From NCBI RefSeq assembly GCF_002158905.1, contig NZ_CP021431.1:3173501-3237500 (forward strand): a stretch of DNA of 64,000 nt. The letters are read 5' to 3'. The stretch is from Yoonia vestfoldensis. GTDB lineage: Bacteria; Pseudomonadota; Alphaproteobacteria; Rhodobacterales; Rhodobacteraceae. Below are positions 1 to 64,000 of the stretch, piece by piece. Positions within the stretch are counted from its first letter, which is position 1; each line of letters begins with the position of its first letter. Made by a program: the position numbers and the translations under genes. The notes under the pieces are model-generated. The model searched no databases and was not told the origin of the DNA. It was given only the letters and a program-made list of their open reading frames with translations.

Positions 1-34
1 GCGTAGTCAATTCGGCGCAATTTGATTGCTTTTT

Positions 35-322
35 TTACACGCCCCGCAGGGAGGTCAGTTCACGCCATGCACCGGCTTGCCAGATATAAAGATGGCTAAG
101 TTCGCAGGTGGGCTGTTGCAGAATGCGAGGCGCGCGCGGCGGATCAAAACAGTCCAGTGCTTCGGCACGCACTTGCCGGATTTCGCGGGCGGCAAGAATG
201 TCCTCGGGTGTCCAACGCGCCAGAGCGGGCAGCATATGGGAGGGGTATCCGTCGAAGTGAACATACACATGTGCCCATTTGTCAGGCCCTGTCTGGATGG
301 CGATCTGTGCGCGCGTGCTCAT
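35..322 (-). CDS. Small hypothetical protein, phage or plasmid type
   Basis: This 95-residue protein is of unknown function. It begins with a short beta-rich stretch (AQIAIQTGPDKWAHVYVHFD) followed by an acidic, Arg-rich region. There is no signal peptide, membrane segment or catalytic motif that I recognise. It is the most distal of three small genes read on the minus strand with 10-13 base gaps, which suggests one small transcript. The neighbouring phage-terminase-like gene suggests a prophage or integrated element remnant, but that is inference from context only. Confidence 0.5.
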   Translation of the reverse strand: MSTRAQIAIQTGPDKWAHVYVHFDGYPSHMLPALARWTPEDILAAREIRQVRAEALDCFDPPRAPRILQQPTCELSHLYIWQAGAWRELTSLRGV

Positions 323-335
323 GACCAGTCCTCCT

Positions 336-557
336 TCAAATCAGCTGCAGCTCAGCCAGCACGGTGCTGGCGGCGGCCAGCTGGCTAGTCGGCAGTTCGA
401 TCTTGATGTGCGAGAAGATATCCGAGGCTTCAGCCTTGATGCCTGCGTCCCGCAGCGCCGTCTCGACGGCTGCCGCGATGGCGTCGGGGCGGCTGCGGTC
501 GAAGTGGTCGGGTAGCATTGCATAGTCGATGCGGATGGTTGTGGTGGCCATTGTCAT
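336..557 (-). CDS. Small hypothetical protein, 73 aa
   Basis: The protein is short and soluble, with no recognised domain; residues 20-40 look helical and acidic. The chosen ATG has a GGAG-type ribosome site about six bases upstream (in GAGGAGCACACC); a second ATG two codons in is the alternative. It lies 13 bases upstream of the 95-residue gene and 10 bases downstream of the 60-residue gene, so the three are probably co-transcribed. The function is unknown; the cluster resembles accessory genes of phages or plasmids. Confidence 0.5.
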   Translation of the reverse strand: MTMATTTIRIDYAMLPDHFDRSRPDAIAAAVETALRDAGIKAEASDIFSHIKIELPTSQLAAASTVLAELQLI

Positions 558-567
558 GGTGTGCTCC

Positions 568-750
568 TCAAGCCTGCTGTTCGATCAGGGCGAGAATGGC
601 GATCGCCATCCCGCCGAGATACTCGCTGCGACGAAACACGATATCGTCGATCTCGCCTGCGCAGGTGATGGCGGGATCAACAGCCAGGCTCTCGGCCATA
701 TGCGGCAGCAGGCTTTTGGCTTGGGCGTTGTAACGTTCTGCGAGGGTCAT
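568..750 (-). CDS. Small hypothetical protein, 60 aa
   Basis: This is the first gene of a three-gene minus-strand set. The product is mostly helical and starts MTLAERYNAQAKSLLPHMAE; a hydrophobic stretch near the C-terminus (MAIAILALIE) is too short to be a confident membrane span. I recognise no family. It is divergent from the terminase-like gene at 861, and the roughly 110-base intergenic stretch presumably holds both promoters. Confidence 0.45.
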   Translation of the reverse strand: MTLAERYNAQAKSLLPHMAESLAVDPAITCAGEIDDIVFRRSEYLGGMAIAILALIEQQA

Positions 751-860
751 GGGTCTGTCTCCGTTCTGGCGTGTTTGCTTGCACTGAGAATCGCTCTGAC
801 GGGCAGTATAATCAACTCAAATAGATCGGCTTTCCCGTTTATTTACAATATGTTGAGGAC

Positions 861-1115
861 ATGCAAAGCGCCATGGAAGATCTATCTGAACGCGCCTATG
901 CAGAACGGTCCGGTCTGTCGCGTGGAGCCGTTCAGAAGGCCCGCAAGAATGGTCGCCTGGTGCTTTTTGCCGATGGGTCGATTGATGCGGTGGCGTCTGA
1001 TGCACGCCGCGGTGCCATGACGGATCCGGATCAACAAATGCGGTCGCGTGGTGGTGTTGGGGGTAGTGGTTCTGCTGGTGATAGTGCGTTGATTCTGCTG
1101 GTGATAGTGCGTTGA
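861..1115 (+). pseudogene. Truncated terminase-small-subunit-like HTH protein
   Basis: Residues 5-57 (from MEDLSERAYAERSGLSRGAV) look like the N-terminal helix-turn-helix of phage terminase small subunits of the type often labelled elements of external origin. That family is usually 130-200 residues and recognises phage packaging DNA. Here similarity stops at about residue 58, and the rest is a low-complexity Gly/Ser tail encoded partly by a 23-base tandem duplication. It therefore looks like the 5' remnant of a terminase gene fused to unrelated DNA. Start: ATG at 861 with GAGG upstream; an in-frame ATG follows at codon 5. Confidence 0.5.
1070..1115 (+). repeat. Perfect 23-bp tandem duplication
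   Basis: Two identical 23-base units, beginning TTCTGCTGGTG and ending GCGTTGA, run head to tail at 1070-1092 and 1093-1115. They form the 3' end of the truncated terminase-like frame. Such a short exact duplication suggests a recent slippage or joining event at the edge of the phage remnant. Confidence 0.85.
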
Positions 1116-1451
1116 TGTAGGCTGATAAATGCTACGTCAACCACCATCATTTTCCCCCTCGTCAGACATTGTTGGGTTCTGGAGCGAAGGTCGGTTTTAA
1201 GCCCGACTTCCAAGTTGCGGCATCGCAAATAAGGTCCGCTTTCAGAAAACTGAAATTTTGCCCTCGAAGGAAACGTCCCAAAGTTGACGTTCATTGTGAC
1301 TGTCAGAACTACTATATCGCATTCTCCAAAGTGCCCTTAGATTGCTTACGCGTTATTTCGCTGGCACCCACGTCGTTCATATGGATACAGTTTTCACTAG
1401 CACCCGTTGAACCCATCACGGATCTAAAGAGCGAAGCTTTCAGCTACGCTT
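1116..1451. other. Intergenic stretch, no gene recognised
   Basis: This 336-base AT-richer stretch separates the phage-like remnant from the ureohydrolase locus. Short frames exist on both strands but none shows a ribosome site, a family signature or a sensible codon pattern. It lies downstream of the ureohydrolase stop, but I saw no clear stem plus T-run terminator. Confidence 0.5.
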
Positions 1452-2402
1452 CTATGGCACCATAACACATAGAAGCTCGAATATGATGGAGGCCCCAAGA
1501 AATGCTGTGTTTCCGCTTTGATCAAAGGGCGGGGACACTTCGACGAGGTCTGCGCCAATTATGTTCACTTTGTCCAATGCGCGAACAACCTGAAGTGCTT
1601 GGTAGGAGTTTGGTCCCCCAATTTCGGGGGTGCCAGTTCCGGGCGCAAAGCTAGGGTCCACAAAATCTATATCGTAGGAAATATAAGTCTCAGACTCTCC
1701 GACAATATCGCAGGCCTCTTGCATCACGTCGTCCACACCGCGTGCATGAAATTCTTCAATCGGTATGACACGAATTCCGACAGCCTCAGCGAAATCACGG
1801 TCTTCGCTGTCGTAGGTCGTGCCGCGAATACCGATTTGAACGACTTTTTTGGGATCAAGAAGCCCCTCTTCAACCGCGCGGCGAAACGGCGTTCCGTGAG
1901 TGTACCGTGTGCCGCCGAAATAGCTGTCAAAAAGATCTGTGTGGCTGTCGAAATGGATCATCGAAACAGGCGCATCTTTTGCCAAAGCACGCAGCACAGG
2001 CAGGGATGTCAGGTGGTCCCCACCAGCCGTTAGTGGACGAATGCCGGCCGCCTTCACGTTTTCATAAAACGCTGTGACTCGCGCCATTGTCGCCATCAAA
2101 TCCGCCGGGTTGGGCGCAACATCGCCAAGATCTGCACAGTTGGCCAATTCGAACGGACGCACACCAGTGCCTCCATTTTGTGCCCGCATCATTGTCGACA
2201 TATCCCGCAGCTGGCGGGGGCCGTGGCGGGGGCCGGGGCGGTTTGTGGTTCCACCATCCCACGGCACACCGATCAGGCCAATATCGACGTCTTTGATCTT
2301 CGGATCGTCCAGCGCAACATGCGGCAGGCGCATAAACGTCGGGATACCTGCAAAACGCGGAAGATCGAAACCAGACACCGGTTGAAAATATGTATCACTC
2401 AT
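1452..2402 (-). CDS. Ureohydrolase (guanidino-acid or agmatinase-like)
   Basis: This 316-residue protein belongs to the arginase/agmatinase superfamily, which hydrolyses a guanidino group to urea plus an amine at a two-metal centre. The metal-ligand motifs are present in order: GGDH (His130), FDSHTD (Asp152, His154, Asp156) and SYDIDFVDPSFAPGTGTPE (Asp244, Asp246). The N-terminal PRFAGIPTFMRLP block is typical of guanidinobutyrase/guanidinopropionase-type members rather than true arginases. It is the last gene of an operon with a TauABC-type importer and two SDRs, so the substrate is probably an imported guanidino compound. Guanidine hydrolase (GdmH) is an alternative, but the nickel chaperones HypA/HypB that accompany it in cyanobacteria are not seen here. 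Substrate assignment is inference. Confidence 0.85.
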   Translation of the reverse strand: MSDTYFQPVSGFDLPRFAGIPTFMRLPHVALDDPKIKDVDIGLIGVPWDGGTTNRPGPRHGPRQLRDMSTMMRAQNGGTGVRPFELANCADLGDVAPNPADLMATMARVTAFYENVKAAGIRPLTAGGDHLTSLPVLRALAKDAPVSMIHFDSHTDLFDSYFGGTRYTHGTPFRRAVEEGLLDPKKVVQIGIRGTTYDSEDRDFAEAVGIRVIPIEEFHARGVDDVMQEACDIVGESETYISYDIDFVDPSFAPGTGTPEIGGPNSYQALQVVRALDKVNIIGADLVEVSPPFDQSGNTAFLGASIIFELLCVMVP

Positions 2403-2414
2403 TGCTATTCTCCA

Positions 2415-3146
2415 TTAGCGCATCACGCTGCCGCCGTTTACGCCAAAACATTGGCCGGTGATGAATGTACTGTCGGGGCCCGCGAGATAACGAACCATCG
2501 ACGCGATTTCTTTTGGGTCGCCAAAACGCGCCAAAGGAGTAGCGAGGTCTTTTGCAAGCGCCTCTGCGCTCATGGATTCAGGTTTTGTCATGTCTGTGGC
2601 GATTGATCCGGGCGCGACGGCGTTGACCAAGATGTCCGGCGCGAATTCATGGGCCATGCTGCGCGTCATGCTGATGATGGCACCCTTTGATGCGCAATAG
2701 GCGATCATGTTTTCACGTCCCAGAACGCCCAAATCACTGGCAATGCAAATGATCCGCCCCGTCGTGGTGCGCCGCACAAAGGCCCGTGACGCAAGAAACG
2801 CACCCCTCAGATTAACGGCGATGACGCGATCAAAATCTCGCACTTCAGTTTGCGAAAGTGGGGCTTCTTTCAGGATGCCCGCGTTGTTCACAAGGATCGT
2901 TGCCACGCCCAATGCCTGTTGCGTTGAGGTAAAGAAACTGTCGATTTCGCCCTCATTGGAGACATCACAGACAAAGGCAAACCCTTCGCTGAGGGAATTG
3001 ATAGCGACCAAGGTTTCTGCCGCCTCGGGGTCATCGGCATGACAAAAGGCAACCTTCGCTCCCTGCTGCGCCAATGCAATACAAATCGCCCGCCCAATGC
3101 CGCGTGATCCCCCTGTGACGATCGCGGTCTGGCCTGAAAGGGTCAC
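2415..3146 (-). CDS. SDR family oxidoreductase (FabG-like)
   Basis: This is a classical short-chain dehydrogenase of 243 residues, a cytosolic NAD(P)-dependent alcohol/ketone oxidoreductase. The cofactor motif TGGSRGIG is near residue 11, NNAG is near 87, and the catalytic Tyr-x3-Lys is in the AYCASKG block. It starts with GTG, and GTGA overlaps the stop of the upstream SDR by four bases, indicating translational coupling. It lies 12 bases upstream of the ureohydrolase. Its natural substrate is unknown; it probably oxidises or reduces the carbon skeleton of the compound handled by this operon. Confidence 0.85.
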   Translation of the reverse strand: MTLSGQTAIVTGGSRGIGRAICIALAQQGAKVAFCHADDPEAAETLVAINSLSEGFAFVCDVSNEGEIDSFFTSTQQALGVATILVNNAGILKEAPLSQTEVRDFDRVIAVNLRGAFLASRAFVRRTTTGRIICIASDLGVLGRENMIAYCASKGAIISMTRSMAHEFAPDILVNAVAPGSIATDMTKPESMSAEALAKDLATPLARFGDPKEIASMVRYLAGPDSTFITGQCFGVNGGSVMR

Positions 3147-3910
3147 GACATCACCTCACCACGATCGACGTTAATGGCCTGTCCTGTGATGTTGTGGCCG
3201 CCATCGCTGGCAAGGAACAGATAGGTGTCGGCCATGTCTTCGGGGGTCATCAAGCCATGAATGGCCTGTGCAGACATGACGTCAGCGAGCAATCCGTCTT
3301 CGGTGGTTCCGCTGGTTGTCGCCAGTTCACTCAAAGAAGCCATGGCAGGGCCCGTTTTTACCCAGCCCGGGCAAATAGCATTTACGCGGATGCCGCGCGG
3401 CCCAAGCTCTTGCGCCCAGGTGCGCATCAGGCCGACATTGGCGTGTTTTGAAGCGACGTAAGCAGAAAACCCCCCCACGGCCGTTTTCGCCCAAATCGAC
3501 GCGGTGATGATAATGCGCCCGCCGTCTGGGATACGGTTGATCAACGTGTCGGTAACGTTGCGTGTTCCGTTCACGTTGATGGCCATCACACGTTCAAACG
3601 TCGCATCGCCGTTGGGGTTTGTTCCACTGAGCGGTGTAGGTTTTTCGAGGCCTGCGTTGTTAACCAGAATGTCAACGCGTTCAATATTGGCAAGCGCGGC
3701 TGTTACTGCGCTCGCATCAGAGATATCGCATTTGATCGCTTTCGCCCTACCATGCATCGCGGCGGCGGCGGCGTGTATGCCATCGGTATCGGAGAGGATT
3801 GTCAGATCGGCACCCGCCCGTGCGAACGCGGCGGCCACACCTTGGCCAATGCCGCTGCTGGCACCGGTGACAAGAACAGATTTGCCCCTAAAATCAAATG
3901 AAATAGACAC
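3143..3910 (-). CDS. SDR family oxidoreductase
   Basis: This 255-residue short-chain dehydrogenase has the TGASSGIG nucleotide motif, NNAG, and an active-site block with a Ser in the ITAS region and YVASK. The start is GTG, with GGAGGGG four bases upstream as a good ribosome site. It sits between the ABC ATPase gene (11-base gap) and a second SDR (4-base overlap). Two different SDRs in tandem may perform successive oxidations or act on stereoisomers; this is inferred from the arrangement. Confidence 0.85.
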   Translation of the reverse strand: MSISFDFRGKSVLVTGASSGIGQGVAAAFARAGADLTILSDTDGIHAAAAAMHGRAKAIKCDISDASAVTAALANIERVDILVNNAGLEKPTPLSGTNPNGDATFERVMAINVNGTRNVTDTLINRIPDGGRIIITASIWAKTAVGGFSAYVASKHANVGLMRTWAQELGPRGIRVNAICPGWVKTGPAMASLSELATTSGTTEDGLLADVMSAQAIHGLMTPEDMADTYLFLASDGGHNITGQAINVDRGEVMS

Positions 3911-3921
3911 GTCTGCCCCTC

Positions 3922-4713
3922 CTAAGTCCGGCGATGACCTTCTTCGCGCATCAAGCGCATCAGTTTTTCCTCAAGCTCTGAATAGCCATCCATCCGGATG
4001 ATATGTTCCTTATCGCCGATCCTTTTACCACCTTTGAACGCGGGAATAATTTCTTCTTTCAGGCGGCCCGGATGGCTGGACAGAAAGATGATTTTATCAG
4101 CAAGGAAAATAGCCTCTTCCAGATCATGGGTTACGATCACCATTGTCGTGTCTGTCTTTTCGGCTACGTCAATCATCAATTCTTGCATCAACCAACGGGT
4201 TTCTGCGTCCAGCGCGCCAAAGGGTTCATCCATAAGCAACACCTCTGGATCATTGGCCAGCGTGCGCGCAATCGCAACCCGTTGGCGCATGCCGCCAGAC
4301 AGTTGCGACGGATAAGCTTCAGCAAATTTAATGAGCCCAACAAGGCCAAGAAAATGATCGGCACGTTCGCGACGCTTTGCCGCATCTACACCGTTCACCT
4401 TCATGCCGAATTCGACGTTCTTGCGTACGGACAGCCAATCAAATGATGTGTAGGCCTGAAACACCATGCCGCGATCCTGGCCCGGTCCAGTAACTGTTTT
4501 GCCACCAATGACGACCGCACCACTTGTCGGGGTTTCCAGACCTGCCATCATCCTCAGAACCGTCGACTTACCACAGCCTGACGGGCCAAGCAGGACACAG
4601 ATAGAATTTTGGTCGACGCCAAAAGAAACACTGTCAACGGCCTGCAATGTTTTGCCGCCACCAAGTACAAATGTCTTGGAAAGATCGCGAACTTCAAGTT
4701 GGGTGCCAGACAT
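3922..4713 (-). CDS. ABC importer ATPase, TauB/SsuB/NrtD type
   Basis: This 263-residue ATPase subunit belongs to the nitrate/sulfonate/taurine-type importer family. Walker A is GPSGCGKST, the signature is LSGGMRQR, Walker B is VLLMDEPFGALD, and an H-loop histidine follows in IVTHDLEEA. It couples ATP hydrolysis at the inner membrane to the permease encoded immediately upstream (overlap of one base). The operon order is binding protein, permease, ATPase, SDR, SDR, ureohydrolase. The substrate is not fixed by the family, which also carries pyrimidine precursors, guanidine-like cations and aromatic acids. Confidence 0.88.
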   Translation of the reverse strand: MSGTQLEVRDLSKTFVLGGGKTLQAVDSVSFGVDQNSICVLLGPSGCGKSTVLRMMAGLETPTSGAVVIGGKTVTGPGQDRGMVFQAYTSFDWLSVRKNVEFGMKVNGVDAAKRRERADHFLGLVGLIKFAEAYPSQLSGGMRQRVAIARTLANDPEVLLMDEPFGALDAETRWLMQELMIDVAEKTDTTMVIVTHDLEEAIFLADKIIFLSSHPGRLKEEIIPAFKGGKRIGDKEHIIRMDGYSELEEKLMRLMREEGHRRT

Positions 4714-5534
4714 CAGTTCTTAACCTCGAGATAGGGGAACAAACGACGATGAAGCATTCTGAACATCACGTCCGTCAGCAGGCCAAGAATGCCGATCACG
4801 ACGATACCCGCCAGTATTTCATCGGTTTTCAAGAAGCGCCGTGCGCGCATCATCATTGCCCCAATCCCCGTTGTTGATGCTACAATTTCTGCGATGACGA
4901 GATAAGTCCAGCCCATCGCCAACATCTGCCGCATGGCTGTTACGATATCGGGAAGTGCCGCGGGGAAGACGACCTTTAGGACCACGACATAGCGATTAGC
5001 GCCCAACGTTAGCGCCGTTTCGATCAGCTCTTTGCGAACATTTTTAGTATGATCCATCACCAAAGTGATCAGAAAGAAGATGACGCCGATCACCAATAGC
5101 GCGAGTTTTGGTGCTTCTCCGGTACCGAACCACATCAACAAAATAGGAATAAATGACGGCGCAGGCAAATAACGCCATGCCGATACAAACGGGGCAAAAA
5201 TCGCTTCAATCGACGCAAATGTTCCCATGGCAACTCCGAGTGGGATAGCAACTGCGCAGGCTATCGCAAACGAAATAAACACACGCCAGATGGAGATCAA
5301 GACGTCGCTAGTAAACCCCCGATTTATGAACAAATCATAGGTAGCGGCCAAAACCCTTTGCGGGGACGGCACCAAGAGGTCATTCACCCAGCCGGAACTT
5401 GTGGCCAAAACCCAGACACCGAAGAAAACGGCCCAAATGCCGATTGCGGATATCGTGCTTTGCAAATGTCCAACGGAGCCCCGGACCGCAAAGAAGTCCG
5501 GTTTGGGTTTGTTGTTTGTCATTCGCTGTCTCAT
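4713..5534 (-). CDS. ABC importer permease, TauC/SsuC type
   Basis: This integral membrane permease of about 270 residues has roughly six hydrophobic segments and the binding-protein-dependent transport EAA-type loop around the GANRYVVVLKVVFPAALPD region, which contacts the ATPase. It pairs with the ATPase downstream and the periplasmic binding protein upstream. ATG at 5534 and an in-frame ATG at 5522 are both possible; neither has a strong ribosome site, so the exact start is uncertain. Confidence 0.87.
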   Translation of the reverse strand: MRQRMTNNKPKPDFFAVRGSVGHLQSTISAIGIWAVFFGVWVLATSSGWVNDLLVPSPQRVLAATYDLFINRGFTSDVLISIWRVFISFAIACAVAIPLGVAMGTFASIEAIFAPFVSAWRYLPAPSFIPILLMWFGTGEAPKLALLVIGVIFFLITLVMDHTKNVRKELIETALTLGANRYVVVLKVVFPAALPDIVTAMRQMLAMGWTYLVIAEIVASTTGIGAMMMRARRFLKTDEILAGIVVIGILGLLTDVMFRMLHRRLFPYLEVKN

Positions 5535-5584
5535 ATATCAAAAGCCCTGCGCGAAACATCGGTACGCGCAGGGACTTGGTTAAA

Positions 5585-6643
5585 TCAGTTTGGTTGAAGG
5601 TCTTGGCGGTAGCCTGCCGCAACAAGATCACCCATCAAACTACAATCAACACCAGCGGCGGCATCAATCGTGTTTTCCATCAGCCCCAACCTGATCCACC
5701 ATTCGTTGATAGTCGCGATTGTTCCGGTCATAGCACCATTTTCAATGCCAAACGGCGGCTCACCTTCCAGCACGCCACACATCCGTGCGGACTCATCAAA
5801 GTCGAGCATGTAGATGCCGCCATCAAGGCTTTTGCCGTCCGTCCCAATTACATAACCGATGTCTTCTTCAGGCCATTGCAAAAACGCAGCCATTGCCTTG
5901 TTCGCCGCTTCGACGTTTTGGTTCCAATAAGTCAGACCATCCCAACGCGCCTTTAGCACAGCAACCGCAGCTTCGCGGTTTTCAGCAATAAAGTTCTTGT
6001 TCATATACATCGCGTCCATGTAAATGCCCGACTTCAGAAGCTCGGCATCACCGGTATTGATCACGCTGCGGGCACCAGGGTTTGCCTCAAGAACCTGAGA
6101 AATCCATGGCTCGTACATGTAGCCCGCCGCAAGATCGCCCGACAGCATCGGGCCAACGGCCTCGTCTGCATTCAGGTTAATCCATTCGACAGTGTCGAGA
6201 TCAACACCTTCACGGTCCAACCACATCCCCATCAGAAGATGCCCAATATAGGCTTGGGGTGCGGATACCTTTGATCCGGCGAGCGTCTCGACTTCAACCT
6301 CGGGGGCCAAAATGATATGATCAACTCCATAAGACGGGTTCAAAAAGGCTACGTTTACAACATCAAAGCCCTGGTCAACGATGATCGGTGTGTAATCAGC
6401 AGTGCAACCATAGACGTCAATTTGCCCAGCCGCCAAGGCTGAGTGACCGCCAAGAGGGTCTTCAAAAATTGTAATATCCAGATCGTGCTCAGGCAGAAAA
6501 CCTTGCTGACGCGCCAGTTCAAGCATCGCGTATCCCGGCCATGAAACACAGATCCCCACTTTGATTTCATCAGCGGCAGCAGTGCCCGCACTGATGCCTG
6601 CAGACAGCAGGGCCGCCGCGCCGAGTGCATTGAAAATTCGCAT
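5585..6643 (-). CDS. Periplasmic binding protein, NMT1/TauA-like
   Basis: This 352-residue protein has a Sec signal peptide (about residues 1-24, ending ISAGTAAA) followed by an NMT1/TauA-like two-lobe binding domain beginning DEIKVGICVSWPGYA. It is the first gene of the six-gene operon and supplies substrate specificity to the importer. The region upstream, shared with the divergent TetR gene, contains TTTAG/CTAAA half-sites that could be the TetR operator. The ligand is unknown; with the distal ureohydrolase, a guanidino or ureido compound is the best guess. Confidence 0.85.
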   Translation of the reverse strand: MRIFNALGAAALLSAGISAGTAAADEIKVGICVSWPGYAMLELARQQGFLPEHDLDITIFEDPLGGHSALAAGQIDVYGCTADYTPIIVDQGFDVVNVAFLNPSYGVDHIILAPEVEVETLAGSKVSAPQAYIGHLLMGMWLDREGVDLDTVEWINLNADEAVGPMLSGDLAAGYMYEPWISQVLEANPGARSVINTGDAELLKSGIYMDAMYMNKNFIAENREAAVAVLKARWDGLTYWNQNVEAANKAMAAFLQWPEEDIGYVIGTDGKSLDGGIYMLDFDESARMCGVLEGEPPFGIENGAMTGTIATINEWWIRLGLMENTIDAAAGVDCSLMGDLVAAGYRQDLQPN

Positions 6644-6711
6644 GAGATGTCCTTTCCTGGTTGAAGTTACATTAAACCCTTATCCAGCAAAATCCTTTAT
6701 GCAACAAAATA

Positions 6712-6733
6712 TTTAGCTTACTAAAGTTTTTAG
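6712..6733. promoter_or_regulatory. Candidate TetR operator, three TTTAG/CTAAA half-sites
   Basis: The intergenic region between the binding-protein gene and the divergent TetR gene holds TTTAG (6712-6716), CTAAA (6721-6725) and TTTAG (6729-6733), giving two overlapping inverted repeats with 4- and 3-base spacers. Position and symmetry suit a TetR-family dimer site controlling both directions. No binding evidence is available. Confidence 0.4.
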
Positions 6734-6792
6734 TTTGATTTTCCACAAGATTGCCTCTTATAGTTGCAGTATGTGAACGCGAGGAGGCTGCT

Positions 6793-7416
6793 GTGACTGG
6801 ACTGAGAGAACGGCAAAAAGAAGATCGTCAGGCCAGAATTGCTCAGGTGGCAAAGTCCCTGTTCCTAAAGCATGGATTCGAAAAGACGACAATTGAAGAC
6901 ATTGCACAGGCGGCAGGCATGTCAGGTGTCACTGTCCATAACTACTATGGGACAAAATCGGGCATCCTATTGGCGCTTGTCGCCGAAAATGATCGCACAT
7001 TGGTCACCCGATTAAATAAAGAACTGGCAAACTGTCCGCAAACTGTCACAGAAGTTATGCTGTCATTCTCAAAAACGATTATGGAACACGCAGTCGCCAA
7101 TCTTCGGAAGGTGATTTGGCGGCAGGTGATCGCAACGGTAACAGCCAACGCTGACGATTCCGTCAGCAAACCGTATTTCGATCTGGACCAAGAGCTCGCG
7201 CAGGTTCTTGTGCAAAAGATGGAGCGGATGAAAGCAGCGGGGGCGTTGCCGCCGTCTGTGGTGCCCGAACATTTGGGTAAGGCGCTGTTCCACCTTCAGA
7301 ACGCGCGGTTCATCCAATTTGTATGCTCGGAAAATTTACAAATAGAGGACGTTTTGCGCCGCATCCGCAATGATCTAGACGCGCTGTTTGCGGTTCAAGC
7401 GACGGTTACTGCATAG
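6793..7416 (+). CDS. TetR/AcrR family regulator
   Basis: This TetR-type repressor has an N-terminal helix-turn-helix (residues about 14-60: IAQVAKSLFLKHGF, then IEDIAQAAGMSGVTVHNYY) and a helical ligand domain. I chose GTG at 6793 because GAGGAGG lies five bases upstream; an upstream ATG at 6751 would add 14 residues without a ribosome site. It is divergent from the transporter/ureohydrolase operon and first in a row with the deacetylase-fold and EamA genes, so it probably controls both. Confidence 0.85.
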   Translation: MTGLRERQKEDRQARIAQVAKSLFLKHGFEKTTIEDIAQAAGMSGVTVHNYYGTKSGILLALVAENDRTLVTRLNKELANCPQTVTEVMLSFSKTIMEHAVANLRKVIWRQVIATVTANADDSVSKPYFDLDQELAQVLVQKMERMKAAGALPPSVVPEHLGKALFHLQNARFIQFVCSENLQIEDVLRRIRNDLDALFAVQATVTA

Positions 7417-7448
7417 CAAGCGCGTACAGATTTTCAGAAAGGAAAACA

Positions 7449-8333
7449 ATGTTTCTTCATCCTATGTCATGGCCCAATGGCAAGAAGTGCGCAGCATCGG
7501 TCACGTTTGATATTGATGCCGACTCTCTTGTGCGGGTCGGGCGGCCTAAAGATGCAGACCTGCGCCTTCAACCCATTTCGATGGGGCGCTATGGCCCGAC
7601 TGTTGCAGTGCCGCGCATTCTGGAAACCTACCGCCGGCTTGAACTTACGCAGACATTTTTCATGCCTGGATGGGTGATGGAGGAATACCCCGACACTGTT
7701 GAGGCGATCCTGAAAGACGGCCATGAGATTGGCCACCATTCTTGGGCCCACGAAGATCCTATGGAACATTCGGACGAAGTAGAGGCCGAGCTTTTCGAGC
7801 GTGCACTGGACACTCACATCAAAATGACAGGGCACAAACCGCGCGGCTACCGCGCGCCTGTGTACAGCATCACCCCCGCTATCGTGAACCGATTGATCGA
7901 GCATGATTTCCTATATGATAGCTCTATGATGGCGGATGACCTTCCCTACGAGGTTGTCACCAACTCAGGTTCACTCATTGAGATCCCGCCGCACTGGGGA
8001 ACCGACGATTGGCCGCCCTTCGCACACATGGGTGAGCTGGATTACATCATGCCTGTGCGTGGTCCATCCGATGGCATCAAAGCCTTTATAGAGGAATTTG
8101 ACGCTATGTATGAGGCTGGAGGGTTCTGGATGCCCGTACTCCACCCCTTCCTGACTGGGCGCCTTGCCCGCTGGCGAGAACTGGAACGGCATATTGAACG
8201 GATCGTCGAACAAGGCGATGTCTGGCTGACATCGATGGAGAATATAGCCGAGCATGCGAAATCGACAGGCAGTCGCCTGCGCCAGGAAAACTTGGATACT
8301 GGGTCCACACCGGCCACACCACTAACCCCATGA
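7449..8333 (+). CDS. NodB-type polysaccharide deacetylase-family hydrolase
   Basis: The 294-residue product has a NodB homology (deacetylase) fold. Metal-site motifs are SVTFDID near residue 20 and HEIGHHSWAHE near residue 98, which supply the Asp and the His-x3-His pair; GYRAPVYS is the third conserved block. Cytosolic members close to PuuE/allantoinase hydrolyse cyclic or linear amides rather than polysaccharides. There is no signal peptide, so an intracellular amide-hydrolase role is more likely than cell-wall work. It is followed by a 4-base overlap with the EamA exporter gene and preceded by TetR, so it is probably part of the same catabolic locus. Confidence 0.8.
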   Translation: MFLHPMSWPNGKKCAASVTFDIDADSLVRVGRPKDADLRLQPISMGRYGPTVAVPRILETYRRLELTQTFFMPGWVMEEYPDTVEAILKDGHEIGHHSWAHEDPMEHSDEVEAELFERALDTHIKMTGHKPRGYRAPVYSITPAIVNRLIEHDFLYDSSMMADDLPYEVVTNSGSLIEIPPHWGTDDWPPFAHMGELDYIMPVRGPSDGIKAFIEEFDAMYEAGGFWMPVLHPFLTGRLARWRELERHIERIVEQGDVWLTSMENIAEHAKSTGSRLRQENLDTGSTPATPLTP

Positions 8334-9193
8334 CGTCACATTCAAAAGGTGTGTTGATCACGATCTTTGGCGTCCTGCTTGTCGTGCCGGACGCATTGTT
8401 TGTTCGGCTGATCGAAGCAGACCCCTTAGTCACAGCCTTTTGGCGGGGTCTCATCGCTGGATTCATTATTTTCGCGCTTGTTCTTGTATTTCAAGGCTGG
8501 GGCGCGTTTCTGGCCGCTCTGCGCACGGGACGTATCGGTTTGGTATATGTCCTACTTCTCGGCACGACAAATATCGGCTTTGTCCTCGCGATCGCATGGA
8601 CAAGCGTGGCGAATGTGGTGTTTATTCTGGCCGCGATGCCAATTTTTGCGACAATCTTTAGCCGCATCTTTTTGGGCGAGCCAATTTGCTTGCGTATGGT
8701 GGTGACGATGGCTGCAGTAATGGGTGGGTTGGCAATCATAGCAGCCGGATCACATGAGAACGATGTTTCATCATGGCAAGGTGATCTTTGCGCCCTTTTG
8801 GTCTGCGCATCCTACGCCGGCGCTTTGACCGCAGTGCGATGCGTCAAAGACGTCTCGATGATCCCGGCCATCCCTTGCGCGTACCTCGGGACGGCGTTGA
8901 TCCTTGGGCTTATCTCTATTCCGGGTCCAGATTTCGGCCCACAATGGCCGTTGTTTTTGGCACATGGCGCGTTCATTGGCGCAGCAAGTTGCCTTCTCAC
9001 GCTCGGTCCGCGCTATATCAAATCAGGTGAAGTTTCTTTGTTAATCCTGCTCGAATCCATCCTCGCGCCCCTTCTGGTCTGGCTCGTCGTAGGTGAAAAT
9101 CCGGGTCAGAAAGCCTTACTTGGCGGCGTCATAGTGATAAGCGCATTGGTGCTCTATAACATCCATTCAATCCGTTCTTCGCAGGAACGGTGA
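8330..9193 (+). CDS. EamA/DMT-family transporter
   Basis: This 287-residue membrane protein has about ten hydrophobic helices arranged as two EamA repeats, typical of drug/metabolite transporters and often exporters of amino acids or metabolites. The ATG overlaps the stop of the deacetylase-fold gene (ATGA), indicating coupled translation. In this locus it may export a toxic product or an amine released by the hydrolases; that is inference. Confidence 0.82.
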   Translation: MTSHSKGVLITIFGVLLVVPDALFVRLIEADPLVTAFWRGLIAGFIIFALVLVFQGWGAFLAALRTGRIGLVYVLLLGTTNIGFVLAIAWTSVANVVFILAAMPIFATIFSRIFLGEPICLRMVVTMAAVMGGLAIIAAGSHENDVSSWQGDLCALLVCASYAGALTAVRCVKDVSMIPAIPCAYLGTALILGLISIPGPDFGPQWPLFLAHGAFIGAASCLLTLGPRYIKSGEVSLLILLESILAPLLVWLVVGENPGQKALLGGVIVISALVLYNIHSIRSSQER

Positions 9194-9250
9194 ACCAGAT
9201 TCACAAGGACATTGATCCGCATTCCAATTAAATCCTTATTCATTGTCAGG

Positions 9251-9319
9251 CTAGGGGGGCACTGAAAAAGCATCGATTGACACCACAATCTGCTCTTCGG
9301 TGAAACGTGATTTGCGCAT
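9251..9319 (-). pseudogene. IS3-family orfA N-terminal fragment
   Basis: An ATG at 9319 with AAGGAG upstream opens a 22-codon frame reading MRKSRFTEEQIV and then losing similarity before a stop. The first residues match the usual start of IS3-family orfA (helix-turn-helix) proteins. It is a decayed fragment. Confidence 0.55.
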
Positions 9320-9346
9320 CGTCTGTTCTCCTTGTTCTGACGAACG

Positions 9347-9556
9347 TTACAAGAACAAACTCTCCTTTTGAATGGCCCGGTTTATTGGGGGCACGTCAGC
9401 TGGCGTGAGGTTTCCAGTCTCCCGCAAGCACGCCGCAAACCGTACAGCGGTTGCAGCGGGGATCAGCAAGCAACGACCGATCTCACGCGCCGAATGGCCC
9501 TCTCGGTGTAGAACTTGAAAACGATGGCGAATGTCGGGTGACAAGGGTGCGGGCAT
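9347..9556 (-). pseudogene. IS630-type transposase N-terminal fragment
   Basis: Residues 1-50 (starting MPAPLSPDIRHRFQVLHREG, with HSAREIGRCL following) look like the N-terminal helix-turn-helix of IS630-family transposases. The full protein would be about 280-350 residues, so the DDE catalytic domain is absent. Together with the adjacent IS3 fragment it marks an insertion hotspot between two metabolic loci. Confidence 0.5.
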
Positions 9557-9888
9557 GAAACGATCCTCCTGAGCAGTAAGGAATCAGAAATCCGCACACG
9601 TGGGAATCCCCAACGATTCAAGATGATCAGGAACCGCTCTAAGGGCTACGCGACAGGTGCAAACCGCCATGGATTTTATTGGGAAATTTCAGACGCGATT
9701 CTGATTAATTAGGGTACAGCGACAGCAGGGGAGGTAAAAACATTCACCAACTGTTTGGGTTTTGAGCGGATATTGTTGGCAGAAAACGCGTTCTTTGTGT
9801 GCGATGGTTTTAGGCCTGCCACTCAGAGCAATCAACAAATTACGTAGGTAGTATTTGCGAGTCGCTTTTGGGCGCGATCGAATCGCGC
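9557..9888. other. Intergenic stretch, no gene recognised
   Basis: This 332-base stretch lies between the IS630 fragment and the SDR gene. I see no convincing coding frame, tRNA or terminator; it may hold the decayed end of the IS630 element. Confidence 0.45.
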
Positions 9889-10488
9889 TTACTCGACGAT
9901 GAGTATTTGCCCGTTTACAAGCCCTTCAACTGCTTTGCTGAATGCGCGCCCAACGGCTTCGTTCGAAACATGATTGTGGCCCCTGAAGAAGCCGTCGTAT
10001 TTAGCGCGCGACACTTCAAGAACTTCCGGGCTAACTGCATTGATGCGGATGCCTCTTGGCATCTCAATTGCTGCGCCTCCGACAAACCCGTCAATCGCTC
10101 CATTTGCAGCCGCTGCGCCAGATCCACCTTTTATCGGATCACGGTTGAGGACACCACTCGTCAAAGTGAACGAGCCGCCATCGTTCATATACTCAAACCC
10201 TGAAAGCACCAAATTTATCTGCGGCAGCACTTTGCCGTTGATGCCTTCGATGAATTGGTCAGTTGTCATCTCATCGACGGGTCCAAAATGCCCATGGCCG
10301 ACCGCGCAAACCATTGCATCAATTTTGCCGATTGCTTCGTACATAGCTCTAATGCTGGCGACATCTTCAAGGTCAACCTGGATATCACCGCTTGTTTTGC
10401 CGACACGGATTATCTGGTGCCTTTCAGATAGTGCCTCGACTGCCGCGTTTCCAACTGCACCGTTTGCACCAACAATAACAACTTTCAT
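9889..10488 (-). CDS. Atypical short SDR-like protein
   Basis: This 199-residue Rossmann-fold protein starts MKVVIVGANGAVG, a clear dinucleotide-binding motif. It is shorter than classical SDRs, and the usual Tyr-x3-Lys is replaced by a small-residue block (SGAAAANGAIDGF) followed by the conserved RGIRINAVSP. It belongs to a known group of short SDR-like proteins with unclear chemistry. It lies downstream of the liv operon on the same strand, across a gap with a hairpin, so it may or may not be co-transcribed. Confidence 0.75.
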   Translation of the reverse strand: MKVVIVGANGAVGNAAVEALSERHQIIRVGKTSGDIQVDLEDVASIRAMYEAIGKIDAMVCAVGHGHFGPVDEMTTDQFIEGINGKVLPQINLVLSGFEYMNDGGSFTLTSGVLNRDPIKGGSGAAAANGAIDGFVGGAAIEMPRGIRINAVSPEVLEVSRAKYDGFFRGHNHVSNEAVGRAFSKAVEGLVNGQILIVE

Positions 10489-10701
10489 TTCGATATTCCT
10501 CAGAGTACTTCCCGTAAAATTTTGGCTTTAGCGTTAAGGCTAAATCGTCAGCATTGGACAAACAACTAAAAGGTTGGTGTAGTCTAAGCTGCTTTCGAAA
10601 ATACTTCCGTGAAAGGCTCCAACCTGCCGATATCCCTACGCCAAAAACCATGGTTTGTTAGGTCCTGATATATGAAATTCTGGGATTTTACGCCAGAGAG
10701 A

Positions 10702-10732
10702 TTGAGGCCCACCCAAAACGAGCGGGCCTCAA
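10702..10732 (-). terminator. Hairpin downstream of livK
   Basis: TTGAGGCCC at 10702-10710 pairs with GGGCCTCAA at 10724-10732 (9-base stem, 13-base loop), starting 9 bases after the livK stop. It lacks a long T-run on the minus strand, so it is either a weak terminator or an mRNA-stabilising hairpin. Confidence 0.5.
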
Positions 10733-10741
10733 ATATTAGCT

Positions 10742-11953
10742 TTATTCGAATACTGTCGCCGGATAGAATTTTTCCGACACCCACGCGCCATCTTCGGCAC
10801 GCATGATCAGGAAAGAACCAGCCGGGGTTCCGCTTTCATCCATCGTCAACGGGCCGGATGCACCCTCAAAGTCGATATTGGTGCCTCCAGCAATTAAATC
10901 ACGCGCCGCTGCAAAATCGGATACCATCTCCCCATCAACAGTTACATCGCGAATTGCCGAGTTGATTGCCTCGCCGTTGCAGCCTTCCGACCCCTCAAGA
11001 GCAAGGGCGACCAACATCGCCATATCATAGGAATTGGCTGCAAACGGGCCAGGTGCAGCACCTGTTTCCATCATCATTTTCGCGGCAAATGTTTGGTAGG
11101 CTGGCAATGAATTGTCAGGTTCTGCGAGTTGAACATAAGCCCTTCCGTTCAAGATGCGCGGATCGACGGCTTCAAAAATCTGCGGGACGGCCAGATCTGC
11201 AGTCAACAACCACTCGCCTTCAAACCCACCAACGGCGGCTTCTTTCATAACGGTTACGCCTGATTCCTGACCACCAGCCAAATAGATAACGTCGGGATTG
11301 TTCGCAAGGACCGCGACCAGTTCAGCCTGATAAGACGGTTGGCCTGGGTTGTAGATCACATAATCGGTGATTTCGACATTGGCCTCTTCAAGGGCCGCGC
11401 GAGCAACCTGCGCAGGAGAGATTGTAGACTCTTCATTTTGAACCAGCATGGCCACAGATTTATAGCCCTTTTCGGTCAGCCAGAGACCCGCCGCGGCGCC
11501 GTCACCAAGATCCGAACCAACAGTGCGATAAACGTAGTCTCCACCCAGCTCGTCCAAAGTGATTGTACCGGCATAGGGTGAAATGATGGGTGTCTGTCTG
11601 CGTTTGGCAAGATCAACAAGCGCCACCATAACGCCGGACGTTGGCCCAAGAATTGCAACAGCACCTTCGGTTTCGATCATCTTGGTGGCTTCACGGATGC
11701 CTTTTTCAGCGCTGCCCCCAGTGTCGGCAATAACAGTGCGCAACATCCCGCAAGAGGTACCACCGGCAGCGTTGATTTCGTTGACAGCAACTTCCACACC
11801 TCCTGCAACAATAGCACCGAACTCGCCCAGTTCGCCAGTAAGCGGCACCAGCACGCCGACGGTCACATCGGCGGCAGCAAAAGACGGCGCCGCGATGGCC
11901 GCTACTGCAGCAATGGCAGTCATGTTACGTAACTTCCTTGAAATTGTATTCAT
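10742..11953 (-). CDS. livK: Liv-type periplasmic binding protein
   Basis: This is the 403-residue substrate-binding protein of a branched-chain-amino-acid-type importer (peripla_BP_6 fold). I chose ATG at 11953 because AAGGAG sits just upstream and the frame then begins with a signal peptide (MNTISRKLRNMTAIAAVAAI, cleavage near AAPSFAAA). The mature protein starts DVTVGVLVPLTGELGEFG. Many Liv systems of this size carry aromatic acids, amides or urea rather than leucine. The genes share a candidate operator with the picolinate operons, so picolinate is a plausible ligand. Confidence 0.85.
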   Translation of the reverse strand: MNTISRKLRNMTAIAAVAAIAAPSFAAADVTVGVLVPLTGELGEFGAIVAGGVEVAVNEINAAGGTSCGMLRTVIADTGGSAEKGIREATKMIETEGAVAILGPTSGVMVALVDLAKRRQTPIISPYAGTITLDELGGDYVYRTVGSDLGDGAAAGLWLTEKGYKSVAMLVQNEESTISPAQVARAALEEANVEITDYVIYNPGQPSYQAELVAVLANNPDVIYLAGGQESGVTVMKEAAVGGFEGEWLLTADLAVPQIFEAVDPRILNGRAYVQLAEPDNSLPAYQTFAAKMMMETGAAPGPFAANSYDMAMLVALALEGSEGCNGEAINSAIRDVTVDGEMVSDFAAARDLIAGGTNIDFEGASGPLTMDESGTPAGSFLIMRAEDGAWVSEKFYPATVFE

Positions 11954-11993
11954 CTGTTTTCTCCTTGTTGGGTCGTATGATCCGGTTTTCCGG

Positions 11994-12698
11994 TTAGTGT
12001 GCCTGTAAAAGCATTTCTTCCAGCCTGCCAGGTTCCAGCAAGTCCGCGCTTGGCAAGGTTTCGCGATTGCGCCCAGCATCAAACATCCAGGTCGTTCGCG
12101 ATATTTTTAGGATTTTTTCTGGGTTCTGTTCGACGACCCAAATGACGGTCATGCCAGATTGGGCCAGCTCACAAACCCAATCGACGATCCGGTCGACAAA
12201 GATCGGCGCCAGTCCCGCAGTCGGTTCATCAAGCATCAAGACCTTCGGCGCACCAATCAACGCATTCGCAACAGCAAGCGTCTGCCGTTCGCCCCCTGAC
12301 AACGTTGAAGCAAGCTGTGTCGAGCGTTCTTTCAGTATCGGGAACCGTTCATAGGTATTGTCGATACGCGCACCTGTGTCCGCAAAGTTAAGCGCCGAAG
12401 CCAATAAGTTGTCGCGCACCGTCATCTCTGCAAAGGTATTGTTCTCTTGCGGAACATAGCCGACGCCAGATCGTGTTGTTGCCAAAGCACTCAATTTAGT
12501 AAAAGATTTTCCGTCAATCGTGATCTCGCCACGATCAACAGGTAAGTGACCAGCGATAGTTTTCATCAATGTGCTCTTGCCGGCACCGTTGGGTCCCAAA
12601 ATACATGTAATCTCGCCGGGCTCCGCGATAAAATTCATCCCATGCAAAATCGTGACCTTCCCATAGCCGCTGTGCAGCCCTTTGACTTCAAGTTTCAT
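11994..12698 (-). CDS. livF: Liv-type ABC ATPase F
   Basis: This ATPase is about 234 residues with Walker A GPNGAGKST, signature LSGGERQ and Walker B VLMLDEPTAGL. The ATG at 12698 has GGAG seven bases upstream and is preferred to a TTG at 12710. It overlaps the end of livG by 11 bases and is followed 40 bases later by the binding-protein gene. It works with LivG on the cytoplasmic face of the permease pair. Confidence 0.87.
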   Translation of the reverse strand: MKLEVKGLHSGYGKVTILHGMNFIAEPGEITCILGPNGAGKSTLMKTIAGHLPVDRGEITIDGKSFTKLSALATTRSGVGYVPQENNTFAEMTVRDNLLASALNFADTGARIDNTYERFPILKERSTQLASTLSGGERQTLAVANALIGAPKVLMLDEPTAGLAPIFVDRIVDWVCELAQSGMTVIWVVEQNPEKILKISRTTWMFDAGRNRETLPSADLLEPGRLEEMLLQAH

Positions 12699-13461
12699 GG
12701 TCTGCTCCAAGGTAGGCTGAAATTACCGCCGGGTCGTGACGAATAGAATCCGGATCACCCTCTGCAAGCAGCGCACCGTTCTGAAGAACAACGACGCTAT
12801 CCGCAATGTTTAGCAGAAAGGCCAAATTGTGTTCCACAACGATCAAAGTTGTACCGTCCGCATGAAGCTGCACCAGAATTTCCGACAGTTTCACTTGCAA
12901 GTTCGGATCGACCCCTGCTGTGGGTTCGTCTAACAAAAGGATCGAGGGATCACGGTTCAGTTGGCGTGCAACCTCGAGCATGCGAAGTTCACCACCCGAC
13001 AGGTTTGCAACTGAGTCATGCAACCGGTCCGCAAGCCCGACACGTTCAAGCGCGTGTTCCGCCTTTTCATGTAATTCCACATCTGCAGGGCGCCATCGTC
13101 CGAATAGTGCAGCAAGGGGCCCTTCTTCGGAATGCTCTGAACCGACGATGACATTGTCAATTACACTCAAAGACGGAAAAGCGCGTGGCGTCTGAAACGT
13201 CCGCCCAAGGCCGTGACCAGCGATTTCAGCAGCCTTGAGCGAAGACAGTTCCACACCATTCATGGCAACACGGCCTTGCGTCGGCTTCAATACACCCGAA
13301 ATCAGATTGAACGTTGTGGATTTGCCAGCTCCGTTGGGGCCGATCAACCCGAGAAAACCTCCACGATTAACATTAAAGCTGAGGCCGTGTTCACCGCCAA
13401 CGGCCCGAAATCCATCAAAGTCCATTGCGACGTTCTCGACGCTAAGGATGATATCGCTCAT
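12688..13461 (-). CDS. livG: Liv-type ABC ATPase G
   Basis: This second ATPase of the Liv system is 257 residues from ATG 13461, with Walker A GPNGAGKST, signature LSGGELRML and Walker B ILLLDEPTAGVDP, plus the longer C-terminal helix region usual in LivG. It sits directly after livM (four bases at most), so any translational defect in livM could influence it by coupling. Confidence 0.87.
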   Translation of the reverse strand: MSDIILSVENVAMDFDGFRAVGGEHGLSFNVNRGGFLGLIGPNGAGKSTTFNLISGVLKPTQGRVAMNGVELSSLKAAEIAGHGLGRTFQTPRAFPSLSVIDNVIVGSEHSEEGPLAALFGRWRPADVELHEKAEHALERVGLADRLHDSVANLSGGELRMLEVARQLNRDPSILLLDEPTAGVDPNLQVKLSEILVQLHADGTTLIVVEHNLAFLLNIADSVVVLQNGALLAEGDPDSIRHDPAVISAYLGADHET

Positions 13462-14380
13462 GACGCGTTCCTTTTTGACAATTTTTCCCAAGGCCGCAAT
13501 CTCAATACGAGTATGAACAGGATTCCCGTGACTATTTCTTCGACCGAAGCAGCAATCTGGGCACCACGTACAGTCTCGAACGGGACCCCTTTGACGAGTT
13601 CCTGAAACAATACGAGAGCCATGGCTCCTAAAATCGCACCAACGATTGTCTTTTCACCAGCAAGCACGAGGGCGATCCAAACAAAAATGTAACTTCTGCC
13701 GTAAACATTGCAGGTGCGACCAAGGTGGTAATCATCGCATAAAGAGCTCCGGCAAACCCGATCGGAATTGCTGAGATAATAAACACCTGAAGCCGGATGC
13801 GGGCGTCGTCTTTGCCGACGGCCTGCGCCGCGATTTCATCATCATGTACGGCGTCAATTGTCCGGCCGAAGGGTGATTTCAACAGACGGTTAAACACAAA
13901 AGCCGTGACCAACATTAACACTACGGCAGCAAGCGCGTATCCGACAGTATCGCTCATACCCAGCGTTGTCGGGTCCGGACGTTCGACATTGGCAAGCCCA
14001 ACACTCCCGTTACCAATCCGGCGCTCATTAAGAAGGAGGGAATGGAAAACTTCGGCAAAGGCAAACGTCGTCAACGCAAGGTATTCGCCGCGCAACCTGA
14101 GTGTCGGCCATCCGGTGACCAGCGCAAAAAGCAGCGACGCAACACCAGCGGCAAGGAAGCCGACGTACCAGGGCATGTCGAAACCAAACCGGTATTGGTC
14201 AAGGCCGCTTGGAGGCTCTTGTGTGAAAATTGCGTAGGCGTATGCACCTGCCGCAAAATAGGCTACGGTCCCGAAGTTGATCATGCCACCACGGGCATAT
14301 TGAAGATTTAGCGACAACGTCAGCACTGAGAAAATGGCCCCGAAGGTGAGTGTCGCGATAATGATTGCGTAAATAGTCAT
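13458..14380 (-). pseudogene. livM: Liv-type permease M, single-base frameshift
   Basis: Residues 1 to about 233 (up to FTAEVTF) are a normal multi-helix LivM permease. The frame then reads into nonsense and stops. The missing C-terminus (LAGEKTIVGAILGAM onwards, 13458-13667) is present in another frame. The shift falls at a run of five A bases at 13683-13687 (T-run on the coding strand). One extra T would give TFFVWIALVLAGEK and a 307-residue protein of normal length. Either a true recent mutation, a slippage-prone phase site, or a sequencing indel in a homopolymer explains it. Confidence 0.82.
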
Positions 14381-15240
14381 CGTGATTTCTTCCCTGCTAG
14401 ACCCTCTGGACGGAACATTAGCACCAGAATGACGACGCTAAAGGCGACAAGTGGACGATAGCCTGCGGGTATCCAGAATACCGACACATCCATAGCAACG
14501 CCGATAATCAACCCTGCTGCGACGACCGCATAAAGTGAGCCGAGCCCCGCAAGGATTGCGACAGCAAGTATCTGTAGTATTTGGTTAAATGCGATATCGG
14601 TCGACAGTGTCGCAATTACAGCAAGCATGACACCTGCGAGACCTGCGAGACCCGACGAAATAAGCCACGTAATGCGCGAGGTCGATTTCACATCAATGCC
14701 GCGAGACGCTGCAAGCTCCGGGTTGGCTGACATGGCCCGGATCGCAAGGCCCATTGGTGTTTTGTTAAGAAACAACGCGAGGCCGACTGTTGCCAAAGCC
14801 GCGAAAACAACGACGATCATCTGGTAATTCGTGATCCGCACTCCCCAAAATCGGTAACTTTCAGCAAGCGGAATGTCCAGGCTGCGAATTCCGGTCCCGA
14901 CGATGGCATCAACCGACCCGCCAAGGACATAGTGCACGCCGACGGACGTAATGAGCAAGATTGCCGGACCAAGCGCACGGATTGGATCATACACAACACG
15001 TCCAATAATCAACCCGACAAAAGCTGTAAAAACGATCCCAACCATTGCCGAGGGAATGATGTGCCAGCCCCAAATCACGTTTAGCCCCCATGTGGTAAAG
15101 GCCGACACGCCAAGCAATTCAGGGTGCGCAATATTCAGAAATCCCTCAACGCGGCGGGTGAATGAAAAACCGATCGTTGCAAGAATAAGAAAAGACCCCG
15201 TAACAAGACCGGTAAGCACAAGCTGGAAGAAAACTGTCAT
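14377..15240 (-). CDS. livH: Liv-type permease H
   Basis: This 287-residue permease with about eight hydrophobic helices is first in the liv operon. It overlaps livM by four bases (ATGA). It pairs with LivM to form the membrane channel. About 115 bases upstream lies one of three operator-like sites shared with the pic operons, which argues for co-regulation with picolinate catabolism. Confidence 0.86.
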   Translation of the reverse strand: MTVFFQLVLTGLVTGSFLILATIGFSFTRRVEGFLNIAHPELLGVSAFTTWGLNVIWGWHIIPSAMVGIVFTAFVGLIIGRVVYDPIRALGPAILLITSVGVHYVLGGSVDAIVGTGIRSLDIPLAESYRFWGVRITNYQMIVVVFAALATVGLALFLNKTPMGLAIRAMSANPELAASRGIDVKSTSRITWLISSGLAGLAGVMLAVIATLSTDIAFNQILQILAVAILAGLGSLYAVVAAGLIIGVAMDVSVFWIPAGYRPLVAFSVVILVLMFRPEGLAGKKSR

Positions 15241-15353
15241 CGGCCCGCCCCTTCGATCTGATCGGATTTGCCAACCGCCAGATCCGGCCCGCAGAGCATA
15301 TCTGCTGTTGCTTGAAAATAAATCATCTCACAGTTTTCCCTCATGCTTTTTAA

Positions 15354-15370
15354 GAAGCATACCCCCTTAA
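15354..15370. promoter_or_regulatory. Candidate PicR operator upstream of liv operon
   Basis: GAAGCATACCCC (15354-15365) followed by CTTAA resembles the sites upstream of picA (GAAGTATGCTCC, then TTATAAT) and picC (GAAGTATACTTC, flanked by TTATAA). The shared pattern is GAAGYATRCYYC. It is the weakest of the three sites and is upstream of livH. Confidence 0.4.
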
Positions 15371-15545
15371 ATGAAATCCGCAAAGTATTTATTCATGTGA
15401 TTAATTAATTTGTTTAAGTTATTGTTTAAGCTTTATAATATAAGAAAATACACACCTTATGAGCAGTGATTTCGACGCTAGCTTCACTGGAAATCACCGC
15501 TCCACAGCCGAAAAACTTGTTCAGTCGCGCACTGCCCAGAGTGAT

Positions 15546-15641
15546 TCAAGCCATAGGTGCGCGGCTGAATTCGTTATTTGCCTCGATCAGGCGACTCAGC
15601 AAATCGATGAAAACTGCTTGCTCTTCAGCGTTGAGATGCCG
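15546..15641 (-). pseudogene. 3' fragment of the MarR repressor gene
   Basis: These 31 codons (RHLNAEEQAVFIDLLSRL onwards, then a short tail ending RAPMA and a stop) match the C-terminal dimerisation helix typical of MarR proteins. They are cut off from the rest of the gene (17215-17649) by the IS110 element. Joining 17215 to 15641 is exactly in frame (435 + 96 bases = 177 codons including the stop). Confidence 0.82.
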
Positions 15642-15787
15642 TAACAGGGTTCGACCCAAATGGCATCGTTGTGAGTTGATCGACCGTTCGATGTGAGGTG
15701 TCGTTGCCCTTGGCACGCTGTGCGGCGTGTCGACGGGGTGGTGCTGTGATGCGCGCCCCAAGTTTTGAACAACGAAAGGACAACGAC

Positions 15788-16828
15788 ATGGAAACTTATA
15801 TCGGATTGGATGTCTCTCTCGCAAGCACTGCGATCTGCACGGTGAGCGCGCAGGGCAAGATCGTCAAGGAAACGACCGCAGTCAGTGAACCGGAGGACCT
15901 TGTTGCGACGCTAAAGGCAATTCCTGGGGCTGTTGTTGCAGTGGGCCTAGAAGCCGGTCCTCTCTCGCAATGGCTTTATCGGCATTTGACCGACGCAGGC
16001 TTTGCCACAGTGCTGATGGAGACGCGGCAGGTGAAGGGTGCGCTGAAAGCGATGCCCATCAAGACGGACCGTCGGGATGCAGAGGGGATTGCACGGCTGC
16101 TGCAGATGGGCTGGTACCGGCCTGTCCATTGCAAATCGATATCAGCTCAAGAGATGCGCGCCCTTCTGGCCACGCGCAAGACTGTCCAGCAGGCGGCGAT
16201 GAATCTCGAACTATCGATCCGTGGTGTGTTGCGAAACTTTGGACTGAAGATGGGACGTGTTGCAAAGGGTCGCTTTGAAGCGCGGGTGCAGGAACTGACC
16301 GAAGGTAATCCCATGCTGGAGGCTGCAGCTACCCCGATCCTTGCATCACGACGGATGCTGCGACAGGAACTGGCCAGTTTGGAGAAGCTCCTGCGCAACC
16401 ACGCCAAGGAAGACCCGGTCTGTCACTCGCTCATGACGATGCCTGGGGTTGGTCCCGTCGTGGCCCTGACCGTCAAGGCGTCTATTGATGACCCGGAGCG
16501 GTTCCGATCTTCCAAGGACATCGGTCCGTGGGTTGGGTTGACCCCGCGACGTGAGCAGTCAGGCGAGCGCGACATCATTGGCCAAGTGTCTCGGGCTGGC
16601 GATGTTGGGCTGCGCACGGCGCTGTACCAGGCAGCGACGGTCATGCTGCATCGCGGCCGCAAGAACTGGCTGACCGCATGGGCGCTGAATGTCGCCAAGC
16701 GGCGGGGCAAAAAGCGCGCCACTGTTGCGCTCGCGCGACGGATCGGGGTGGTTCTGCATCGTATGTGGAAGGACGGCACGGACTTCCGCTTCACCCGGGA
16801 AGAGGCCGCACACGTTGCTACTGCATAG
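15788..16828 (+). CDS. IS110-family DEDD recombinase
   Basis: This 346-residue protein has the RuvC-like N-terminal domain (YIGLDVSLAST, GLEAGPLS and the TDRRDAEGIARLL block supplying the acidic residues) and the C-terminal transposase_20 domain (MPGVGPVVALTVKA, with the nucleophilic-serine region further on). ATG at 15788 follows AAAGGACAACGAC; a longer frame from 15698 has no family similarity in its first 30 residues. It appears intact, so the element may still be mobile. Confidence 0.9.
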   Translation: METYIGLDVSLASTAICTVSAQGKIVKETTAVSEPEDLVATLKAIPGAVVAVGLEAGPLSQWLYRHLTDAGFATVLMETRQVKGALKAMPIKTDRRDAEGIARLLQMGWYRPVHCKSISAQEMRALLATRKTVQQAAMNLELSIRGVLRNFGLKMGRVAKGRFEARVQELTEGNPMLEAAATPILASRRMLRQELASLEKLLRNHAKEDPVCHSLMTMPGVGPVVALTVKASIDDPERFRSSKDIGPWVGLTPRREQSGERDIIGQVSRAGDVGLRTALYQAATVMLHRGRKNWLTAWALNVAKRRGKKRATVALARRIGVVLHRMWKDGTDFRFTREEAAHVATA

Positions 16829-17205
16829 GAGTAACTCTGCGATGCACGCCCAAAACAAGGTTGAAATATAGGAGGTTTGGCCGCGCCCGATGGCGCTGGT
16901 TCACCGATGTCCCAACCCGGGACGCGGTCCCCGATGATGCCGTGAGTGCGCTAGTCATCAGGCACGCTGTCTGAGGACGCTGTTGAGATAGGCACGCGGG
17001 AACCGCTCTTGGACTTGGCATGATGTGGCAGCCGCAGCGCTGACTACGGACAGAAGCACGATCCCGATGCGGGACAACACTCGGTCGCCAGCGTATCCAG
17101 CAACGCGTTTACCCATAACTCACAACACCGATGACGCAGCACGTGGTGGCCAACTTAACCGTTCGGCCATTGGCTTCGTGTCGAAAATTTCTCTTGACCT
17201 CGACC
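16829..17205 (+). ncRNA. Candidate bridge RNA region of the IS110 element
   Basis: The 3' end of the element has no plausible gene for nearly 380 bases. In the IS1111 group this segment is expected to encode the structured guide RNA that pairs with donor and target DNA. I see several short inverted repeats but cannot fold it. The 7-mers GATGCCG (16936-16942) and CAGAAGC (17051-17057) also occur directly left and right of the insertion point, but both have the same orientation, which does not fit the published strand rule, so they may be chance. Confidence 0.4.
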
Positions 17206-17211
17206 ACCCTG

Positions 17212-17649
17212 TTACAGAAGCGGACTCATCAGTTTGTCCTGCGCTGCCGCCATGGCGGGCTGCATTTTTTTAATAAGCATGCGCCCTGCCTGCGTGATCC
17301 GTACAACGTTTGCGCGCGCGTCGTCTTTCGACGGCTCTCGCGTCACCAGATCATTACGCACCAGTCTTTTAATGACATCTGCGCCACTGGTACGGTCGAT
17401 GCCTACAGCTTTGGACAAAGTTAGTTGATCTAGGCCGTCATTTTCCTGCAAGACCGACAAAATAGCAAATTGAACAGCCGTCACACCGTCGGCTCCGCAT
17501 GCTTCAGCAAACAAACCGACATGAATCTGGTGCAACCGGCGTATCAAATAACCCGGCCTGCTCCAAAGTTGTTTATAACGGCCAGCTAGTTGAGGCATGT
17601 GATCGCTTGATGTCATAACGTGACGATACTTGGGTTTGTATTGATTCAT
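17212..17649 (-). pseudogene. MarR-family repressor, truncated by IS110 (PicR-like)
   Basis: This is the 5' part of a MarR regulator, 145 codons from ATG 17649 (AGGAGG nine bases upstream). The winged helix is visible: VTAVQFAILSVLQEN, LDQLTLSKAVGIDRTSGADV and the wing EPSKDDARANVVRIT. The stop now used (17212-17214) is supplied by the end of the IS110 element; the missing last 31 residues lie at 15546-15641. MarR dimerises through its terminal helices, so loss of the last helix probably inactivates or weakens repression. It is divergent from the picA operon, the usual position of the picolinate repressor, and the intergenic region contains operator-like palindromes. Confidence 0.85.
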
Positions 17650-17689
17650 TAACAGTTGCCTCCTGTACAGCTTGTGGAGGTTACTAAAC

Positions 17690-17737
17690 CAATTACGAGT
17701 TGCTAACAAATTAATTGAGAAGTATGCTCCTTATAAT
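17690..17737. promoter_or_regulatory. marR-picA divergent promoter and operator
   Basis: The region contains an inverted repeat CAATTA/TAATTG (17690-17695 and 17712-17717), an operator-like GAAGTATGCTCC (17719-17730; 10 of 12 positions match the perfect palindrome upstream of picC) and a TATAAT -10 hexamer at 17732-17737 for picA. The operator lies just upstream of the -10, a geometry that suits repression. Confidence 0.55.
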
Positions 17738-17774
17738 CACGGTTTAACTTCAATTTCAACGAGGAGGTCGCGAC

Positions 17775-20129
17775 ATGAAGACAGGTATTGGTGCAAAGGT
17801 TCCCCGCAAAGAAGACGCGCGCCACCTGAACGGGACTGCCCAATTCGTCGGTGATATTAAGATGTCGCACCTGTGGGAGGCCGCATATGTCCGCAGCCCC
17901 CTTGCCCATGCAAAGATAAAATCAATCACCAAACCAGAAGGGTTTGAGGACCGGGTGTTTTCGATGGCCGACATGGTCGGGCTTGGACCGATAGCGGCTC
18001 AATCAACGCTCCCCACATACAATCAGTCTAATCACTGGCCATTGGCCAAAGATAAGGTCAGGTTTGTAGGCGAATGTATTGTCATGTGCGTGGCGCCCAC
18101 GCGCGCCGAGGCAGAGGATCTAGCGGAGGCCGTCATTGTGGATCTGGAGCCTCTGCCAGTTCATGTCACGGTCGATACTGCCCTTGCCCCGAACGCCGAA
18201 AAGCTCCACGATGAATGGGAAAACAACCTGTTTCTGACAACGCAGTTCGACACCGACCTTACCGAAATCCGCAAAACCGCCGCCGTTGTCGTCGAGCGCG
18301 AGTATTCAACGGCACGGCAATGCATGGCTCCAATGGAGGGTAAAGGCGCGCTGGCCTATTGGGACGGCAAAGCAGATCAGCTTGTGATATACACCTCGAC
18401 ACAGGTACCTCATTTAATCCGCACAGGCTTGGCTGAATGTATGGGCCTTGATCAGGGCGAGGTACGAGTCATTGCACCCGATGTCGGCGGAGGCTTTGGT
18501 TACAAATGCGTCTTGCAGCCAGAAGAGCTGACAGTGGGGTGGGCTGCCAAACATCTTGGCCGGCCCATCCGCTGGACCGAAGACCGGCGCGAACATCTGA
18601 CTGCCGGTGCCAATACGCGCGAACACAAATACAAAATGACGGCTTATGCTGATGATACCGGTCGCCTTCTCGGCGTGGATGCCGATATCTGGGTCGATGT
18701 CGGCGCCTATTCCGTATGGCCGTTCACCGCCTGCCTCGAGGCTGCACAAGCAGGAGGCAACCTGCCCGGACCGTATGATCTGGGCGCTTATGCTTGCCGG
18801 ACCTATTCGGTCGCCACAAACAAGCCGGGATTCACGCCCTACCGCGGCGTAGCGCGCCCTGGCGTCTGTTTCGCGATGGAGCTGACGATTGACGCCATTG
18901 CGCGCGCGGTGGGTCGTGATCCGCTTGATGTGCGCCGCCTGAATCTGGTTCCCGGCAGCAAGATGCCTTACACGAACATCACCGGAAAATTCTATGACAC
19001 CGGTGATTATCCGGAAGCGGCGCGTCAGGCTGCCGAAATGATCGACGCAAAATCTTTTGCGAAACGCAAAGCAGAAGCGGCCAGCACGGGGCGGCATCTG
19101 GGGATCGGATTTTCGTCGTTCACAGAACAATCCGCACACGGCACAAAGGTATTCGCGTCCTGGGGGCTTGCGCTCGTGCCAGGCTACGAACAGGCGATGG
19201 TGAAACTGGCCCCGACCGGATCGGTCGAAGTCAAGTCAGGCAACCAAACAACAGGGCAAGGCCTCGAGACGACAATCGCGCAAGTGGCCAGTGACTGGCT
19301 GTCACTTGATATTTCCAGCATCAAGGTAACGATGGGCGATACGGGCATGACGCCCTATTCAACGGGCGCTTATGCGTCGCGCGGGATGGTGATGGCAGGT
19401 GGTGCTGTGTCAAAAGCATCCGAAGAGCTGGCCCGCCGTATTCGGGTACTGGGTGCCCATCTCCTGCAATGCAAAGCGGAAGAAACCGAACTGAAAGACG
19501 GTGCCGTCTTCAGAGGCGCAGCGTCGGTCAGCCTGAAACAGATCGCTCAGGCTTGGTATTTGCGGCCAGATCTGTTGCCCGACAATATCGAAACCACCGG
19601 AATGGAAGTCACCGAAGGATACAAGCCAACCATTGATACCGGTGTCTTTACGTATGCCACCCATGCCGCCGTCGTCGAAGTCGACATCGAAACCGGCAAG
19701 GTCGACATCCTCGATTATGTGATTTTCGAAGATTGCGGAACGCGGGTGAACCCGCTGATCCTTGATGGTCAATCTTATGGGGGTGCCGCGCAGGGGATCG
19801 GTACCGCACTTTTTGAAGAGGTGATTTATGACAGCGCGGGCCAGCCGCTGACCTCTACACTGGCGGACTATATCCTTCCGGGCCCTGCGGAATTGCCCAG
19901 TTTCCGCCTTGGTCATTCTGAATCGCCTTCGCCCTACTCGCGTCACGGGATCAAGGGCGTCGGCGAAGGAGCCGCAATCGCTCCCAGCGGGGCACTGGTG
20001 AACGCGATCAACGATGCGCTCACTCCGTTTGGGGCCGAGATTAACAGCATTCCAGCCACGCCGCACCGCATACTTCAGGCGATATTCGACGCCCGCGATG
20101 CCCGCGAAATGTTGGAGGCGGCAGAATGA
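17775..20129 (+). CDS. picA: Molybdenum hydroxylase large subunit (picolinate dehydrogenase-like)
   Basis: This 784-residue subunit binds molybdopterin cytosine dinucleotide in a xanthine dehydrogenase/CoxL-type hydroxylase. It would add OH from water to C6 of picolinate, giving 6-hydroxypicolinate, passing electrons to the FeS and FAD subunits. Visible motifs include QCMAPMEGKGALAYW, GGGFGYKC, YRGVARPG, QTTGQGLET, and the C-terminal GVGEGAA block with the catalytic Glu. The start ATG has GAGGAGG upstream. The three subunit genes overlap by four bases each. The substrate is inferred from the locus: 2,5-dihydroxypyridine enzymes plus a decarboxylase and a Rieske system. CO or nicotinate dehydrogenase are less likely alternatives. 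The symbol applies to the three-subunit enzyme. Confidence 0.8.
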   Translation: MKTGIGAKVPRKEDARHLNGTAQFVGDIKMSHLWEAAYVRSPLAHAKIKSITKPEGFEDRVFSMADMVGLGPIAAQSTLPTYNQSNHWPLAKDKVRFVGECIVMCVAPTRAEAEDLAEAVIVDLEPLPVHVTVDTALAPNAEKLHDEWENNLFLTTQFDTDLTEIRKTAAVVVEREYSTARQCMAPMEGKGALAYWDGKADQLVIYTSTQVPHLIRTGLAECMGLDQGEVRVIAPDVGGGFGYKCVLQPEELTVGWAAKHLGRPIRWTEDRREHLTAGANTREHKYKMTAYADDTGRLLGVDADIWVDVGAYSVWPFTACLEAAQAGGNLPGPYDLGAYACRTYSVATNKPGFTPYRGVARPGVCFAMELTIDAIARAVGRDPLDVRRLNLVPGSKMPYTNITGKFYDTGDYPEAARQAAEMIDAKSFAKRKAEAASTGRHLGIGFSSFTEQSAHGTKVFASWGLALVPGYEQAMVKLAPTGSVEVKSGNQTTGQGLETTIAQVASDWLSLDISSIKVTMGDTGMTPYSTGAYASRGMVMAGGAVSKASEELARRIRVLGAHLLQCKAEETELKDGAVFRGAASVSLKQIAQAWYLRPDLLPDNIETTGMEVTEGYKPTIDTGVFTYATHAAVVEVDIETGKVDILDYVIFEDCGTRVNPLILDGQSYGGAAQGIGTALFEEVIYDSAGQPLTSTLADYILPGPAELPSFRLGHSESPSPYSRHGIKGVGEGAAIAPSGALVNAINDALTPFGAEINSIPATPHRILQAIFDARDAREMLEAAE

Positions 20130-20950
20130 AACCAGTTCCTTTTTCACACAATATCGCTGACACACTACAGCTCGCCAGCAAGGCACTCAACACTGACGGC
20201 AGCAAGATTATCGCAGGCGGTCAATCCATTGGTCCTATGCTCAACCTGCGCCTAGTGCGCCCGACAACCCTGATTGGCGTCACCCGACTGGAAGAGCTGC
20301 AAAAAATTCATATAATAGGCGACACTCTGTCCATCGGTGCTGCCGTCACACATGCACGCATCGAAGACGGCATCGATGGTGTCGATCTTCCGCCCATGAT
20401 GCGCCATGTGGCCCGCAGCATCGCCTACCGCGCCGTCCGGAACAAAGGCACATTGGGCGGGTCACTTGCCCACGCGGATCCCGCGGCCGATTGGGTCACA
20501 ACAATGACAGCACTTGATGCGCAACTCGTGATCAGGGACGCGCGCGGAAAATCGCGGCGTGAACCGATGGCCAGTTTCATGCGCGGTGCCTATCGGACGG
20601 GATTGCAACAGGACGAATGTATCACCGCCGTGGAAATGCCCGTTGCCATGGGACAGGCCTTATGGGGGTACGATAAAATCTGCCGCAAGGTCGGAGAATT
20701 TGCAGATGCGATCGGTGCGATCGTGATACACCCAGATTTGAAATATGCCCGCGTCGTCGTTGGTGCGACAGAAGATGCACCGCTACTGCTGCCGGACATG
20801 GCCCGCGAAATTGCGCGCACCGCAACCGCTCCTTCACTGGGTGACATCGACAGCACGCTCGCGACATATCTGCCCGGCGCGTCACGCGTGAAAAGACAAC
20901 TGTTGAAAACCGCCCTGTCGCGCGCCATTGCAAAGGTTATACCATCATGA
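20126..20950 (+). CDS. picA: Molybdenum hydroxylase FAD subunit
   Basis: This 274-residue CoxM-type subunit carries the FAD-binding PCMH fold. Motifs include KIIAGGQSIGPMLNLRL near residues 32-48 and the RNKGTLGGSLAHADPAADW block near 105-125, both contacting FAD. It accepts electrons from the iron-sulfur subunit. ATGA overlaps join it to the large subunit upstream and the FeS subunit downstream, so subunits are made in equal amounts. Its role in picolinate oxidation is by association. Confidence 0.82.
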   Translation: MKPVPFSHNIADTLQLASKALNTDGSKIIAGGQSIGPMLNLRLVRPTTLIGVTRLEELQKIHIIGDTLSIGAAVTHARIEDGIDGVDLPPMMRHVARSIAYRAVRNKGTLGGSLAHADPAADWVTTMTALDAQLVIRDARGKSRREPMASFMRGAYRTGLQQDECITAVEMPVAMGQALWGYDKICRKVGEFADAIGAIVIHPDLKYARVVVGATEDAPLLLPDMAREIARTATAPSLGDIDSTLATYLPGASRVKRQLLKTALSRAIAKVIPS

Positions 20951-22122
20951 ATGCCACCGTTACGCCTTCTGTCGCCAAACAGCCAGTATCGTTGATAGTG
21001 AACAACATGCCCGAGACTGTTCACGTAACTCCGCGCACGACACTGGCGGAAATTCTGCGCGACCATCTGGATCTGACGGGAACACATCTGGGCTGTGAAC
21101 AGGGTGTATGTGGCGCCTGCACGGTCATGGTGGACGGACGTCCGGAACGCGCGTGCCTGACCTTTGCCGTATCTTGCGAAGGTGCCGCAGTCGAAACTGT
21201 CGAAGGATTCAAAGGCGACGATCTGATGGATCGACTACGGGCCGCGTTTCACCGCAATCACGCGCTACAATGCGGGTTTTGCACACCCGGCATGCTCGCA
21301 ACTGCGCGCGATCTGGTCGAACGGCTCGATACCGCCGACGAAGTGCGCATCCGCAACGAATTGTCAGGAAATTTGTGCCGTTGCACCGGATACGTCGGGA
21401 TTGTAAACTCCATCATGCAAGTGATCGAAGAAAGGCGCGCATGCGGCCTTCCGTGCACCGGTACGCCGCGCCTTGACCGCGCCCCACCGACAGGATTCGC
21501 GCCCTTTGATGCTGACATCTTCAAACAACCGTCAGCCCCCGCCGTGTCATCCGGGACGATGACTGTTGAAAACGGATGGTCTGTCGTCAAACGCGAGGTC
21601 GCGATCAACCATTCATCGGATACCGTCTGGGCGCATTTTTCAGATCTGGACGCGGTCGCGGCCTGTCTGCCGGGGGCGAAACTCGCCCAACATGACGACA
21701 GCACTTTTGAAGGTCATATCAGCGTCGCCTTTGGCCCCATTGCTGCAAAATTCGAAGGCGAGGGCACCTATAAAACCGACGATAGTACCCGCATCGGCAC
21801 CGTATCGGGGCGCGGCAAGGATCGCGGCGGCCAATCCGCAGTCGAAGGTGAACTAAGCTATACAGTCCGGCGCGCGCAAGGCAACCCGGATGCGTCCGTC
21901 GTGGATGTCGGGTTCCGGTTCCGTATTCAAGGCATTCTTGGCCAGTTTAACCGGCCCGAACTGGTCAACGGTTTTGTCGATTATATTCTGGGCGAGTTTG
22001 TCGCCAACTGCGACTCCGTCTTATCGGGGGGCGAATTGCGCTACAACAAAGGCATCAGCGCGTTTACCATGATCCGCGTCATTATCGCTGGCAAACTGCG
22101 GGCCTTGTTTCAGCGAAGCTGA
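20947..22122 (+). CDS. picA: Molybdenum hydroxylase FeS subunit fused to a CoxG domain
   Basis: The first 165 or so residues are a CoxS-type double [2Fe-2S] subunit: CEQGVCGACTVMVDGRP gives the plant-type cluster, and CGFCTPGM followed by CRCTGY gives the second cluster. After a linker the protein continues (about residues 205-391) as an SRPBCC/CoxG domain (VKREVAINHSSDTVWAHFSD, later FNRPELVNGFVDYILGEF). CoxG is normally a separate protein that helps anchor or mature CO-dehydrogenase-like hydroxylases. The fusion makes a 391-residue subunit, more than twice the usual FeS subunit length. It is the last gene of the operon and is followed by a strong hairpin. Confidence 0.84.
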   Translation: MNATVTPSVAKQPVSLIVNNMPETVHVTPRTTLAEILRDHLDLTGTHLGCEQGVCGACTVMVDGRPERACLTFAVSCEGAAVETVEGFKGDDLMDRLRAAFHRNHALQCGFCTPGMLATARDLVERLDTADEVRIRNELSGNLCRCTGYVGIVNSIMQVIEERRACGLPCTGTPRLDRAPPTGFAPFDADIFKQPSAPAVSSGTMTVENGWSVVKREVAINHSSDTVWAHFSDLDAVAACLPGAKLAQHDDSTFEGHISVAFGPIAAKFEGEGTYKTDDSTRIGTVSGRGKDRGGQSAVEGELSYTVRRAQGNPDASVVDVGFRFRIQGILGQFNRPELVNGFVDYILGEFVANCDSVLSGGELRYNKGISAFTMIRVIIAGKLRALFQRS

Positions 22123-22137
22123 CTGCCCAACGGTCCC

Positions 22138-22189
22138 TAACAAAAAAGTGGGCGCGAACGATAATACGTTCGCGCCCACTTTTTTGTTA
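22138..22189. terminator. Bidirectional terminator between convergent pic operons
   Basis: A perfect 23-base inverted repeat (22138-22160 and 22167-22189) with a 6-base ATAATA loop lies 15 bases after the picA FeS gene and 32 bases before the end of the oppositely oriented Rieske beta gene. The stem core is GTGGGCGCGAACG, flanked by A6/T6 so that either strand ends in a T-run. It should terminate both operons. Confidence 0.9.
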
Positions 22190-22221
22190 AAAACAGTCTT
22201 TTGTCAGACCGGACTGTTATG

Positions 22222-22779
22222 TCAGACTGGTAGGACGAGCGCATTATGGACAAGCAGCGTATCATAAATCGCGATGCGTGATTTCAACAAAAGGCTACCG
22301 TTGCCCTGTGTCTCAAAAATATCCTGCATCCGTCCGGCCATATGCAGACGCCCCTCGGGCAATTCAGCCAGCACCTCGATCAGGATAAAATTGGTTTCGG
22401 ACCTGATTGTCCCAGTGTCGTCTATGCCCAAGATACGGGTATTTGTCATAAAGTGGCGCAAATATCGCGGGCCGAACATGGAGGTCTTGGCGATCGCCAT
22501 CGCACGATCTTTCATCATGTTCTTGCCTTCGCAGTAGACAAGCCCCACAGGAAGCCCGTGATCGTAGTTTTCACGGCTGACGATATTGTAAAATCCGTCT
22601 TCCGTGAAAAACTCTGGCCAGTCTTCCAGATCACCGTCGTCAAGTACGGCACAATAGATCGCGTTAAACGCCTCGACTGCGTATCGGGCATCGCGCACGG
22701 CGGGGCTCGTGGCACGCTGCAACGCGCCTGTCACGTCTTTCAGTCCGACATCAAGTGACGGTTTTGTTTCGCGGCTCAT
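22222..22779 (-). CDS. picB: Rieske oxygenase small (beta) subunit
   Basis: This 185-residue protein has the cystatin/SnoaL-like fold of aromatic-ring-hydroxylating dioxygenase beta subunits (DARYAVEAFNAIYCAVLDDG, then EDWPEFFTEDGFYNIVSREN). It is structural and stabilises an alpha3beta3 hexamer. Its ATG overlaps the stop of the giant alpha/reductase gene by four bases. In the known picolinate pathway the second hydroxylation (6-hydroxypicolinate to 3,6-dihydroxypicolinate) uses the multi-component PicB; this protein is the small oxygenase part of that step by inference. Confidence 0.8.
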   Translation of the reverse strand: MSRETKPSLDVGLKDVTGALQRATSPAVRDARYAVEAFNAIYCAVLDDGDLEDWPEFFTEDGFYNIVSRENYDHGLPVGLVYCEGKNMMKDRAMAIAKTSMFGPRYLRHFMTNTRILGIDDTGTIRSETNFILIEVLAELPEGRLHMAGRMQDIFETQGNGSLLLKSRIAIYDTLLVHNALVLPV

Positions 22780-25580
22780 ACGCCCATCTCCTCGCGCCAG
22801 TGCTGATAAAGTGCGCGGATCGCAGCCTCTGATATCAGAGTTTCAGATGTGCCAGCGGGCACGTCGGGATCGAGCTGCACCATGTGATTTGCAGGTTTGG
22901 CTGAATTCAGCATTCCGTCCTGCACAAACTTTATCGCCTCGTTGTCTTCCAATCCAAGAAAACCCGCAGGGCCCATCAAATTGCCCTGACGCAATCGGTG
23001 GCGTATCATTTCTTCGTCATCGTCCTCGTACCCGAACATGGTCCAGATCATAGTAAATTCGTTTGGACCGTTGGGTACTAGCTGGCGCACGCCAAGCGTG
23101 TTCATCTCGCGTTGAACAATTAGATTCGGCCAGACAACCTGCATGGTGACAGACCACGGGCTGTCGAATTCTGGCACATAATCCATCAAACGCGGATCCG
23201 ATAACGTCATACCATCCCGATACGCACGCATCTCTTTCTTGTTTTCGTCCGAAACGCTCTTGTCGCTCTTGGCCGACGCCATGGTCGAATGGCGGCCTTT
23301 GGGGTCGCAGATCATGGCAGACTTGTTACCTGCCACCAAAAGCCCAAAGGTCACCAGAAACGTATGCAGCAATGTCGCGTGATACGGATCTTTCAGATTC
23401 TCCGGATACAATTTCCAGTTGCCCATAATAGTATGACGGTAATGACCGAACAGCTTTAGCTTACGACCCGAAAACACGGCGTCAAAGTCTGTCAGCATGG
23501 CCTCGCCCATGTAATCCTCGAAACTTTCCATGTTGTCGGCAAAAGACGCAAAAATCACACCGCCGCGCTTTGTAACATTCAACTTACGCAACCCGTGATC
23601 CGCCGCATTAAAATCGGCTGGCATTCCGCCCTCTCCGTTGGCACCACGGCGAAACGGAACACCCGCCAGATTGCCTTTCAGATCATAGCTCCATTCGTGG
23701 TAAGGGCAGACAAATTCGGTACTGTTACCACGCAGCTCACGGCAAAATTCAGCGGCACGATGCGAACAACGGTTTTCAAAAACATGGACTTCGCCATCTT
23801 CGTCCCGTGACACAACAACTGGGGTCGGCCCGACATATGACCGCACGAAATCACCTGTGTTCGGCACTTCACACTCGAGCGCCACATAGTTCCAAGTTGG
23901 CCCCTGGAAAATACGCTCGACTTCACGGTCATAGACATCCTGATTGGTATAGACCCAATCAGGCACGCGGGTCAGCCCTTCGGCTGGCCAGACAAACCGG
24001 CTCTCAAATGATTGTTGCTTCATGTCATCCTCCTCGTTGTCGCCCGCTTCGGACCCACCGGTCGCAAGCGGCTGTCCATTCGCCATCAAAGACCTTGCTG
24101 CACGCAACGCAGACGGATCACCGAAATCTATGACGCATTTGACCCTGCCAATTGCGTCCTGACCCAAAAAGACCGGCGCCTTGTCACCGTCGCGGCGCAC
24201 AACAGCCATGTCGGGGTCAGTCTGTCCGTAAATCTGGATCGTCGCACCGAACAGATCAGACCAGAACCACGGCGCATCTTCGGCAACGGGACTGTGTCTG
24301 GTGATATGCCGGGCAACGCGTTCTGCGCTTAACCGCGCATTCTGCCAGCTTTCCATACGTTGGAACGGTCCGCCGGGGCGCTCCTGACGGACAGCAACAT
24401 CACCCACAGCGTAAACGCCCGCAAGGTTTGTACGGTTGGCCACATCGACTAGTATCCCACCTTTGTCATGGGTTTTGATGTCAGCGTCCGACGCCAAATC
24501 GTCGTTGGGGATTGCCCCAATTCCGGCGATGATGACATCCGCATCAATCAAACGGCCGTCGCCCAATCCCACACCCTTGTCACTGACATTCGTGATGCGC
24601 GCACCCAGTTCAATAGAAACGCCGTGCTGCTTGGCAATTCCGGCCAGATAATCGGCGGGTGCCGCGGGCAAAAGACGGGTCATCAAGCGTGGTTGTGCTT
24701 CAATCACTGTCGCTTTCGCGCCCAACTTTCGCGCAGCAGAGGCCAGCTCGAGCCCGATGAAACCGCCGCCGATGACGGCAACGCTTTGCGCAGTTTTCAA
24801 CGCAGCGCCAAGATGTTCGGCGTCGTGCAAATCGCGCAAATAATGTATGCGCGTGTCATCAGACCCGCTAACGACAAGTTTACGAGGGCGCGCACCAGTA
24901 GCAAGGACCAGAATGTCATAGGAAATAGTTTCGCCATTCGACAAACGAACCGTTTTGTCGTTAGAATAGATGGCGGAAACACTTACACCCAGCATCATTT
25001 TCACCTGCAACTCCGCGGCCTGACCTGCCTGAAAGACATACGCATCTTCAATCGTCGTCACACCAGCCAGCAGTTCCTTTGACAGCGGCGGGCGTTCATA
25101 TGGCATATGTGCCTCAGACCCTATTAGAACGATACGACCACCAAAGCCGTGTTTACGCACCGCAATCACCGTCTCGGCACCCGCCTGCCCAGCCCCGATC
25201 ACGACAAGCGTGCGATCATCCGATCCAATGACATGCGCGGTCGTGACCGCTTCATCTAGTTGTTGCGCGGGCGTGTTGATATCCACCCATACAAATCCAT
25301 CTTCTTGTTTAACTGCATAGGTTGCGATGTCCTTGGAAACCGGCGCGCTAAGTGCTTTGCCGGACCGGATGTCGAACAGGCCTTGGTGCAAGGGACATTC
25401 GATGCAGCCACCTTCAACGTGGCCATCTGTTAGATAGGCAAAAGCATGCGTACAGATATTGCCTGTTGCATAAACTTCGCCGTCAACAGCCCATAACGCG
25501 ATTCGTAGCCCGTCAACCTCTGTGGCGATCGCACCCTGCTCCAAAACCTGCCTAGTCTCAAGCGTCTTGAACCAGTCCAT
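22776..25580 (-). CDS. picB: Fused Rieske ferredoxin, FAD reductase and oxygenase alpha subunit
   Basis: This 934-residue ORF covers three functions. Residues 1-105 are a Rieske ferredoxin (C43, H45, C62, H65). Residues about 120-510 are a pyridine-nucleotide-disulfide-type ferredoxin reductase (FAD motif VVIGAGQAGAE, NAD motif VAVIGGGFIGLE, and VYAVGDVA). Residues 520-934 are a Rieske oxygenase alpha subunit (C605, H607, C625, H628; iron site D731, H734, H739 in NLKDPYHATLLH). The joint at Met520 is preceded in frame by GAGGAGG and GATGAC, a complete ribosome site, so a separate 415-residue alpha subunit may also be made by internal initiation. In known systems these are separate polypeptides. 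Role: 3-hydroxylation of 6-hydroxypicolinate, inferred from context. Confidence 0.82.
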   Translation of the reverse strand: MDWFKTLETRQVLEQGAIATEVDGLRIALWAVDGEVYATGNICTHAFAYLTDGHVEGGCIECPLHQGLFDIRSGKALSAPVSKDIATYAVKQEDGFVWVDINTPAQQLDEAVTTAHVIGSDDRTLVVIGAGQAGAETVIAVRKHGFGGRIVLIGSEAHMPYERPPLSKELLAGVTTIEDAYVFQAGQAAELQVKMMLGVSVSAIYSNDKTVRLSNGETISYDILVLATGARPRKLVVSGSDDTRIHYLRDLHDAEHLGAALKTAQSVAVIGGGFIGLELASAARKLGAKATVIEAQPRLMTRLLPAAPADYLAGIAKQHGVSIELGARITNVSDKGVGLGDGRLIDADVIIAGIGAIPNDDLASDADIKTHDKGGILVDVANRTNLAGVYAVGDVAVRQERPGGPFQRMESWQNARLSAERVARHITRHSPVAEDAPWFWSDLFGATIQIYGQTDPDMAVVRRDGDKAPVFLGQDAIGRVKCVIDFGDPSALRAARSLMANGQPLATGGSEAGDNEEDDMKQQSFESRFVWPAEGLTRVPDWVYTNQDVYDREVERIFQGPTWNYVALECEVPNTGDFVRSYVGPTPVVVSRDEDGEVHVFENRCSHRAAEFCRELRGNSTEFVCPYHEWSYDLKGNLAGVPFRRGANGEGGMPADFNAADHGLRKLNVTKRGGVIFASFADNMESFEDYMGEAMLTDFDAVFSGRKLKLFGHYRHTIMGNWKLYPENLKDPYHATLLHTFLVTFGLLVAGNKSAMICDPKGRHSTMASAKSDKSVSDENKKEMRAYRDGMTLSDPRLMDYVPEFDSPWSVTMQVVWPNLIVQREMNTLGVRQLVPNGPNEFTMIWTMFGYEDDDEEMIRHRLRQGNLMGPAGFLGLEDNEAIKFVQDGMLNSAKPANHMVQLDPDVPAGTSETLISEAAIRALYQHWREEMGV
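24021..24036 (-). promoter_or_regulatory. Internal ribosome site and ATG inside the fused picB ORF
   Basis: On the minus strand, GAGGAGG is followed after five bases by the in-frame ATG at 24023 that begins the oxygenase alpha domain. No stop codon separates the two domains; TGA is present in another frame at the same place. This looks like a former gene boundary that became a read-through fusion, or a dual-start gene. Confidence 0.55.
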
Positions 25581-25581
25581 A

Positions 25582-26562
25582 TTACACCCCGTTCATTTCG
25601 GCCAAAGTCGGCATACCAAAAAGGCGTGCTGCATTATCATGGCAAATTTTTCTGCGTGTTGCCTCTTCGATCGGCGCGGTTTCTATGAAATCCACCGCAA
25701 GACCGGTGTCCTCATATGGATAATCCACAGAGAACATGACCGCATCCGCGCCCATTTCGCCAATCGCGCCAAGGATTGACGGATGTGAACAAACGCCCGA
25801 TGTGGTGATCAATATATTGGAGCCGAAATATGCCGATGGCGCACGGTCAAGCGATACACCCATCGGATAGGCGCCAAAGCGGCTATCATACCGCCAACGC
25901 AAAAACGGCAGCGCTTCACCCATATGGCCAAGGACAAGTTTAACGTCCGGAAAGCGGTCAAAAACTCCTCCGAAGAGTATACGCAAAGCGTGCGAGCCTG
26001 TCTCAACGCCCCACCCCCATGTTGCGCCCTGTAGCACTGGCATACCGCCAAGAACATGCGGCGTGACGTAAGCATTTGATGGGTGAAGGTAGAATGGCAC
26101 GCCAAGTCTTTCAACCTCGGCCCAAAACGGGTCGTAGTCTGTCCCTTCGTAATAGGTGCCATGCGTGTGACTATTAACAAGGCACCCTTGCAATCCAAGT
26201 TCGTTCACAGCGCGGTTAAGTTCTTTTGCAGCAGCCTCGGGATCGTGCATCGGCAAGGTCGCAAGCCCACCCAAACGATCAGGTCGTTTTGAGATTTTTT
26301 CAGCAATAAAGTCATTGGCACCCATCGCCGCATTGACTGCATTTTCTATGGCTTCACCCTGTGTTCCGGGCCCCGTCAGCGACATAATCGAACGAGTAAT
26401 TCCACCGCGATCCATCAATTCGATACGTTCACCATCAAAATCGCCAAGACGGCGCATCAGGATTTCAGCCTGATCCTGCGGAATCAATTTCAGAAAAGCC
26501 TCTGAATGCTTCTCAAATCCCGGCGCCATAAAATGCTCTTCAAACGTTATCTTGGGTGTCAT
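25582..26562 (-). CDS. picC: Amidohydrolase-family decarboxylase (3,6-dihydroxypicolinate decarboxylase-like)
   Basis: This 326-residue amidohydrolase_2 protein resembles gamma-resorcylate/dihydroxybenzoate decarboxylases, which remove CO2 without oxygen at a metal site. Conserved residues: Glu8 in ITFEEHF, His160 in FYLHPSNAY, His213 in LGHMGEALPF and Asp280 in FSVDYPYED. In picolinate catabolism PicC of this family converts 3,6-dihydroxypicolinate to 2,5-dihydroxypyridine. The gene is one base upstream of the fused picB gene and first in its operon; its promoter region contains the best operator palindrome. Other substrates (hydroxybenzoates) are possible, but the neighbours favour the pyridine route. 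Confidence 0.82.
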   Translation of the reverse strand: MTPKITFEEHFMAPGFEKHSEAFLKLIPQDQAEILMRRLGDFDGERIELMDRGGITRSIMSLTGPGTQGEAIENAVNAAMGANDFIAEKISKRPDRLGGLATLPMHDPEAAAKELNRAVNELGLQGCLVNSHTHGTYYEGTDYDPFWAEVERLGVPFYLHPSNAYVTPHVLGGMPVLQGATWGWGVETGSHALRILFGGVFDRFPDVKLVLGHMGEALPFLRWRYDSRFGAYPMGVSLDRAPSAYFGSNILITTSGVCSHPSILGAIGEMGADAVMFSVDYPYEDTGLAVDFIETAPIEEATRRKICHDNAARLFGMPTLAEMNGV

Positions 26563-26581
26563 GGGAATCTCCTGTTAAAGA

Positions 26582-26610
26582 CTATATGAAGTATACTTCC
26601 TTTATAAGTC
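26582..26610 (-). promoter_or_regulatory. picC promoter with perfect operator palindrome
   Basis: GAAGTATACTTC (26588-26599) is a perfect 12-base palindrome located 26 bases upstream of the picC ATG. On the minus strand it is followed at once by TATAGT (26587-26582), a plausible -10. The same core occurs upstream of picA and, more weakly, of livH. Confidence 0.6.
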
Positions 26611-26680
26611 GAAGCAACTGCACCGTGTTCTAATCAAAGGTCGCATACCGGTCATTTTCTAAATACTGGCGCCCTACGGA

Positions 26681-27301
26681 TCAAAGCCCGTTAAGATAGG
26701 ACAGCACGTCAGCTGATTGGATAACGTCTCCGTATTTCTGATCGATGTCATACAATGCAGCTTCATGTGGCGGTGCGGCACGGTCTGCACAAGCATCTGC
26801 CACGACAAGGACATTGAACCCGCTTTGAACAGCATCCACAGCCGACGCCCGGACACATCCCGAAGTCGTCGCACCTGTTAGGATCGTGGTATCAATACCG
26901 ACGCCCGCCAAATGCGCTGCTAGGTTGGTGCCAAAAAACGCCGAAGCCCCTTTTTTGACCACCACCGCATCATCAGGCAACCGGTGTAACCGCGCGTCAA
27001 TCTCGACAAGGTGGCTACCTTCGACCAGCGCTTTCATGCCCTGCGCTTTCCGAAGCCAAGCAAGGGTATCCACCTCGGCAGTGTTGAATGCAATAACGGA
27101 GAAAATCACCGGAACCGACTTTTCGCGCGCAACCGCAATCAGGCTGTTTGTGACGACAATCTGCGCGTCGGCATCAGACGCCGTGGGATAGCGCGGATCG
27201 GTAAAACCATAGCTGAAATCAATAACGACCAACGCTGGCTTAGAACCACGTTGAACACGCACCCCGAAACCTGCGTCTTCATAAACTTTTTTCTGGCTCA
27301 T
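26681..27301 (-). CDS. picF: Maleamate amidohydrolase
   Basis: This 206-residue isochorismatase-fold protein is close to NicF/PicF, which hydrolyse maleamate to maleate and ammonia. The catalytic triad is visible: Asp28 in VVIDFSYGFTD, Lys117 in VVVKKGASAFFG and Cys149 in ATTSGCVRASAV. It is the last gene of the picG-E-D-F set on the minus strand, 16 bases downstream of the dioxygenase gene. N-carbamoylsarcosine amidase is the main family alternative and is excluded by context. Confidence 0.85.
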   Translation of the reverse strand: MSQKKVYEDAGFGVRVQRGSKPALVVIDFSYGFTDPRYPTASDADAQIVVTNSLIAVAREKSVPVIFSVIAFNTAEVDTLAWLRKAQGMKALVEGSHLVEIDARLHRLPDDAVVVKKGASAFFGTNLAAHLAGVGIDTTILTGATTSGCVRASAVDAVQSGFNVLVVADACADRAAPPHEAALYDIDQKYGDVIQSADVLSYLNGL

Positions 27302-27317
27302 GTTACCCTGCCCGACC

Positions 27318-28349
27318 CTAGCACCGCTCCATCTGCATTTCCTTCACCACAAGATCACCGTCAATTACGATCGGCTCGTCATCAAGAAACAGAGAACAAT
27401 TGCGCATCGGAATGTCGAGGTGACATGCCGTGTCGTTAGACCCGCCCAACTCATTATTCGGACCGGTCGAAAACATCACGTTGCCGTAGAAACTGCGCGG
27501 CTCCATTCCCATGCCACCGGGAAATTCACCTGGCGTCATGCGATGCCATTTCGCATCGGGGTTCATGCCCCATCCTACATGGCTCATGCCCTTGCCGCGC
27601 TCGTCGTTAAACCCGTCCATGTAAGATTGTACAAGCTGGCAATCCAGCCCACCCCTCATGTCAGTGATGAACCCTTTTTCGATGGTATAGGTGATCGGGT
27701 CGCGGACATACATGTTTTGCGGCAACAACACATCACCCGGTGCGACAACAATCTGGCCGTCAACACCGTCATCATCTCCGCCCGTAAACACAAAACCCGA
27801 AGGCCAGTGATCCCAACGGCCCGCCTCGTCGGTACAGGCGTATTCCGCAACAGTCGGATAGGTATTCAGCTTGTAGGTCACATCAGTGCCATGCGGCGAT
27901 GTAATGCGCATCACCTTGGCTTTCGTCAGATATTCAGCACCGATTTCGACCTTCTCGCGCAGTTCCTTGGATGGCAACATCCGCGCCAGAAGCTCGGGCG
28001 GCTCAACCGCCGTAAGTATCCGCGTGCCTGCGTCCTGAATGGCGAACTGTTCCGGCGAAAACAGAAGGAACACGCAATCAATCAACATATCACATGCCTT
28101 TAGCGCGTCCACCGCGTCAGGCATGGCGGCAAGGCCGGTTACGCCGACATTCCAGCCGCCGATCGCAGATGGCGCCGGAAGGCGCATATGATACATCGAC
28201 GCCCCAAGTTGTGCGCCCGCAGCCATAAACGCATTGGCATAATCCAGCCGTTCGTTGCCCTGGGTCAGCACAATAAGTTTTTCGCCTTCATGTACGCCAG
28301 ACATCTTCAACTGATGCAGGCAAATCTGTGTAAAACTCTCTTGATCCAT
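27318..28349 (-). CDS. picD: 2,5-dihydroxypyridine 5,6-dioxygenase
   Basis: This 343-residue protein belongs to the M29-like family of extradiol-type dioxygenases (NicX/PicD/Hpo) that open 2,5-dihydroxypyridine to N-formylmaleamate with Fe(II). The metal-site blocks are seen near the C-terminus: GKGMSHVGWGMNPDAKWH and the NDTACHLDIPM block (His-x-Asp). The length matches NicX (about 350 residues). It lies 17 bases from the alpha/beta-hydrolase gene that uses its product. This enzyme is the diagnostic step of the locus. Confidence 0.9.
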   Translation of the reverse strand: MDQESFTQICLHQLKMSGVHEGEKLIVLTQGNERLDYANAFMAAGAQLGASMYHMRLPAPSAIGGWNVGVTGLAAMPDAVDALKACDMLIDCVFLLFSPEQFAIQDAGTRILTAVEPPELLARMLPSKELREKVEIGAEYLTKAKVMRITSPHGTDVTYKLNTYPTVAEYACTDEAGRWDHWPSGFVFTGGDDDGVDGQIVVAPGDVLLPQNMYVRDPITYTIEKGFITDMRGGLDCQLVQSYMDGFNDERGKGMSHVGWGMNPDAKWHRMTPGEFPGGMGMEPRSFYGNVMFSTGPNNELGGSNDTACHLDIPMRNCSLFLDDEPIVIDGDLVVKEMQMERC

Positions 28350-28366
28350 ATCGAAAATCCTCTTTT

Positions 28367-29155
28367 CTACGCGTCTTCGCTGAAATTCATAACGGCGTCC
28401 AAAAATCCCTCAAGGTTGTCCCAAGGGATCATATGGCCCGCGTCTTGCACAACTTTCACCTCGATGTGCGGGGCAAGGCTTTGTATTTCGGTAATGTCGT
28501 CTTCGCCAATCACCGGCGCATTACCAGCTTTCAGCAGACGCATCGGCAATTTGATATGCGGCAGGTCGGCATGAATATCGTCGGTGTGAAAACCGTCATA
28601 CGCTGTCTTGATTGCATCAAGCTGGCAGGTGTGAAGCCATTCCGCCCGCAACCCGACCTGATCATTAGTCCACGTCGGACAGAAAGCCCGCATTTCTTCG
28701 GCAGAACAGCCTTTAGTCGCGGCAATAATCGAATCTTCATACCACTGCCATTTAGCAGGATATGCGCGCCTACTAGGTCCGCTGACCGGAGGATCTACAA
28801 GGATTAGACCTGACATCGCGTCGCTATTCTTGCGCGCAGCACGAATTGCATTTCGTGCCCCCATTGAGTGCCCAAGGATGACCGGCCTGTCCATATCGCC
28901 AGCATCAATAACGCCAAGCGCATCCTCTGCCATTGCATCAAGTGAATAATTAAGATCACCAGCCTGACTTAGACCACGACCCCGCACGTCAAGCACATGA
29001 ACATCAAACTTTTCGGCCAGCCGCTCTGCGACAAAACCCCATGTAATCGCAGGCGATGTAATTCCGGGAATAAGCAGCATCTGGGGGCCTTCACCTGCAT
29101 AATGCAACAGGTGTTGGCGGATACCGTTTGCGTGAAGATTATATCCACGTGCCAT
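28367..29155 (-). CDS. picE: N-formylmaleamate deformylase
   Basis: This 262-residue alpha/beta-hydrolase is similar in size and position to NicD/PicE, which releases formate from N-formylmaleamate to give maleamate. Nucleophile Ser97 lies in ILGHSMGARNA; the catalytic His is in QDAGHMIPWDN near residue 241. The gaps to its neighbours are 11 and 17 bases. General carboxylesterase activity would be the fallback assignment without the neighbours. Confidence 0.86.
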   Translation of the reverse strand: MARGYNLHANGIRQHLLHYAGEGPQMLLIPGITSPAITWGFVAERLAEKFDVHVLDVRGRGLSQAGDLNYSLDAMAEDALGVIDAGDMDRPVILGHSMGARNAIRAARKNSDAMSGLILVDPPVSGPSRRAYPAKWQWYEDSIIAATKGCSAEEMRAFCPTWTNDQVGLRAEWLHTCQLDAIKTAYDGFHTDDIHADLPHIKLPMRLLKAGNAPVIGEDDITEIQSLAPHIEVKVVQDAGHMIPWDNLEGFLDAVMNFSEDA

Positions 29156-29166
29156 GTTACGATCCT

Positions 29167-29916
29167 TTAATATTTGCCCGAAAGCAGCGCGCCACCACCG
29201 GGTACCAACGTATCCAGATCAAGCGCCTTCAGCATCGCCCATGTCGTCGCAATCGCCGCCGTTACAACGGGCTTACCGGTCGCCGCTTCAGCCTCGGGAA
29301 CCGCACGCAGCGATGGCATTTGCACGCAAGCCGACAACACAACGGCATCAACATCACTAGTGTCCATGCCAGCAACAATACCTGGCAGGTTCATCGGATC
29401 ATGCGCGGCAACTGCAAGATTGTCCTGAATTTCCAGCGCCTTCCACGTTGTGACTTCGATGCCTTCAGCGCGGATGTATTCAACAACCATTTCGGTCAGC
29501 GGCTTCATATAGGGTGCGACTACAGCGACCTTTTTGGCCCCCATTGCGTGCAGCCCATCGACGAGTGCGCCCGCAGACGTGATGACAGGCGCCTCGGCCG
29601 CATTGTCCTTTGTTACCTGACCCAGACGCTCTGCAGATTTACGGTGATATCCGTGGCCCATCGACATGATTGCAACCAGACAGGCGTAACCCAATACATC
29701 GACGCGCGCGTCGCTCAGTTCGAGCGCACAACGGTCACTGTCACCGTCCATAGCCTTCAATTCTTCTTCTGTGACTTTTTTCATACGCATACGACTGGAA
29801 TGGAATGTGAATGTTTCGGGGTGGACCTGTCCACGCGCACGCAAAAGCGCCGGAATTTCTGTTTCCATCGTTACGTTGGAACTAGGGACAATCTGTCCTA
29901 CGCGATAACTTCTCAT
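29167..29916 (-). CDS. picG: Maleate cis-trans isomerase
   Basis: This protein of about 249 residues belongs to the Asp/Glu racemase superfamily and converts maleate to fumarate. The two catalytic Cys are present in LGYACLVAIMSMGHG (near 79) and VVLSACVQMPSL (near 197). ATG at 29916 is favoured because GGAG is seven bases upstream; ATG at 29922 is directly adjacent to it. It is the first catabolic gene after the TetR gene. Fumarate enters the TCA cycle. Confidence 0.88.
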   Translation of the reverse strand: MRSYRVGQIVPSSNVTMETEIPALLRARGQVHPETFTFHSSRMRMKKVTEEELKAMDGDSDRCALELSDARVDVLGYACLVAIMSMGHGYHRKSAERLGQVTKDNAAEAPVITSAGALVDGLHAMGAKKVAVVAPYMKPLTEMVVEYIRAEGIEVTTWKALEIQDNLAVAAHDPMNLPGIVAGMDTSDVDAVVLSACVQMPSLRAVPEAEAATGKPVVTAAIATTWAMLKALDLDTLVPGGGALLSGKY

Positions 29917-29937
29917 GATCATTCTCCAATATGGACG

Positions 29938-29968
29938 TTAATCGTGTATTAATTCAAACTTCGATTAA
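29938..29968. promoter_or_regulatory. Inverted repeat upstream of picG
   Basis: TTAATCG (29938-29944) and CGATTAA (29962-29968) form an inverted repeat with a 17-base AT-rich spacer in the 94-base gap between the TetR gene and picG. It could be a TetR operator or part of the picGEDF promoter. It does not match the GAAGTATACTTC motif of the other pic promoters. Confidence 0.4.
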
Positions 29969-30010
29969 TAACAAGCCAACATTTTCCTACAGCAGTTTGT
30001 CTTTCGTGGT

Positions 30011-30712
30011 TCAAAGCAATGGGGTGTTCTCAGGCGCGGTCATTCCCGCGCTCAGGAAAATCACAAGATTATCGAGTACTTCGGTCTTGTCCACTTTACC
30101 AAGCTGGTTGTCCGTCAGGTCATTCAGCCGGTCCACGTCATTCAGCATGAACAAATATGCACCAATCAAAAACGCCATACGCAATCCAACGGTAGGTTTG
30201 GAAAGCTCAGGAAGGGCGTCAGAAATGGCACTGATGTAACGTTTGGCAGATTGGTCGTAAACCTCGCGGCGCAATCGCAACGCATGCTCTTCCGGTTCAG
30301 CATGTAAACGGGCTTGCAGCTTGACAAATGCCGCGCCGGACTCGCTGCTATATTTCATATCCCATTGGGGCGTAAGGTAGGCACGCACAAGCTCTTCGAC
30401 CGATGGAGCGGCCGGCTGTGCAAGCAATGCGTCAAGCAGCTCTTCACGGCGCCGCCCGATATGTTTTCCACGACGCAGAAACACCTGATCAAAAAGATGT
30501 TGCTTGGATTGAAAATAATAGTTAATCAAGGCCTGATTGACATTTGACTTGCTTGCGATGTCACGCATACGGCTTCCGTTATAGCCGTGTTCAGAGAAAA
30601 CCTGTTCCGCACTATCCAGAATGGCGACCCGTAGATCTTTATCACCCGCAGGGCGTCCCGGACGCCGCTGCTTTGATTTCGGTTTGCTGGAATCAATATT
30701 TCTGGTCATCAT
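30011..30712 (-). CDS. TetR family regulator
   Basis: This 233-residue protein has a basic N-terminal tail (KPKSKQRRPGRPAG), a TetR helix-turn-helix (LDSAEQVFSEHGYNGSRMRD, then IASKSNVNQALINYYFQSK) and a C-terminal TetR_C-like ligand domain. It is upstream of picG on the same strand and probably controls the picGEDF genes, in addition to the MarR repressor near picA. Two regulators of different families in one locus may respond to different pathway intermediates. Confidence 0.83.
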   Translation of the reverse strand: MMTRNIDSSKPKSKQRRPGRPAGDKDLRVAILDSAEQVFSEHGYNGSRMRDIASKSNVNQALINYYFQSKQHLFDQVFLRRGKHIGRRREELLDALLAQPAAPSVEELVRAYLTPQWDMKYSSESGAAFVKLQARLHAEPEEHALRLRREVYDQSAKRYISAISDALPELSKPTVGLRMAFLIGAYLFMLNDVDRLNDLTDNQLGKVDKTEVLDNLVIFLSAGMTAPENTPLL

Positions 30713-30793
30713 CTATTGATGCCCCGCGATAAAGAGTTTGTCGAGTTCCAACTCCGGATCATTGCTTCGATGAAAGCGACTCTTGATTCCGGT

Positions 30794-31114
30794 CTAATCG
30801 GCCAGCTCACGTAACGATGAGGGAGGGTAGATCATGTGGTTTTCATATTCTTCGGTTTCGGTTTGGGCAAGGGCGCCGGGAACGGAGTCCCCAAATTGCT
30901 CAAGCGCCTGGCGCGCTTCTGCGGGTGTTTTGTTGCCGAGCGACGAGTGCGGCCTGACGTAGTTATAGTCGTATCGCCATAGGGCCAGCTTGCCCCTTCG
31001 ATCGTCCAGACTGCCAAACAACTCCTCGATCAGGAGTTCATCGCGCAGGCTGCCATTGAAGCTTTCGATGAAGGCGTTGGGGCTTGCCCGGGTCGATGTA
31101 GTGCTAGTCGACAT
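30794..31114 (-). pseudogene. IS3-family orfB C-terminal fragment
   Basis: The frame contains NAFIESFNGSLRDELLIEEL and then YVRPHSSLGNKTPAEARQAL, the C-terminal end of an IS3-family DDE integrase (final Glu region). The N-terminal two thirds are missing. It sits directly beyond the pic locus. Confidence 0.75.
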
Positions 31115-31127
31115 TGTTTTCGTTGGC

Positions 31128-31637
31128 TTATTTCAGGATCGACGAGCTGGTGAACTCCGTCCTTACCCGAATAGCGCCGGGCTTACCGCGCCACTCGATG
31201 ATGCGGCTCAGGCTGCAAATGACCCGTTCTGCGGGCAATGAGAAGTCCACCTCGATCCCCAGCCCTTCTCGGTTGAAGTCGTCCAGCACATTCAGCAGCC
31301 GAAAGGTACGGCCGTCGCCGAGGCGATCCGCCATGAAGGCCATCGACCAGGTCACATTGGGCGCGTCTGGCACCGCCAGGACATCAGGCTTCTCCCGTTT
31401 CAGCCGCTTTCAGGGCTTGTTCCGCAGGTTGAGTTCCAGCTCGCAATAGATTCGATAGAAGCGTTTGTGGTTCCAAGGATGCCCCTTGACGTTGCGCAGA
31501 TGCCGGAAACACAGGCCAAATCCCCATGCCTTTCGCGCATCGGTCAGCCCGGTCAGCAGATCGGCGATCACCTCGTTCTCGGCCTTCAGCCTCAGGCTGT
31601 AACGGTAACAAGTCTCACTGACCCCAACAGGAGGCAT
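31128..31637 (-). pseudogene. Second, frameshifted IS3-family orfB fragment
   Basis: Two frames together give the middle of an IS3 orfB: SETCYRYSLRLKAENEV to RFYRIYCELELNLR (31437-31637), then [18 protein letters not shown] to GAIRV (31128-31373) with a shift between them. The first catalytic Asp region is altered (MAFMAD for the usual MDFMAD). The group differs from the neighbouring fragment, so two IS3 elements have been joined. Confidence 0.65.
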
Positions 31638-31692
31638 CAGTCTCTCCCTACGTTGAAAGCGCGGCGCATCGCGCTGCGGGGGACCAGCCCGA

Positions 31693-32094
31693 GACCCTCT
31701 GGGCGCGAGCTATGCGGGCGCGCCGCAGCATCCATGTTCCGCTCTGTTCTGGCACGAGCAGGGCCGCACTCGCCGTTACACACCGGAAATTGTCACCTGG
31801 CTGCTTGTTGACGTCATTCGGCGCGCCGGGTTGAAGCCTCTGCAAGGGCGCACCGGGCCACGCGTTCATGATCTGCGCCACTCGATGGTCGTGAACCGTA
31901 TTCTGCAGTGGTACCAAACGGGCATCAATCCACACGATAGACTGCCGTTCCTCGCGACTTACCTCGGGCATCGGGATATCAACTCCACCCTGGTCTACAT
32001 CACCGTCACGCAGGATCTGCTGCATCTCGCCAACGAGCGGTTCAGGGCCGTGGGCGCACCATGCCTCAATCTTGGGTGGGAGGTGAGGTCATGA
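31693..32094 (+). pseudogene. Tyrosine recombinase, 3' fragment (recombinase-in-trio B-like)
   Basis: An open frame without a start reads LFWHEQGRTRRYTPEIV and then HDLRHSMVVNRILQWYQTG, LATYLGHRDINSTLVYITVT, the His-x2-Arg, His and Tyr boxes of a tyrosine recombinase catalytic domain. The N-terminal part is lost at the IS3 junction. Its stop overlaps the ATG of the next recombinase (ATGA), as in recombinase-in-trio (RIT) elements. Confidence 0.7.
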
Positions 32095-33095
32095 GCAAGA
32101 CCAACCCGTTCCCGAACCTGATGCGCGCGTTCTTCTACGAATGGCTTGTTGAGCAGCGTAACGCGTCCATCCATACGGTCCGATCCTACCGCGACACCTG
32201 GCGGCTGTTCCTGCGGTTCGTTGCGCAGCGCGCGGAAAAGAAGGTTGCGATGATCACGCTGACCGATCTGACTGCCAGCGAAGTTGCTGCGTTCCTGAGG
32301 CACACTGAACACGAGCGCGGAGGTACGATCGGCACGCGCAACTGCCGGCTTGCCGCGATCCGCAGCTTCTTCAACTTCGTGGCGACGAGAGAACCCGCAT
32401 CAATCGCTCAATGCGTGGAAATCCTCAACATCCCGGTCAAGCGTGCGCCGATATCCGAACCCTGTTATATGGAACCGGCGGAAGTGGCAGCAATCCTTGC
32501 CCAGCCAGATCGCTCGACCGTTGAGGGCCTGCGCGATCACGCGCTGCTCTCGTTCCTTTACAACAGCGGGGCGCGAATACAGGAAGCGCTCGATCTGTGC
32601 CCAGAGATGATCCGCTTCGATAGTCCAGGTTGCGTGCGCCTGACAGGCAAGGGCCGCAAGGAACGCATCTGCCCGCTCTGGCCGGAAACTGTGATGCTGT
32701 TGAAAAAGCTGCTGGAGCGAAAACCACGAGCACCGAACCAGCGGCTGTTCATGAACCGTTATGGCGAACCGCTCAGCGCCTCGGGCGTCCGGTTCAAACT
32801 TGCGGGCTATGTGAAAGCGGCGGCCGGAATCGAGCCATCGTTGCACAACAAGCATGTGACGCCGCACAGCTTCCGCCACGCTACCGCCGTCCACCTCGTC
32901 TCGGCCGGTGTCGACGTCACGGTCATTCGCAGCTGGCTTGGGCATGTGAGCCTCGACACCACCAACCATTACGCGAAGGCGAACCTGGAAACGAAGCGAA
33001 AGGCACTGGAACAGGTCAGTCCTCTGGCAACAGCGGTTCATCCGCCATCATGGAAGCGGGATGCAAGCCTGCTCGCCTGGCTCGATACGCTCTGA
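32091..33095 (+). CDS. Tyrosine recombinase (recombinase-in-trio C-like)
   Basis: This intact 334-residue site-specific recombinase has an N-terminal core-binding domain (MRAFFYEWLVEQRNASIHTV) and a catalytic domain with Arg in YNSGARIQEAL, HSFRHATAVHLVSAG, and WLGHVSLDTTNHY (His and nucleophilic Tyr). The ATG at 32091 overlaps the previous recombinase. It is the third gene of a RIT-type element whose first member is missing, so autonomous movement is unlikely. Confidence 0.85.
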   Translation: MSKTNPFPNLMRAFFYEWLVEQRNASIHTVRSYRDTWRLFLRFVAQRAEKKVAMITLTDLTASEVAAFLRHTEHERGGTIGTRNCRLAAIRSFFNFVATREPASIAQCVEILNIPVKRAPISEPCYMEPAEVAAILAQPDRSTVEGLRDHALLSFLYNSGARIQEALDLCPEMIRFDSPGCVRLTGKGRKERICPLWPETVMLLKKLLERKPRAPNQRLFMNRYGEPLSASGVRFKLAGYVKAAAGIEPSLHNKHVTPHSFRHATAVHLVSAGVDVTVIRSWLGHVSLDTTNHYAKANLETKRKALEQVSPLATAVHPPSWKRDASLLAWLDTL

Positions 33096-33096
33096 A

Positions 33097-33164
33097 ATAA
33101 TGCGGAGGAATGTGGGACGAAAACGCTGACAATCAGCCACGCTGCGCACGTTCCTCCGCATTAT
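33097..33164. repeat. Inverted repeat at the end of the recombinase element
   Basis: ATAATGCGGAGGAA (33097-33110) is the exact reverse complement of TTCCTCCGCATTAT (33151-33164), starting two bases after the recombinase stop. Weaker similarity continues inward. It probably marks the terminal recognition end of the RIT-like element and can also fold as an RNA hairpin. Confidence 0.7.
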
Positions 33165-33180
33165 GGCCACCTGATGATAA

Positions 33181-33951
33181 GTCAAGCATCAAAAGAACGA
33201 TCTAACCGATGCCGAGGCCATCTGTACCGCCTTGATGCGTCCGAACATGAAGTTCGTGCCGACCAAGTCAGAAGAACAACAGGATATTCGGGCCCTGCAT
33301 CGGGCGCGCCGCCGCCTCGTCAATCACAGGACCGCACTCGTGAGCCAAATGCGGGGCCTGCTGTTGGACCGCGGCATACCAATCACTTTATCGAGCGGAC
33401 GGGCACATCGGGCCATCCCAGAGATACTTGAGAACAAGACGAACGGGCTGAGTGCAATGAGCCGAGAGGTCATTGGCGATTTGTTCGATTTCTTGGGACA
33501 GATTGATGCTCAGATCACAACCTTCGACCGCCGCATTGATGCAGTGTTCAAGTCTAATGAGGATTGCCGCCTGATCGCACGCATCTGCGGTGTCGGCCCA
33601 AAGACGGCGACAGCTGTTGTTTCAGCTGTGGGCGATGGCCGTGAGTTCAAGAACGGCCGACATCTGGCCGCATGGATTGGGCTGGTTCCACGGCAGCACT
33701 CAAGCGGCGACAAGAGGCTACTCATGGGGATCAGCAAACGTGGAGACAGACATCTCCGAAACCTTCTGATCCATGGTGCCCGATCAGTAGTCCGTGTAGC
33801 GCAGCGAAAGACAGACCCCTTCAGTCAATGGGTCAACAGCCTTCGCGAACGACGCGGTATTAACCGCGCTATCGTCGCCGCGGCCAACAAAAGCGCCCGG
33901 ATCATCTGGGCCATGCTAAACAGAAAAGAACAGTTCCGCGTCCACGCTTAA
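33181..33951 (+). pseudogene. IS110-family recombinase lacking its N-terminus
   Basis: The frame starts abruptly within the TDAEAICTAL block that normally follows the catalytic RuvC-like Asp residues and continues to a normal C-terminus (GVGPKTATAVVSAVGDG, GLVPRQHSSGDKRLL). About 100 N-terminal residues are missing at the junction with the recombinase element. It is unlike the intact IS110 recombinase at 15788, so it is a separate element. Confidence 0.8.
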
Positions 33952-34187
33952 GCGCGCAACAAGGATTGCAAGAAGATCATGAAATGAACCGACGGGCAAA
34001 CTCCGGTGTGTGAGGAACCTGGCTTTTATAATGGCCTGCTGAGGCCGACCATTTGTTGAGGCTCACCACGCGGAATTCCCATTTGGGCGCACCATCGAAG
34101 GGTGACGCCGGATAGATGTTTGCAACCTGGGACCTGGCGGCGGAACAGATCAGCGAAAATCTTGCAAAGGGAGAGACATCCATAGAT

Positions 34188-34304
34188 GTAAAACGACGCC
34201 TCGCTCATCCCATGCCCGCGGCACAGCTCAGAAACTGGCACACCGCTTTCGGCTTGCCGCAGGATCACGATGATCTGCGTCTCAGTGTATCTGCTTGTCT
34301 TCAT
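34188..34304 (-). pseudogene. IS3-family orfA N-terminal fragment
   Basis: The first 39 codons read MKTSRYTETQIIVILRQAES and GVPVSELCRGHGMSEASFY, the helix-turn-helix of an IS3-family orfA. Similarity ends at FY, where the frame runs into other DNA. Confidence 0.75.
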
Positions 34305-34457
34305 TCGAAATCTCCTCGTTCATTTTGCCGAGAAAATTATACTCTTGCAGCCCCTTAATTTTCGGGGGAGATGACCGAAGCCCACGACGAATAGATGCTG
34401 GGCCTTGATGCGATCGCCCCTCCCGTCTATCAACGAGCCCTGTCGCTGCTGGGCGAC

Positions 34458-34524
34458 GATCGCCATTGTCGGGTTGATTCATATTGTAGATTCTACAATT
34501 AACCCCCAAATGACTATGGCGATC
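34458..34524. repeat. Two coaxial inverted repeats centred on 34491
   Basis: An inner perfect repeat ATTGTAGA/TCTACAAT (34483-34490, 34492-34499) and an outer repeat GATCGCCAT/ATGGCGATC (34458-34466, 34516-34524) share the same centre. The outer arms extend to 12 of 13 matching bases. Such nested symmetry suggests a dimer-of-dimers binding site or a recombination site. The flanking 34305-34617 stretch holds no gene that I recognise. Confidence 0.6.
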
Positions 34525-34617
34525 AGGGCTACAGCAAAAAAGATTTCGATCGGCCTTGGTCACACTGGAGGTGGCTGATGCCGGCCCAGATAGGCCTTTT
34601 TCAAAGTGAGCGAAGAA

Positions 34618-34725
34618 ATGAAAAGGAAGCCAGAAAGACGAGAAGTGATTATAGTATGGTTAGTCGTCGCGGGATTAACCCTAGGTGTAGTGTTTTGGGC
34701 GTATCTAACTGATAATATCACTTAG
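34618..34725 (+). CDS. Possible 35-aa single-span membrane protein
   Basis: A short frame begins MKRKPERREVIIVWLVVAG and continues through a hydrophobic stretch to TDNIT. It has a basic N-terminus and one membrane span, the usual look of a small membrane protein. The ribosome site is poor, and an overlapping frame from 34578 is equally open. I give it low confidence. Confidence 0.25.
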   Translation: MKRKPERREVIIVWLVVAGLTLGVVFWAYLTDNIT

Positions 34726-34732
34726 TAACGTA

Positions 34733-34940
34733 AGCGTCAGCGAGTTTGAACTGGCAATATTGCGAACGCGGATGCTGGACGCTGCCCGTGCGAAGGCCAG
34801 ACGCAGCGAACTACGCTACACCCCGCCGATAGGCTACCTTTGGGACTGGGACGCCGGTATCATGTTCGATCCAGACATGCGGATTTAGGAAGCGATAGGC
34901 GCGATATTCACCCGCTTCCAGGAACTGGGCGTGAGCGTTT
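34733..34940 (+). pseudogene. Serine recombinase fragment with internal stop
   Basis: The frame reads SVSEFELAILRTRMLDAARA, then RRSELRYTPPIGYLWDWDAG, a stop at about 34887, and EAIGAIFTRFQELG. This is the linker and start of the recombinase domain of a large serine recombinase. The catalytic N-terminus and the zinc ribbon are missing. Confidence 0.6.
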
Positions 34941-35015
34941 TCTGTCCCCCACCTTCCCGCCTTCAGTGTGACCTGCGATGTCGCGCCTGACGGAGATTGA
35001 TGCGGGAGTTTCGCG

Positions 35016-35330
35016 ATGGCGACTACGGGTGAGTTACTCAGGGACTATGGAGTAGAGATACGGGGGAATGGTCAGCGTCGCTGGCCTGATAAGGTCAAGC
35101 CGCTGATTGTTGCCGAGACGTTGATGCCGGGTGCGACGGTGAATGCGGTTGCTGCACGTTATGGGCTTCGGGCAAACCATCTGTCAGAATGGCGCAGTCG
35201 GGCACGTGACGGCAGATTGGTTTTGCCTGCGAGTGATGACGACGGCTTTAGTTTCACATCGATCGTGGTGTTGGAGGATGGCGGCGGTGATTCAGAGAAG
35301 TGGCTGCGCAAATCTGAACAGCTGGGATAA
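35016..35330 (+). pseudogene. IS66-family tnpA, truncated
   Basis: This 104-codon frame is an IS66 accessory protein TnpA: GQRRWPDKVKPLIVAETLMP and AARYGLRANHLSEWR form the helix-turn-helix. The usual length is 130-155 residues; the end is replaced just before an IS3 orfA. It is a different IS66 copy from the one at 36669-41972. Confidence 0.75.
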
Positions 35331-35380
35331 GTGGATTTTCCGCGCAACAGCAGCATGATGCTGCAAGCGAGCAGAAGACT

Positions 35381-35692
35381 ATGACAAGACGACCGCGCCG
35401 GAATCACAGTCCGGCATTCAAGGCAAAAGTGGCCGTGGCCGCGATCAAGGGCGAGAAGACGCTGATCGAGCTGGCACAAGATTTCGACGTTCATCCGAAC
35501 CAGATCAAGCAGTGGCGCGATCAGCTGCTTGAGGGTGCGACTGGTGTTTTTGGGGACGCCGCGAAGGCCGAACCAGAACAGGTGATCGACGTGAAGACCC
35601 TGCATGCGAAGATCGGAGAGCTGACGCTGGAGAATGATTTTTTGTCCGGCGCGCTCGGCAAGGCGGGTCTGTTGCCGAGCGCAAAAAAATGA
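35381..35692 (+). CDS. IS3-family orfA
   Basis: This complete 103-residue orfA has a helix-turn-helix (HSPAFKAKVAVAAIKGEKTL and FDVHPNQIKQWRDQLL) and a leucine-rich coiled coil at residues 72-95. The end overlaps the beginning of orfB in the -1 frame, as usual for programmed frameshifting in IS3. Only about 25 codons of orfB remain, so the element is inactive. Confidence 0.82.
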   Translation: MTRRPRRNHSPAFKAKVAVAAIKGEKTLIELAQDFDVHPNQIKQWRDQLLEGATGVFGDAAKAEPEQVIDVKTLHAKIGELTLENDFLSGALGKAGLLPSAKK

Positions 35693-35769
35693 TCGATCCC
35701 ACAGCCAAGCTGAGCGTCAGCCGTCAGGCGATCATGCTGGGGATCAACCGGGGCAGTGTCTATTACACG
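35690..35769 (+). pseudogene. IS3 orfB 5' stub
   Basis: MIDPTAKLSVSRQAIMLGIN followed by RGSVYYTPR is the start of an IS3 orfB. It breaks off at about 35769, where sequence of the IS256 transposase (opposite strand) begins. Confidence 0.7.
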
Positions 35770-36668
35770 CCTCGGCATCCACGCGGGTTTCGGCCTGCCA
35801 AATATCGTTAAGGTAACCTTTGGCTTTGGCCTGAACGGACTTCGGCATCGCGTTCAGAACATTGCCGGTCTCTTGTGGAACCAGCAGCGCTGCTCTTTCG
35901 TCGCGCCAAAGACCTCGCGCAGAGCATTCCAGAAGCCCAGGGCACCATCGCCAATGGCCAGGTCAGGCGCGTGGGTGAGTCCGCGTCGTTGCAAAACAAG
36001 GAGCAATTCGCGCCAGCTTTGGGTGCTTTCACGATAGCCGTCAGCCAAGCCGATGATCTCTTTGCGGCCCCACTCATCTGCCCCGATCAGCACCAGAACG
36101 CATTGTTTTTTCTCGGCCATTCGGGGTCGGAAATAGACGCCATCCGCCCAGATGTAAACGAACCGCCGCGCGCTCAGATCGCGCCGTTGCCAACGGTCAT
36201 ACTCATCCCACCAGTCAGCCTTGAGCCGCGATATCGTGGTCGAGGACAGCCCTGCGGCATTGGTACCAAGCAACGCCGCGAGCGCTTCGTGAAAGTCGCC
36301 AGTGGAAAGGCCTTTGAGGTAGAGCCAGGGCACCAGCTCTTCGATGGATTTGGCTTTACGCAGGTAGGGCGGCAGGATTGTCGAGCTGAACCGAACTTTC
36401 TCGGCGGCTGCTCCCCAGTCCCTCACGCGGGGCACCTTGACTGGCACCGCGCCAACCCCTGTCATCACCTCGCGCTCAGGCAGGTGACCATGGCGCACCA
36501 GCCGCGCGCGGCCATCATCCGTTTTGTCGGATGCATAGGCCTCCAGCAGAACAGCGAGTTCGGCCTCGACGGCTTGCTCAATCAATCGCTGTGCGCCAGA
36601 CCGTAAAAGTGCTGTCAAAGGAACAGGTGAAAATCCCTGTGGATCGAGCAGTTGGGTAACGGTATTTG
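35769..36668 (-). pseudogene. IS256-family transposase, interrupted, frameshifted and truncated
   Basis: The gene encodes a mutator-type (IS256) DDE transposase: LIEQAVEAELAVLLEAYAS, PYLRKAKSIEELVPWLYLKG, YIWADGVYFRPR (first Asp) and AIGDGALGFWNALREVF (second Asp). Three defects are visible. The start codon and first five codons lie at 41973-41987, on the far side of an IS66 insertion. A frameshift at about 35874 follows CWFHK. The last 130 or so residues are missing at the IS3 junction near 35769. Reassembled, the protein would begin MTTNTVTQLLDPQGFSP. Confidence 0.82.
36661..36668. repeat. Left 8-bp target duplication of IS66
   Basis: GGTATTTG here is repeated exactly at 41973-41980. Eight-base duplications are the rule for IS66, so these mark the insertion point inside the IS256 transposase gene. 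Confidence 0.9.
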
Positions 36669-36758
36669 GTATGCGGCGGCCCCGCCCCATTGATTTGGCC
36701 TGTTCCAGACGCGTGAGGTGCCTGCGAGAAGGTCTGCGTTAGCAGATCGGGGTTGCGC

Positions 36759-37220
36759 ATGGCGGACGGTGGCGATGGATTTATGGGGCGGTGCGAGGTT
36801 GTCGAGCCGCGACGGCGGGGCAAGCGGCGTTGGCCTGATGAGGTGAAGGCGCGGATTGTCGCCGAAAGCCTTCAGCCGGGCGCGCGGGTCTGCGATGTGG
36901 CGGCGCGCTATGATATTCTGCCCCATCATTTGTCAGATTGGCGCCGCCATGCCCGGCAGGGTCGGCTGGCCATGCCGGGTGAGCTGATTGATGCGTTGAA
37001 CGGATCGCCAGTGCCGGAGGCGGCGGAGCCTGCCTTTGTGCCGCTGTCCATTCTGCCTGAGCCCATGGATCAGCCGGTATCTTCCACGACCGAGGCCGCG
37101 CAGGACGGCATCGGCGTGATGACGATTGAGGTCGGGTCCGATCTGCGCTTGTGCATTCCCGGTGATGTTACGGTGGAGCGCGCGGCGGCGCTGGTGCGGG
37201 CGCTGCGGGGTGCATCGTGA
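36759..37220 (+). CDS. tnpA: IS66 accessory protein TnpA
   Basis: This 153-residue helix-turn-helix protein ([36 protein letters not shown]) is required for IS66 transposition. ATG at 36759 is preferred to a TTG two codons earlier. The stop overlaps the GTG of tnpB by four bases. Confidence 0.85.
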
Positions 37221-37570
37221 TTGTCGCCGGTCAACGGCTGCCGATCGTGATCGCGACGAAGCCTGTGGATTTCCGCTGTGGACATAACGCTCTGGCGCTG
37301 ATTGTGCAGACGGAGCTGAAGCTCGACCCGCATTCCGGGGTGACGGTGGTCTTTCGCTCAAAACGCGGGGACAGGCTGAAGATCCTTGTGTGGGATGGCA
37401 GCGGAATGGTGCTGACCTACAAAGTCCTGGAGCAAGGCAGCTTCGCCTGGCCGAAGGTTCAGGACGGGGTCATGCGGCTGTCCCGGGCGCAATTCGAAGC
37501 GCTGTTCGAAGGTCTGGACTGGCGGCGGGTGGTGGCGCAACGGGTGCTGGCACCGACTGCGGCAGGATGA
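37217..37570 (+). CDS. tnpB: IS66 accessory protein TnpB
   Basis: This 117-residue protein is the Orf2-like TnpB of IS66: [40 protein letters not shown] and [12 protein letters not shown] are the family hallmarks. It starts with GTG coupled to tnpA. It is complete. Confidence 0.9.
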
Positions 37571-37628
37571 CTCAGGCAGCTGTTTTTGACGTTGTTTTAT
37601 TGGTCTTTCTGTCCCGGTTCGGGTAGAA

Positions 37629-39248
37629 ATGCGTATGTCGCAGCCCTTCGATCTCAGCCAGTTTCCAGACCTGCCGCCCGAGGTGGTGAAGGCCTTTGCA
37701 GCTGTTCAGTTCGAGCTTTCGGTCGAGCGCGCTGCGCGCCAGCATGAGCAGTCTGTGGTTGCCGAGAAAGAGGCCTTCATCGCAGAGCTTGAGGTGCTGA
37801 TCGAGAAGCTGGAAGGCCAGGTTCAGGACTACCGGCGCACCAAGTTCGGGCCGAAATCCGAGAAGCTGGACTCCGCCCAGTTGGAATTGGCGTTGGAAGA
37901 TCTGGAAACCGCCATCGCCGAGACACAGGCGCAGATTGCGGCTGTCGAAGACAGGATCGCAGCCAGTGAACCCGACACCGAGAAGCGCAAACCGCGTGCG
38001 TGCCGTAAGGCCCGGGCACTGCCGGAAAGCCTGCCGCGCGCCCTACGGGTGGTCGAGCCCGAAAGTATCGCATGCCCCTGCGGCTGCGGGGACATGGTCA
38101 AGATTGGCGAAGACCGGACCGAGCGGCTGGATTACATCCCGGCGCGCTACCAGGTGATCGTCACGATCCGCCCGAAATACGCCTGCCCCAAGGGGCGCGC
38201 AGGCGTGGTGCAAGCCAAGGCGCCTGCGCATCTGCTGGAGGGCAGCTGGCCCACCGAGGCGTTGCTGGCACAAGTCGCCGTGTCCAAGCATTCCGAGCAC
38301 ATGCCGCTGAACAGGCAGGCCATGGTCATGGCGCGGCATGGGGTGCCGATCGACCGATCCGTGTTGGCCGACTGGATGGGCCGCACCGGTTCCCTGATCG
38401 CACCTGTCGTTGACCACATGGCCCAGCGTCTGATGGCCGAGAGCACGCGGCTTTACGTCGATGAAACCACCGCCCCGGTTCTCGACCCGGGGCGTGGAAA
38501 GACCAAGACCGGCTATTTGTGGGCCGTGTTACGCGATGATCGCGGTTGGGGTGGGACTGCGCCGCCGGGTGTGGTGTTCCATTATCGTCCCGGGCGGAAA
38601 GGCGCGTATGCCGCCGAAATCCTCGACGGCTTCAACGGCACGATCCAGGTCGATGCCTATGGTGGCTATACCCATCTGGCCACATCCAAGCGCACAGGTG
38701 GCGATCCGCTGCAGCTGGCTTTCTGCTGGGCGCACGGCAGGCGCAAGCTAATCAAGGCCAAACCCAAGAAGGGATCACCCATCGTCGACGAGGCGCTCTT
38801 GCGCATCGCGGCGCTCTACAAGGTCGAGGACGCCATTCGTGGCAGCGATCCCGATCACCGCCAAGCGGTCAGACAAGAGCTGTCCCGCCCGTTGGTCGAT
38901 GAGTTCTTCGCATGGCTGGCCGCCCAGGCCGCCCGCGTCTCGCGCAAATCTGACCTCGGCGAGGCCATGGCCTATATGCTCAGGCGCCAGGATGGCTTCC
39001 AGCTGTTCCTCAACGACGGGCGCGTCGACATCGATTCCAACCTTGTCGAAAACGCCATTCGCAGCCCGGCCATGAACCGCCGCAACGCATTGTTTGCGGG
39101 CCATGACGAGGGTGCTTCATACTACACATCTGCATATGCCTTTATAATTGCATGGTTATTTGATTGGGATCGCGAGACGCCGGGCGTCTGGCGCGGCGTG
39201 CGTCAGCGGCTTGGCGCACGCTGTCTTTCTGAACCTCGTCCTGCCTGA
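37629..39248 (+). pseudogene. tnpC: IS66 transposase TnpC, 5' part
   Basis: Codons 1-495 are a normal IS66 DDE transposase with an N-terminal coiled coil (residues 30-115), a Cys-rich zinc motif (ACPCGCGDMV) and DDE blocks (YVDETTAPV, IQVDAYGGY, NLVENAIRSPAMNRRNALF). After FAGHDEG the frame enters the inserted serine-recombinase element and runs on for about 43 foreign codons. The proper C-terminus is at 41700-41869. Confidence 0.9.
39105..39114. repeat. Left direct repeat of the serine-recombinase element
   Basis: GACGAGGGTG here is repeated at 41690-41699. The two copies flank the inserted element, and recombination between them restores tnpC in frame (HDEGGRNW). Confidence 0.8.
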
Positions 39249-41214
39249 TGATCCATGGGGCGCCTTTACAGGTCTGAATGGCGACAAGTTCTCCAGTTTT
39301 GATCAATCGACGCACCGTCGACGGGCTGACATTCAAGATTGTCGCCGCTTCGTCCAGAGTGAGTTCGCCACGTTCCTGACGTTCGCCTTCGCGATAGACC
39401 GGAATGTTATGGTTGCGGCGTACACTGCAGATACGGCTTCGGTTCCAAGTGAGGCCTTTCCCAGTAACCTTGCCTGCGCGGTTCAATATCGATGCTATGT
39501 GCTCATCGTGCATCTGACGGGCCAGAGTGCGGATCAGGTCCAGCGTGTCACCGGCAATTACCCACCGTGTGTGACCCGCCTTGTTCTTCTTGATACTCAG
39601 ACGCGTATGATCCCCACCTTGCCAATGAATGATCAAAGGCAGGCTGTCTTCGGTCATATCGACGATGATCTCTCGGATCATGAGCCGCAATATCCGCTTT
39701 CGGGTCTCGGGTGTGACGCCGGGACTGTCCCAAGCCTGCCCTAGATCTGCACCCAAGCTCATCAATCGATCGCGATCTGGCACAGAGGCACTGGGCTGTG
39801 GTTCAGTCTGGAGCCTTTCGATGTCGATTTCCAAATTGTACACCTGACGAAGTTTGTCGTTCCAACGCCGCTCCAGCTCGTCAGCGACCAGCCGGTTGTC
39901 CGGGTCGACCGCATCATACTGGCGCTGAGTCCGTTTTGCTTCAAACCGAGCCTGTTGCAGCGCGTTTTCCACCTGCTGCAACGTCTCGTGCCGCTTCTCT
40001 ACCTGCGCTGACGCCGCAGACAGAGCCGCCTCGATCCCAAGGGGCTGCAGACGGTCCAGAACTTCGGCCGAAACCGCACGGTCAATACGCATGCCACCAA
40101 ACGCGATGCAGTTGGCCCGTGCTTTGCTTCCAAAAGTTCCATGGCACACGTAGCGCTGCGTGTTGCCGCCTTTGCCGCTATAGGCCACCCGCAAACGTCG
40201 ACCGCAGCGCGCGCAGCGCAACAACCCGGGCAACAGCGCCTCACCTTTGCGGATTGCTCCGCGCGCGCCAAAACCGCTTCGATTGGCGTTATGCGCGATC
40301 ACGCTTTGCGTCTTCTCGAAGGCTTCCCAAGAAATGTAGCCGGTGTGGTGGTCACGGATCAAAACATCCCAGTCGTTCCAATTGCGCCGAAAGCTTTCAC
40401 GGGTCTGGCGTTTTTGTCCATCCTTGATGACGGCCTTGCTGCCCCGACGCCCGAATGCATAGGTCCCGGCATAGACCGGATTGGTCAGCATGTGATGCAG
40501 CGTTGTGTAAACAGGCAGTGTCCAGGTAATACGCTGTGCTCCACCGCCATAAATCGCGCGCGGCAACATGACCTCCTCATCCCGGAACCACAAAAGAACC
40601 TGGCGGATCGACTGCAGTTCAGAGAATTTCCGGAACACCAGTGCAATGGCGTCCCGAACACGGCGGTCGGGGTCCATTTCGATGCGATTGTCATCGGTCT
40701 TGACGTAGCCGACGGCTACAGTTGTCAGCAATTCACCCCGGCGGGCCTTTTGCTTGATGGCTTCAGCCGAGCGCTGCCGGAAGACCGACACTTCCATCTC
40801 GCTCATGGTGCCTTTCATGCCTAGCAGCAGGCGGTCATTGATCAGACGTGGGTCGTATAAGCCGTCTTCGTCTACGATCAGCGTCCCCACCACAGCGCAA
40901 AATTCCAGTAAGCTGTGCCAATCGCGCCCGTTGCGGGCCAAGCGCGAAGCTTCAAGCGAAAATACAGCGCCGACCCGGCCTTCACAGATCGCAGCAAGAA
41001 GCTTTTGAAATCCCGGGCGCTCGGTGCCCCCGCCTCCCGATTTGCCAAGATCTTCGTCAATGATCTCAACCGCTTCCCATCCCAGTTGCCGCGCCCGCTC
41101 AGCCAGCCCATATTGTCGACGTTGGCTCTCTAGGTTGTTGACCACCTGATACGTGGAAGACTGCCTGTAGATATAGGCGCTGCGGCCCAGATGCTCAGCC
41201 GTGATCTTGTTCAT
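39142..41214 (-). CDS. Large serine recombinase with C-terminal HTH
   Basis: This 690-residue recombinase has a resolvase domain at residues 10-160 (catalytic Ser in AYIYRQSSTYQV, Arg residues in EASRLARNGRDW), a recombinase domain (about 175-290), a zinc ribbon (GLLRCARCGRRLRVAYSGKG with Cys further on), a coiled coil (about 395-470), and a C-terminal excisionase-like helix-turn-helix (ELTLDEAATILNVSPSTVRR near 630). The ATG overlaps the stop of the upstream 117-codon frame (ATGA). It presumably catalysed insertion at GACGAGGGTG. It is intact. Confidence 0.92.
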   Translation of the reverse strand: MNKITAEHLGRSAYIYRQSSTYQVVNNLESQRRQYGLAERARQLGWEAVEIIDEDLGKSGGGGTERPGFQKLLAAICEGRVGAVFSLEASRLARNGRDWHSLLEFCAVVGTLIVDEDGLYDPRLINDRLLLGMKGTMSEMEVSVFRQRSAEAIKQKARRGELLTTVAVGYVKTDDNRIEMDPDRRVRDAIALVFRKFSELQSIRQVLLWFRDEEVMLPRAIYGGGAQRITWTLPVYTTLHHMLTNPVYAGTYAFGRRGSKAVIKDGQKRQTRESFRRNWNDWDVLIRDHHTGYISWEAFEKTQSVIAHNANRSGFGARGAIRKGEALLPGLLRCARCGRRLRVAYSGKGGNTQRYVCHGTFGSKARANCIAFGGMRIDRAVSAEVLDRLQPLGIEAALSAASAQVEKRHETLQQVENALQQARFEAKRTQRQYDAVDPDNRLVADELERRWNDKLRQVYNLEIDIERLQTEPQPSASVPDRDRLMSLGADLGQAWDSPGVTPETRKRILRLMIREIIVDMTEDSLPLIIHWQGGDHTRLSIKKNKAGHTRWVIAGDTLDLIRTLARQMHDEHIASILNRAGKVTGKGLTWNRSRICSVRRNHNIPVYREGERQERGELTLDEAATILNVSPSTVRRLIKTGELVAIQTCKGAPWIIRQDEVQKDSVRQAADARRARRPASRDPNQITMQL

Positions 41215-41380
41215 TGTCGCCCTCCTTTCCGGTCTGACACGGATTGGATAGATGTGGCGCGTTCACTGCTTCCTGCAGCAGCTCCTGAAGAAGCATCATG
41301 GCCATCTGGCGATCGACTGGGCTCCAATGAACCGTTGGCGTCAGATAGGCAAACAGATCGGGTTGATTGGCGTGTGGCAT
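41195..41380 (-). CDS. Small accessory protein upstream of the recombinase
   Basis: This 61-residue frame starts MPHANQPDLFAYLTPTVHWS. ATG at 41380 has AGGAG six bases upstream, a better ribosome site than the overlapping alternatives. The middle (MAMMLLQELLQEAV) is an amphipathic helix. It overlaps the recombinase start by 20 bases. The function is unknown. Confidence 0.5.
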   Translation of the reverse strand: MPHANQPDLFAYLTPTVHWSPVDRQMAMMLLQELLQEAVNAPHLSNPCQTGKEGDNEQDHG

Positions 41381-41650
41381 CGACATCTCCTGTGCTGACC
41401 AATTCGTCCTCACGGGAGTGTAAGACCTGATCCAACAACGCGCGAAGGTCGCGCAACCGTTCAAGCGGTAGGGTTGGAGTATCGACAGGCTTGATAGATC
41501 CGGCCTCAGGTGTGATCATCCAAGCCGGAAGATGAAATGCCCCACCATGATCTTGGCGGATCAAAAGATGATTACAAAAGTCGTGCTCAACTGATCCTGT
41601 AATCTCGACCGTTTGGCCGCAAAGCGGGTGAAACGGATACGTGACAACCG
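41211..41650 (-). CDS. DUF5372-like small protein
   Basis: An open frame reads VVTYPFHPLCGQTVEITGSV followed by EHDFCNHLLIRQDHGGAFHL and ends four bases into the recombinase ATG. The PFHPL and the gap to the hydrophobic RLRDLRALLDQVL helix resemble small proteins encoded next to serine recombinases. The start codon is not clear; no ATG precedes the conserved part, so GTG or another codon near 41640-41650 is assumed. It overlaps the 61-residue frame in another phase, so one of the two C-terminal regions may not be functional. Confidence 0.4.
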
Positions 41651-41689
41651 CGTCAAAACCCAGACTCCCGGCATCATAACGCTGCTTCC

Positions 41690-41699
41690 GACGAGGGTG
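41690..41699. repeat. Right direct repeat of the serine-recombinase element
   Basis: The second copy of GACGAGGGTG (see 39105-39114). The TnpC reading frame resumes directly after it. Confidence 0.8.
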
Positions 41700-41869
41700 G
41701 CCGCAATTGGGCCCGCTTCGCCAGCCTCATCGGCACATGCAAGATGAACGGCGTCGAACCATATGCCTACATGCGCGATCTCTTCACCAAGCGGGCCAAC
41801 GGCCACCTCGCCCGCGACATCGACGCCCTGATGCCATGGGCCTATGCCCAGCAAGCCAAGGGCTCATAA
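41700..41869 (+). pseudogene. tnpC: IS66 transposase TnpC, 3' part
   Basis: The frame reads GRNWARFASLIGTCKMNGVE, PYAYMRDLFTKRANGHLARD and DALMPWAYAQQAKGS with a stop at 41867-41869. This is the conserved IS66 transposase C-terminal domain, displaced by the nested element. Confidence 0.9.
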
Positions 41870-41972
41870 GGACCTCGTCTCGTAGTCCCTGACGAGCTAC
41901 CGACCGCCCTCCGCATCAACCAGCCACAACAACGTGCAACCGATAAATCAATGGGGCGGGGCCGCCGCATAC

Positions 41973-41987
41973 GGTATTTGTCGTCAT
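41973..41987 (-). pseudogene. Start codon and first codons of the IS256 transposase
   Basis: ATG at 41987 and the following four codons (MTTNT) join precisely to VTQLLDPQGFS at 36660 and below once IS66 and one 8-base duplication are removed. This shows the IS256 gene was intact at its 5' end when IS66 arrived. Confidence 0.75.
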
Positions 41988-42188
41988 GTGGCATATCCTT
42001 TTCTCAGATGAGAATTGCGGCGCGTGAACAACGCCATGATATGCCTCAGGGGCCATCACCAACTTTTAGCTATATCTCACCTGCGCGCCGTAGGGGGACT
42101 GTTGATTTGTTGACGTGGCGTTGACGTAAACGTGCAAAAGCCCGATGGTACTATGATACCACCGTCTTAAGCGTTTGATTTATTTGTT
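41988..42188. other. Upstream end of IS256 and unassigned sequence
   Basis: About 200 bases between the IS256 start codon and the tRNA-derived repeat. It contains TGGTA/TACCA around 42143-42158 but no gene. The outer inverted repeat of IS256 should lie here but I could not place it. Confidence 0.4.
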
Positions 42189-42241
42189 TATTTTGGTTGC
42201 GGGAGTAGGATTTGAACCTACGACCTTCAGGTTATGAGCCT
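42189..42241 (-). repeat. tRNA-fMet 3' fragment, left direct repeat (att-like)
   Basis: 53 bases identical to 60141-60193, consisting of the last 48 bases of tRNA-fMet (including CCA and anticodon loop) plus 5 bases beyond. The sequences diverge at the next base. This is the pattern left by an element integrating into the 3' end of a tRNA gene: the intact tRNA is at 60146-60222 and this is the displaced original 3' end. Confidence 0.88.
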
Positions 42242-42290
42242 CACCGCCATGGCTGTGAATTATCAGGTTGTCCCCGACCACATTCATCGA

Positions 42291-42458
42291 TCATTGCGCC
42301 GGCATTGCCGCACAATGTGCCCCGGTCGCTGCCTGACCCGATCCCAGCGCAAAAGCGGCAGGGGCGGCATAGGGATTGAGCGTCGCCGTTGCCAGATCGA
42401 ACAGCGCCAGCCCTGCCAACAACAGCAAGGCAAGGCCCAGTGTCAGTTTGCGGGTCAT
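42291..42458 (-). CDS. Small protein coupled to the YeeE/YedE gene
   Basis: This 55-residue protein begins MTRKLTLGLALLLLAGLALF, a hydrophobic N-terminal helix that is either a signal peptide or a membrane anchor, followed by a short Ala-rich tail with one Cys. ATGA overlaps the YeeE/YedE stop, so the two are co-translated. The family is not recognised; a helper role in sulfur transport is possible. Confidence 0.55.
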   Translation of the reverse strand: MTRKLTLGLALLLLAGLALFDLATATLNPYAAPAAFALGSGQAATGAHCAAMPAQ

Positions 42459-43585
42459 GGCTTGGGCTCCAGCCCGAGCGCTGGGCGCAACCGGACACCG
42501 ATCATCGCCCCCAGGAAGGCCATCACGAACCAGGCCCAACCATGCAGGCTACCGGTCGAAATCCCTGAAAAGAAGGCACCGACATTGCAGCCAAAGGCCA
42601 GCCGCGACGAATACCCCATCAGAAATCCGGCAGCAATCACGGCCAACCAAGCCCGTGCCGGAAGGCGCGGCAATCGGGCTGACAATCCGCCAACGCGCCA
42701 GACAGCCACGATTGCGGCACCGCCGATGATCCCGATATTTGTCAGCGATGTGACATCGGTAAAGATGCTTTGGCCCAAGCGCAGGGCATTGGCATCAGCC
42801 ATCCAAAAGGCTGATCCGGACAAGTCTGCCCCGAGCGCGACAGCCCCCTTTGCCGCCCAAAGCCCGAGGCCGTAAACGACCCCCCAAGGCTGTCCTGCGA
42901 TCACCAGATTGCCAATTGCAAGTAGCGCGATGGCACAAGCCGCCAGCCAGAGGCGGGCTGGCAGCTTTCGACTACCTGGTGCTGCGATCAAAAGCAGCAC
43001 CAGCGCGAGTGCGGCCAGCAATGCCAGGGTCACGCCAAGCCCGGTTGCCCCCGACAGAACCAAAGGCTGCAATGTGCCAAGATCGGTCCACCAGATCAGG
43101 TGGAAAGCCCCGGCAAAGCTGCCAATGGCAAAAAACGGCAACGCGAGCAGCCCGACAGGGTTGCCGGACCCCGCATTGACCAACGTCCCCGACCCACAGC
43201 CCAGAACGACTTGCATCGCGATACCAAACACGAAAGCGCCACCCAACATAGCCCAGCCAATCGGCGCATGAGCGCCAACCAGCACACCATCCTGAGACGA
43301 CAGCAACGGGATCGCCACCACGGCAACGATCCCGATTGCCAACAATTGTGCCAGAACGCCCGTGACGTCGCGGCGCAAGATGAGTGCGCGCCAGGGTCCG
43401 GCGAAACCGAACCGGAACCCTTCAAGCACGATGCCAAAGCCAAGTCCGACCAACAAAAGCATGCCAAACCGTAACCCTGCAGCCAGCGCCACGATCAGCA
43501 CCACGGCAAGGGCCAAGCCGATCAGCGCGCTGCGGCGCAGATAGGGCGTCTTGTTGAAAGTCGAGCTCGTATCCGCCAATGACAT
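42455..43585 (-). CDS. YeeE/YedE-family (TsuA-like) thiosulfate transporter
   Basis: This 376-residue membrane protein has about ten helices and two internal repeats. Conserved Cys motifs VVLGCGSGTLVNAGSGNPVG and AFGCNVGAFFSG line the pathway by which TsuA-type proteins move thiosulfate across the membrane. It lies 20 bases downstream of a periplasmic rhodanese gene, consistent with a sulfur-compound role. Confidence 0.85.
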   Translation of the reverse strand: MSLADTSSTFNKTPYLRRSALIGLALAVVLIVALAAGLRFGMLLLVGLGFGIVLEGFRFGFAGPWRALILRRDVTGVLAQLLAIGIVAVVAIPLLSSQDGVLVGAHAPIGWAMLGGAFVFGIAMQVVLGCGSGTLVNAGSGNPVGLLALPFFAIGSFAGAFHLIWWTDLGTLQPLVLSGATGLGVTLALLAALALVLLLIAAPGSRKLPARLWLAACAIALLAIGNLVIAGQPWGVVYGLGLWAAKGAVALGADLSGSAFWMADANALRLGQSIFTDVTSLTNIGIIGGAAIVAVWRVGGLSARLPRLPARAWLAVIAAGFLMGYSSRLAFGCNVGAFFSGISTGSLHGWAWFVMAFLGAMIGVRLRPALGLEPKP

Positions 43586-43605
43586 CCGCTGATCCTTAGC
43601 TTTGT

Positions 43606-44523
43606 TTACCGGAATTGGTTCAACAAATTACGGAAAACACCTGGCACATTCGCCATCTCATAGCCGCCTTGCGAATAGCCGACCATGGATTCAGGATAAA
43701 GCTTCACATTCTCGATGCCTGCAAGCTCTGACAAGGCAAACCAGTTCGTCGCCGCCCAATGGCCGGTATTGCAGAATGACACCAGTTCTTCTGCACCCGT
43801 CAAACCCTGATCAGTGGCCAGCTGACGTGCCGCATCGGCATTCACGATGCTGGGACCGCCGGAAAACCAGTTGGAATGCTCGAAATAGCGCGATTGCGGC
43901 AAAGTGCCGGGACGTGCGGCTGATGGATGGGCAGCGTTACCCTCCCAGAAACTTTTTGGTCGGGCATCCAACAGCAACGCGCTCCCCGTATCAACCAAGG
44001 CCACAACCTCGTCTGTCGTTGCCAGCCATTGATCCGAAAACACCAGATCAAAATTTGATTGAAGAGGCTCTGTGACCTCGTTGCTAGTTGGAAGATTTTC
44101 ACTGTTCCAAGCAATCTGGCCACCATTCAGGATAGCAAGTTCGCTGACACCAGACGATTTCAAAGTCCAGTAGACCCTTGCCGCAGCACCAAAGTCGGTT
44201 TCGTCCGTGCCTTGATGCACGACGACGACAGGGCGATCAGCTGTAATGCCGAGCGATTGCAAGGTTGCCTCGAGCGCATCTTGTTGCGGCAGCGCACCGG
44301 GGTTTTCAGCCGGTCCGCGAAACAGCGCATAAGGACCGCTGATCGCACCGGGAATATGTGCCTCGCGATAGGCATCGCCGCGGATGTCCAGAATGATGAT
44401 GTCATCGTTTTCAAGCTCCGCATGAAGCTGTGCGGGCGAGATTAATGGGCCAAAATCTGCTTGCGCCAGCACAGGCGACGCAAAGGCCAAGGTAGCAGCA
44501 GCAACAAGGATCGAACGGATCAT
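43606..44523 (-). CDS. Periplasmic two-domain rhodanese (sulfurtransferase)
   Basis: This 305-residue protein has a signal peptide (MIRSILVAAATLAFASPVLA) and two rhodanese domains. The N-terminal domain has His in place of the active Cys (VVVHQGTDETD); the C-terminal domain has Cys241 in VSFCNTGHWAAT. It would transfer sulfane sulfur in the periplasm, for example from thiosulfate. ATG 44523 has AAGGAG six bases upstream. It is the first gene of the sulfur module. Confidence 0.85.
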   Translation of the reverse strand: MIRSILVAAATLAFASPVLAQADFGPLISPAQLHAELENDDIIILDIRGDAYREAHIPGAISGPYALFRGPAENPGALPQQDALEATLQSLGITADRPVVVVHQGTDETDFGAAARVYWTLKSSGVSELAILNGGQIAWNSENLPTSNEVTEPLQSNFDLVFSDQWLATTDEVVALVDTGSALLLDARPKSFWEGNAAHPSAARPGTLPQSRYFEHSNWFSGGPSIVNADAARQLATDQGLTGAEELVSFCNTGHWAATNWFALSELAGIENVKLYPESMVGYSQGGYEMANVPGVFRNLLNQFR

Positions 44524-45145
44524 GCTAAACTCCTTCATTTAAATGAGATTGATGAGGGTGATATCGTCGTTTGACTGGGACAGCACAAGGCCAGTGCCGG
44601 GCAATGACGATGGATACGGACCCGCGTTTTCCTTTTGAGGCAAGTTAAAGAAATATCGCGTCTGATCGGGTGGATTTGCGGAACATGAGTTCCCCCATCT
44701 CCCGATATTCAGACTGGTTATTGGTTGTCAGCAACAACTGCCCTCACAATAGCGGGGCGTTTTATAGAGAATTGAACCAAGTGCCAGATGGCGGTAGGTG
44801 GTTTGAACCGCCTCGGGTTTACCGGAGGGCAAAACTCTCAGAGAATTGCCTATTATAGAACAAGCACAAACAAAGATAACCTCAAAGCCGTATTCAGCTA
44901 AGTTCCGCGCGCCTGCGGTGCGGTTGGCGATGGAGCACCGCGATGATTATCGGAGCGAAGCTGCGGCGCTGACGGCGATCGCGGGTAAATTGGATTATTA
45001 GCCGGACAGCCTTTGCGTTTGTGTGCGCCAGGCCCTGCGTGATGGCCACGAAAGGCCCGGCCAGACGACGGCTGAGAAGGTCACGGGTCTTGAATTTACA
45101 CCCTGAAACAGTCAATCGAAGGAACTGGCTCCATGTGTCCTGACC
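44524..45145. other. Gene-poor stretch with an IS3 remnant
   Basis: The first 350 bases hold no gene that I recognise. The remainder contains the IS3 orfA fragment listed separately. Confidence 0.5.
44885..45090 (+). pseudogene. IS3-family orfA fragment with internal stop
   Basis: The frame reads KPYSAKFRAPAVRLAMEHRD, DYRSEAAALTAIAGKLDY, a stop, then PDSLCVCVRQALRDGHERPG. This is the helix-turn-helix of an IS3 orfA with a nonsense codon. It marks a decayed insertion near the left end of the island. Confidence 0.7.
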
Positions 45146-46021
45146 TTAAATCAGCATATGTCGCGGTTCGCCAATCAGGTCGCAGTAATGCGCCATGAAC
45201 CTTGCTGCATCGGCACCGTTTATGACGCGGTGGTCATAGGATAGATCAAGGGGCACCATCGGAACCGGCTGCGGTATGTCACCGTCCCAAATTGTAATTG
45301 TTTCAGGCCGCGTGATCCCGAGGATGGCGACCTCGGGCGGGTTCACGATGGGTGTGAAGGCGCTGCCTCCGATCCCTCCCAGGTTCGTGATCGTCATCGA
45401 CGCCCCACCCATCTGGGCAGGCCCTATCTTGCGCGCTTGTGCACGGGCTGCGAGATCACTGATTTCGGTCGCAATCTGCCACAGGCCTTTGTGATCAGCA
45501 TCGCGGATCACCGGCACCATCAGACCATGCGGCGTATCAACGGCGATGCCGATGTGAACATACTCCTTCAATATCAGCACCTGCCCGTCACCTGAAAGCG
45601 ACGCATTGAAGCGCGGGAACTTACGCAATGCCCGTGCAAGGGCGGCGACATGGAACGCAAGGGCCGTCAGTTTGACACCGCGCGCTTGTGCCTGTGGCTT
45701 CAGGCTGGCGCGCAGCTCTTCAATTGCGCGGATATCGGCGCGATCATGGTGGGTGACGGCGGGGATTAAGGCCTGCGCTGCCGCCATGTTGCCGGCTGCG
45801 ACCTGGGCAAAGCGCGTCATCGGCTCCTGTGTCACCGGGCCATATTGGCTGTGATCCACATCCCAATAGCTGGTGTCACCATTCTGAGTTATGGTTGTCG
45901 TGGTTCCGATGTCTTCTGGCCCGATGGTCGTGCGCCCCAGCTTTTTAGCCAGATTGTCGATATCAACATTCCGGTCGCGCGCCATGCGGCGGGTCGAGGG
46001 GCTTGCGATGATCTCTGTCAT
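45146..46021 (-). CDS. E2 acyltransferase catalytic subunit lacking a lipoyl domain
   Basis: This 291-residue protein starts at ATG 46021 (AAGGAGG upstream) with a peripheral-subunit-binding domain (STRRMARDRNVDIDNLAKKL) followed by the 2-oxoacid dehydrogenase acyltransferase domain, ending with the catalytic DLSYDHRVINGADAARF (His and Asp). The usual N-terminal lipoyl domain is absent. Lipoyl domains are instead on the protein encoded at 47472. Together they would make a split E2 of an acetoin- or branched-2-oxoacid-dehydrogenase-like complex. Confidence 0.85.
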   Translation of the reverse strand: MTEIIASPSTRRMARDRNVDIDNLAKKLGRTTIGPEDIGTTTTITQNGDTSYWDVDHSQYGPVTQEPMTRFAQVAAGNMAAAQALIPAVTHHDRADIRAIEELRASLKPQAQARGVKLTALAFHVAALARALRKFPRFNASLSGDGQVLILKEYVHIGIAVDTPHGLMVPVIRDADHKGLWQIATEISDLAARAQARKIGPAQMGGASMTITNLGGIGGSAFTPIVNPPEVAILGITRPETITIWDGDIPQPVPMVPLDLSYDHRVINGADAARFMAHYCDLIGEPRHMLI

Positions 46022-46031
46022 GGTGGCCTCC

Positions 46032-47456
46032 TTACCAACTGGCCGAAATATATTGCGTTTCCATGAATTCGAGCATGCCCTCATGCCCGCCTTCACGCCC
46101 GAGCCCCGATTGCTTGGTGCCGCCAAAGGGGGCTGCGGGGTCGCTGACGAGGCCACGGTTCAGCCCCACCATCCCGTAATCGAGCCGTTCACAGACCTGC
46201 AGGGCACGTTTGAAATCACCCGAGAAGACATAGGCGACCAACCCATATTCGGTCGCATTGGCGCGCCGGATGACATCGTCTTGGTCGGTGAACGTCTGGA
46301 TCGCGGCGACCGGTCCGAATATTTCGTCATGCACGCAATCGGCGTTTTCTGGCACGCCGGACAGGACGGTCGGCGGATAGAAATAGCCGATGCCGCCGGG
46401 CGTGACCCCGCCACATTCCACCTTGGCTCCTTTGGCGACCGCATCGGCGACAAAGGCGGCCACCTTGTCGCGGGTATCGGCATTGACCAAGGGGCCGACA
46501 TCGACGCTTGAGTCGGTGCCATCGCCGACCTTGAGCGCGGCCATCCGCGCGGTCAGGCGTTTGGTGAATTCTGCAGCGATGGCTTCATGCACATAGATCC
46601 GGTTCGCGGCGGTACATGCCTCGCCCAGATTGCGCATCTTGGCCTGCATGGTGCCGTCAATGGCAATGTCCATATCGGCATCGTCGAATACGATCACGGG
46701 GGCATTGCCGCCCAGTTCCATCGCCGGTTTCAGCACCTGATCGGCAGCGGATTTTAGCAGTTTGCGGCCCACGCCGGTTGATCCGGTGAAACTGACCACT
46801 CGTACCCGTGGGTCGTGCAGCATGTGATCGACCAAAGCACCGGTTTTACGCGAAGGCAGAACATTGACCAGTCCGGGGGGCACGCCGGCCTCTTCCAGCA
46901 GCGGCATCAGCGCCAGCATGGTCAGCGGTGTCTCGGACGCAGGTTTGATGATGACGCCACAACCGGCCGCCAAGGCGGGTGCGATCTTGCGGGTACCCAT
47001 CGCGGCCGGGTAGTTCCACGGCGTGATCAGCACCGCCAACCCGGCGGGTTTATGCTGGACCATGATCCGCGCACCAGATGCGGGGGCATGGGTGATCATC
47101 CCGTCGGCACGCACGGCCTCTTCCGCGAACCAGCGAAAGAATTCAGCGGCATAGGCCGCCTCTCCCTTGGCATCGCCGCTGGCCTTGCCGTTTTCCAGCG
47201 TGATCAGATGGGCGAAGTCGTCCAGCCGCGCGGTCATCAACTCCCATGCGCGGCGCAACACCTCGGATCGCGCGCGCGGGGTGCGGGCGGCCCAGTCGGC
47301 CATCGCGGCCGCGGCTGCGTCCAAAGCCTTGTTCGCATCAGCAATATCAGCGCTGGCGACCGAGGCGATGACCTGCTCGGTGGCGGGATTAATAACGTCG
47401 AAACGGTCAGCGGTCTTGTGCCATGTGCCGTTGATGTAAAGATCAGTGTGGTCCAT
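46032..47456 (-). CDS. Aldehyde dehydrogenase (semialdehyde dehydrogenase-like)
   Basis: This 474-residue NAD(P)-dependent aldehyde dehydrogenase has VISFTGSTGVGRKLLKSAAD (cofactor loop), catalytic Glu in ELGGNAPVIVFDDAD and catalytic Cys in NLGEACTAANRIYVHE. It is closest in look to GabD/succinate-semialdehyde dehydrogenases. It lies between the two E2-type genes, 15 bases from the lipoyl protein, so it probably oxidises the aldehyde produced by the complex (acetaldehyde if the substrate is acetoin-like). Confidence 0.86.
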   Translation of the reverse strand: MDHTDLYINGTWHKTADRFDVINPATEQVIASVASADIADANKALDAAAAAMADWAARTPRARSEVLRRAWELMTARLDDFAHLITLENGKASGDAKGEAAYAAEFFRWFAEEAVRADGMITHAPASGARIMVQHKPAGLAVLITPWNYPAAMGTRKIAPALAAGCGVIIKPASETPLTMLALMPLLEEAGVPPGLVNVLPSRKTGALVDHMLHDPRVRVVSFTGSTGVGRKLLKSAADQVLKPAMELGGNAPVIVFDDADMDIAIDGTMQAKMRNLGEACTAANRIYVHEAIAAEFTKRLTARMAALKVGDGTDSSVDVGPLVNADTRDKVAAFVADAVAKGAKVECGGVTPGGIGYFYPPTVLSGVPENADCVHDEIFGPVAAIQTFTDQDDVIRRANATEYGLVAYVFSGDFKRALQVCERLDYGMVGLNRGLVSDPAAPFGGTKQSGLGREGGHEGMLEFMETQYISASW

Positions 47457-47471
47457 GTGTCCCCCCAAGGG

Positions 47472-48746
47472 TCAAAGCAGGTGATGCAGCGGATGTTCCA
47501 TCCGATCTGCGAAAGTCGTCAAAAGCCCGATGGCGGCAGGGCCATCCATCTGCGCTGGCGCACATTCCAATGTGATCGTCAGGCCCTGCACGCCCGACAT
47601 CAGCGTCAGGACCGGCGTGTCCGTCGCGCCAAGCGAGACGTTGCGCAAAGCCGTGCCGCGCAGATCGCGCAGGATCAGGTCGGGTGCTGCATCGGTCGCG
47701 GTCACAGCCGATAGAGACCGCCCCACGGGCACAGCATAGGATTGCTGCTGGCCGAACCTTTCAATCACGATGGTACAAGGCGCGGTCATGCTGGCACCCG
47801 CCAGACCAGCCAGCAGGGCATCGGCGTCAGTTAGGCCGTTCTTTGCGGCCCAAGCTGCAAAGTCGGTGAAACCGTCAGTGGCAATCTCGGCGGTCAAGGA
47901 CATCACTGCGGCGGCGGCTGTCGCAACCGGCGTCTCTGTGGGTATCGCGCGCAGGGTGTCCAGATCAGCGACATGGAAAGGCTGCGGATACCCGGCCTTG
48001 ACCAATTGTGCCAGATCAAGCCCCTGTTCCCGCGCCAGCCTACGCGCCTTGGGCGAGGCGAGGATTCGTCCGCCAGCAGCAGCAGGGGGCGGTGGTGGTG
48101 TGGGTTTCTTCTCTTGCTGCGTGGGTGCCGAAGTCTGTTTTGTAACGGCAGGTTCCGTGGCAGGTGCAGCTTCGATAGACACCGATCTAGCGACGGGATT
48201 GGCTGGCTTTTCTGAACTGATGATCGCAACTTGCGCCCCGACCGGGACTTCTTGGCCTGCCTCGGCCAAGGTGGCGGCAAGATAACCATCGAAACCGGCT
48301 GTGACTTCCATCGTGGATTTGTCGGTCTCTACCTCAAACAACAGATCGTCGGCGACCACAGCATCGCCGGGGGATTTCAGCCAGTTGACTAGCAGGCCGG
48401 TGTCCTGCGCCATACCAAGCTGGGGCATGGTGACGGACTTGCCTGTAGGCATATCGTCGCTCGCGGTCGGTGCTGTAGCTGGTTTGGCTGCAGGGGCATC
48501 GTTATCAGCGGTGTCAGAAATCTGCGCAATCACAGCTCCTACAGGCACATCTTCGCCTTCGCTCGCTGTCACGCTGGTCAGAAAGCCGCTGGCCTGCGCC
48601 TCAACCTCCATCGTGGCCTTGTCGGTTTCCACCTCGAACAAGGCATCGCCTTTCGTCACGGCATCGCCCGGCGATTTGAGCCAGGTGACGATCTTGCCCG
48701 CGTCCTGCGCCATGCCGAGCTGAGGCATTGTCACATCACGCGGCAT
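47472..48746 (-). CDS. Double-lipoyl E2-like protein with degenerate catalytic domain
   Basis: This 424-residue protein has two lipoyl domains (lysines in FEVETDKATMEVEA and FEVETDKSTMEVTA), a Pro-rich linker, a peripheral-subunit-binding domain (ILASPKARRLAREQGLDLAQ) and a C-terminal region that resembles an acyltransferase remnant but lacks the His-x3-Asp motif. It would carry lipoyl arms and bind E1, while acyl transfer is done by the separate catalytic E2. Swapping of functions between two E2-like proteins is uncommon. Confidence 0.82.
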   Translation of the reverse strand: MPRDVTMPQLGMAQDAGKIVTWLKSPGDAVTKGDALFEVETDKATMEVEAQASGFLTSVTASEGEDVPVGAVIAQISDTADNDAPAAKPATAPTASDDMPTGKSVTMPQLGMAQDTGLLVNWLKSPGDAVVADDLLFEVETDKSTMEVTAGFDGYLAATLAEAGQEVPVGAQVAIISSEKPANPVARSVSIEAAPATEPAVTKQTSAPTQQEKKPTPPPPPAAAGGRILASPKARRLAREQGLDLAQLVKAGYPQPFHVADLDTLRAIPTETPVATAAAAVMSLTAEIATDGFTDFAAWAAKNGLTDADALLAGLAGASMTAPCTIVIERFGQQQSYAVPVGRSLSAVTATDAAPDLILRDLRGTALRNVSLGATDTPVLTLMSGVQGLTITLECAPAQMDGPAAIGLLTTFADRMEHPLHHLL

Positions 48747-49731
48747 GTATCATCTCCCCCGCGCAAAGCCTGCGCGCATTGGCGGCGACACCTTCGGGGG
48801 TGGGGACGGTGACGTCCTCCAGCGCGGGCGAGAATGGCACTGGCACATCCATTGCACCCATGCGTAGGACCGGCGCGTCAAGGTGATAGAACGCCTTTTC
48901 GTTAAGGCGCGACGCGATTTCTGCGGTCACACCATAGCTTTGATGACCTTCATCAATGACGATGGCGCGGCTTGTCTTGCGCACGCTGGCAAGCAGGGTG
49001 TCCTCGTCCAATGGTACGATTGTGCGAGGGTCGATCACTTCGGCGCTGATGCCTTCGAGGGCCAGAATCTCGGCAGCTTTTTCCGCGACCTGCACCATGG
49101 ATGACGTGGCAATAAATGTAATGTCGGTGCCTTCACGTTTTACATTCGCGACGCCAAAGGGGATCAGATATTCCTCTTCCGGGACGGGGGCCTTGTCCTG
49201 ATACATCAGCTTGTCTTCGAAAATCACAACAGGGTTATTGTCGCGGATCGCGGTTTTCATCAGTCCTTTCGCCTCATAGGCTGATGACGGCATCGCGACC
49301 TTCAGCCCCGGAATATGCGCCACCAGCGCCTGCAAGGACTGGCTGTGTTGTGCAGCAGACCGGCGGGTCGCGCCCATGTTCGTGCGCAGCACCATTGGCA
49401 CCGACAATTTGCCGCCCGACATGTAATGCTGTTTGGCGGCCTGATTGCATAGCTGGTCCATCACCAGATAGATGAAATCGCCGAACATCAAATCTACGAT
49501 CGGTCGCGCGCCGGTCATGGCAGCACCAACGGCAAGACCCACAAAACCAGGCTCGGAGATCGGTGTATCGATGACACGCTCAGTACCGAATTCCTCAACC
49601 AGACCAGACAGCACCTTAAAGGGGGTGCCAGCCTCAGCCACATCTTCGCCCAATAGAAATACCGTGGGATCACGGCGCATTTCTTCGGCGATGGCTTCAT
49701 TGACGGCTTGAGACAGGGTGATTTCGCGCAT
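48736..49731 (-). CDS. 2-oxoacid/acetoin dehydrogenase E1 beta subunit
   Basis: This 331-residue transketolase-like beta subunit (EMRRDPTVFLLGEDVAEAGT near the N-terminus, ARPIVDLMFGDFIYLVMDQL, and GHQSYGVTAEIASRLNEKAF) forms the active site with E1 alpha. It overlaps the lipoyl protein gene by 11 bases. It resembles AcoB of acetoin dehydrogenase and PDH E1 beta equally. Confidence 0.88.
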   Translation of the reverse strand: MREITLSQAVNEAIAEEMRRDPTVFLLGEDVAEAGTPFKVLSGLVEEFGTERVIDTPISEPGFVGLAVGAAMTGARPIVDLMFGDFIYLVMDQLCNQAAKQHYMSGGKLSVPMVLRTNMGATRRSAAQHSQSLQALVAHIPGLKVAMPSSAYEAKGLMKTAIRDNNPVVIFEDKLMYQDKAPVPEEEYLIPFGVANVKREGTDITFIATSSMVQVAEKAAEILALEGISAEVIDPRTIVPLDEDTLLASVRKTSRAIVIDEGHQSYGVTAEIASRLNEKAFYHLDAPVLRMGAMDVPVPFSPALEDVTVPTPEGVAANARRLCAGEMIHAA

Positions 49732-49743
49732 GATGGTTGCTCC

Positions 49744-50721
49744 TCAATCCGCGTAAACATGCATGTCCACTTCGGACACATCGGGGTATTTGGCGGCCTC
49801 GGCATAAGCGACGGCTGCTGTTGCATCTTCCTCGATCTCGGCGTTCATCGCCTCGATCTCGGCCTCGGTGGCGATGCCCTGCTCCACTAACCATGCGCGG
49901 AACCGCACGATGGGATCGCGGTTTTCTTTCCAATCCTTCTCTTCGTCCTTCGACCGGTAATATTCGCGGTTGATGTCGCCGACATGGTGGCCGTGATAGC
50001 GGTAGGTCATCAATTCGATGAAGAACGGGCCTTCGCCCTTGCGGCACCGCGCAACCAATTTCTGGGTCAGTTCGTTGACGGCCAGCACATCCTGCCCATC
50101 GACCTTGAAAGCCTCGATTCCGAAGGCTTCGGCGCGGGCGGTGATGGAACCGGCGGCAATTTCCTCGGTCTTGGTGTATTCGGAATAGCCGTTGTTTTCG
50201 CAGGCATAGATGACCGGCAGATGCCAAAGGGCGGCCATGTTCATCACCTCATAGAGCAGGCCCTGTGCCGTGGCCCCATCGCCGAAGAAACAGACCGTGA
50301 CATCATTCTGGCTCAGAAGTTTGGCGCGCAGGGCAGAGCCTGTGGCGATCCCCATCGACCCGCCGACGATGGCATTGGCGCCAAGATTGCCGTGGCTTTG
50401 GTCCGCGATATGCATCGACCCGCCCTTGCCACGGCAATAGCCCTCTTCTTTGCCCAAAAGTTCGCAGAACATTTCGCGGAAATTCGCGCCCTTGGCGACG
50501 CAATGTCCGTGACCACGGTGCGTGGAAGTAATGCGGTCATCGTCGCTCAGCGCCTCGCAGATGCCGACGGCGACGGCCTCTTCGCCGGAATACATATGCG
50601 TGAGGCCAGGCATCTTGGCGGAGAGGTACAGCTGGTTGGCGTTGTCCTCGAACGTGCGGATGCGGACCATCTGGCGGTACATGCGCAGGTAATCTTCGGT
50701 ATTGGTCTTGGTCTTGGCCAT
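49744..50721 (-). CDS. 2-oxoacid/acetoin dehydrogenase E1 alpha subunit
   Basis: This 325-residue thiamine-diphosphate enzyme subunit has the TPP motif GDGATAQG continuing to CENNGYSEYT. Phosphorylation-loop-like YRYHGHHVGD follows. ATG at 50721 is the start with an AAGGGA-type ribosome site. AcoA-type acetoin dehydrogenases and related complexes for small hydroxyketones share this length. No E3 (dihydrolipoamide dehydrogenase) gene is nearby, so the housekeeping E3 would be used. Confidence 0.88.
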   Translation of the reverse strand: MAKTKTNTEDYLRMYRQMVRIRTFEDNANQLYLSAKMPGLTHMYSGEEAVAVGICEALSDDDRITSTHRGHGHCVAKGANFREMFCELLGKEEGYCRGKGGSMHIADQSHGNLGANAIVGGSMGIATGSALRAKLLSQNDVTVCFFGDGATAQGLLYEVMNMAALWHLPVIYACENNGYSEYTKTEEIAAGSITARAEAFGIEAFKVDGQDVLAVNELTQKLVARCRKGEGPFFIELMTYRYHGHHVGDINREYYRSKDEEKDWKENRDPIVRFRAWLVEQGIATEAEIEAMNAEIEEDATAAVAYAEAAKYPDVSEVDMHVYAD

Positions 50722-50739
50722 GGGGTGATCCCTTGTTTG

Positions 50740-50799
50740 GGGTTCGGTGCACAGAATGCGCACCCTACGGATGGCGGGGGGTGCGTATTCTGCGCACCC
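50740..50799. repeat. GGTGCGCA-type intergenic palindromic repeat
   Basis: CAGAATGCGCACCC (50752-50765) pairs with GGGTGCGTATTCTG (50779-50792) with one mismatch; the right arm also folds on itself (GGGTGCG/CGCACCC, 50779-50785 with 50793-50799). The unit resembles a dispersed GTGCGC-rich repeat that I recall from other Rhodobacteraceae genomes. It lies between the M24 and E1 alpha genes of one operon. Confidence 0.6.
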
Positions 50800-50808
50800 C
50801 TGCGGGCC

Positions 50809-52107
50809 CTAATACCGGTTGGCAATCGGCAGTTCTTCGGCGGGGAACAGGCTGATCACCTCACAGCCTGTTTCGGTCACAACCACCTCTTCTTCAATCC
50901 GTGCGGCGGAGTAACCGTCGGTGGCGGGGCAATAGGTTTCCAGCGCAAAGACCATGCCAGTCTTGATTTCCATGGGGTGATCCATGCTAATTGCACGGCT
51001 GATGATGGGCCTCTCATGCAGCGCGAGGCCTAAGCCATGCCCGAATTGCAGCCCGAACGCCTGATCCTCATTGGCAAAACCAAGGCTTTCCGCCGTTGGC
51101 CAAACGGCTGCGACCTTATCCGTCGTCACACCCGGTTTGATCATCGCGATTGATGCATCGATCCATTCGCGCGCCTTGGTATAGGCATCGGTCTGCGACG
51201 GCGTTGCGCGGCCCACATTGAACGTCCGGTAATAACAAGTGCGATAGCCCTGATAACTTTGCAGGATGTCGAAAAACGCCTGGTCACCGGGGCGGATCAG
51301 CCGGTCGGTAAAGTTATGTGGATGCGGGTTACAGCGCTCACCGGAAATCGCGTTGATCGCCTCGACATCATCCGACCCCATTTCATAGAGCATCTTGTTG
51401 GACAAAGCGACGATGTCGTTTTCGCGCACGCCGGGTTTCAGCTCTTCATAGATCATGTGATAAACGCCATCGACCATCGCGGCGGCCTGCGTCAAAAGCT
51501 GGATTTCATCCCAGTTCTTGATCTCGCGCGCCGCAAGCATGATCTGCTGGCCATCGACGACATTGATGCCTTCTTCTTTCAGGGCATGGAACATCGCGGT
51601 TTCGGCATAATCTACACCTACCGGCATATCGGCCATGCCGGCATCCCGGATCAGTCCTGCGATTTGCTTGGCGTATTTCTGCATCAATCCGAATTCGGGC
51701 GGGATAGTTCCGCGCATTCCGACGACACCGGCCAGGCAATGATCAGGTTCCAGCCAGTCCGCATGGCGTTTGTGGTGCATCGCCGCCGAGCCAAAATCCC
51801 AGACATAGGGGCTATCATCGCCCGTCAGTAGACAGAAGCGGCACATCTTGTCCCGTTCCCATTCGCCGATCTTGGTCGCGGACACATAACGGATGTTGTT
51901 CACATCGAACAGCAACAGCGTACCCGCGTTGGACGCCTGCAAGGCCTGCCGAGTGCGGGCGAGACGGTAGCGGCGCAGACGGTCGTGGTCGATGCGGCGT
52001 TCAAAATCCACCGTGGTATGGCCCCAAGCGGGCAAACGTTCGCGCCATTCCCAGTTGGGTTCGAGGTCTTGCGGGGTCAAAAGGTTCGGCATCAGGGCGC
52101 GGGACAT
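50809..52107 (-). CDS. M24-fold (creatinase/aminopeptidase P-like) protein
   Basis: This 432-residue pita-bread-fold protein matches aminopeptidase P/creatinase/ectoine-hydrolase-type enzymes. Metal-ligand positions: Asp280 in QAFFDILQSYQGYRTCYY, His357 in FGLQFGHGLGL, Glu390 in VFALETYCP and Glu in the ARIEEEVVV block. The second Asp of the usual Asp-x10-Asp pair is Cys291. It may therefore bind one metal or none, as in creatinase. The substrate is unknown; it sits in the dehydrogenase-complex operon, so it may hydrolyse a C-N bond upstream of the ketone/aldehyde step. Confidence 0.8.
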   Translation of the reverse strand: MSRALMPNLLTPQDLEPNWEWRERLPAWGHTTVDFERRIDHDRLRRYRLARTRQALQASNAGTLLLFDVNNIRYVSATKIGEWERDKMCRFCLLTGDDSPYVWDFGSAAMHHKRHADWLEPDHCLAGVVGMRGTIPPEFGLMQKYAKQIAGLIRDAGMADMPVGVDYAETAMFHALKEEGINVVDGQQIMLAAREIKNWDEIQLLTQAAAMVDGVYHMIYEELKPGVRENDIVALSNKMLYEMGSDDVEAINAISGERCNPHPHNFTDRLIRPGDQAFFDILQSYQGYRTCYYRTFNVGRATPSQTDAYTKAREWIDASIAMIKPGVTTDKVAAVWPTAESLGFANEDQAFGLQFGHGLGLALHERPIISRAISMDHPMEIKTGMVFALETYCPATDGYSAARIEEEVVVTETGCEVISLFPAEELPIANRY

Positions 52108-52171
52108 GGCTTACTCCTTCATGGTGCAGGAAGCGCACCAATGTTTCTTGAAAAAATGTATGAAAATCAGG

Positions 52172-52981
52172 CTACTGGATGCACCAGCCGCCATCGATAT
52201 GGATCATCTGGCCGGTCATGTAATCGCTGTCATCGCTGACGAGGAAAGACGCAGTGCCGGTGATGTCGCGGGGATAGGAGACGCGTTTGATATGCAGCGC
52301 ATCGCGCACGATATCATCATAGGCCTGACCTTCGTGATCCTTGAAGCCGATTTCGACCAGATCCTTGTCCAGCTGCTCCCACAGCGGCGTGACCACCACC
52401 CCCGGTGCATAGCCGTTGACGGTGATGTTGTGTTCGGCCAGCCCAATGGCCCCGCAATGGGTCAGTGCCAAACAGCCGTATTTCGAGGTGCAATAGACCG
52501 TCACATCGACCAGCGGTTTGCGTGACGCGATGGAACCCACATTGATCAGCTTATAGGGATGATCCGGCATCGGCCCCTGCGCGATCATCTGGCGGGCGGT
52601 TTCCTGCATGCCAAGCCACATAGCCTTGGTGTTGACGTTCATGATCAGGTCCCAGTTATCCTCATCAATATCCATGAAGAAACGGGGCTTGTTCAGGCCG
52701 GCGTTAAAGACGCCAACATTGATCGATCCGAAAGCATCGACCGTTGCTGCAACGGCGGCGGCGTTATCAGCGCGTTTGGTCACATCCATATGCACCGCAA
52801 TCGCGCGGCCGTTGCCTGCGGCGTTGATCTTGTCGGCGACGGCTTGTGCGGCGTCCAGATCCAGATCGCCAAGGCAGATGTTCGCGCCTTGGGCGGCAAA
52901 GCTTTCGGCATTGGCCGCCCCCATGCCGCGACCGGCACCGGTGATCAGGATGTTTTTTCCGTTAAGGCGATTGGGGTCCAT
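52172..52981 (-). CDS. SDR family oxidoreductase
   Basis: This 269-residue classical SDR has TGAGRGMG near residue 15, the FNAG (NNAG equivalent) region, Ser in VGSIASRKP and Tyr-x3-Lys in YCTSKYG. It ends GWCIQ. It is the first metabolic gene after the regulator, 20 bases downstream, and probably oxidises the imported polyol or hydroxy compound to a ketone. Confidence 0.86.
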   Translation of the reverse strand: MDPNRLNGKNILITGAGRGMGAANAESFAAQGANICLGDLDLDAAQAVADKINAAGNGRAIAVHMDVTKRADNAAAVAATVDAFGSINVGVFNAGLNKPRFFMDIDEDNWDLIMNVNTKAMWLGMQETARQMIAQGPMPDHPYKLINVGSIASRKPLVDVTVYCTSKYGCLALTHCGAIGLAEHNITVNGYAPGVVVTPLWEQLDKDLVEIGFKDHEGQAYDDIVRDALHIKRVSYPRDITGTASFLVSDDSDYMTGQMIHIDGGWCIQ

Positions 52982-53001
52982 GGTTTCCTCCCTTGGGTAT
53001 T

Positions 53002-54819
53002 CTATTGTCGTAAAATCTGTTCGGCGCGGGCCTGCACCCGGTCGAGCGCGTGACGCGGGCTGACGATCCCGCGCAGCATGTCGTGCAATTCATGGCCACA
53101 GATGTTGATGATCTGCGACACCTGCGGAATCGGCGGGCGCGGCCAGAATTGCAGCTCGTCGCGCCATGACATCTGGTCAAGCAGGCCAAAGATCGGCGAC
53201 AGCCGCCGCACTTCGGGGTCGGCACCGACGGAATAGCGCGGTTCGGTCCGGCTACCGTTCTGTGCGTAAAGCTTCTGCGCACCGGGCGAGGTAAAGGACA
53301 CCAGCGCCTCGACCGTGTCATCGATTCGCTCGTCGGGCAGGTTGGTCGGCACGCACAGCACATAGCCGCCCACCGGCGCAATCGGTGCGCCTTGTGGTCC
53401 GTGCGGATGCACCAAATAGCCAGTATTGCCATGCGCGGGGCTGTTTTGGTCCAGCTCGAAATAGGGGGCCAGCAGGGTATAGCCATAGGCCATCGCGACA
53501 TGGCCCGCGCCGTAGGGGCGCACGCGTTCGTACCACGACATCGACAGGATATCGGGGGGGGAATAATCCATCAGCTGCATCAGGTAATCGGCGGCTTCCA
53601 GCGCGCGGTCGGTGTTCAGCGTGGGGGTGAACCCGCCTTTGGCGAGATTGTCCGTATCGAACCCGCCTGCAATTTTCGGGATGTCGATGATCGGCTGCCC
53701 AAAGGCCGCGCAGGTCATCATGAACGTATGCCCCAATGCGGTGCCGCGTGCCGCGTTCCATGCCACGCCGTACCGTCCGCGCTGGGGATTGTGGAAATGG
53801 CGCGCGGCATCGATAACACCGGCGGTCGTGGTCGGCGGTTCTATGGCCTCGTTGGCAAACCAGTCCTTACGGAAGAACAACAGCTCCGGCGTCGTCTGGC
53901 TGGGCACGCCGTAGGGGCGCCCGCCCCAATGCGCGGCGCGCCAGCCCGCGGTGTGGAAATCCGCGGGATCAAGGCGGGCGATATCCATCACCTCATCCAA
54001 AGGCCGGATCACGCCTTTTTCTACGAATTCTCCGACCCAAGGCAGATCGATCGCGATCAAGTCATAGCGGCTTTTGGGCCGTTCAGCGTTGCGCAAAGCC
54101 TCTTCGCGCAGCCGGTCGATGGAAAAGGCGCGCTGGTGGATATTGGTGCCGACGATCTGTTCGAACTGGCGCTTGAGCCCTTCCATGACCATGAAGGTCG
54201 GATCACCATGGACAAGGATGCGCAAACCGCCCGACAGCTTGAGGGGTTGGGCAAGTGCCGACAGGGGCGGGATCGCCGCGCGCCCGGGTTGGTAAGAACC
54301 GCCGAAGTAATAGTCGGTGGTTTCGGGCGACGGGTCCATCACCTCGAACGAGGCGCGCACCAGCCGGTCGATCCGGTCAGCCAGCTGGCTAAACCCTTCC
54401 AGCAGGTCGGAACTGGGATGCAGGGAAAAGCTTTTGCCGGTCTTGGTGCGCGCACGCCGTTCGATCAGCCCGGCATCCTGAATCTCGGCCAGTTTGCGGG
54501 TTGCAGTCGCATAGGGCACCCCCGCCGCCGACACCATCGACGAAGGCGAGACGATCCGCCCTGCCGAATGGCTTTGCAGCAGATGCAGGATCATGTTCAA
54601 ATGCGGGTTGGCGGTATTGGGATCGATGGCATTGTCGATCTCCATCGTCAGATTGGATAAAAACTGCGTCAGACGGTCCAGATCGGCGGCAGGCATCACA
54701 CCAGACAGACCCGCAGACCCGACGGGGACTGCATGTCCAGAATGAATATTTCGTGCGACGCTCTGTTGCATTGGACCTGGGTTCTGTGGGGCGGCGGACC
54801 GCCTGCGTGGCTGTTTCAT
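53002..54819 (-). CDS. Regulator: winged helix fused to a solute-binding-protein domain
   Basis: The 605-residue protein has no signal peptide and starts with basic residues. Residues about 70-140 form a winged helix-turn-helix (HLNMILHLLQSHSAGRIVSP, SMVSAAGVPYATATRKLAEI, DAGLIERRARTKTGK). Residues about 190-600 match family 1 extracellular solute-binding proteins (sugar ABC type; WGGRPYGVPSQTTPELLFFR, GAGHVAMAYGYTLLAPYFEL). The natural reading is a cytosolic transcription factor that senses a carbohydrate-like ligand with a binding-protein fold. It is divergent from the Rbs-type transporter and upstream of the SDR operon. LacI-type fusions to periplasmic-type folds are common, but this combination with a type II fold is unusual. 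Confidence 0.8.
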   Translation of the reverse strand: MKQPRRRSAAPQNPGPMQQSVARNIHSGHAVPVGSAGLSGVMPAADLDRLTQFLSNLTMEIDNAIDPNTANPHLNMILHLLQSHSAGRIVSPSSMVSAAGVPYATATRKLAEIQDAGLIERRARTKTGKSFSLHPSSDLLEGFSQLADRIDRLVRASFEVMDPSPETTDYYFGGSYQPGRAAIPPLSALAQPLKLSGGLRILVHGDPTFMVMEGLKRQFEQIVGTNIHQRAFSIDRLREEALRNAERPKSRYDLIAIDLPWVGEFVEKGVIRPLDEVMDIARLDPADFHTAGWRAAHWGGRPYGVPSQTTPELLFFRKDWFANEAIEPPTTTAGVIDAARHFHNPQRGRYGVAWNAARGTALGHTFMMTCAAFGQPIIDIPKIAGGFDTDNLAKGGFTPTLNTDRALEAADYLMQLMDYSPPDILSMSWYERVRPYGAGHVAMAYGYTLLAPYFELDQNSPAHGNTGYLVHPHGPQGAPIAPVGGYVLCVPTNLPDERIDDTVEALVSFTSPGAQKLYAQNGSRTEPRYSVGADPEVRRLSPIFGLLDQMSWRDELQFWPRPPIPQVSQIINICGHELHDMLRGIVSPRHALDRVQARAEQILRQ

Positions 54820-54871
54820 GTTCTTCCCTTTGCAAATGAGCCAAAATGATCAGGGGTGATATTGGCATAAA

Positions 54872-54898
54872 ATCCATAATGGATAAAATTATATCCCA
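54872..54898. promoter_or_regulatory. Operator-like palindromes between regulator and sugar transporter
   Basis: ATCCAT-A-ATGGAT (54872-54884) is an inverted repeat. Its right arm also pairs with TATCCCAT further on (ATGGATA, 6-base spacer, TATCC-CAT). The repeats lie in the 209-base divergent region and would suit binding of the winged-helix regulator. Confidence 0.5.
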
Positions 54899-55028
54899 TT
54901 TGAATAATATTTCTGGGTCTTTTCATCTGGGAATCACGCTTTTTGACGGGGTCGGCTAGACGGGGCATAGTCCCAAGGCAGGGAGGTTGCCTTTAGTCGG
55001 AACACAGTGATCCACGGGAGGATTTAGA

Positions 55029-55979
55029 ATGAAAATGACAATCACCGCAGCGCTTGCCTGTTCCACCGCCATGTTCGGTGCGGCGGCTGCTGCCCAGACC
55101 ATGACGGTCGGCATTACCCAGAACAACGTGGGCGTCGACAGCTATCAGACGACCTATGAGCGCGCCTTTATCGCCGCCGCCGAGGCCAACCCCGATGTCA
55201 ACGCCATCGTGCTAGACGCGGGAGGTGATGTTGCGCGCCAATTGGCGCAGATGGAAGATCTGATCCAGCAGCAGGTCGATGCCATCATCATCTGGCCCAC
55301 CAATGGCGAAGCCGTGATCCCCGCCGTGCGCCGTGCGCATAACGCAGGCATCCCTGTCGTCGTGACCAATTCGAATATCGCCGAACAGGGGTTCGATTTC
55401 ATCCGGTCGTTTTCCGGCCCCGACAATGTGACCCAAGGGTCGCGCTCTGCCGAAATCATGTGCGAACGCTTTACCGCGCTGGGTATTCAGGACGAGGCCC
55501 GCGTTGTGCAGATTTCCGGCCAACCCGGGTATACCACCGCGATCGAACGCCAGCAGGGTTTCGATGATCGTCTGCCAGAGGTTTGCCCCAACGTGACGCT
55601 GGTGGAAACCCAGCCAGGTGACTGGAACCGCGAAAAATCCCAGCAGGTAATGGAAGCGTTCCTGATCAAGTATGACGATATCGACGGTGTCTATTCCGGC
55701 GATGACAACATGGGCATTGGCGCGCTGAACGCGGCGCGTGCGGCTGGTCGTGAAGGGATCGTTTTTGTCGGTGCCACGAACTTTGCCGTGGGCTATGATG
55801 CGATGGCCGAAGGCGATTACTGGGGGTCGATCTATCAATCCCCCGTCGATGATGCCGAAGCGGCGCTGCAAACCGCCATCGACATCCTGAACGGCGAAGA
55901 CGTGCCGTTCCTGAATTACTTCGACACCCCCAAGATCACGCAAACCAACATGGACGAATACACCAAGCCCGTGTTCTGA
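55029..55979 (+). CDS. Rbs-type sugar-binding periplasmic protein
   Basis: This 316-residue periplasmic binding protein of the ribose/rhizopine group has a signal peptide (MKMTITAALACSTAMFGAAA) and a peripla_BP_4-type domain (NPDVNAIVLDAGGDVARQLA, VDAIIIWPTNGEAVIPAV). It is first in a four-gene transporter operon, preceded by GGGAGGATTTAG. The ligand is probably a sugar, polyol or cyclitol. Confidence 0.87.
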   Translation: MKMTITAALACSTAMFGAAAAAQTMTVGITQNNVGVDSYQTTYERAFIAAAEANPDVNAIVLDAGGDVARQLAQMEDLIQQQVDAIIIWPTNGEAVIPAVRRAHNAGIPVVVTNSNIAEQGFDFIRSFSGPDNVTQGSRSAEIMCERFTALGIQDEARVVQISGQPGYTTAIERQQGFDDRLPEVCPNVTLVETQPGDWNREKSQQVMEAFLIKYDDIDGVYSGDDNMGIGALNAARAAGREGIVFVGATNFAVGYDAMAEGDYWGSIYQSPVDDAEAALQTAIDILNGEDVPFLNYFDTPKITQTNMDEYTKPVF

Positions 55980-56101
55980 TCTCTCCCCCAGAGATCGCGC
56001 GGGGCGGGTTTGTCCGCCCTGCGCGCTTTATGTGATACCTTTTGCAGGTGGCAGGTGGGAACGCATCCCACCTTTGCCTGACGCAACCACTGTTTTGGGG
56101 G

Positions 56102-57085
56102 ATGGAAATGATGTCCAGCATGACACGACAGACTCTCGGCACGTTACTGGCCAAACAGGGAATCCTGATTGCCTTCGTGCTGTTCATGATCGTTTTTGCC
56201 ATCGCCAACCAACGTTTTATCGCGATGGACAATATCCTTGGCGTGGTGCGGTCATCCGCGATCATCGGGGTGATGGCGCTGGGTGTCACCTTTGTGGTGA
56301 TCGGCGGCAATCTGGATCTATCGGTGGGGTCGATGATGTCGTTTTCCACCATTGTCGTGCTGGACCTGCATGACAAGATCGGCCCTGCGATGGCGATCCC
56401 CGCCATGTTCGCGCTGACCCTGCTTTTGGGCGCATTCATCGGGTTTCTGGTCGGGTATCTCAAGCTGAATTCCCTGATCGTCACCTTGGGCATGCTGTCG
56501 GCCATCCACGGTCTGACGCTAACATGGTCGGGCGGCAAGAACATGGATATTGCCGACAAATCCGGCACATGGTTTTCGTTTTTCGGTCAGGACCGGGTGC
56601 TGGGCATCCCCGTGCCGATCCTGATCTTCGCCTTGCTCGCGGTGCTGCTCAGCCTGCTGTTATCCAAGACAGCCTTTGGCCGGCAGGTCTATGCGGTCGG
56701 CGGCAACGGGCAGGCGGCGACGTTTTCGGGCATCCCGCGCGCGCGGGTCGTGTTCATGACCTATCTGGTGTCGTCTTTCTGCGTGGCGGTGGCGGGGCTG
56801 TTGCAGGCCAGCCGCAGCCTTGGCAGCCAGAATACTGTGGGTCAGGGGCAGGAACTGGTCGTGTTGGCGGCAGTCATTCTGGGGGGCGCGTCCTTGCTGG
56901 GCGGGTCCGGCACCGTGTTCAAGACGGTGATCGGTGTGCTGATCCTGGGGTTCATCCAGAACGGGCTTCTGTTAATGGGCCTCGATTTCTACGTTCAATA
57001 CATGGTCACATGGGCGATCATTATTCTGGCCGTCTGGCTGGATGTCGCGGCCAAGCGGGGCCATCTGTGGTCCCCCATCGCGTAA
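56102..57085 (+). CDS. Rbs-type sugar permease 1
   Basis: This RbsC-family permease of about 327 residues has eight to ten hydrophobic helices and the family motifs VIGGNLDLSVGS and GLLQASRSLGSQNTVGQG. Start is ATG 56102 or 56108, both just after a G-rich stretch; the longer frame from 56042 has no similarity at its N-terminus. Two different permease genes in the operon suggest a heterodimeric channel. Confidence 0.85.
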   Translation: MEMMSSMTRQTLGTLLAKQGILIAFVLFMIVFAIANQRFIAMDNILGVVRSSAIIGVMALGVTFVVIGGNLDLSVGSMMSFSTIVVLDLHDKIGPAMAIPAMFALTLLLGAFIGFLVGYLKLNSLIVTLGMLSAIHGLTLTWSGGKNMDIADKSGTWFSFFGQDRVLGIPVPILIFALLAVLLSLLLSKTAFGRQVYAVGGNGQAATFSGIPRARVVFMTYLVSSFCVAVAGLLQASRSLGSQNTVGQGQELVVLAAVILGGASLLGGSGTVFKTVIGVLILGFIQNGLLLMGLDFYVQYMVTWAIIILAVWLDVAAKRGHLWSPIA

Positions 57086-57097
57086 GGGGAGGCTGCT

Positions 57098-58099
57098 ATG
57101 ACAAGCCAAAACCGCAGGGACCTGATCAAGCAAGGCGGCATCTGGGTCTTTATCGTTGCGGAACTCGCGTTCTTTTCCATCGCCGGCAATTATCTGTCGG
57201 CATCGGATCAAGCCTTCATGGATTTCGACAACATGCTGTTGTTGCTGAAACAATCCGCGCCCATCGGGATCATCGCGCTGGGCATGACGATCATCATGAT
57301 CAACGGCAATATCGATCTGAGCGTGGGGGCGACCTTTGCCTTGGCGGCGATCGTTCTGCTGGACAGTATGACCTGGCCCTTCATGCAGGAGCTGGGCGAT
57401 TGGGCGATCCCGCTGGCTTGGGGCTTTGCGCTGACGACGGGGGTCGTGCTGGGGGCCATCAACGGGTTGATCGTGTGGAAAACCGGCGTCGATGCCTTCA
57501 TTGTCACGCTGGGGTCAATGCTGGGCTTTCGCGGGCTGGTATTCATGTATAACGGCGAACAGCCGACCAGCCATCTGAACTGGACACTTGTGGATTTTGC
57601 CGAGGCGCAGTTTCTGGGCCTGCATACTGCGTCATGGTTCCTGCTGGGGGCAGCGCTTGTATTGTGGTGGATCACGACGCGCACCAACCATGGTCGCAAC
57701 GCCTATGCCATCGGCAACAACCGCGATGCGGCGGTGAATGCCGGCATCCGTGTCGGGCCGCATATCATGTGGAATTTCATGCTGATCGGATTTCTTGCCG
57801 CGCTATCGGCTGCCGTGTTTTATTCCGAAAGCGGATCGGTGAACCCTAATGACGGGATGCTGTACGAACTGTGGGCGATCACCGCCGTCGTGCTGGGCGG
57901 GACCAAGCTGGCGGGGGGGTACGGGTCAATCATCGGCACCCTTGGCGGGGTCATCGCCATTCAACTGCTGCGCAAAGGGTTGGGCCATATTGGAGCCGAT
58001 ACCCAGACAGTGAACCTTGTCATCGGCCTGATCCTGATCGCCGTACTGGTGCTGGACCGGCATCTGAACCGGCAGGGCAAAGAGGAGCTGAAGATATGA
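57098..58099 (+). CDS. Rbs-type sugar permease 2
   Basis: This 333-residue RbsC-family permease carries IMINGNIDLSVGATFALAAI and an ABC-transporter-contact region further on (VLGGTKLAGGYGSIIGTLGG). It lies 12 bases after permease 1 and its stop overlaps the ATPase start by four bases. The paired-permease arrangement is known for some rhizopine/xylose-type systems. Confidence 0.86.
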   Translation: MTSQNRRDLIKQGGIWVFIVAELAFFSIAGNYLSASDQAFMDFDNMLLLLKQSAPIGIIALGMTIIMINGNIDLSVGATFALAAIVLLDSMTWPFMQELGDWAIPLAWGFALTTGVVLGAINGLIVWKTGVDAFIVTLGSMLGFRGLVFMYNGEQPTSHLNWTLVDFAEAQFLGLHTASWFLLGAALVLWWITTRTNHGRNAYAIGNNRDAAVNAGIRVGPHIMWNFMLIGFLAALSAAVFYSESGSVNPNDGMLYELWAITAVVLGGTKLAGGYGSIIGTLGGVIAIQLLRKGLGHIGADTQTVNLVIGLILIAVLVLDRHLNRQGKEELKI

Positions 58100-59619
58100 C
58101 CAACCCCAAACCCGCCCTGCGGTTAGAAGGCATCGTCAAAGCCTTCCCCGGCGTGCGCGCGCTGGATGGTGTGTCCTTCGATCTGCGCCCGGGCGAGGTA
58201 CATGCGTTGATGGGCGAAAACGGTGCCGGAAAATCTACCTTGATGAAGGTGTTGGGTGGTGTTCTTGCCCCGAATGCAGGGCAGATTTTTATCGGTGATG
58301 ATCCGGTCGTCATGACATCGCCCAAACAGGCCAAGGCGATGGGAGTGATGTTCATCCATCAGGAACTGAGCCTTGCGGATGAACTCAGCGTAGCGGAGAA
58401 TATCTTTCTGGGGGAATTGCCTCTCAAATCCTTCGGGCGCGTGGACTGGGATAAGCTCTATGCTGCGACAGACCGTATCCTTGAGACCTTGAACGTCAGT
58501 TTTGACGCGAAAACCCGTGTGGGCGATCTATCGATCGCCAACCAGCAGATGGTCGAGATCGGGCGCGCCCTGACGGTCGATCCGCGTGCGGTGATCTTCG
58601 ATGAACCCACGGCATCGCTGACAGATGCGGAAAAGATCGTTTTGTTCAACGTGATCAGCGATCTGCAAGCGCGTGGTGTCGGGATCATTTATATTTCGCA
58701 CAGGATGGAAGAAATTTTCAAGATCACCGACCGGATCAGCGTGCTGCGCGATGGACAATATCGCGGCACGTTGCACACGGCGGACACGAATGAGGATGAG
58801 GTCACGCAGCTGATGATCGGGCGCAGCCTTGATCTATCCCGCAACGCCAGCCACCACCAGATGGGCGACACCGCACTCGAGGTACGCAATCTCAGCTGTG
58901 GACGCTTGTTCGACGACATCAGCTTTGCTGTCCGTAAAGGTGAAGTACTGGGCTTTTACGGCCTCGTCGGTGCCGGCCGAACCGAAATTGCCGAAACCAT
59001 TTTTGGCCTCCGGACGCCCTCTGCCGGACAGATCCTTTTTAACGGGCAGGAGGTGCAAATCACATCTCCCATCGACGCGATCCGCTTGGGCATTTCACTC
59101 GTGCCCGAGGATCGCAAGGATCAGGGTCTGGTGCTGGGGATGAACTGCAAAGACAACATGTCGCTGCCACAGGTGGGCCGCCTGACCAAGGGGCCTTTCG
59201 TCAACCACAACGCCGAAATCGCGATTTTTGACAAATACCGCGAGAAACTCGACATCCGTACGCCGGGCTGGCGGCAGGCCGTCGGCAACCTGTCGGGGGG
59301 TAACCAGCAGAAAATCGTGATCGGCAAATGGTTGTCGATGCACCCCGAGGTGCTGATCGTGGATGAACCGACACGCGGGATCGACGTGGGTTCCAAATCT
59401 GAGATCCACAATCTGATCCGAGATCTGGCCGCCCAAGGCTTTGCCGTGATCGTGATCAGCTCGGAAATGCCAGAGGTTTTGCATGTCTCGGACAGGATCG
59501 TCGCGATGTTCGCAGGAAAGGTCATGCGAGAGCTGAGTGCCGCGGAGGTGACCGAGGACAATTTGATTCAGGCGATCTCTGGCATTAAACAAGATGATCA
59601 GAGATCACAACGCCGCTGA
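58096..59619 (+). CDS. Rbs-type double ATPase
   Basis: This 507-residue sugar-ABC ATPase has two nucleotide-binding domains: Walker A GENGAGKST and Walker B AVIFDEPTASL in the first; in the second a degenerate Walker A GLVGAGRTE, LSGGNQQKIVIGKW and VLIVDEPTRGID. ATG 58096 overlaps the permease 2 stop. It is the last gene of the operon; no clear terminator stem was seen after it. Confidence 0.88.
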   Translation: MTNPKPALRLEGIVKAFPGVRALDGVSFDLRPGEVHALMGENGAGKSTLMKVLGGVLAPNAGQIFIGDDPVVMTSPKQAKAMGVMFIHQELSLADELSVAENIFLGELPLKSFGRVDWDKLYAATDRILETLNVSFDAKTRVGDLSIANQQMVEIGRALTVDPRAVIFDEPTASLTDAEKIVLFNVISDLQARGVGIIYISHRMEEIFKITDRISVLRDGQYRGTLHTADTNEDEVTQLMIGRSLDLSRNASHHQMGDTALEVRNLSCGRLFDDISFAVRKGEVLGFYGLVGAGRTEIAETIFGLRTPSAGQILFNGQEVQITSPIDAIRLGISLVPEDRKDQGLVLGMNCKDNMSLPQVGRLTKGPFVNHNAEIAIFDKYREKLDIRTPGWRQAVGNLSGGNQQKIVIGKWLSMHPEVLIVDEPTRGIDVGSKSEIHNLIRDLAAQGFAVIVISSEMPEVLHVSDRIVAMFAGKVMRELSAAEVTEDNLIQAISGIKQDDQRSQRR

Positions 59620-59722
59620 CCTGCGATCAAATTTCGATCCATCCCGTTATAGAAGCTGACCTGCCCCCCGAAACTTCCCTCACTTTGATGTAGAGTTTGC
59701 TCAACCTCCGAACGAGCAAACA

Positions 59723-60014
59723 ATGGGACAGAGACGCTTTACCGCAGCCCAGACAATCGGGCTGATCAAAGAGCAATAAGCTGTATCGTCTCTACACCGA
59801 GGAAAAGTAGGCGTCAGGCGGCGAAGACGCCGTAAACGCGTGCGCGGATCAAGAACACCGGTGCCCAGAGCATTGCGTCCTGGCGAGCGTTGGTCGCTGG
59901 ATTTTGTGTCTGACACGAATGGTGCATCACACAAGCCTCGCTGGCCTGACACCAGCAGAATATGCTAATCGGTCAAAGGAAGACCAAAACCTGAACAGAG
60001 CTAACCTAAATTAG
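59723..60014 (+). pseudogene. IS3-family remnant, internally deleted
   Basis: Pieces of an IS3 element follow each other in different frames: orfA start (MGQRRFTAAQTIGLIKEQ), an orfB middle (PGERWSLDFVSDTNGASHK) and the orfB end (LAGLTPAEYANRSKEDQNLN). Most of orfA and the catalytic core are deleted. It lies at the right end of the island, where an integrase gene might once have been. Flanking 59620-59722 and 60015-60097 hold nothing else that I recognise. Confidence 0.65.
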
Positions 60015-60097
60015 CGGACTCATTGGGGAGCAGGTCAAACAGTACTGAGTTTGGCTTGGTTGCTTCCACAGTGCTTCCAGTGGGGAATTGGGAACGC

Positions 60098-60119
60098 AAA
60101 AAGCGCCCCGTGGGGCGCT
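60098..60119 (-). terminator. Rho-independent terminator of the rRNA operon
   Basis: On the minus strand AGCGCCCC and GGGGCGCT (60102-60109 with 60112-60119) form an 8-base stem followed by T5 (A5 at 60098-60102). It lies 27 bases beyond the 3' end of tRNA-fMet. Confidence 0.8.
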
Positions 60120-60140
60120 GTGGTGTTGTGGTTGTTGGCG

Positions 60141-60222
<82 letters not shown>

Positions 60223-60304
60223 CCATTTATGGCGCACCTAATCTGATTAGGTGCATCGTAAGAGAGATACGCTTGCTGTGTGGCAAGCATGACGTTGTTT
60301 ATTA

Positions 60305-60420
60305 GGTTTGGCAGTGACTTACTCTCCCACGTCTTAAGACGCAGTACCATCAGCGCTGCGGCACTTAACTGCCGAGTTCGGGATGGGATCGGGTGTTTTG
60401 CTCGCGCTATGACCACCAAA
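60305..60420 (-). rRNA. rrf: 5S ribosomal RNA
   Basis: On the minus strand it starts TTTGGTGGTCATAGCGCGAG and ends near AGTCACTGCCAAACC, about 116 bases, with complementary ends forming helix I. It lies about 230 bases downstream of 23S. Confidence 0.92.
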
Positions 60421-60434
60421 CCAAAAAAACAACG

Positions 60435-60511
60435 CCAGGTCAAAACGACCCGGTTTTGACCTGGGTGAGCAAGGCATGTTTGCGCAGCAAACGTGCAGCT
60501 CACTCAGGTGC
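60435..60511 (-). other. Two hairpins in the 23S-5S spacer
   Basis: CCAGGTCAAAAC/GTTTTGACCTGG (60435-60446, 60453-60464) is a perfect 12-base stem with a 6-base loop. It is followed by a longer imperfect stem whose tip is GTTTGC-GCA-GCAAAC (60478-60492) and whose base pairs GGTGAGC with GCTCAC-T. These are probable processing signals between 23S and 5S. Confidence 0.55.
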
Positions 60512-60649
60512 TATGAGGCACTTCTTTCCAAGGTTGTTGGTTGAAGTGCCCTTTTTACCGGGCGTTTTGTTTGTTCCAAGTCTTATACGACTGTTGGTGT
60601 TTGTGTATGTATCCTGATTTTTCGCCAGTCTTACTATTACTGGATCAAA

Positions 60650-63490
<2,841 letters not shown>

Positions 63491-63899
63491 GATCCAGAAA
63501 AAGCAAGGCTTCTTCTGTGGTTGGGCCCTTTTGTTATTCAAACCCAACCTTAATCAAAATGCATACATTGCAGTGCCAGCCGCTGGTTCAGCAACTGACA
63601 CCGTTCGAACAGCATTACTGCTGTTCCGGTTAGTGTACTTGACTTGGAACAAAATAGATTTTCAGGGCCTAAACCCATCTGGCAATCCCCTCACGCGGGG
63701 CGCCTCTATTCTGATGTTGTATCTCTCTATACGATGTAAAATGCGACCGAAGCCGCAACGTCCAGTTGGACGGCAAAACAGCCAAAGCTGCTTGACGGTC
63801 AAACTGTGCTGATTGTGCCAGATGTTGGGACCATGCAGGTTCTCATGATTTGCTGCGCAAATCACGGCCACCCGCGCTTCTTTTGCTGCGCAAAAGAAG
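63491..63899 (-). other. tRNA-Ala to 23S spacer with paired hairpins
   Basis: About 410 bases of internal transcribed spacer with no gene. Near the tRNA it holds two perfect hairpins with the same tip: TGATTTGC-TGC-GCAAATCA (63846-63864) and CTTCTTTTGC-TGC-GCAAAAGAAG (63877-63899). The second abuts the tRNA-Ala 3' end. Confidence 0.7.
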
Positions 63900-63975
63900 T
63901 GGTGGAGCGTATCGGGATCGAACCGATGACCCCCTGCTTGCAAAGCAGGTGCTCTCCCAGCTGAGCTAACGCCCC
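63900..63975 (-). tRNA. tRNA-Ala (TGC anticodon)
   Basis: This 76-base tRNA starts GGGGCGTTAGCTCAGCTGGG and ends CGCTCCACCA with CCA encoded; the anticodon loop is CTTTGCAA. Its place before 23S is that of the standard 16S-tRNA-Ile-tRNA-Ala-23S operon; 16S and tRNA-Ile lie outside the window. Confidence 0.95.
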
Positions 63976-64000
63976 AAAATTTTGGTGGGTCGAGGAGGAC

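Follow-up and report, generated by a model that had tools for sequence, protein, structure and literature searches.

A fused Rieske oxygenase in a picolinate (pic) locus of Yoonia vestfoldensis, and its predicted second product

A cluster of catabolic genes in Yoonia vestfoldensis raises two questions, namely which pyridine compound its enzymes act on, and what is made from the long gene that encodes its Rieske oxygenase. The cluster lies in a stretch of 64,000 nucleotides (contig NZ_CP021431.1, positions 3,173,501 to 3,237,500), here termed the window, and all coordinates refer to this stretch.

Gene content and probable substrate

The genes for PicA, PicB, PicC, PicD, PicE, PicF and PicG are found together at 17775-29922, and the ORF list has long open frames for every one of these enzymes. 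The three Mo hydroxylase genes (17775-22122, plus strand) were assigned by domains, the first also by a homologue match: picA large subunit (molybdopterin, 17775..20129), medium subunit (FAD, 20126..20950) and small subunit ([2Fe-2S], 20947..22122). A first-pass annotation had called a three-subunit Mo hydroxylase, and ORFs and domains bear this out; in addition, the small subunit carries a fused CoxG domain. The other enzyme genes are on the minus strand. The Rieske oxygenase beta subunit (PicB small, 185 aa, 22222..22779; ORF and domains) shares 4 bases with the end of the picB fusion gene (22776..25580). These are followed by picC, a 3,6-dihydroxypicolinate decarboxylase gene (25582..26562; domains, homologues and histidines), picF, maleamate amidohydrolase (26681..27301), picD, 2,5-dihydroxypyridine 5,6-dioxygenase (27318..28349), picE, N-formylmaleamate deformylase (28367..29155), and picG, maleate cis-trans isomerase (29167..29922). 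PicD-G match a solved 2,5-dihydroxypyridine dioxygenase, deformylase, isochorismatase-family hydrolase and maleate isomerase, in agreement with the four lower-pathway enzymes first proposed. Pfam and NCBIfam profile searches gave the expected domains for all pic enzymes except PicD, which has no match at 1e-5 and is assigned by its solved relative.

Beyond the enzymes, the locus also takes in the gene of a MarR protein (17212-17709) and an ABC transporter of the branched-chain type (about 10742-15240); in Paracoccus seriniphilus, both stand in synteny with pic genes. The earlier placement of the locus stands, but its end moves from 29916 to 29922 and these genes lie outside the span first given. 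The MarR regulator gene, picR (17212..17709, minus strand), has its C-terminus cut off at 17218/17219 by an IS110-family insertion (15636..17218; transposase 15698-16828, plus strand), recognized by its domains and by comparison with Loktanella sp. PT4BL, where it is absent. The transporter genes are all on the minus strand: permease 1 (14377..15240), permease 2 (13470..14380), ATPase 1 (12688..13491), ATPase 2 (11994..12710) and a substrate-binding protein whose start is tentative (10742..12082). Permease 2 is frameshifted near 13685 (open frame 13628-14380) and is open in PT4BL. The description of the locus as complete therefore holds for the enzymes, and fails in this strain for the regulator and one permease. 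The entire gene set, PicB fusion included, is found again at five other loci (L002, L003, L004, L118 and L119), and is therefore not a chance assembly.

In the proposed pathway, PicA would convert picolinate to 6-hydroxypicolinate, PicB would add the 3-hydroxyl, and PicC would decarboxylate the product to 2,5-dihydroxypyridine, which PicD, E, F and G would carry through N-formylmaleamate, maleamate and maleate to fumarate. PicC, an Amidohydro_2 protein in line with the annotation, shares 63-64% identity with a protein of Alcaligenes faecalis (P0153; 458 bits), whereas the best solved decarboxylase, gamma-resorcylate decarboxylase, reaches 241 bits. Residues H163 and H216 are essential in Bordetella PicC, according to the accessible text of PMC10142695. 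By position they correspond to H160 and H213 here, in an alignment made without the RB50 protein itself, and both are invariant in 15/15 aligned rows. Among the close relatives of PicC is one labelled as a Planktomarina MAG.

Mo hydroxylases and Rieske oxygenases are able to change substrate, and on that general ground the cluster might act, by unchanged chemistry, on some other pyridine carboxylate, for example a substituted picolinate. At four pic-like loci (L036, L037, L039 and L056) the Mo hydroxylase is just 34% identical to that of the window, and the nearest NCBIfam model of the PicB alpha is that of anthranilate dioxygenase AndAc, matched far below its cut-off (420.4 bits for the whole fusion vs 750). 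However such a shift is unlikely, given that close relatives of PicA, PicB and PicC alike occur in A. faecalis, in which the pathway was studied and where, in strain AU14, the best match to the PicA large subunit (52%) adjoins the best match to the PicB alpha (66-67%), and that the essential histidines of PicC are kept. PicD-G are common to the nic, hpo and hpd pathways, so that a nicotinate- or 3-hydroxypyridine-type route sharing the lower part alone should also be considered. It is highly improbable in view of the Rieske system, the PicC-type decarboxylase and the conserved synteny. The locus also has no nicC-like gene, as first claimed; this applies to the locus and does not imply absence from the genome, which has 17 FAD_binding_3 matches, all outside the window.

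The assignment of picolinate as substrate is thus supported. Judged from its genes, a complete pic pathway, itself already known, is encoded here, and we can say with good confidence that these genes form a pic cluster for the aerobic use of picolinate, with a one-chain PicB, although both the substrate and the electron path are ones that we infer. The complete pathway would thereby be placed in marine roseobacters.

The one-chain PicB

The annotation was correct that a Rieske oxygenase system is present, but it overlooked that only two genes make it up, not four: ferredoxin, reductase and alpha form a single frame of 934 aa (102.3 kDa), with the beta subunit separate. The Rieske ferredoxin spans residues 1 to about 105, the FAD/NAD reductase about 122-507, and the Rieske oxygenase alpha about 520-934. 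Hallmarks of Rieske oxygenases are a CxH..CxxH motif and a 2-His iron motif with a bridging Asp. The fusion has C43/H45/C62/H65 in the ferredoxin, and C605/H607/C625/H628 with D731/H734/H739 in the alpha, and so carries the motifs of a Rieske non-haem iron oxygenase. These ligands are invariant in 45/45 aligned fusions, where the numbering is one lower than in the 934-aa chain. By sequence, all redox carriers are on the same polypeptide as the oxygenase, and PicB appears to be a natural electron-self-sufficient Rieske oxygenase. Electrons would pass along one chain from NADH to the FAD reductase, the Rieske ferredoxin, the Rieske centre and the mononuclear iron; two flexible tethers would join the domains, and the chain would pair with the separate beta subunit. 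In a structure model, pLDDT by ten-residue block is 75-96 in the reductase, 55-93 in the ferredoxin and below 50 in the tethers (107-116 and 506-522). The alpha domain is uneven (33-94) and pTM is 0.48, and the model is therefore silent on how the domains meet.

The same frame in other genomes, identically fused in P. seriniphilus, rules out a sequencing error. A homologue search returned 524 matches, of which 120 are listed (928-972 aa, the window's own included); three domains in the same order, at a coverage of at least 85%, are found in 113/120, and the remaining 7 have all three at lower coverage. It should be noted that this search favours fusions by design, since it returned only proteins of 0.55-1.75x query length. 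In a class sample, four of ten matching genomes have an alpha without the full fusion.

An alpha-domain tree was built from 101 rows (99 of them distinct, some such as the window and L003 nearly identical); 2/30 picked homologues were left out for incomplete domain coverage, and 14/87 surveyed loci have no alpha at 85% coverage or more (11 without a match, 3 partial). Fused alphas form one clade of 42 rows (support 98/90), and separate alphas, from beta- and gammaproteobacteria, make up 57 rows (99/93). Other alphaproteobacteria have the fusion as well, and the fused clade also holds a Saccharospirillum MAG, by name a gammaproteobacterium (L017), and a sequence named Microbacteriaceae bacterium K1510 (P0082). 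Two further labels are no evidence of spread outside the alphaproteobacteria: for “Enemella” (L005) a genome that appears to correspond is placed in the window's own family, and for “Mesoflavibacter” (L014) a genome with the same site context is placed in an alphaproteobacterial family. Apparent fusions elsewhere were also rejected, as a stop codon separates the two frames within an apparent 915-aa reductase-alpha frame of A. faecalis, and in Caballeronia SBC2, where a single BLAST piece had suggested a betaproteobacterial fusion, the alpha has its own frame. The 8 records from a phage collection are named as Acinetobacter phage without exception, and not one reaches 80% query coverage. In a plasmid search with a Xanthobacter fusion, only the known Paracoccus record among 28 covers 80%.

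An internal start at the alpha border

SD scoring and lineage comparison point to an internal ribosome site where the alpha domain begins (24021..24035, minus strand), in which AGGAGG, a perfect Shine-Dalgarno, precedes an in-frame ATG (24021-24023). The predicted product is a free alpha of 415 aa (47.2 kDa). Since the set of 21 loci holds near-duplicates (L014/L124 and L015/L123), 11 lineage representatives less than 80% identical were used, and in 10/11 an ATG lies no more than 22 codons from the alpha domain. The median SD dG at these sites is -9.4, vs -3.0 at 1639 other internal ATGs (p 1e-6) and -5.6 at 41 ATGs matched for acidic context (p 0.0015 to 0.0026); these p values are approximate, because the 1639 background ATGs come from all 21 loci. 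Script-placed gene starts score -7.8 (n=70). Thus a start codon and ribosome site are kept at a domain border, as expected for internal in-frame translation. Six of the ten sites are strong (-9.1 or stronger), and four (L002, L004, L007 and L008) are modest (-5.9 to -6.3), no better than a lone ATG site before the L004 reductase (-5.8). The site of L112 is weak (-3.1), and L014/L124 have no ATG at the border; their sole candidate start, further upstream, is a GTG preceded by a strong site.

The fusion may be real and self-sufficient and its internal start no more than a relic of a once-separate alpha gene, or a by-product of the acidic linker, with no important free alpha. The reductase and alpha of A. 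faecalis AU14 share one frame, interrupted by just one stop codon, so that loss of the stop would fuse the two and leave the ribosome binding site behind. The modest, weak and missing sites fit this origin, as do synonymous shuffles of single genes, which gave p 0.0015 to 0.98 over 21 loci; most are not significant, and the acidic linker alone therefore explains part of the SD signal. However AGGA or AGGAG is retained although the linker residues vary between lineages (EEDDM, ESEEM, KESSM, RRKLM), and taken together the sites are stronger than the acidic-matched ATGs. Moreover, a control span of the same size before the reductase has an ATG in just 2/11 representatives. Among the listed proteins, M occurs before the reductase in 23/76 and before the alpha in 66/76 (44/120 excluded); this control replaced one with too strict a motif, which dropped 62/120 and gave 23/58 and 53/58. 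An anchor-motif step on the 120 proteins left out 2 without the motif. We regard a relic or by-product as possible, though doubtful.

Production of two proteins from the one gene, the 102-kDa fusion and the free 47-kDa alpha subunit, is by a modest margin probable. The internal ribosome site would let the same mRNA also yield free alpha, and we infer mixed alpha/beta oligomers in which just some alpha chains carry the reductase-ferredoxin arm. The fuller proposal, that PicB of the alphaproteobacteria is a naturally self-sufficient Rieske oxygenase co-made with free alpha through a conserved internal ribosome site, the gene thereby setting the ratio of arms to active sites in the oligomer, could equally well hold or fail.

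Meaning and comparison with known systems

Rieske oxygenases are wanted as catalysts, and the need for a separate reductase and ferredoxin holds back their use. A 2025 review (PMC12445004) states, in its accessible text, that a natural self-sufficient Rieske oxygenase has yet to be identified, and that engineered fusions still show attenuated activity and coupling. Our literature search found no fused PicB and no natural ferredoxin-reductase-Rieske oxygenase in titles and abstract starts; subscription papers fall mostly outside it, and absence from print is unproven. What appears new here is the one-chain layout of PicB, not the pathway. A conserved natural fusion would be a direct template for self-sufficient Rieske catalysts, and the internal start hints at one reason for a possibly poor performance of simple fusions, namely that the oligomer may need some arm-free alpha chains.

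The closest known system is the pic cluster of A. faecalis JQ135 and Bordetella bronchiseptica RB50, which, in the available text of PMC10142695, has the same enzyme class at each step, a MarR regulator and the PicC histidines; A. faecalis AU14 likewise has a PicA small subunit with CoxG. Gene order differs, and PicB is there encoded by four genes, picB1B2B3B4, whereas the window has one fused gene and beta. Four separate genes are not stated as a requirement in that text, and the fused form is treated as a variant of the pic cluster. Salicylate 5-hydroxylase and anthranilate dioxygenase of the AndA type (PDB 7c8z; NF041684) share with PicB the alpha family and motifs, a beta subunit and the kinds of ferredoxin and FAD reductase, but their components are separate, in the order alpha-beta-ferredoxin-reductase in two examples. 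Single-chain P450s such as LumU, as far as described in the accessible part of PMC12746152, also have oxygenase, ferredoxin and reductase on one chain; they are haem enzymes with an unrelated oxygenase, and in PicB the beta subunit is separate and a second product is probable. For that product the parallel is Cas11b, which arises from cas8b through in-frame internal translation (PMC11899642, accessible text); there part of a gene is remade as an extra subunit, as is predicted from sequence for the PicB alpha, though the proteins are unrelated.

Gene content and state of the pic cluster

The coding frames claimed in the first-pass annotation are real, and the expected Pfam/NCBIfam domains were found in their products. 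The exception is PicD, which has no Pfam or NCBIfam match and is assigned through a solved relative. The three PicA subunits (17775-22122, + strand) have their expected domains, with a CoxG domain at the C-terminal end of the small subunit. The - strand carries, from 29922 downward, picG, picE, picD, picF, picC, the PicB fusion (22776-25580) and the PicB beta subunit gene (22222-22779). The MarR gene picR (17212-17709) adjoins picA, and the five genes of a branched-chain-type ABC transporter lie beyond an IS110 element from picR. The opposite flank has a TetR gene (30011-30712), a short integrase-core transposase frame (30794-31114), a tyrosine recombinase (32061-33095) and a second IS110-type gene (33232-33951).

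Protein searches support the pathway functions. PicD matches the solved 2,5-dihydroxypyridine dioxygenase 7cn3 (E 6e-91), and the iron-ligand stretches SHxGWG and HLDIP are retained in it; PicE, PicF and PicG match solved structures 4l0c (E 1.1e-117), 4l07 (E 1.6e-75) and 4fq7 (E 9.9e-123). PicC matches the Alcaligenes faecalis protein P0153 (63-64% identity, 458 bits vs 241 bits for gamma-resorcylate decarboxylase, its best solved decarboxylase). All 15 sequences aligned have the histidines H160 and H213 of PicC, the positional counterparts of H163 and H216 of Bordetella PicC, whose change abolished activity in a published account (PMC10142695). In A. faecalis AU14, the strain compared here rather than JQ135, the best PicA large subunit (52%) adjoins the best PicB alpha subunit (66-67%). 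A Paracoccus seriniphilus plasmid carries the same pic cluster together with a transporter of this kind, and a pic cluster on a Variovorax plasmid also has a branched-chain-type ABC transporter. From these sequence relationships the substrate is taken to be picolinate; the pic cluster itself was already known, and what is new is its host.

Among related records, P0012 is 85% identical to the PicB fusion, and P0122, named Planktomarina sp., is 90% identical to PicC; the pathway may thus occur in further marine roseobacters. The Mo hydroxylase of four Pigmentiphaga-type pic loci (L036, L037, L039 and L056) is only 34% identical to that of the window and is possibly a PicA replacement.

Alignment with Loktanella sp. 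PT4BL shows 99.95% identity over 17.1 kb. An IS110-family element (15636-17218), missing from PT4BL, is inserted in the window, where it removes about 28 C-terminal residues of picR and stands between picR and the transporter genes. In A. faecalis PicR acts as a repressor, judging by the title of a cited paper; with picR truncated here, expression of the pic genes may be constitutive in this strain. Near 13685 the gene for the second ABC permease has a frameshift, which may be either a real mutation or an assembly error; in PT4BL its frame is open.

The fused PicB and its distribution

The new part of the locus, and the part worth testing, is the fused PicB with its conserved internal start. 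A single frame of 934 aa (102.3 kDa) encodes a Rieske ferredoxin, an FAD/NAD reductase and a Rieske oxygenase alpha subunit, and P. seriniphilus has the same frame. The cofactor ligands do not vary among the 45 fusions aligned (this alignment and the AlphaFold2 model are numbered from residue 2, and numbers in the ligand alignment are one lower than ours). In the model the reductase is well predicted (75-96 by ten-residue block), the ferredoxin (55-93) and alpha domain (33-94) are uneven, and two low-confidence tethers are found at 107-116 and 506-522. With a pTM of 0.48, the model does not settle the domain arrangement.

A search of 5.8 billion proteins, with size limits that favour fusions, gave 524 that pass E 1e-50. 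The 120 listed, the window's own among them, have 928-972 aa; 113 show the three domains in the same order at a coverage of at least 85%, and the other seven have all three at lower coverage. The alpha subunit was found in 73 of 87 loci (pic loci or outgroups), fused in 14 and separate in 59, including two outgroups. A tree of these 73 rows plus 28 additional fusions has 101 rows, 99 of them distinct. All 42 fused rows group in a single clade (support 98/90), the 57 separate pic rows group in a second (99/93), and both outgroup rows sit on long branches. The separate pic rows are beta- and gammaproteobacterial by name. Named fused rows are alphaproteobacterial, except for L017, a gammaproteobacterial MAG, and the labels of L005 (Enemella evansiae), L014 (Mesoflavibacter sp.) and P0082 (Microbacteriaceae bacterium K1510). 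All three lie within the fused clade, and the taxon labels of L005 and L014 look wrong.

Alphaproteobacteria are not uniformly fused, since of ten matching genomes in a class sample of 385, six have the full fusion (the window's included) and four the alpha subunit only. The fusion is an accessory trait: counting the window's own genome, it is present in 4 of 198 family-sample and 2 of 390 order-sample genomes. None of the 20 genomes of the same genus that were listed with the order sample has it. In locus L010 (Mangrovicoccus ximenensis) the PicB frame stops inside the reductase, and the 21 kb of this locus yielded no alpha subunit.

The internal start at the alpha border

The alpha domain starts at M520 (24021-24023), with AGGAGG 5 bases upstream; the predicted product from this ATG has 415 aa (47.2 kDa). 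The full-length fusion has a ribosome site of its own (dG -9.6), and its start lies one base after the stop of picC. In 21 fused loci, near-duplicates included, predicted pairing of the internal start with the 16S tail has a median dG of -9.1, vs -3.4 for other in-frame ATGs of the same genes (n=479) and -7.8 for script-placed gene starts (n=70), a test inflated by choice of the best candidate start.

A stricter test used an ATG span fixed in advance and 11 lineage representatives less than 80% identical. An ATG is found at the alpha border in ten of the 11, with a median dG of -9.4; the 1639 internal ATGs used for comparison give -3.0 (p 1e-6). The difference persists against ATGs with acidic residues among the five preceding: the value is -4.6 where two or more are acidic (206 ATGs, p 2.6e-5 to 3.5e-5) and -5.6 where three or more are (41 ATGs, p 0.0015 to 0.0026). 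Of the ten sites, six have a dG of -9.1 or stronger, and those of L002, L004, L007 and L008 reach only -5.9 to -6.3. At the control border before the reductase, an ATG is found in two of 11 representatives (dG -5.8 in L004 and 0.0 in L013). At the protein level, 100 of 118 sequences have a methionine among the 22 residues that precede the alpha anchor, vs 38.5% of random spans, and where both borders could be placed (76 of 120), it precedes alpha in 66 and the reductase in 23.

Counting against the internal start, synonymous shuffles of single loci give p values from 0.0015 to 0.98, the L112 site is weak (-3.1), and L014/L124 lack an ATG at the border, their sole candidate being a GTG farther upstream that has a strong site.

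A proposed mixed PicB oligomer

As there is no stop between reductase and alpha, a free alpha can be made, whereas a free reductase would need cleavage. PicB oligomers are inferred to mix long and short alpha with beta, which would keep the path NADH-FAD-ferredoxin-Rieske-iron tethered and spare an arm on each alpha. The free alpha, a predicted product, is likened to Cas11b, an extra subunit known to arise by in-frame internal translation (PMC11899642); the free alpha would likewise come from an internal start.
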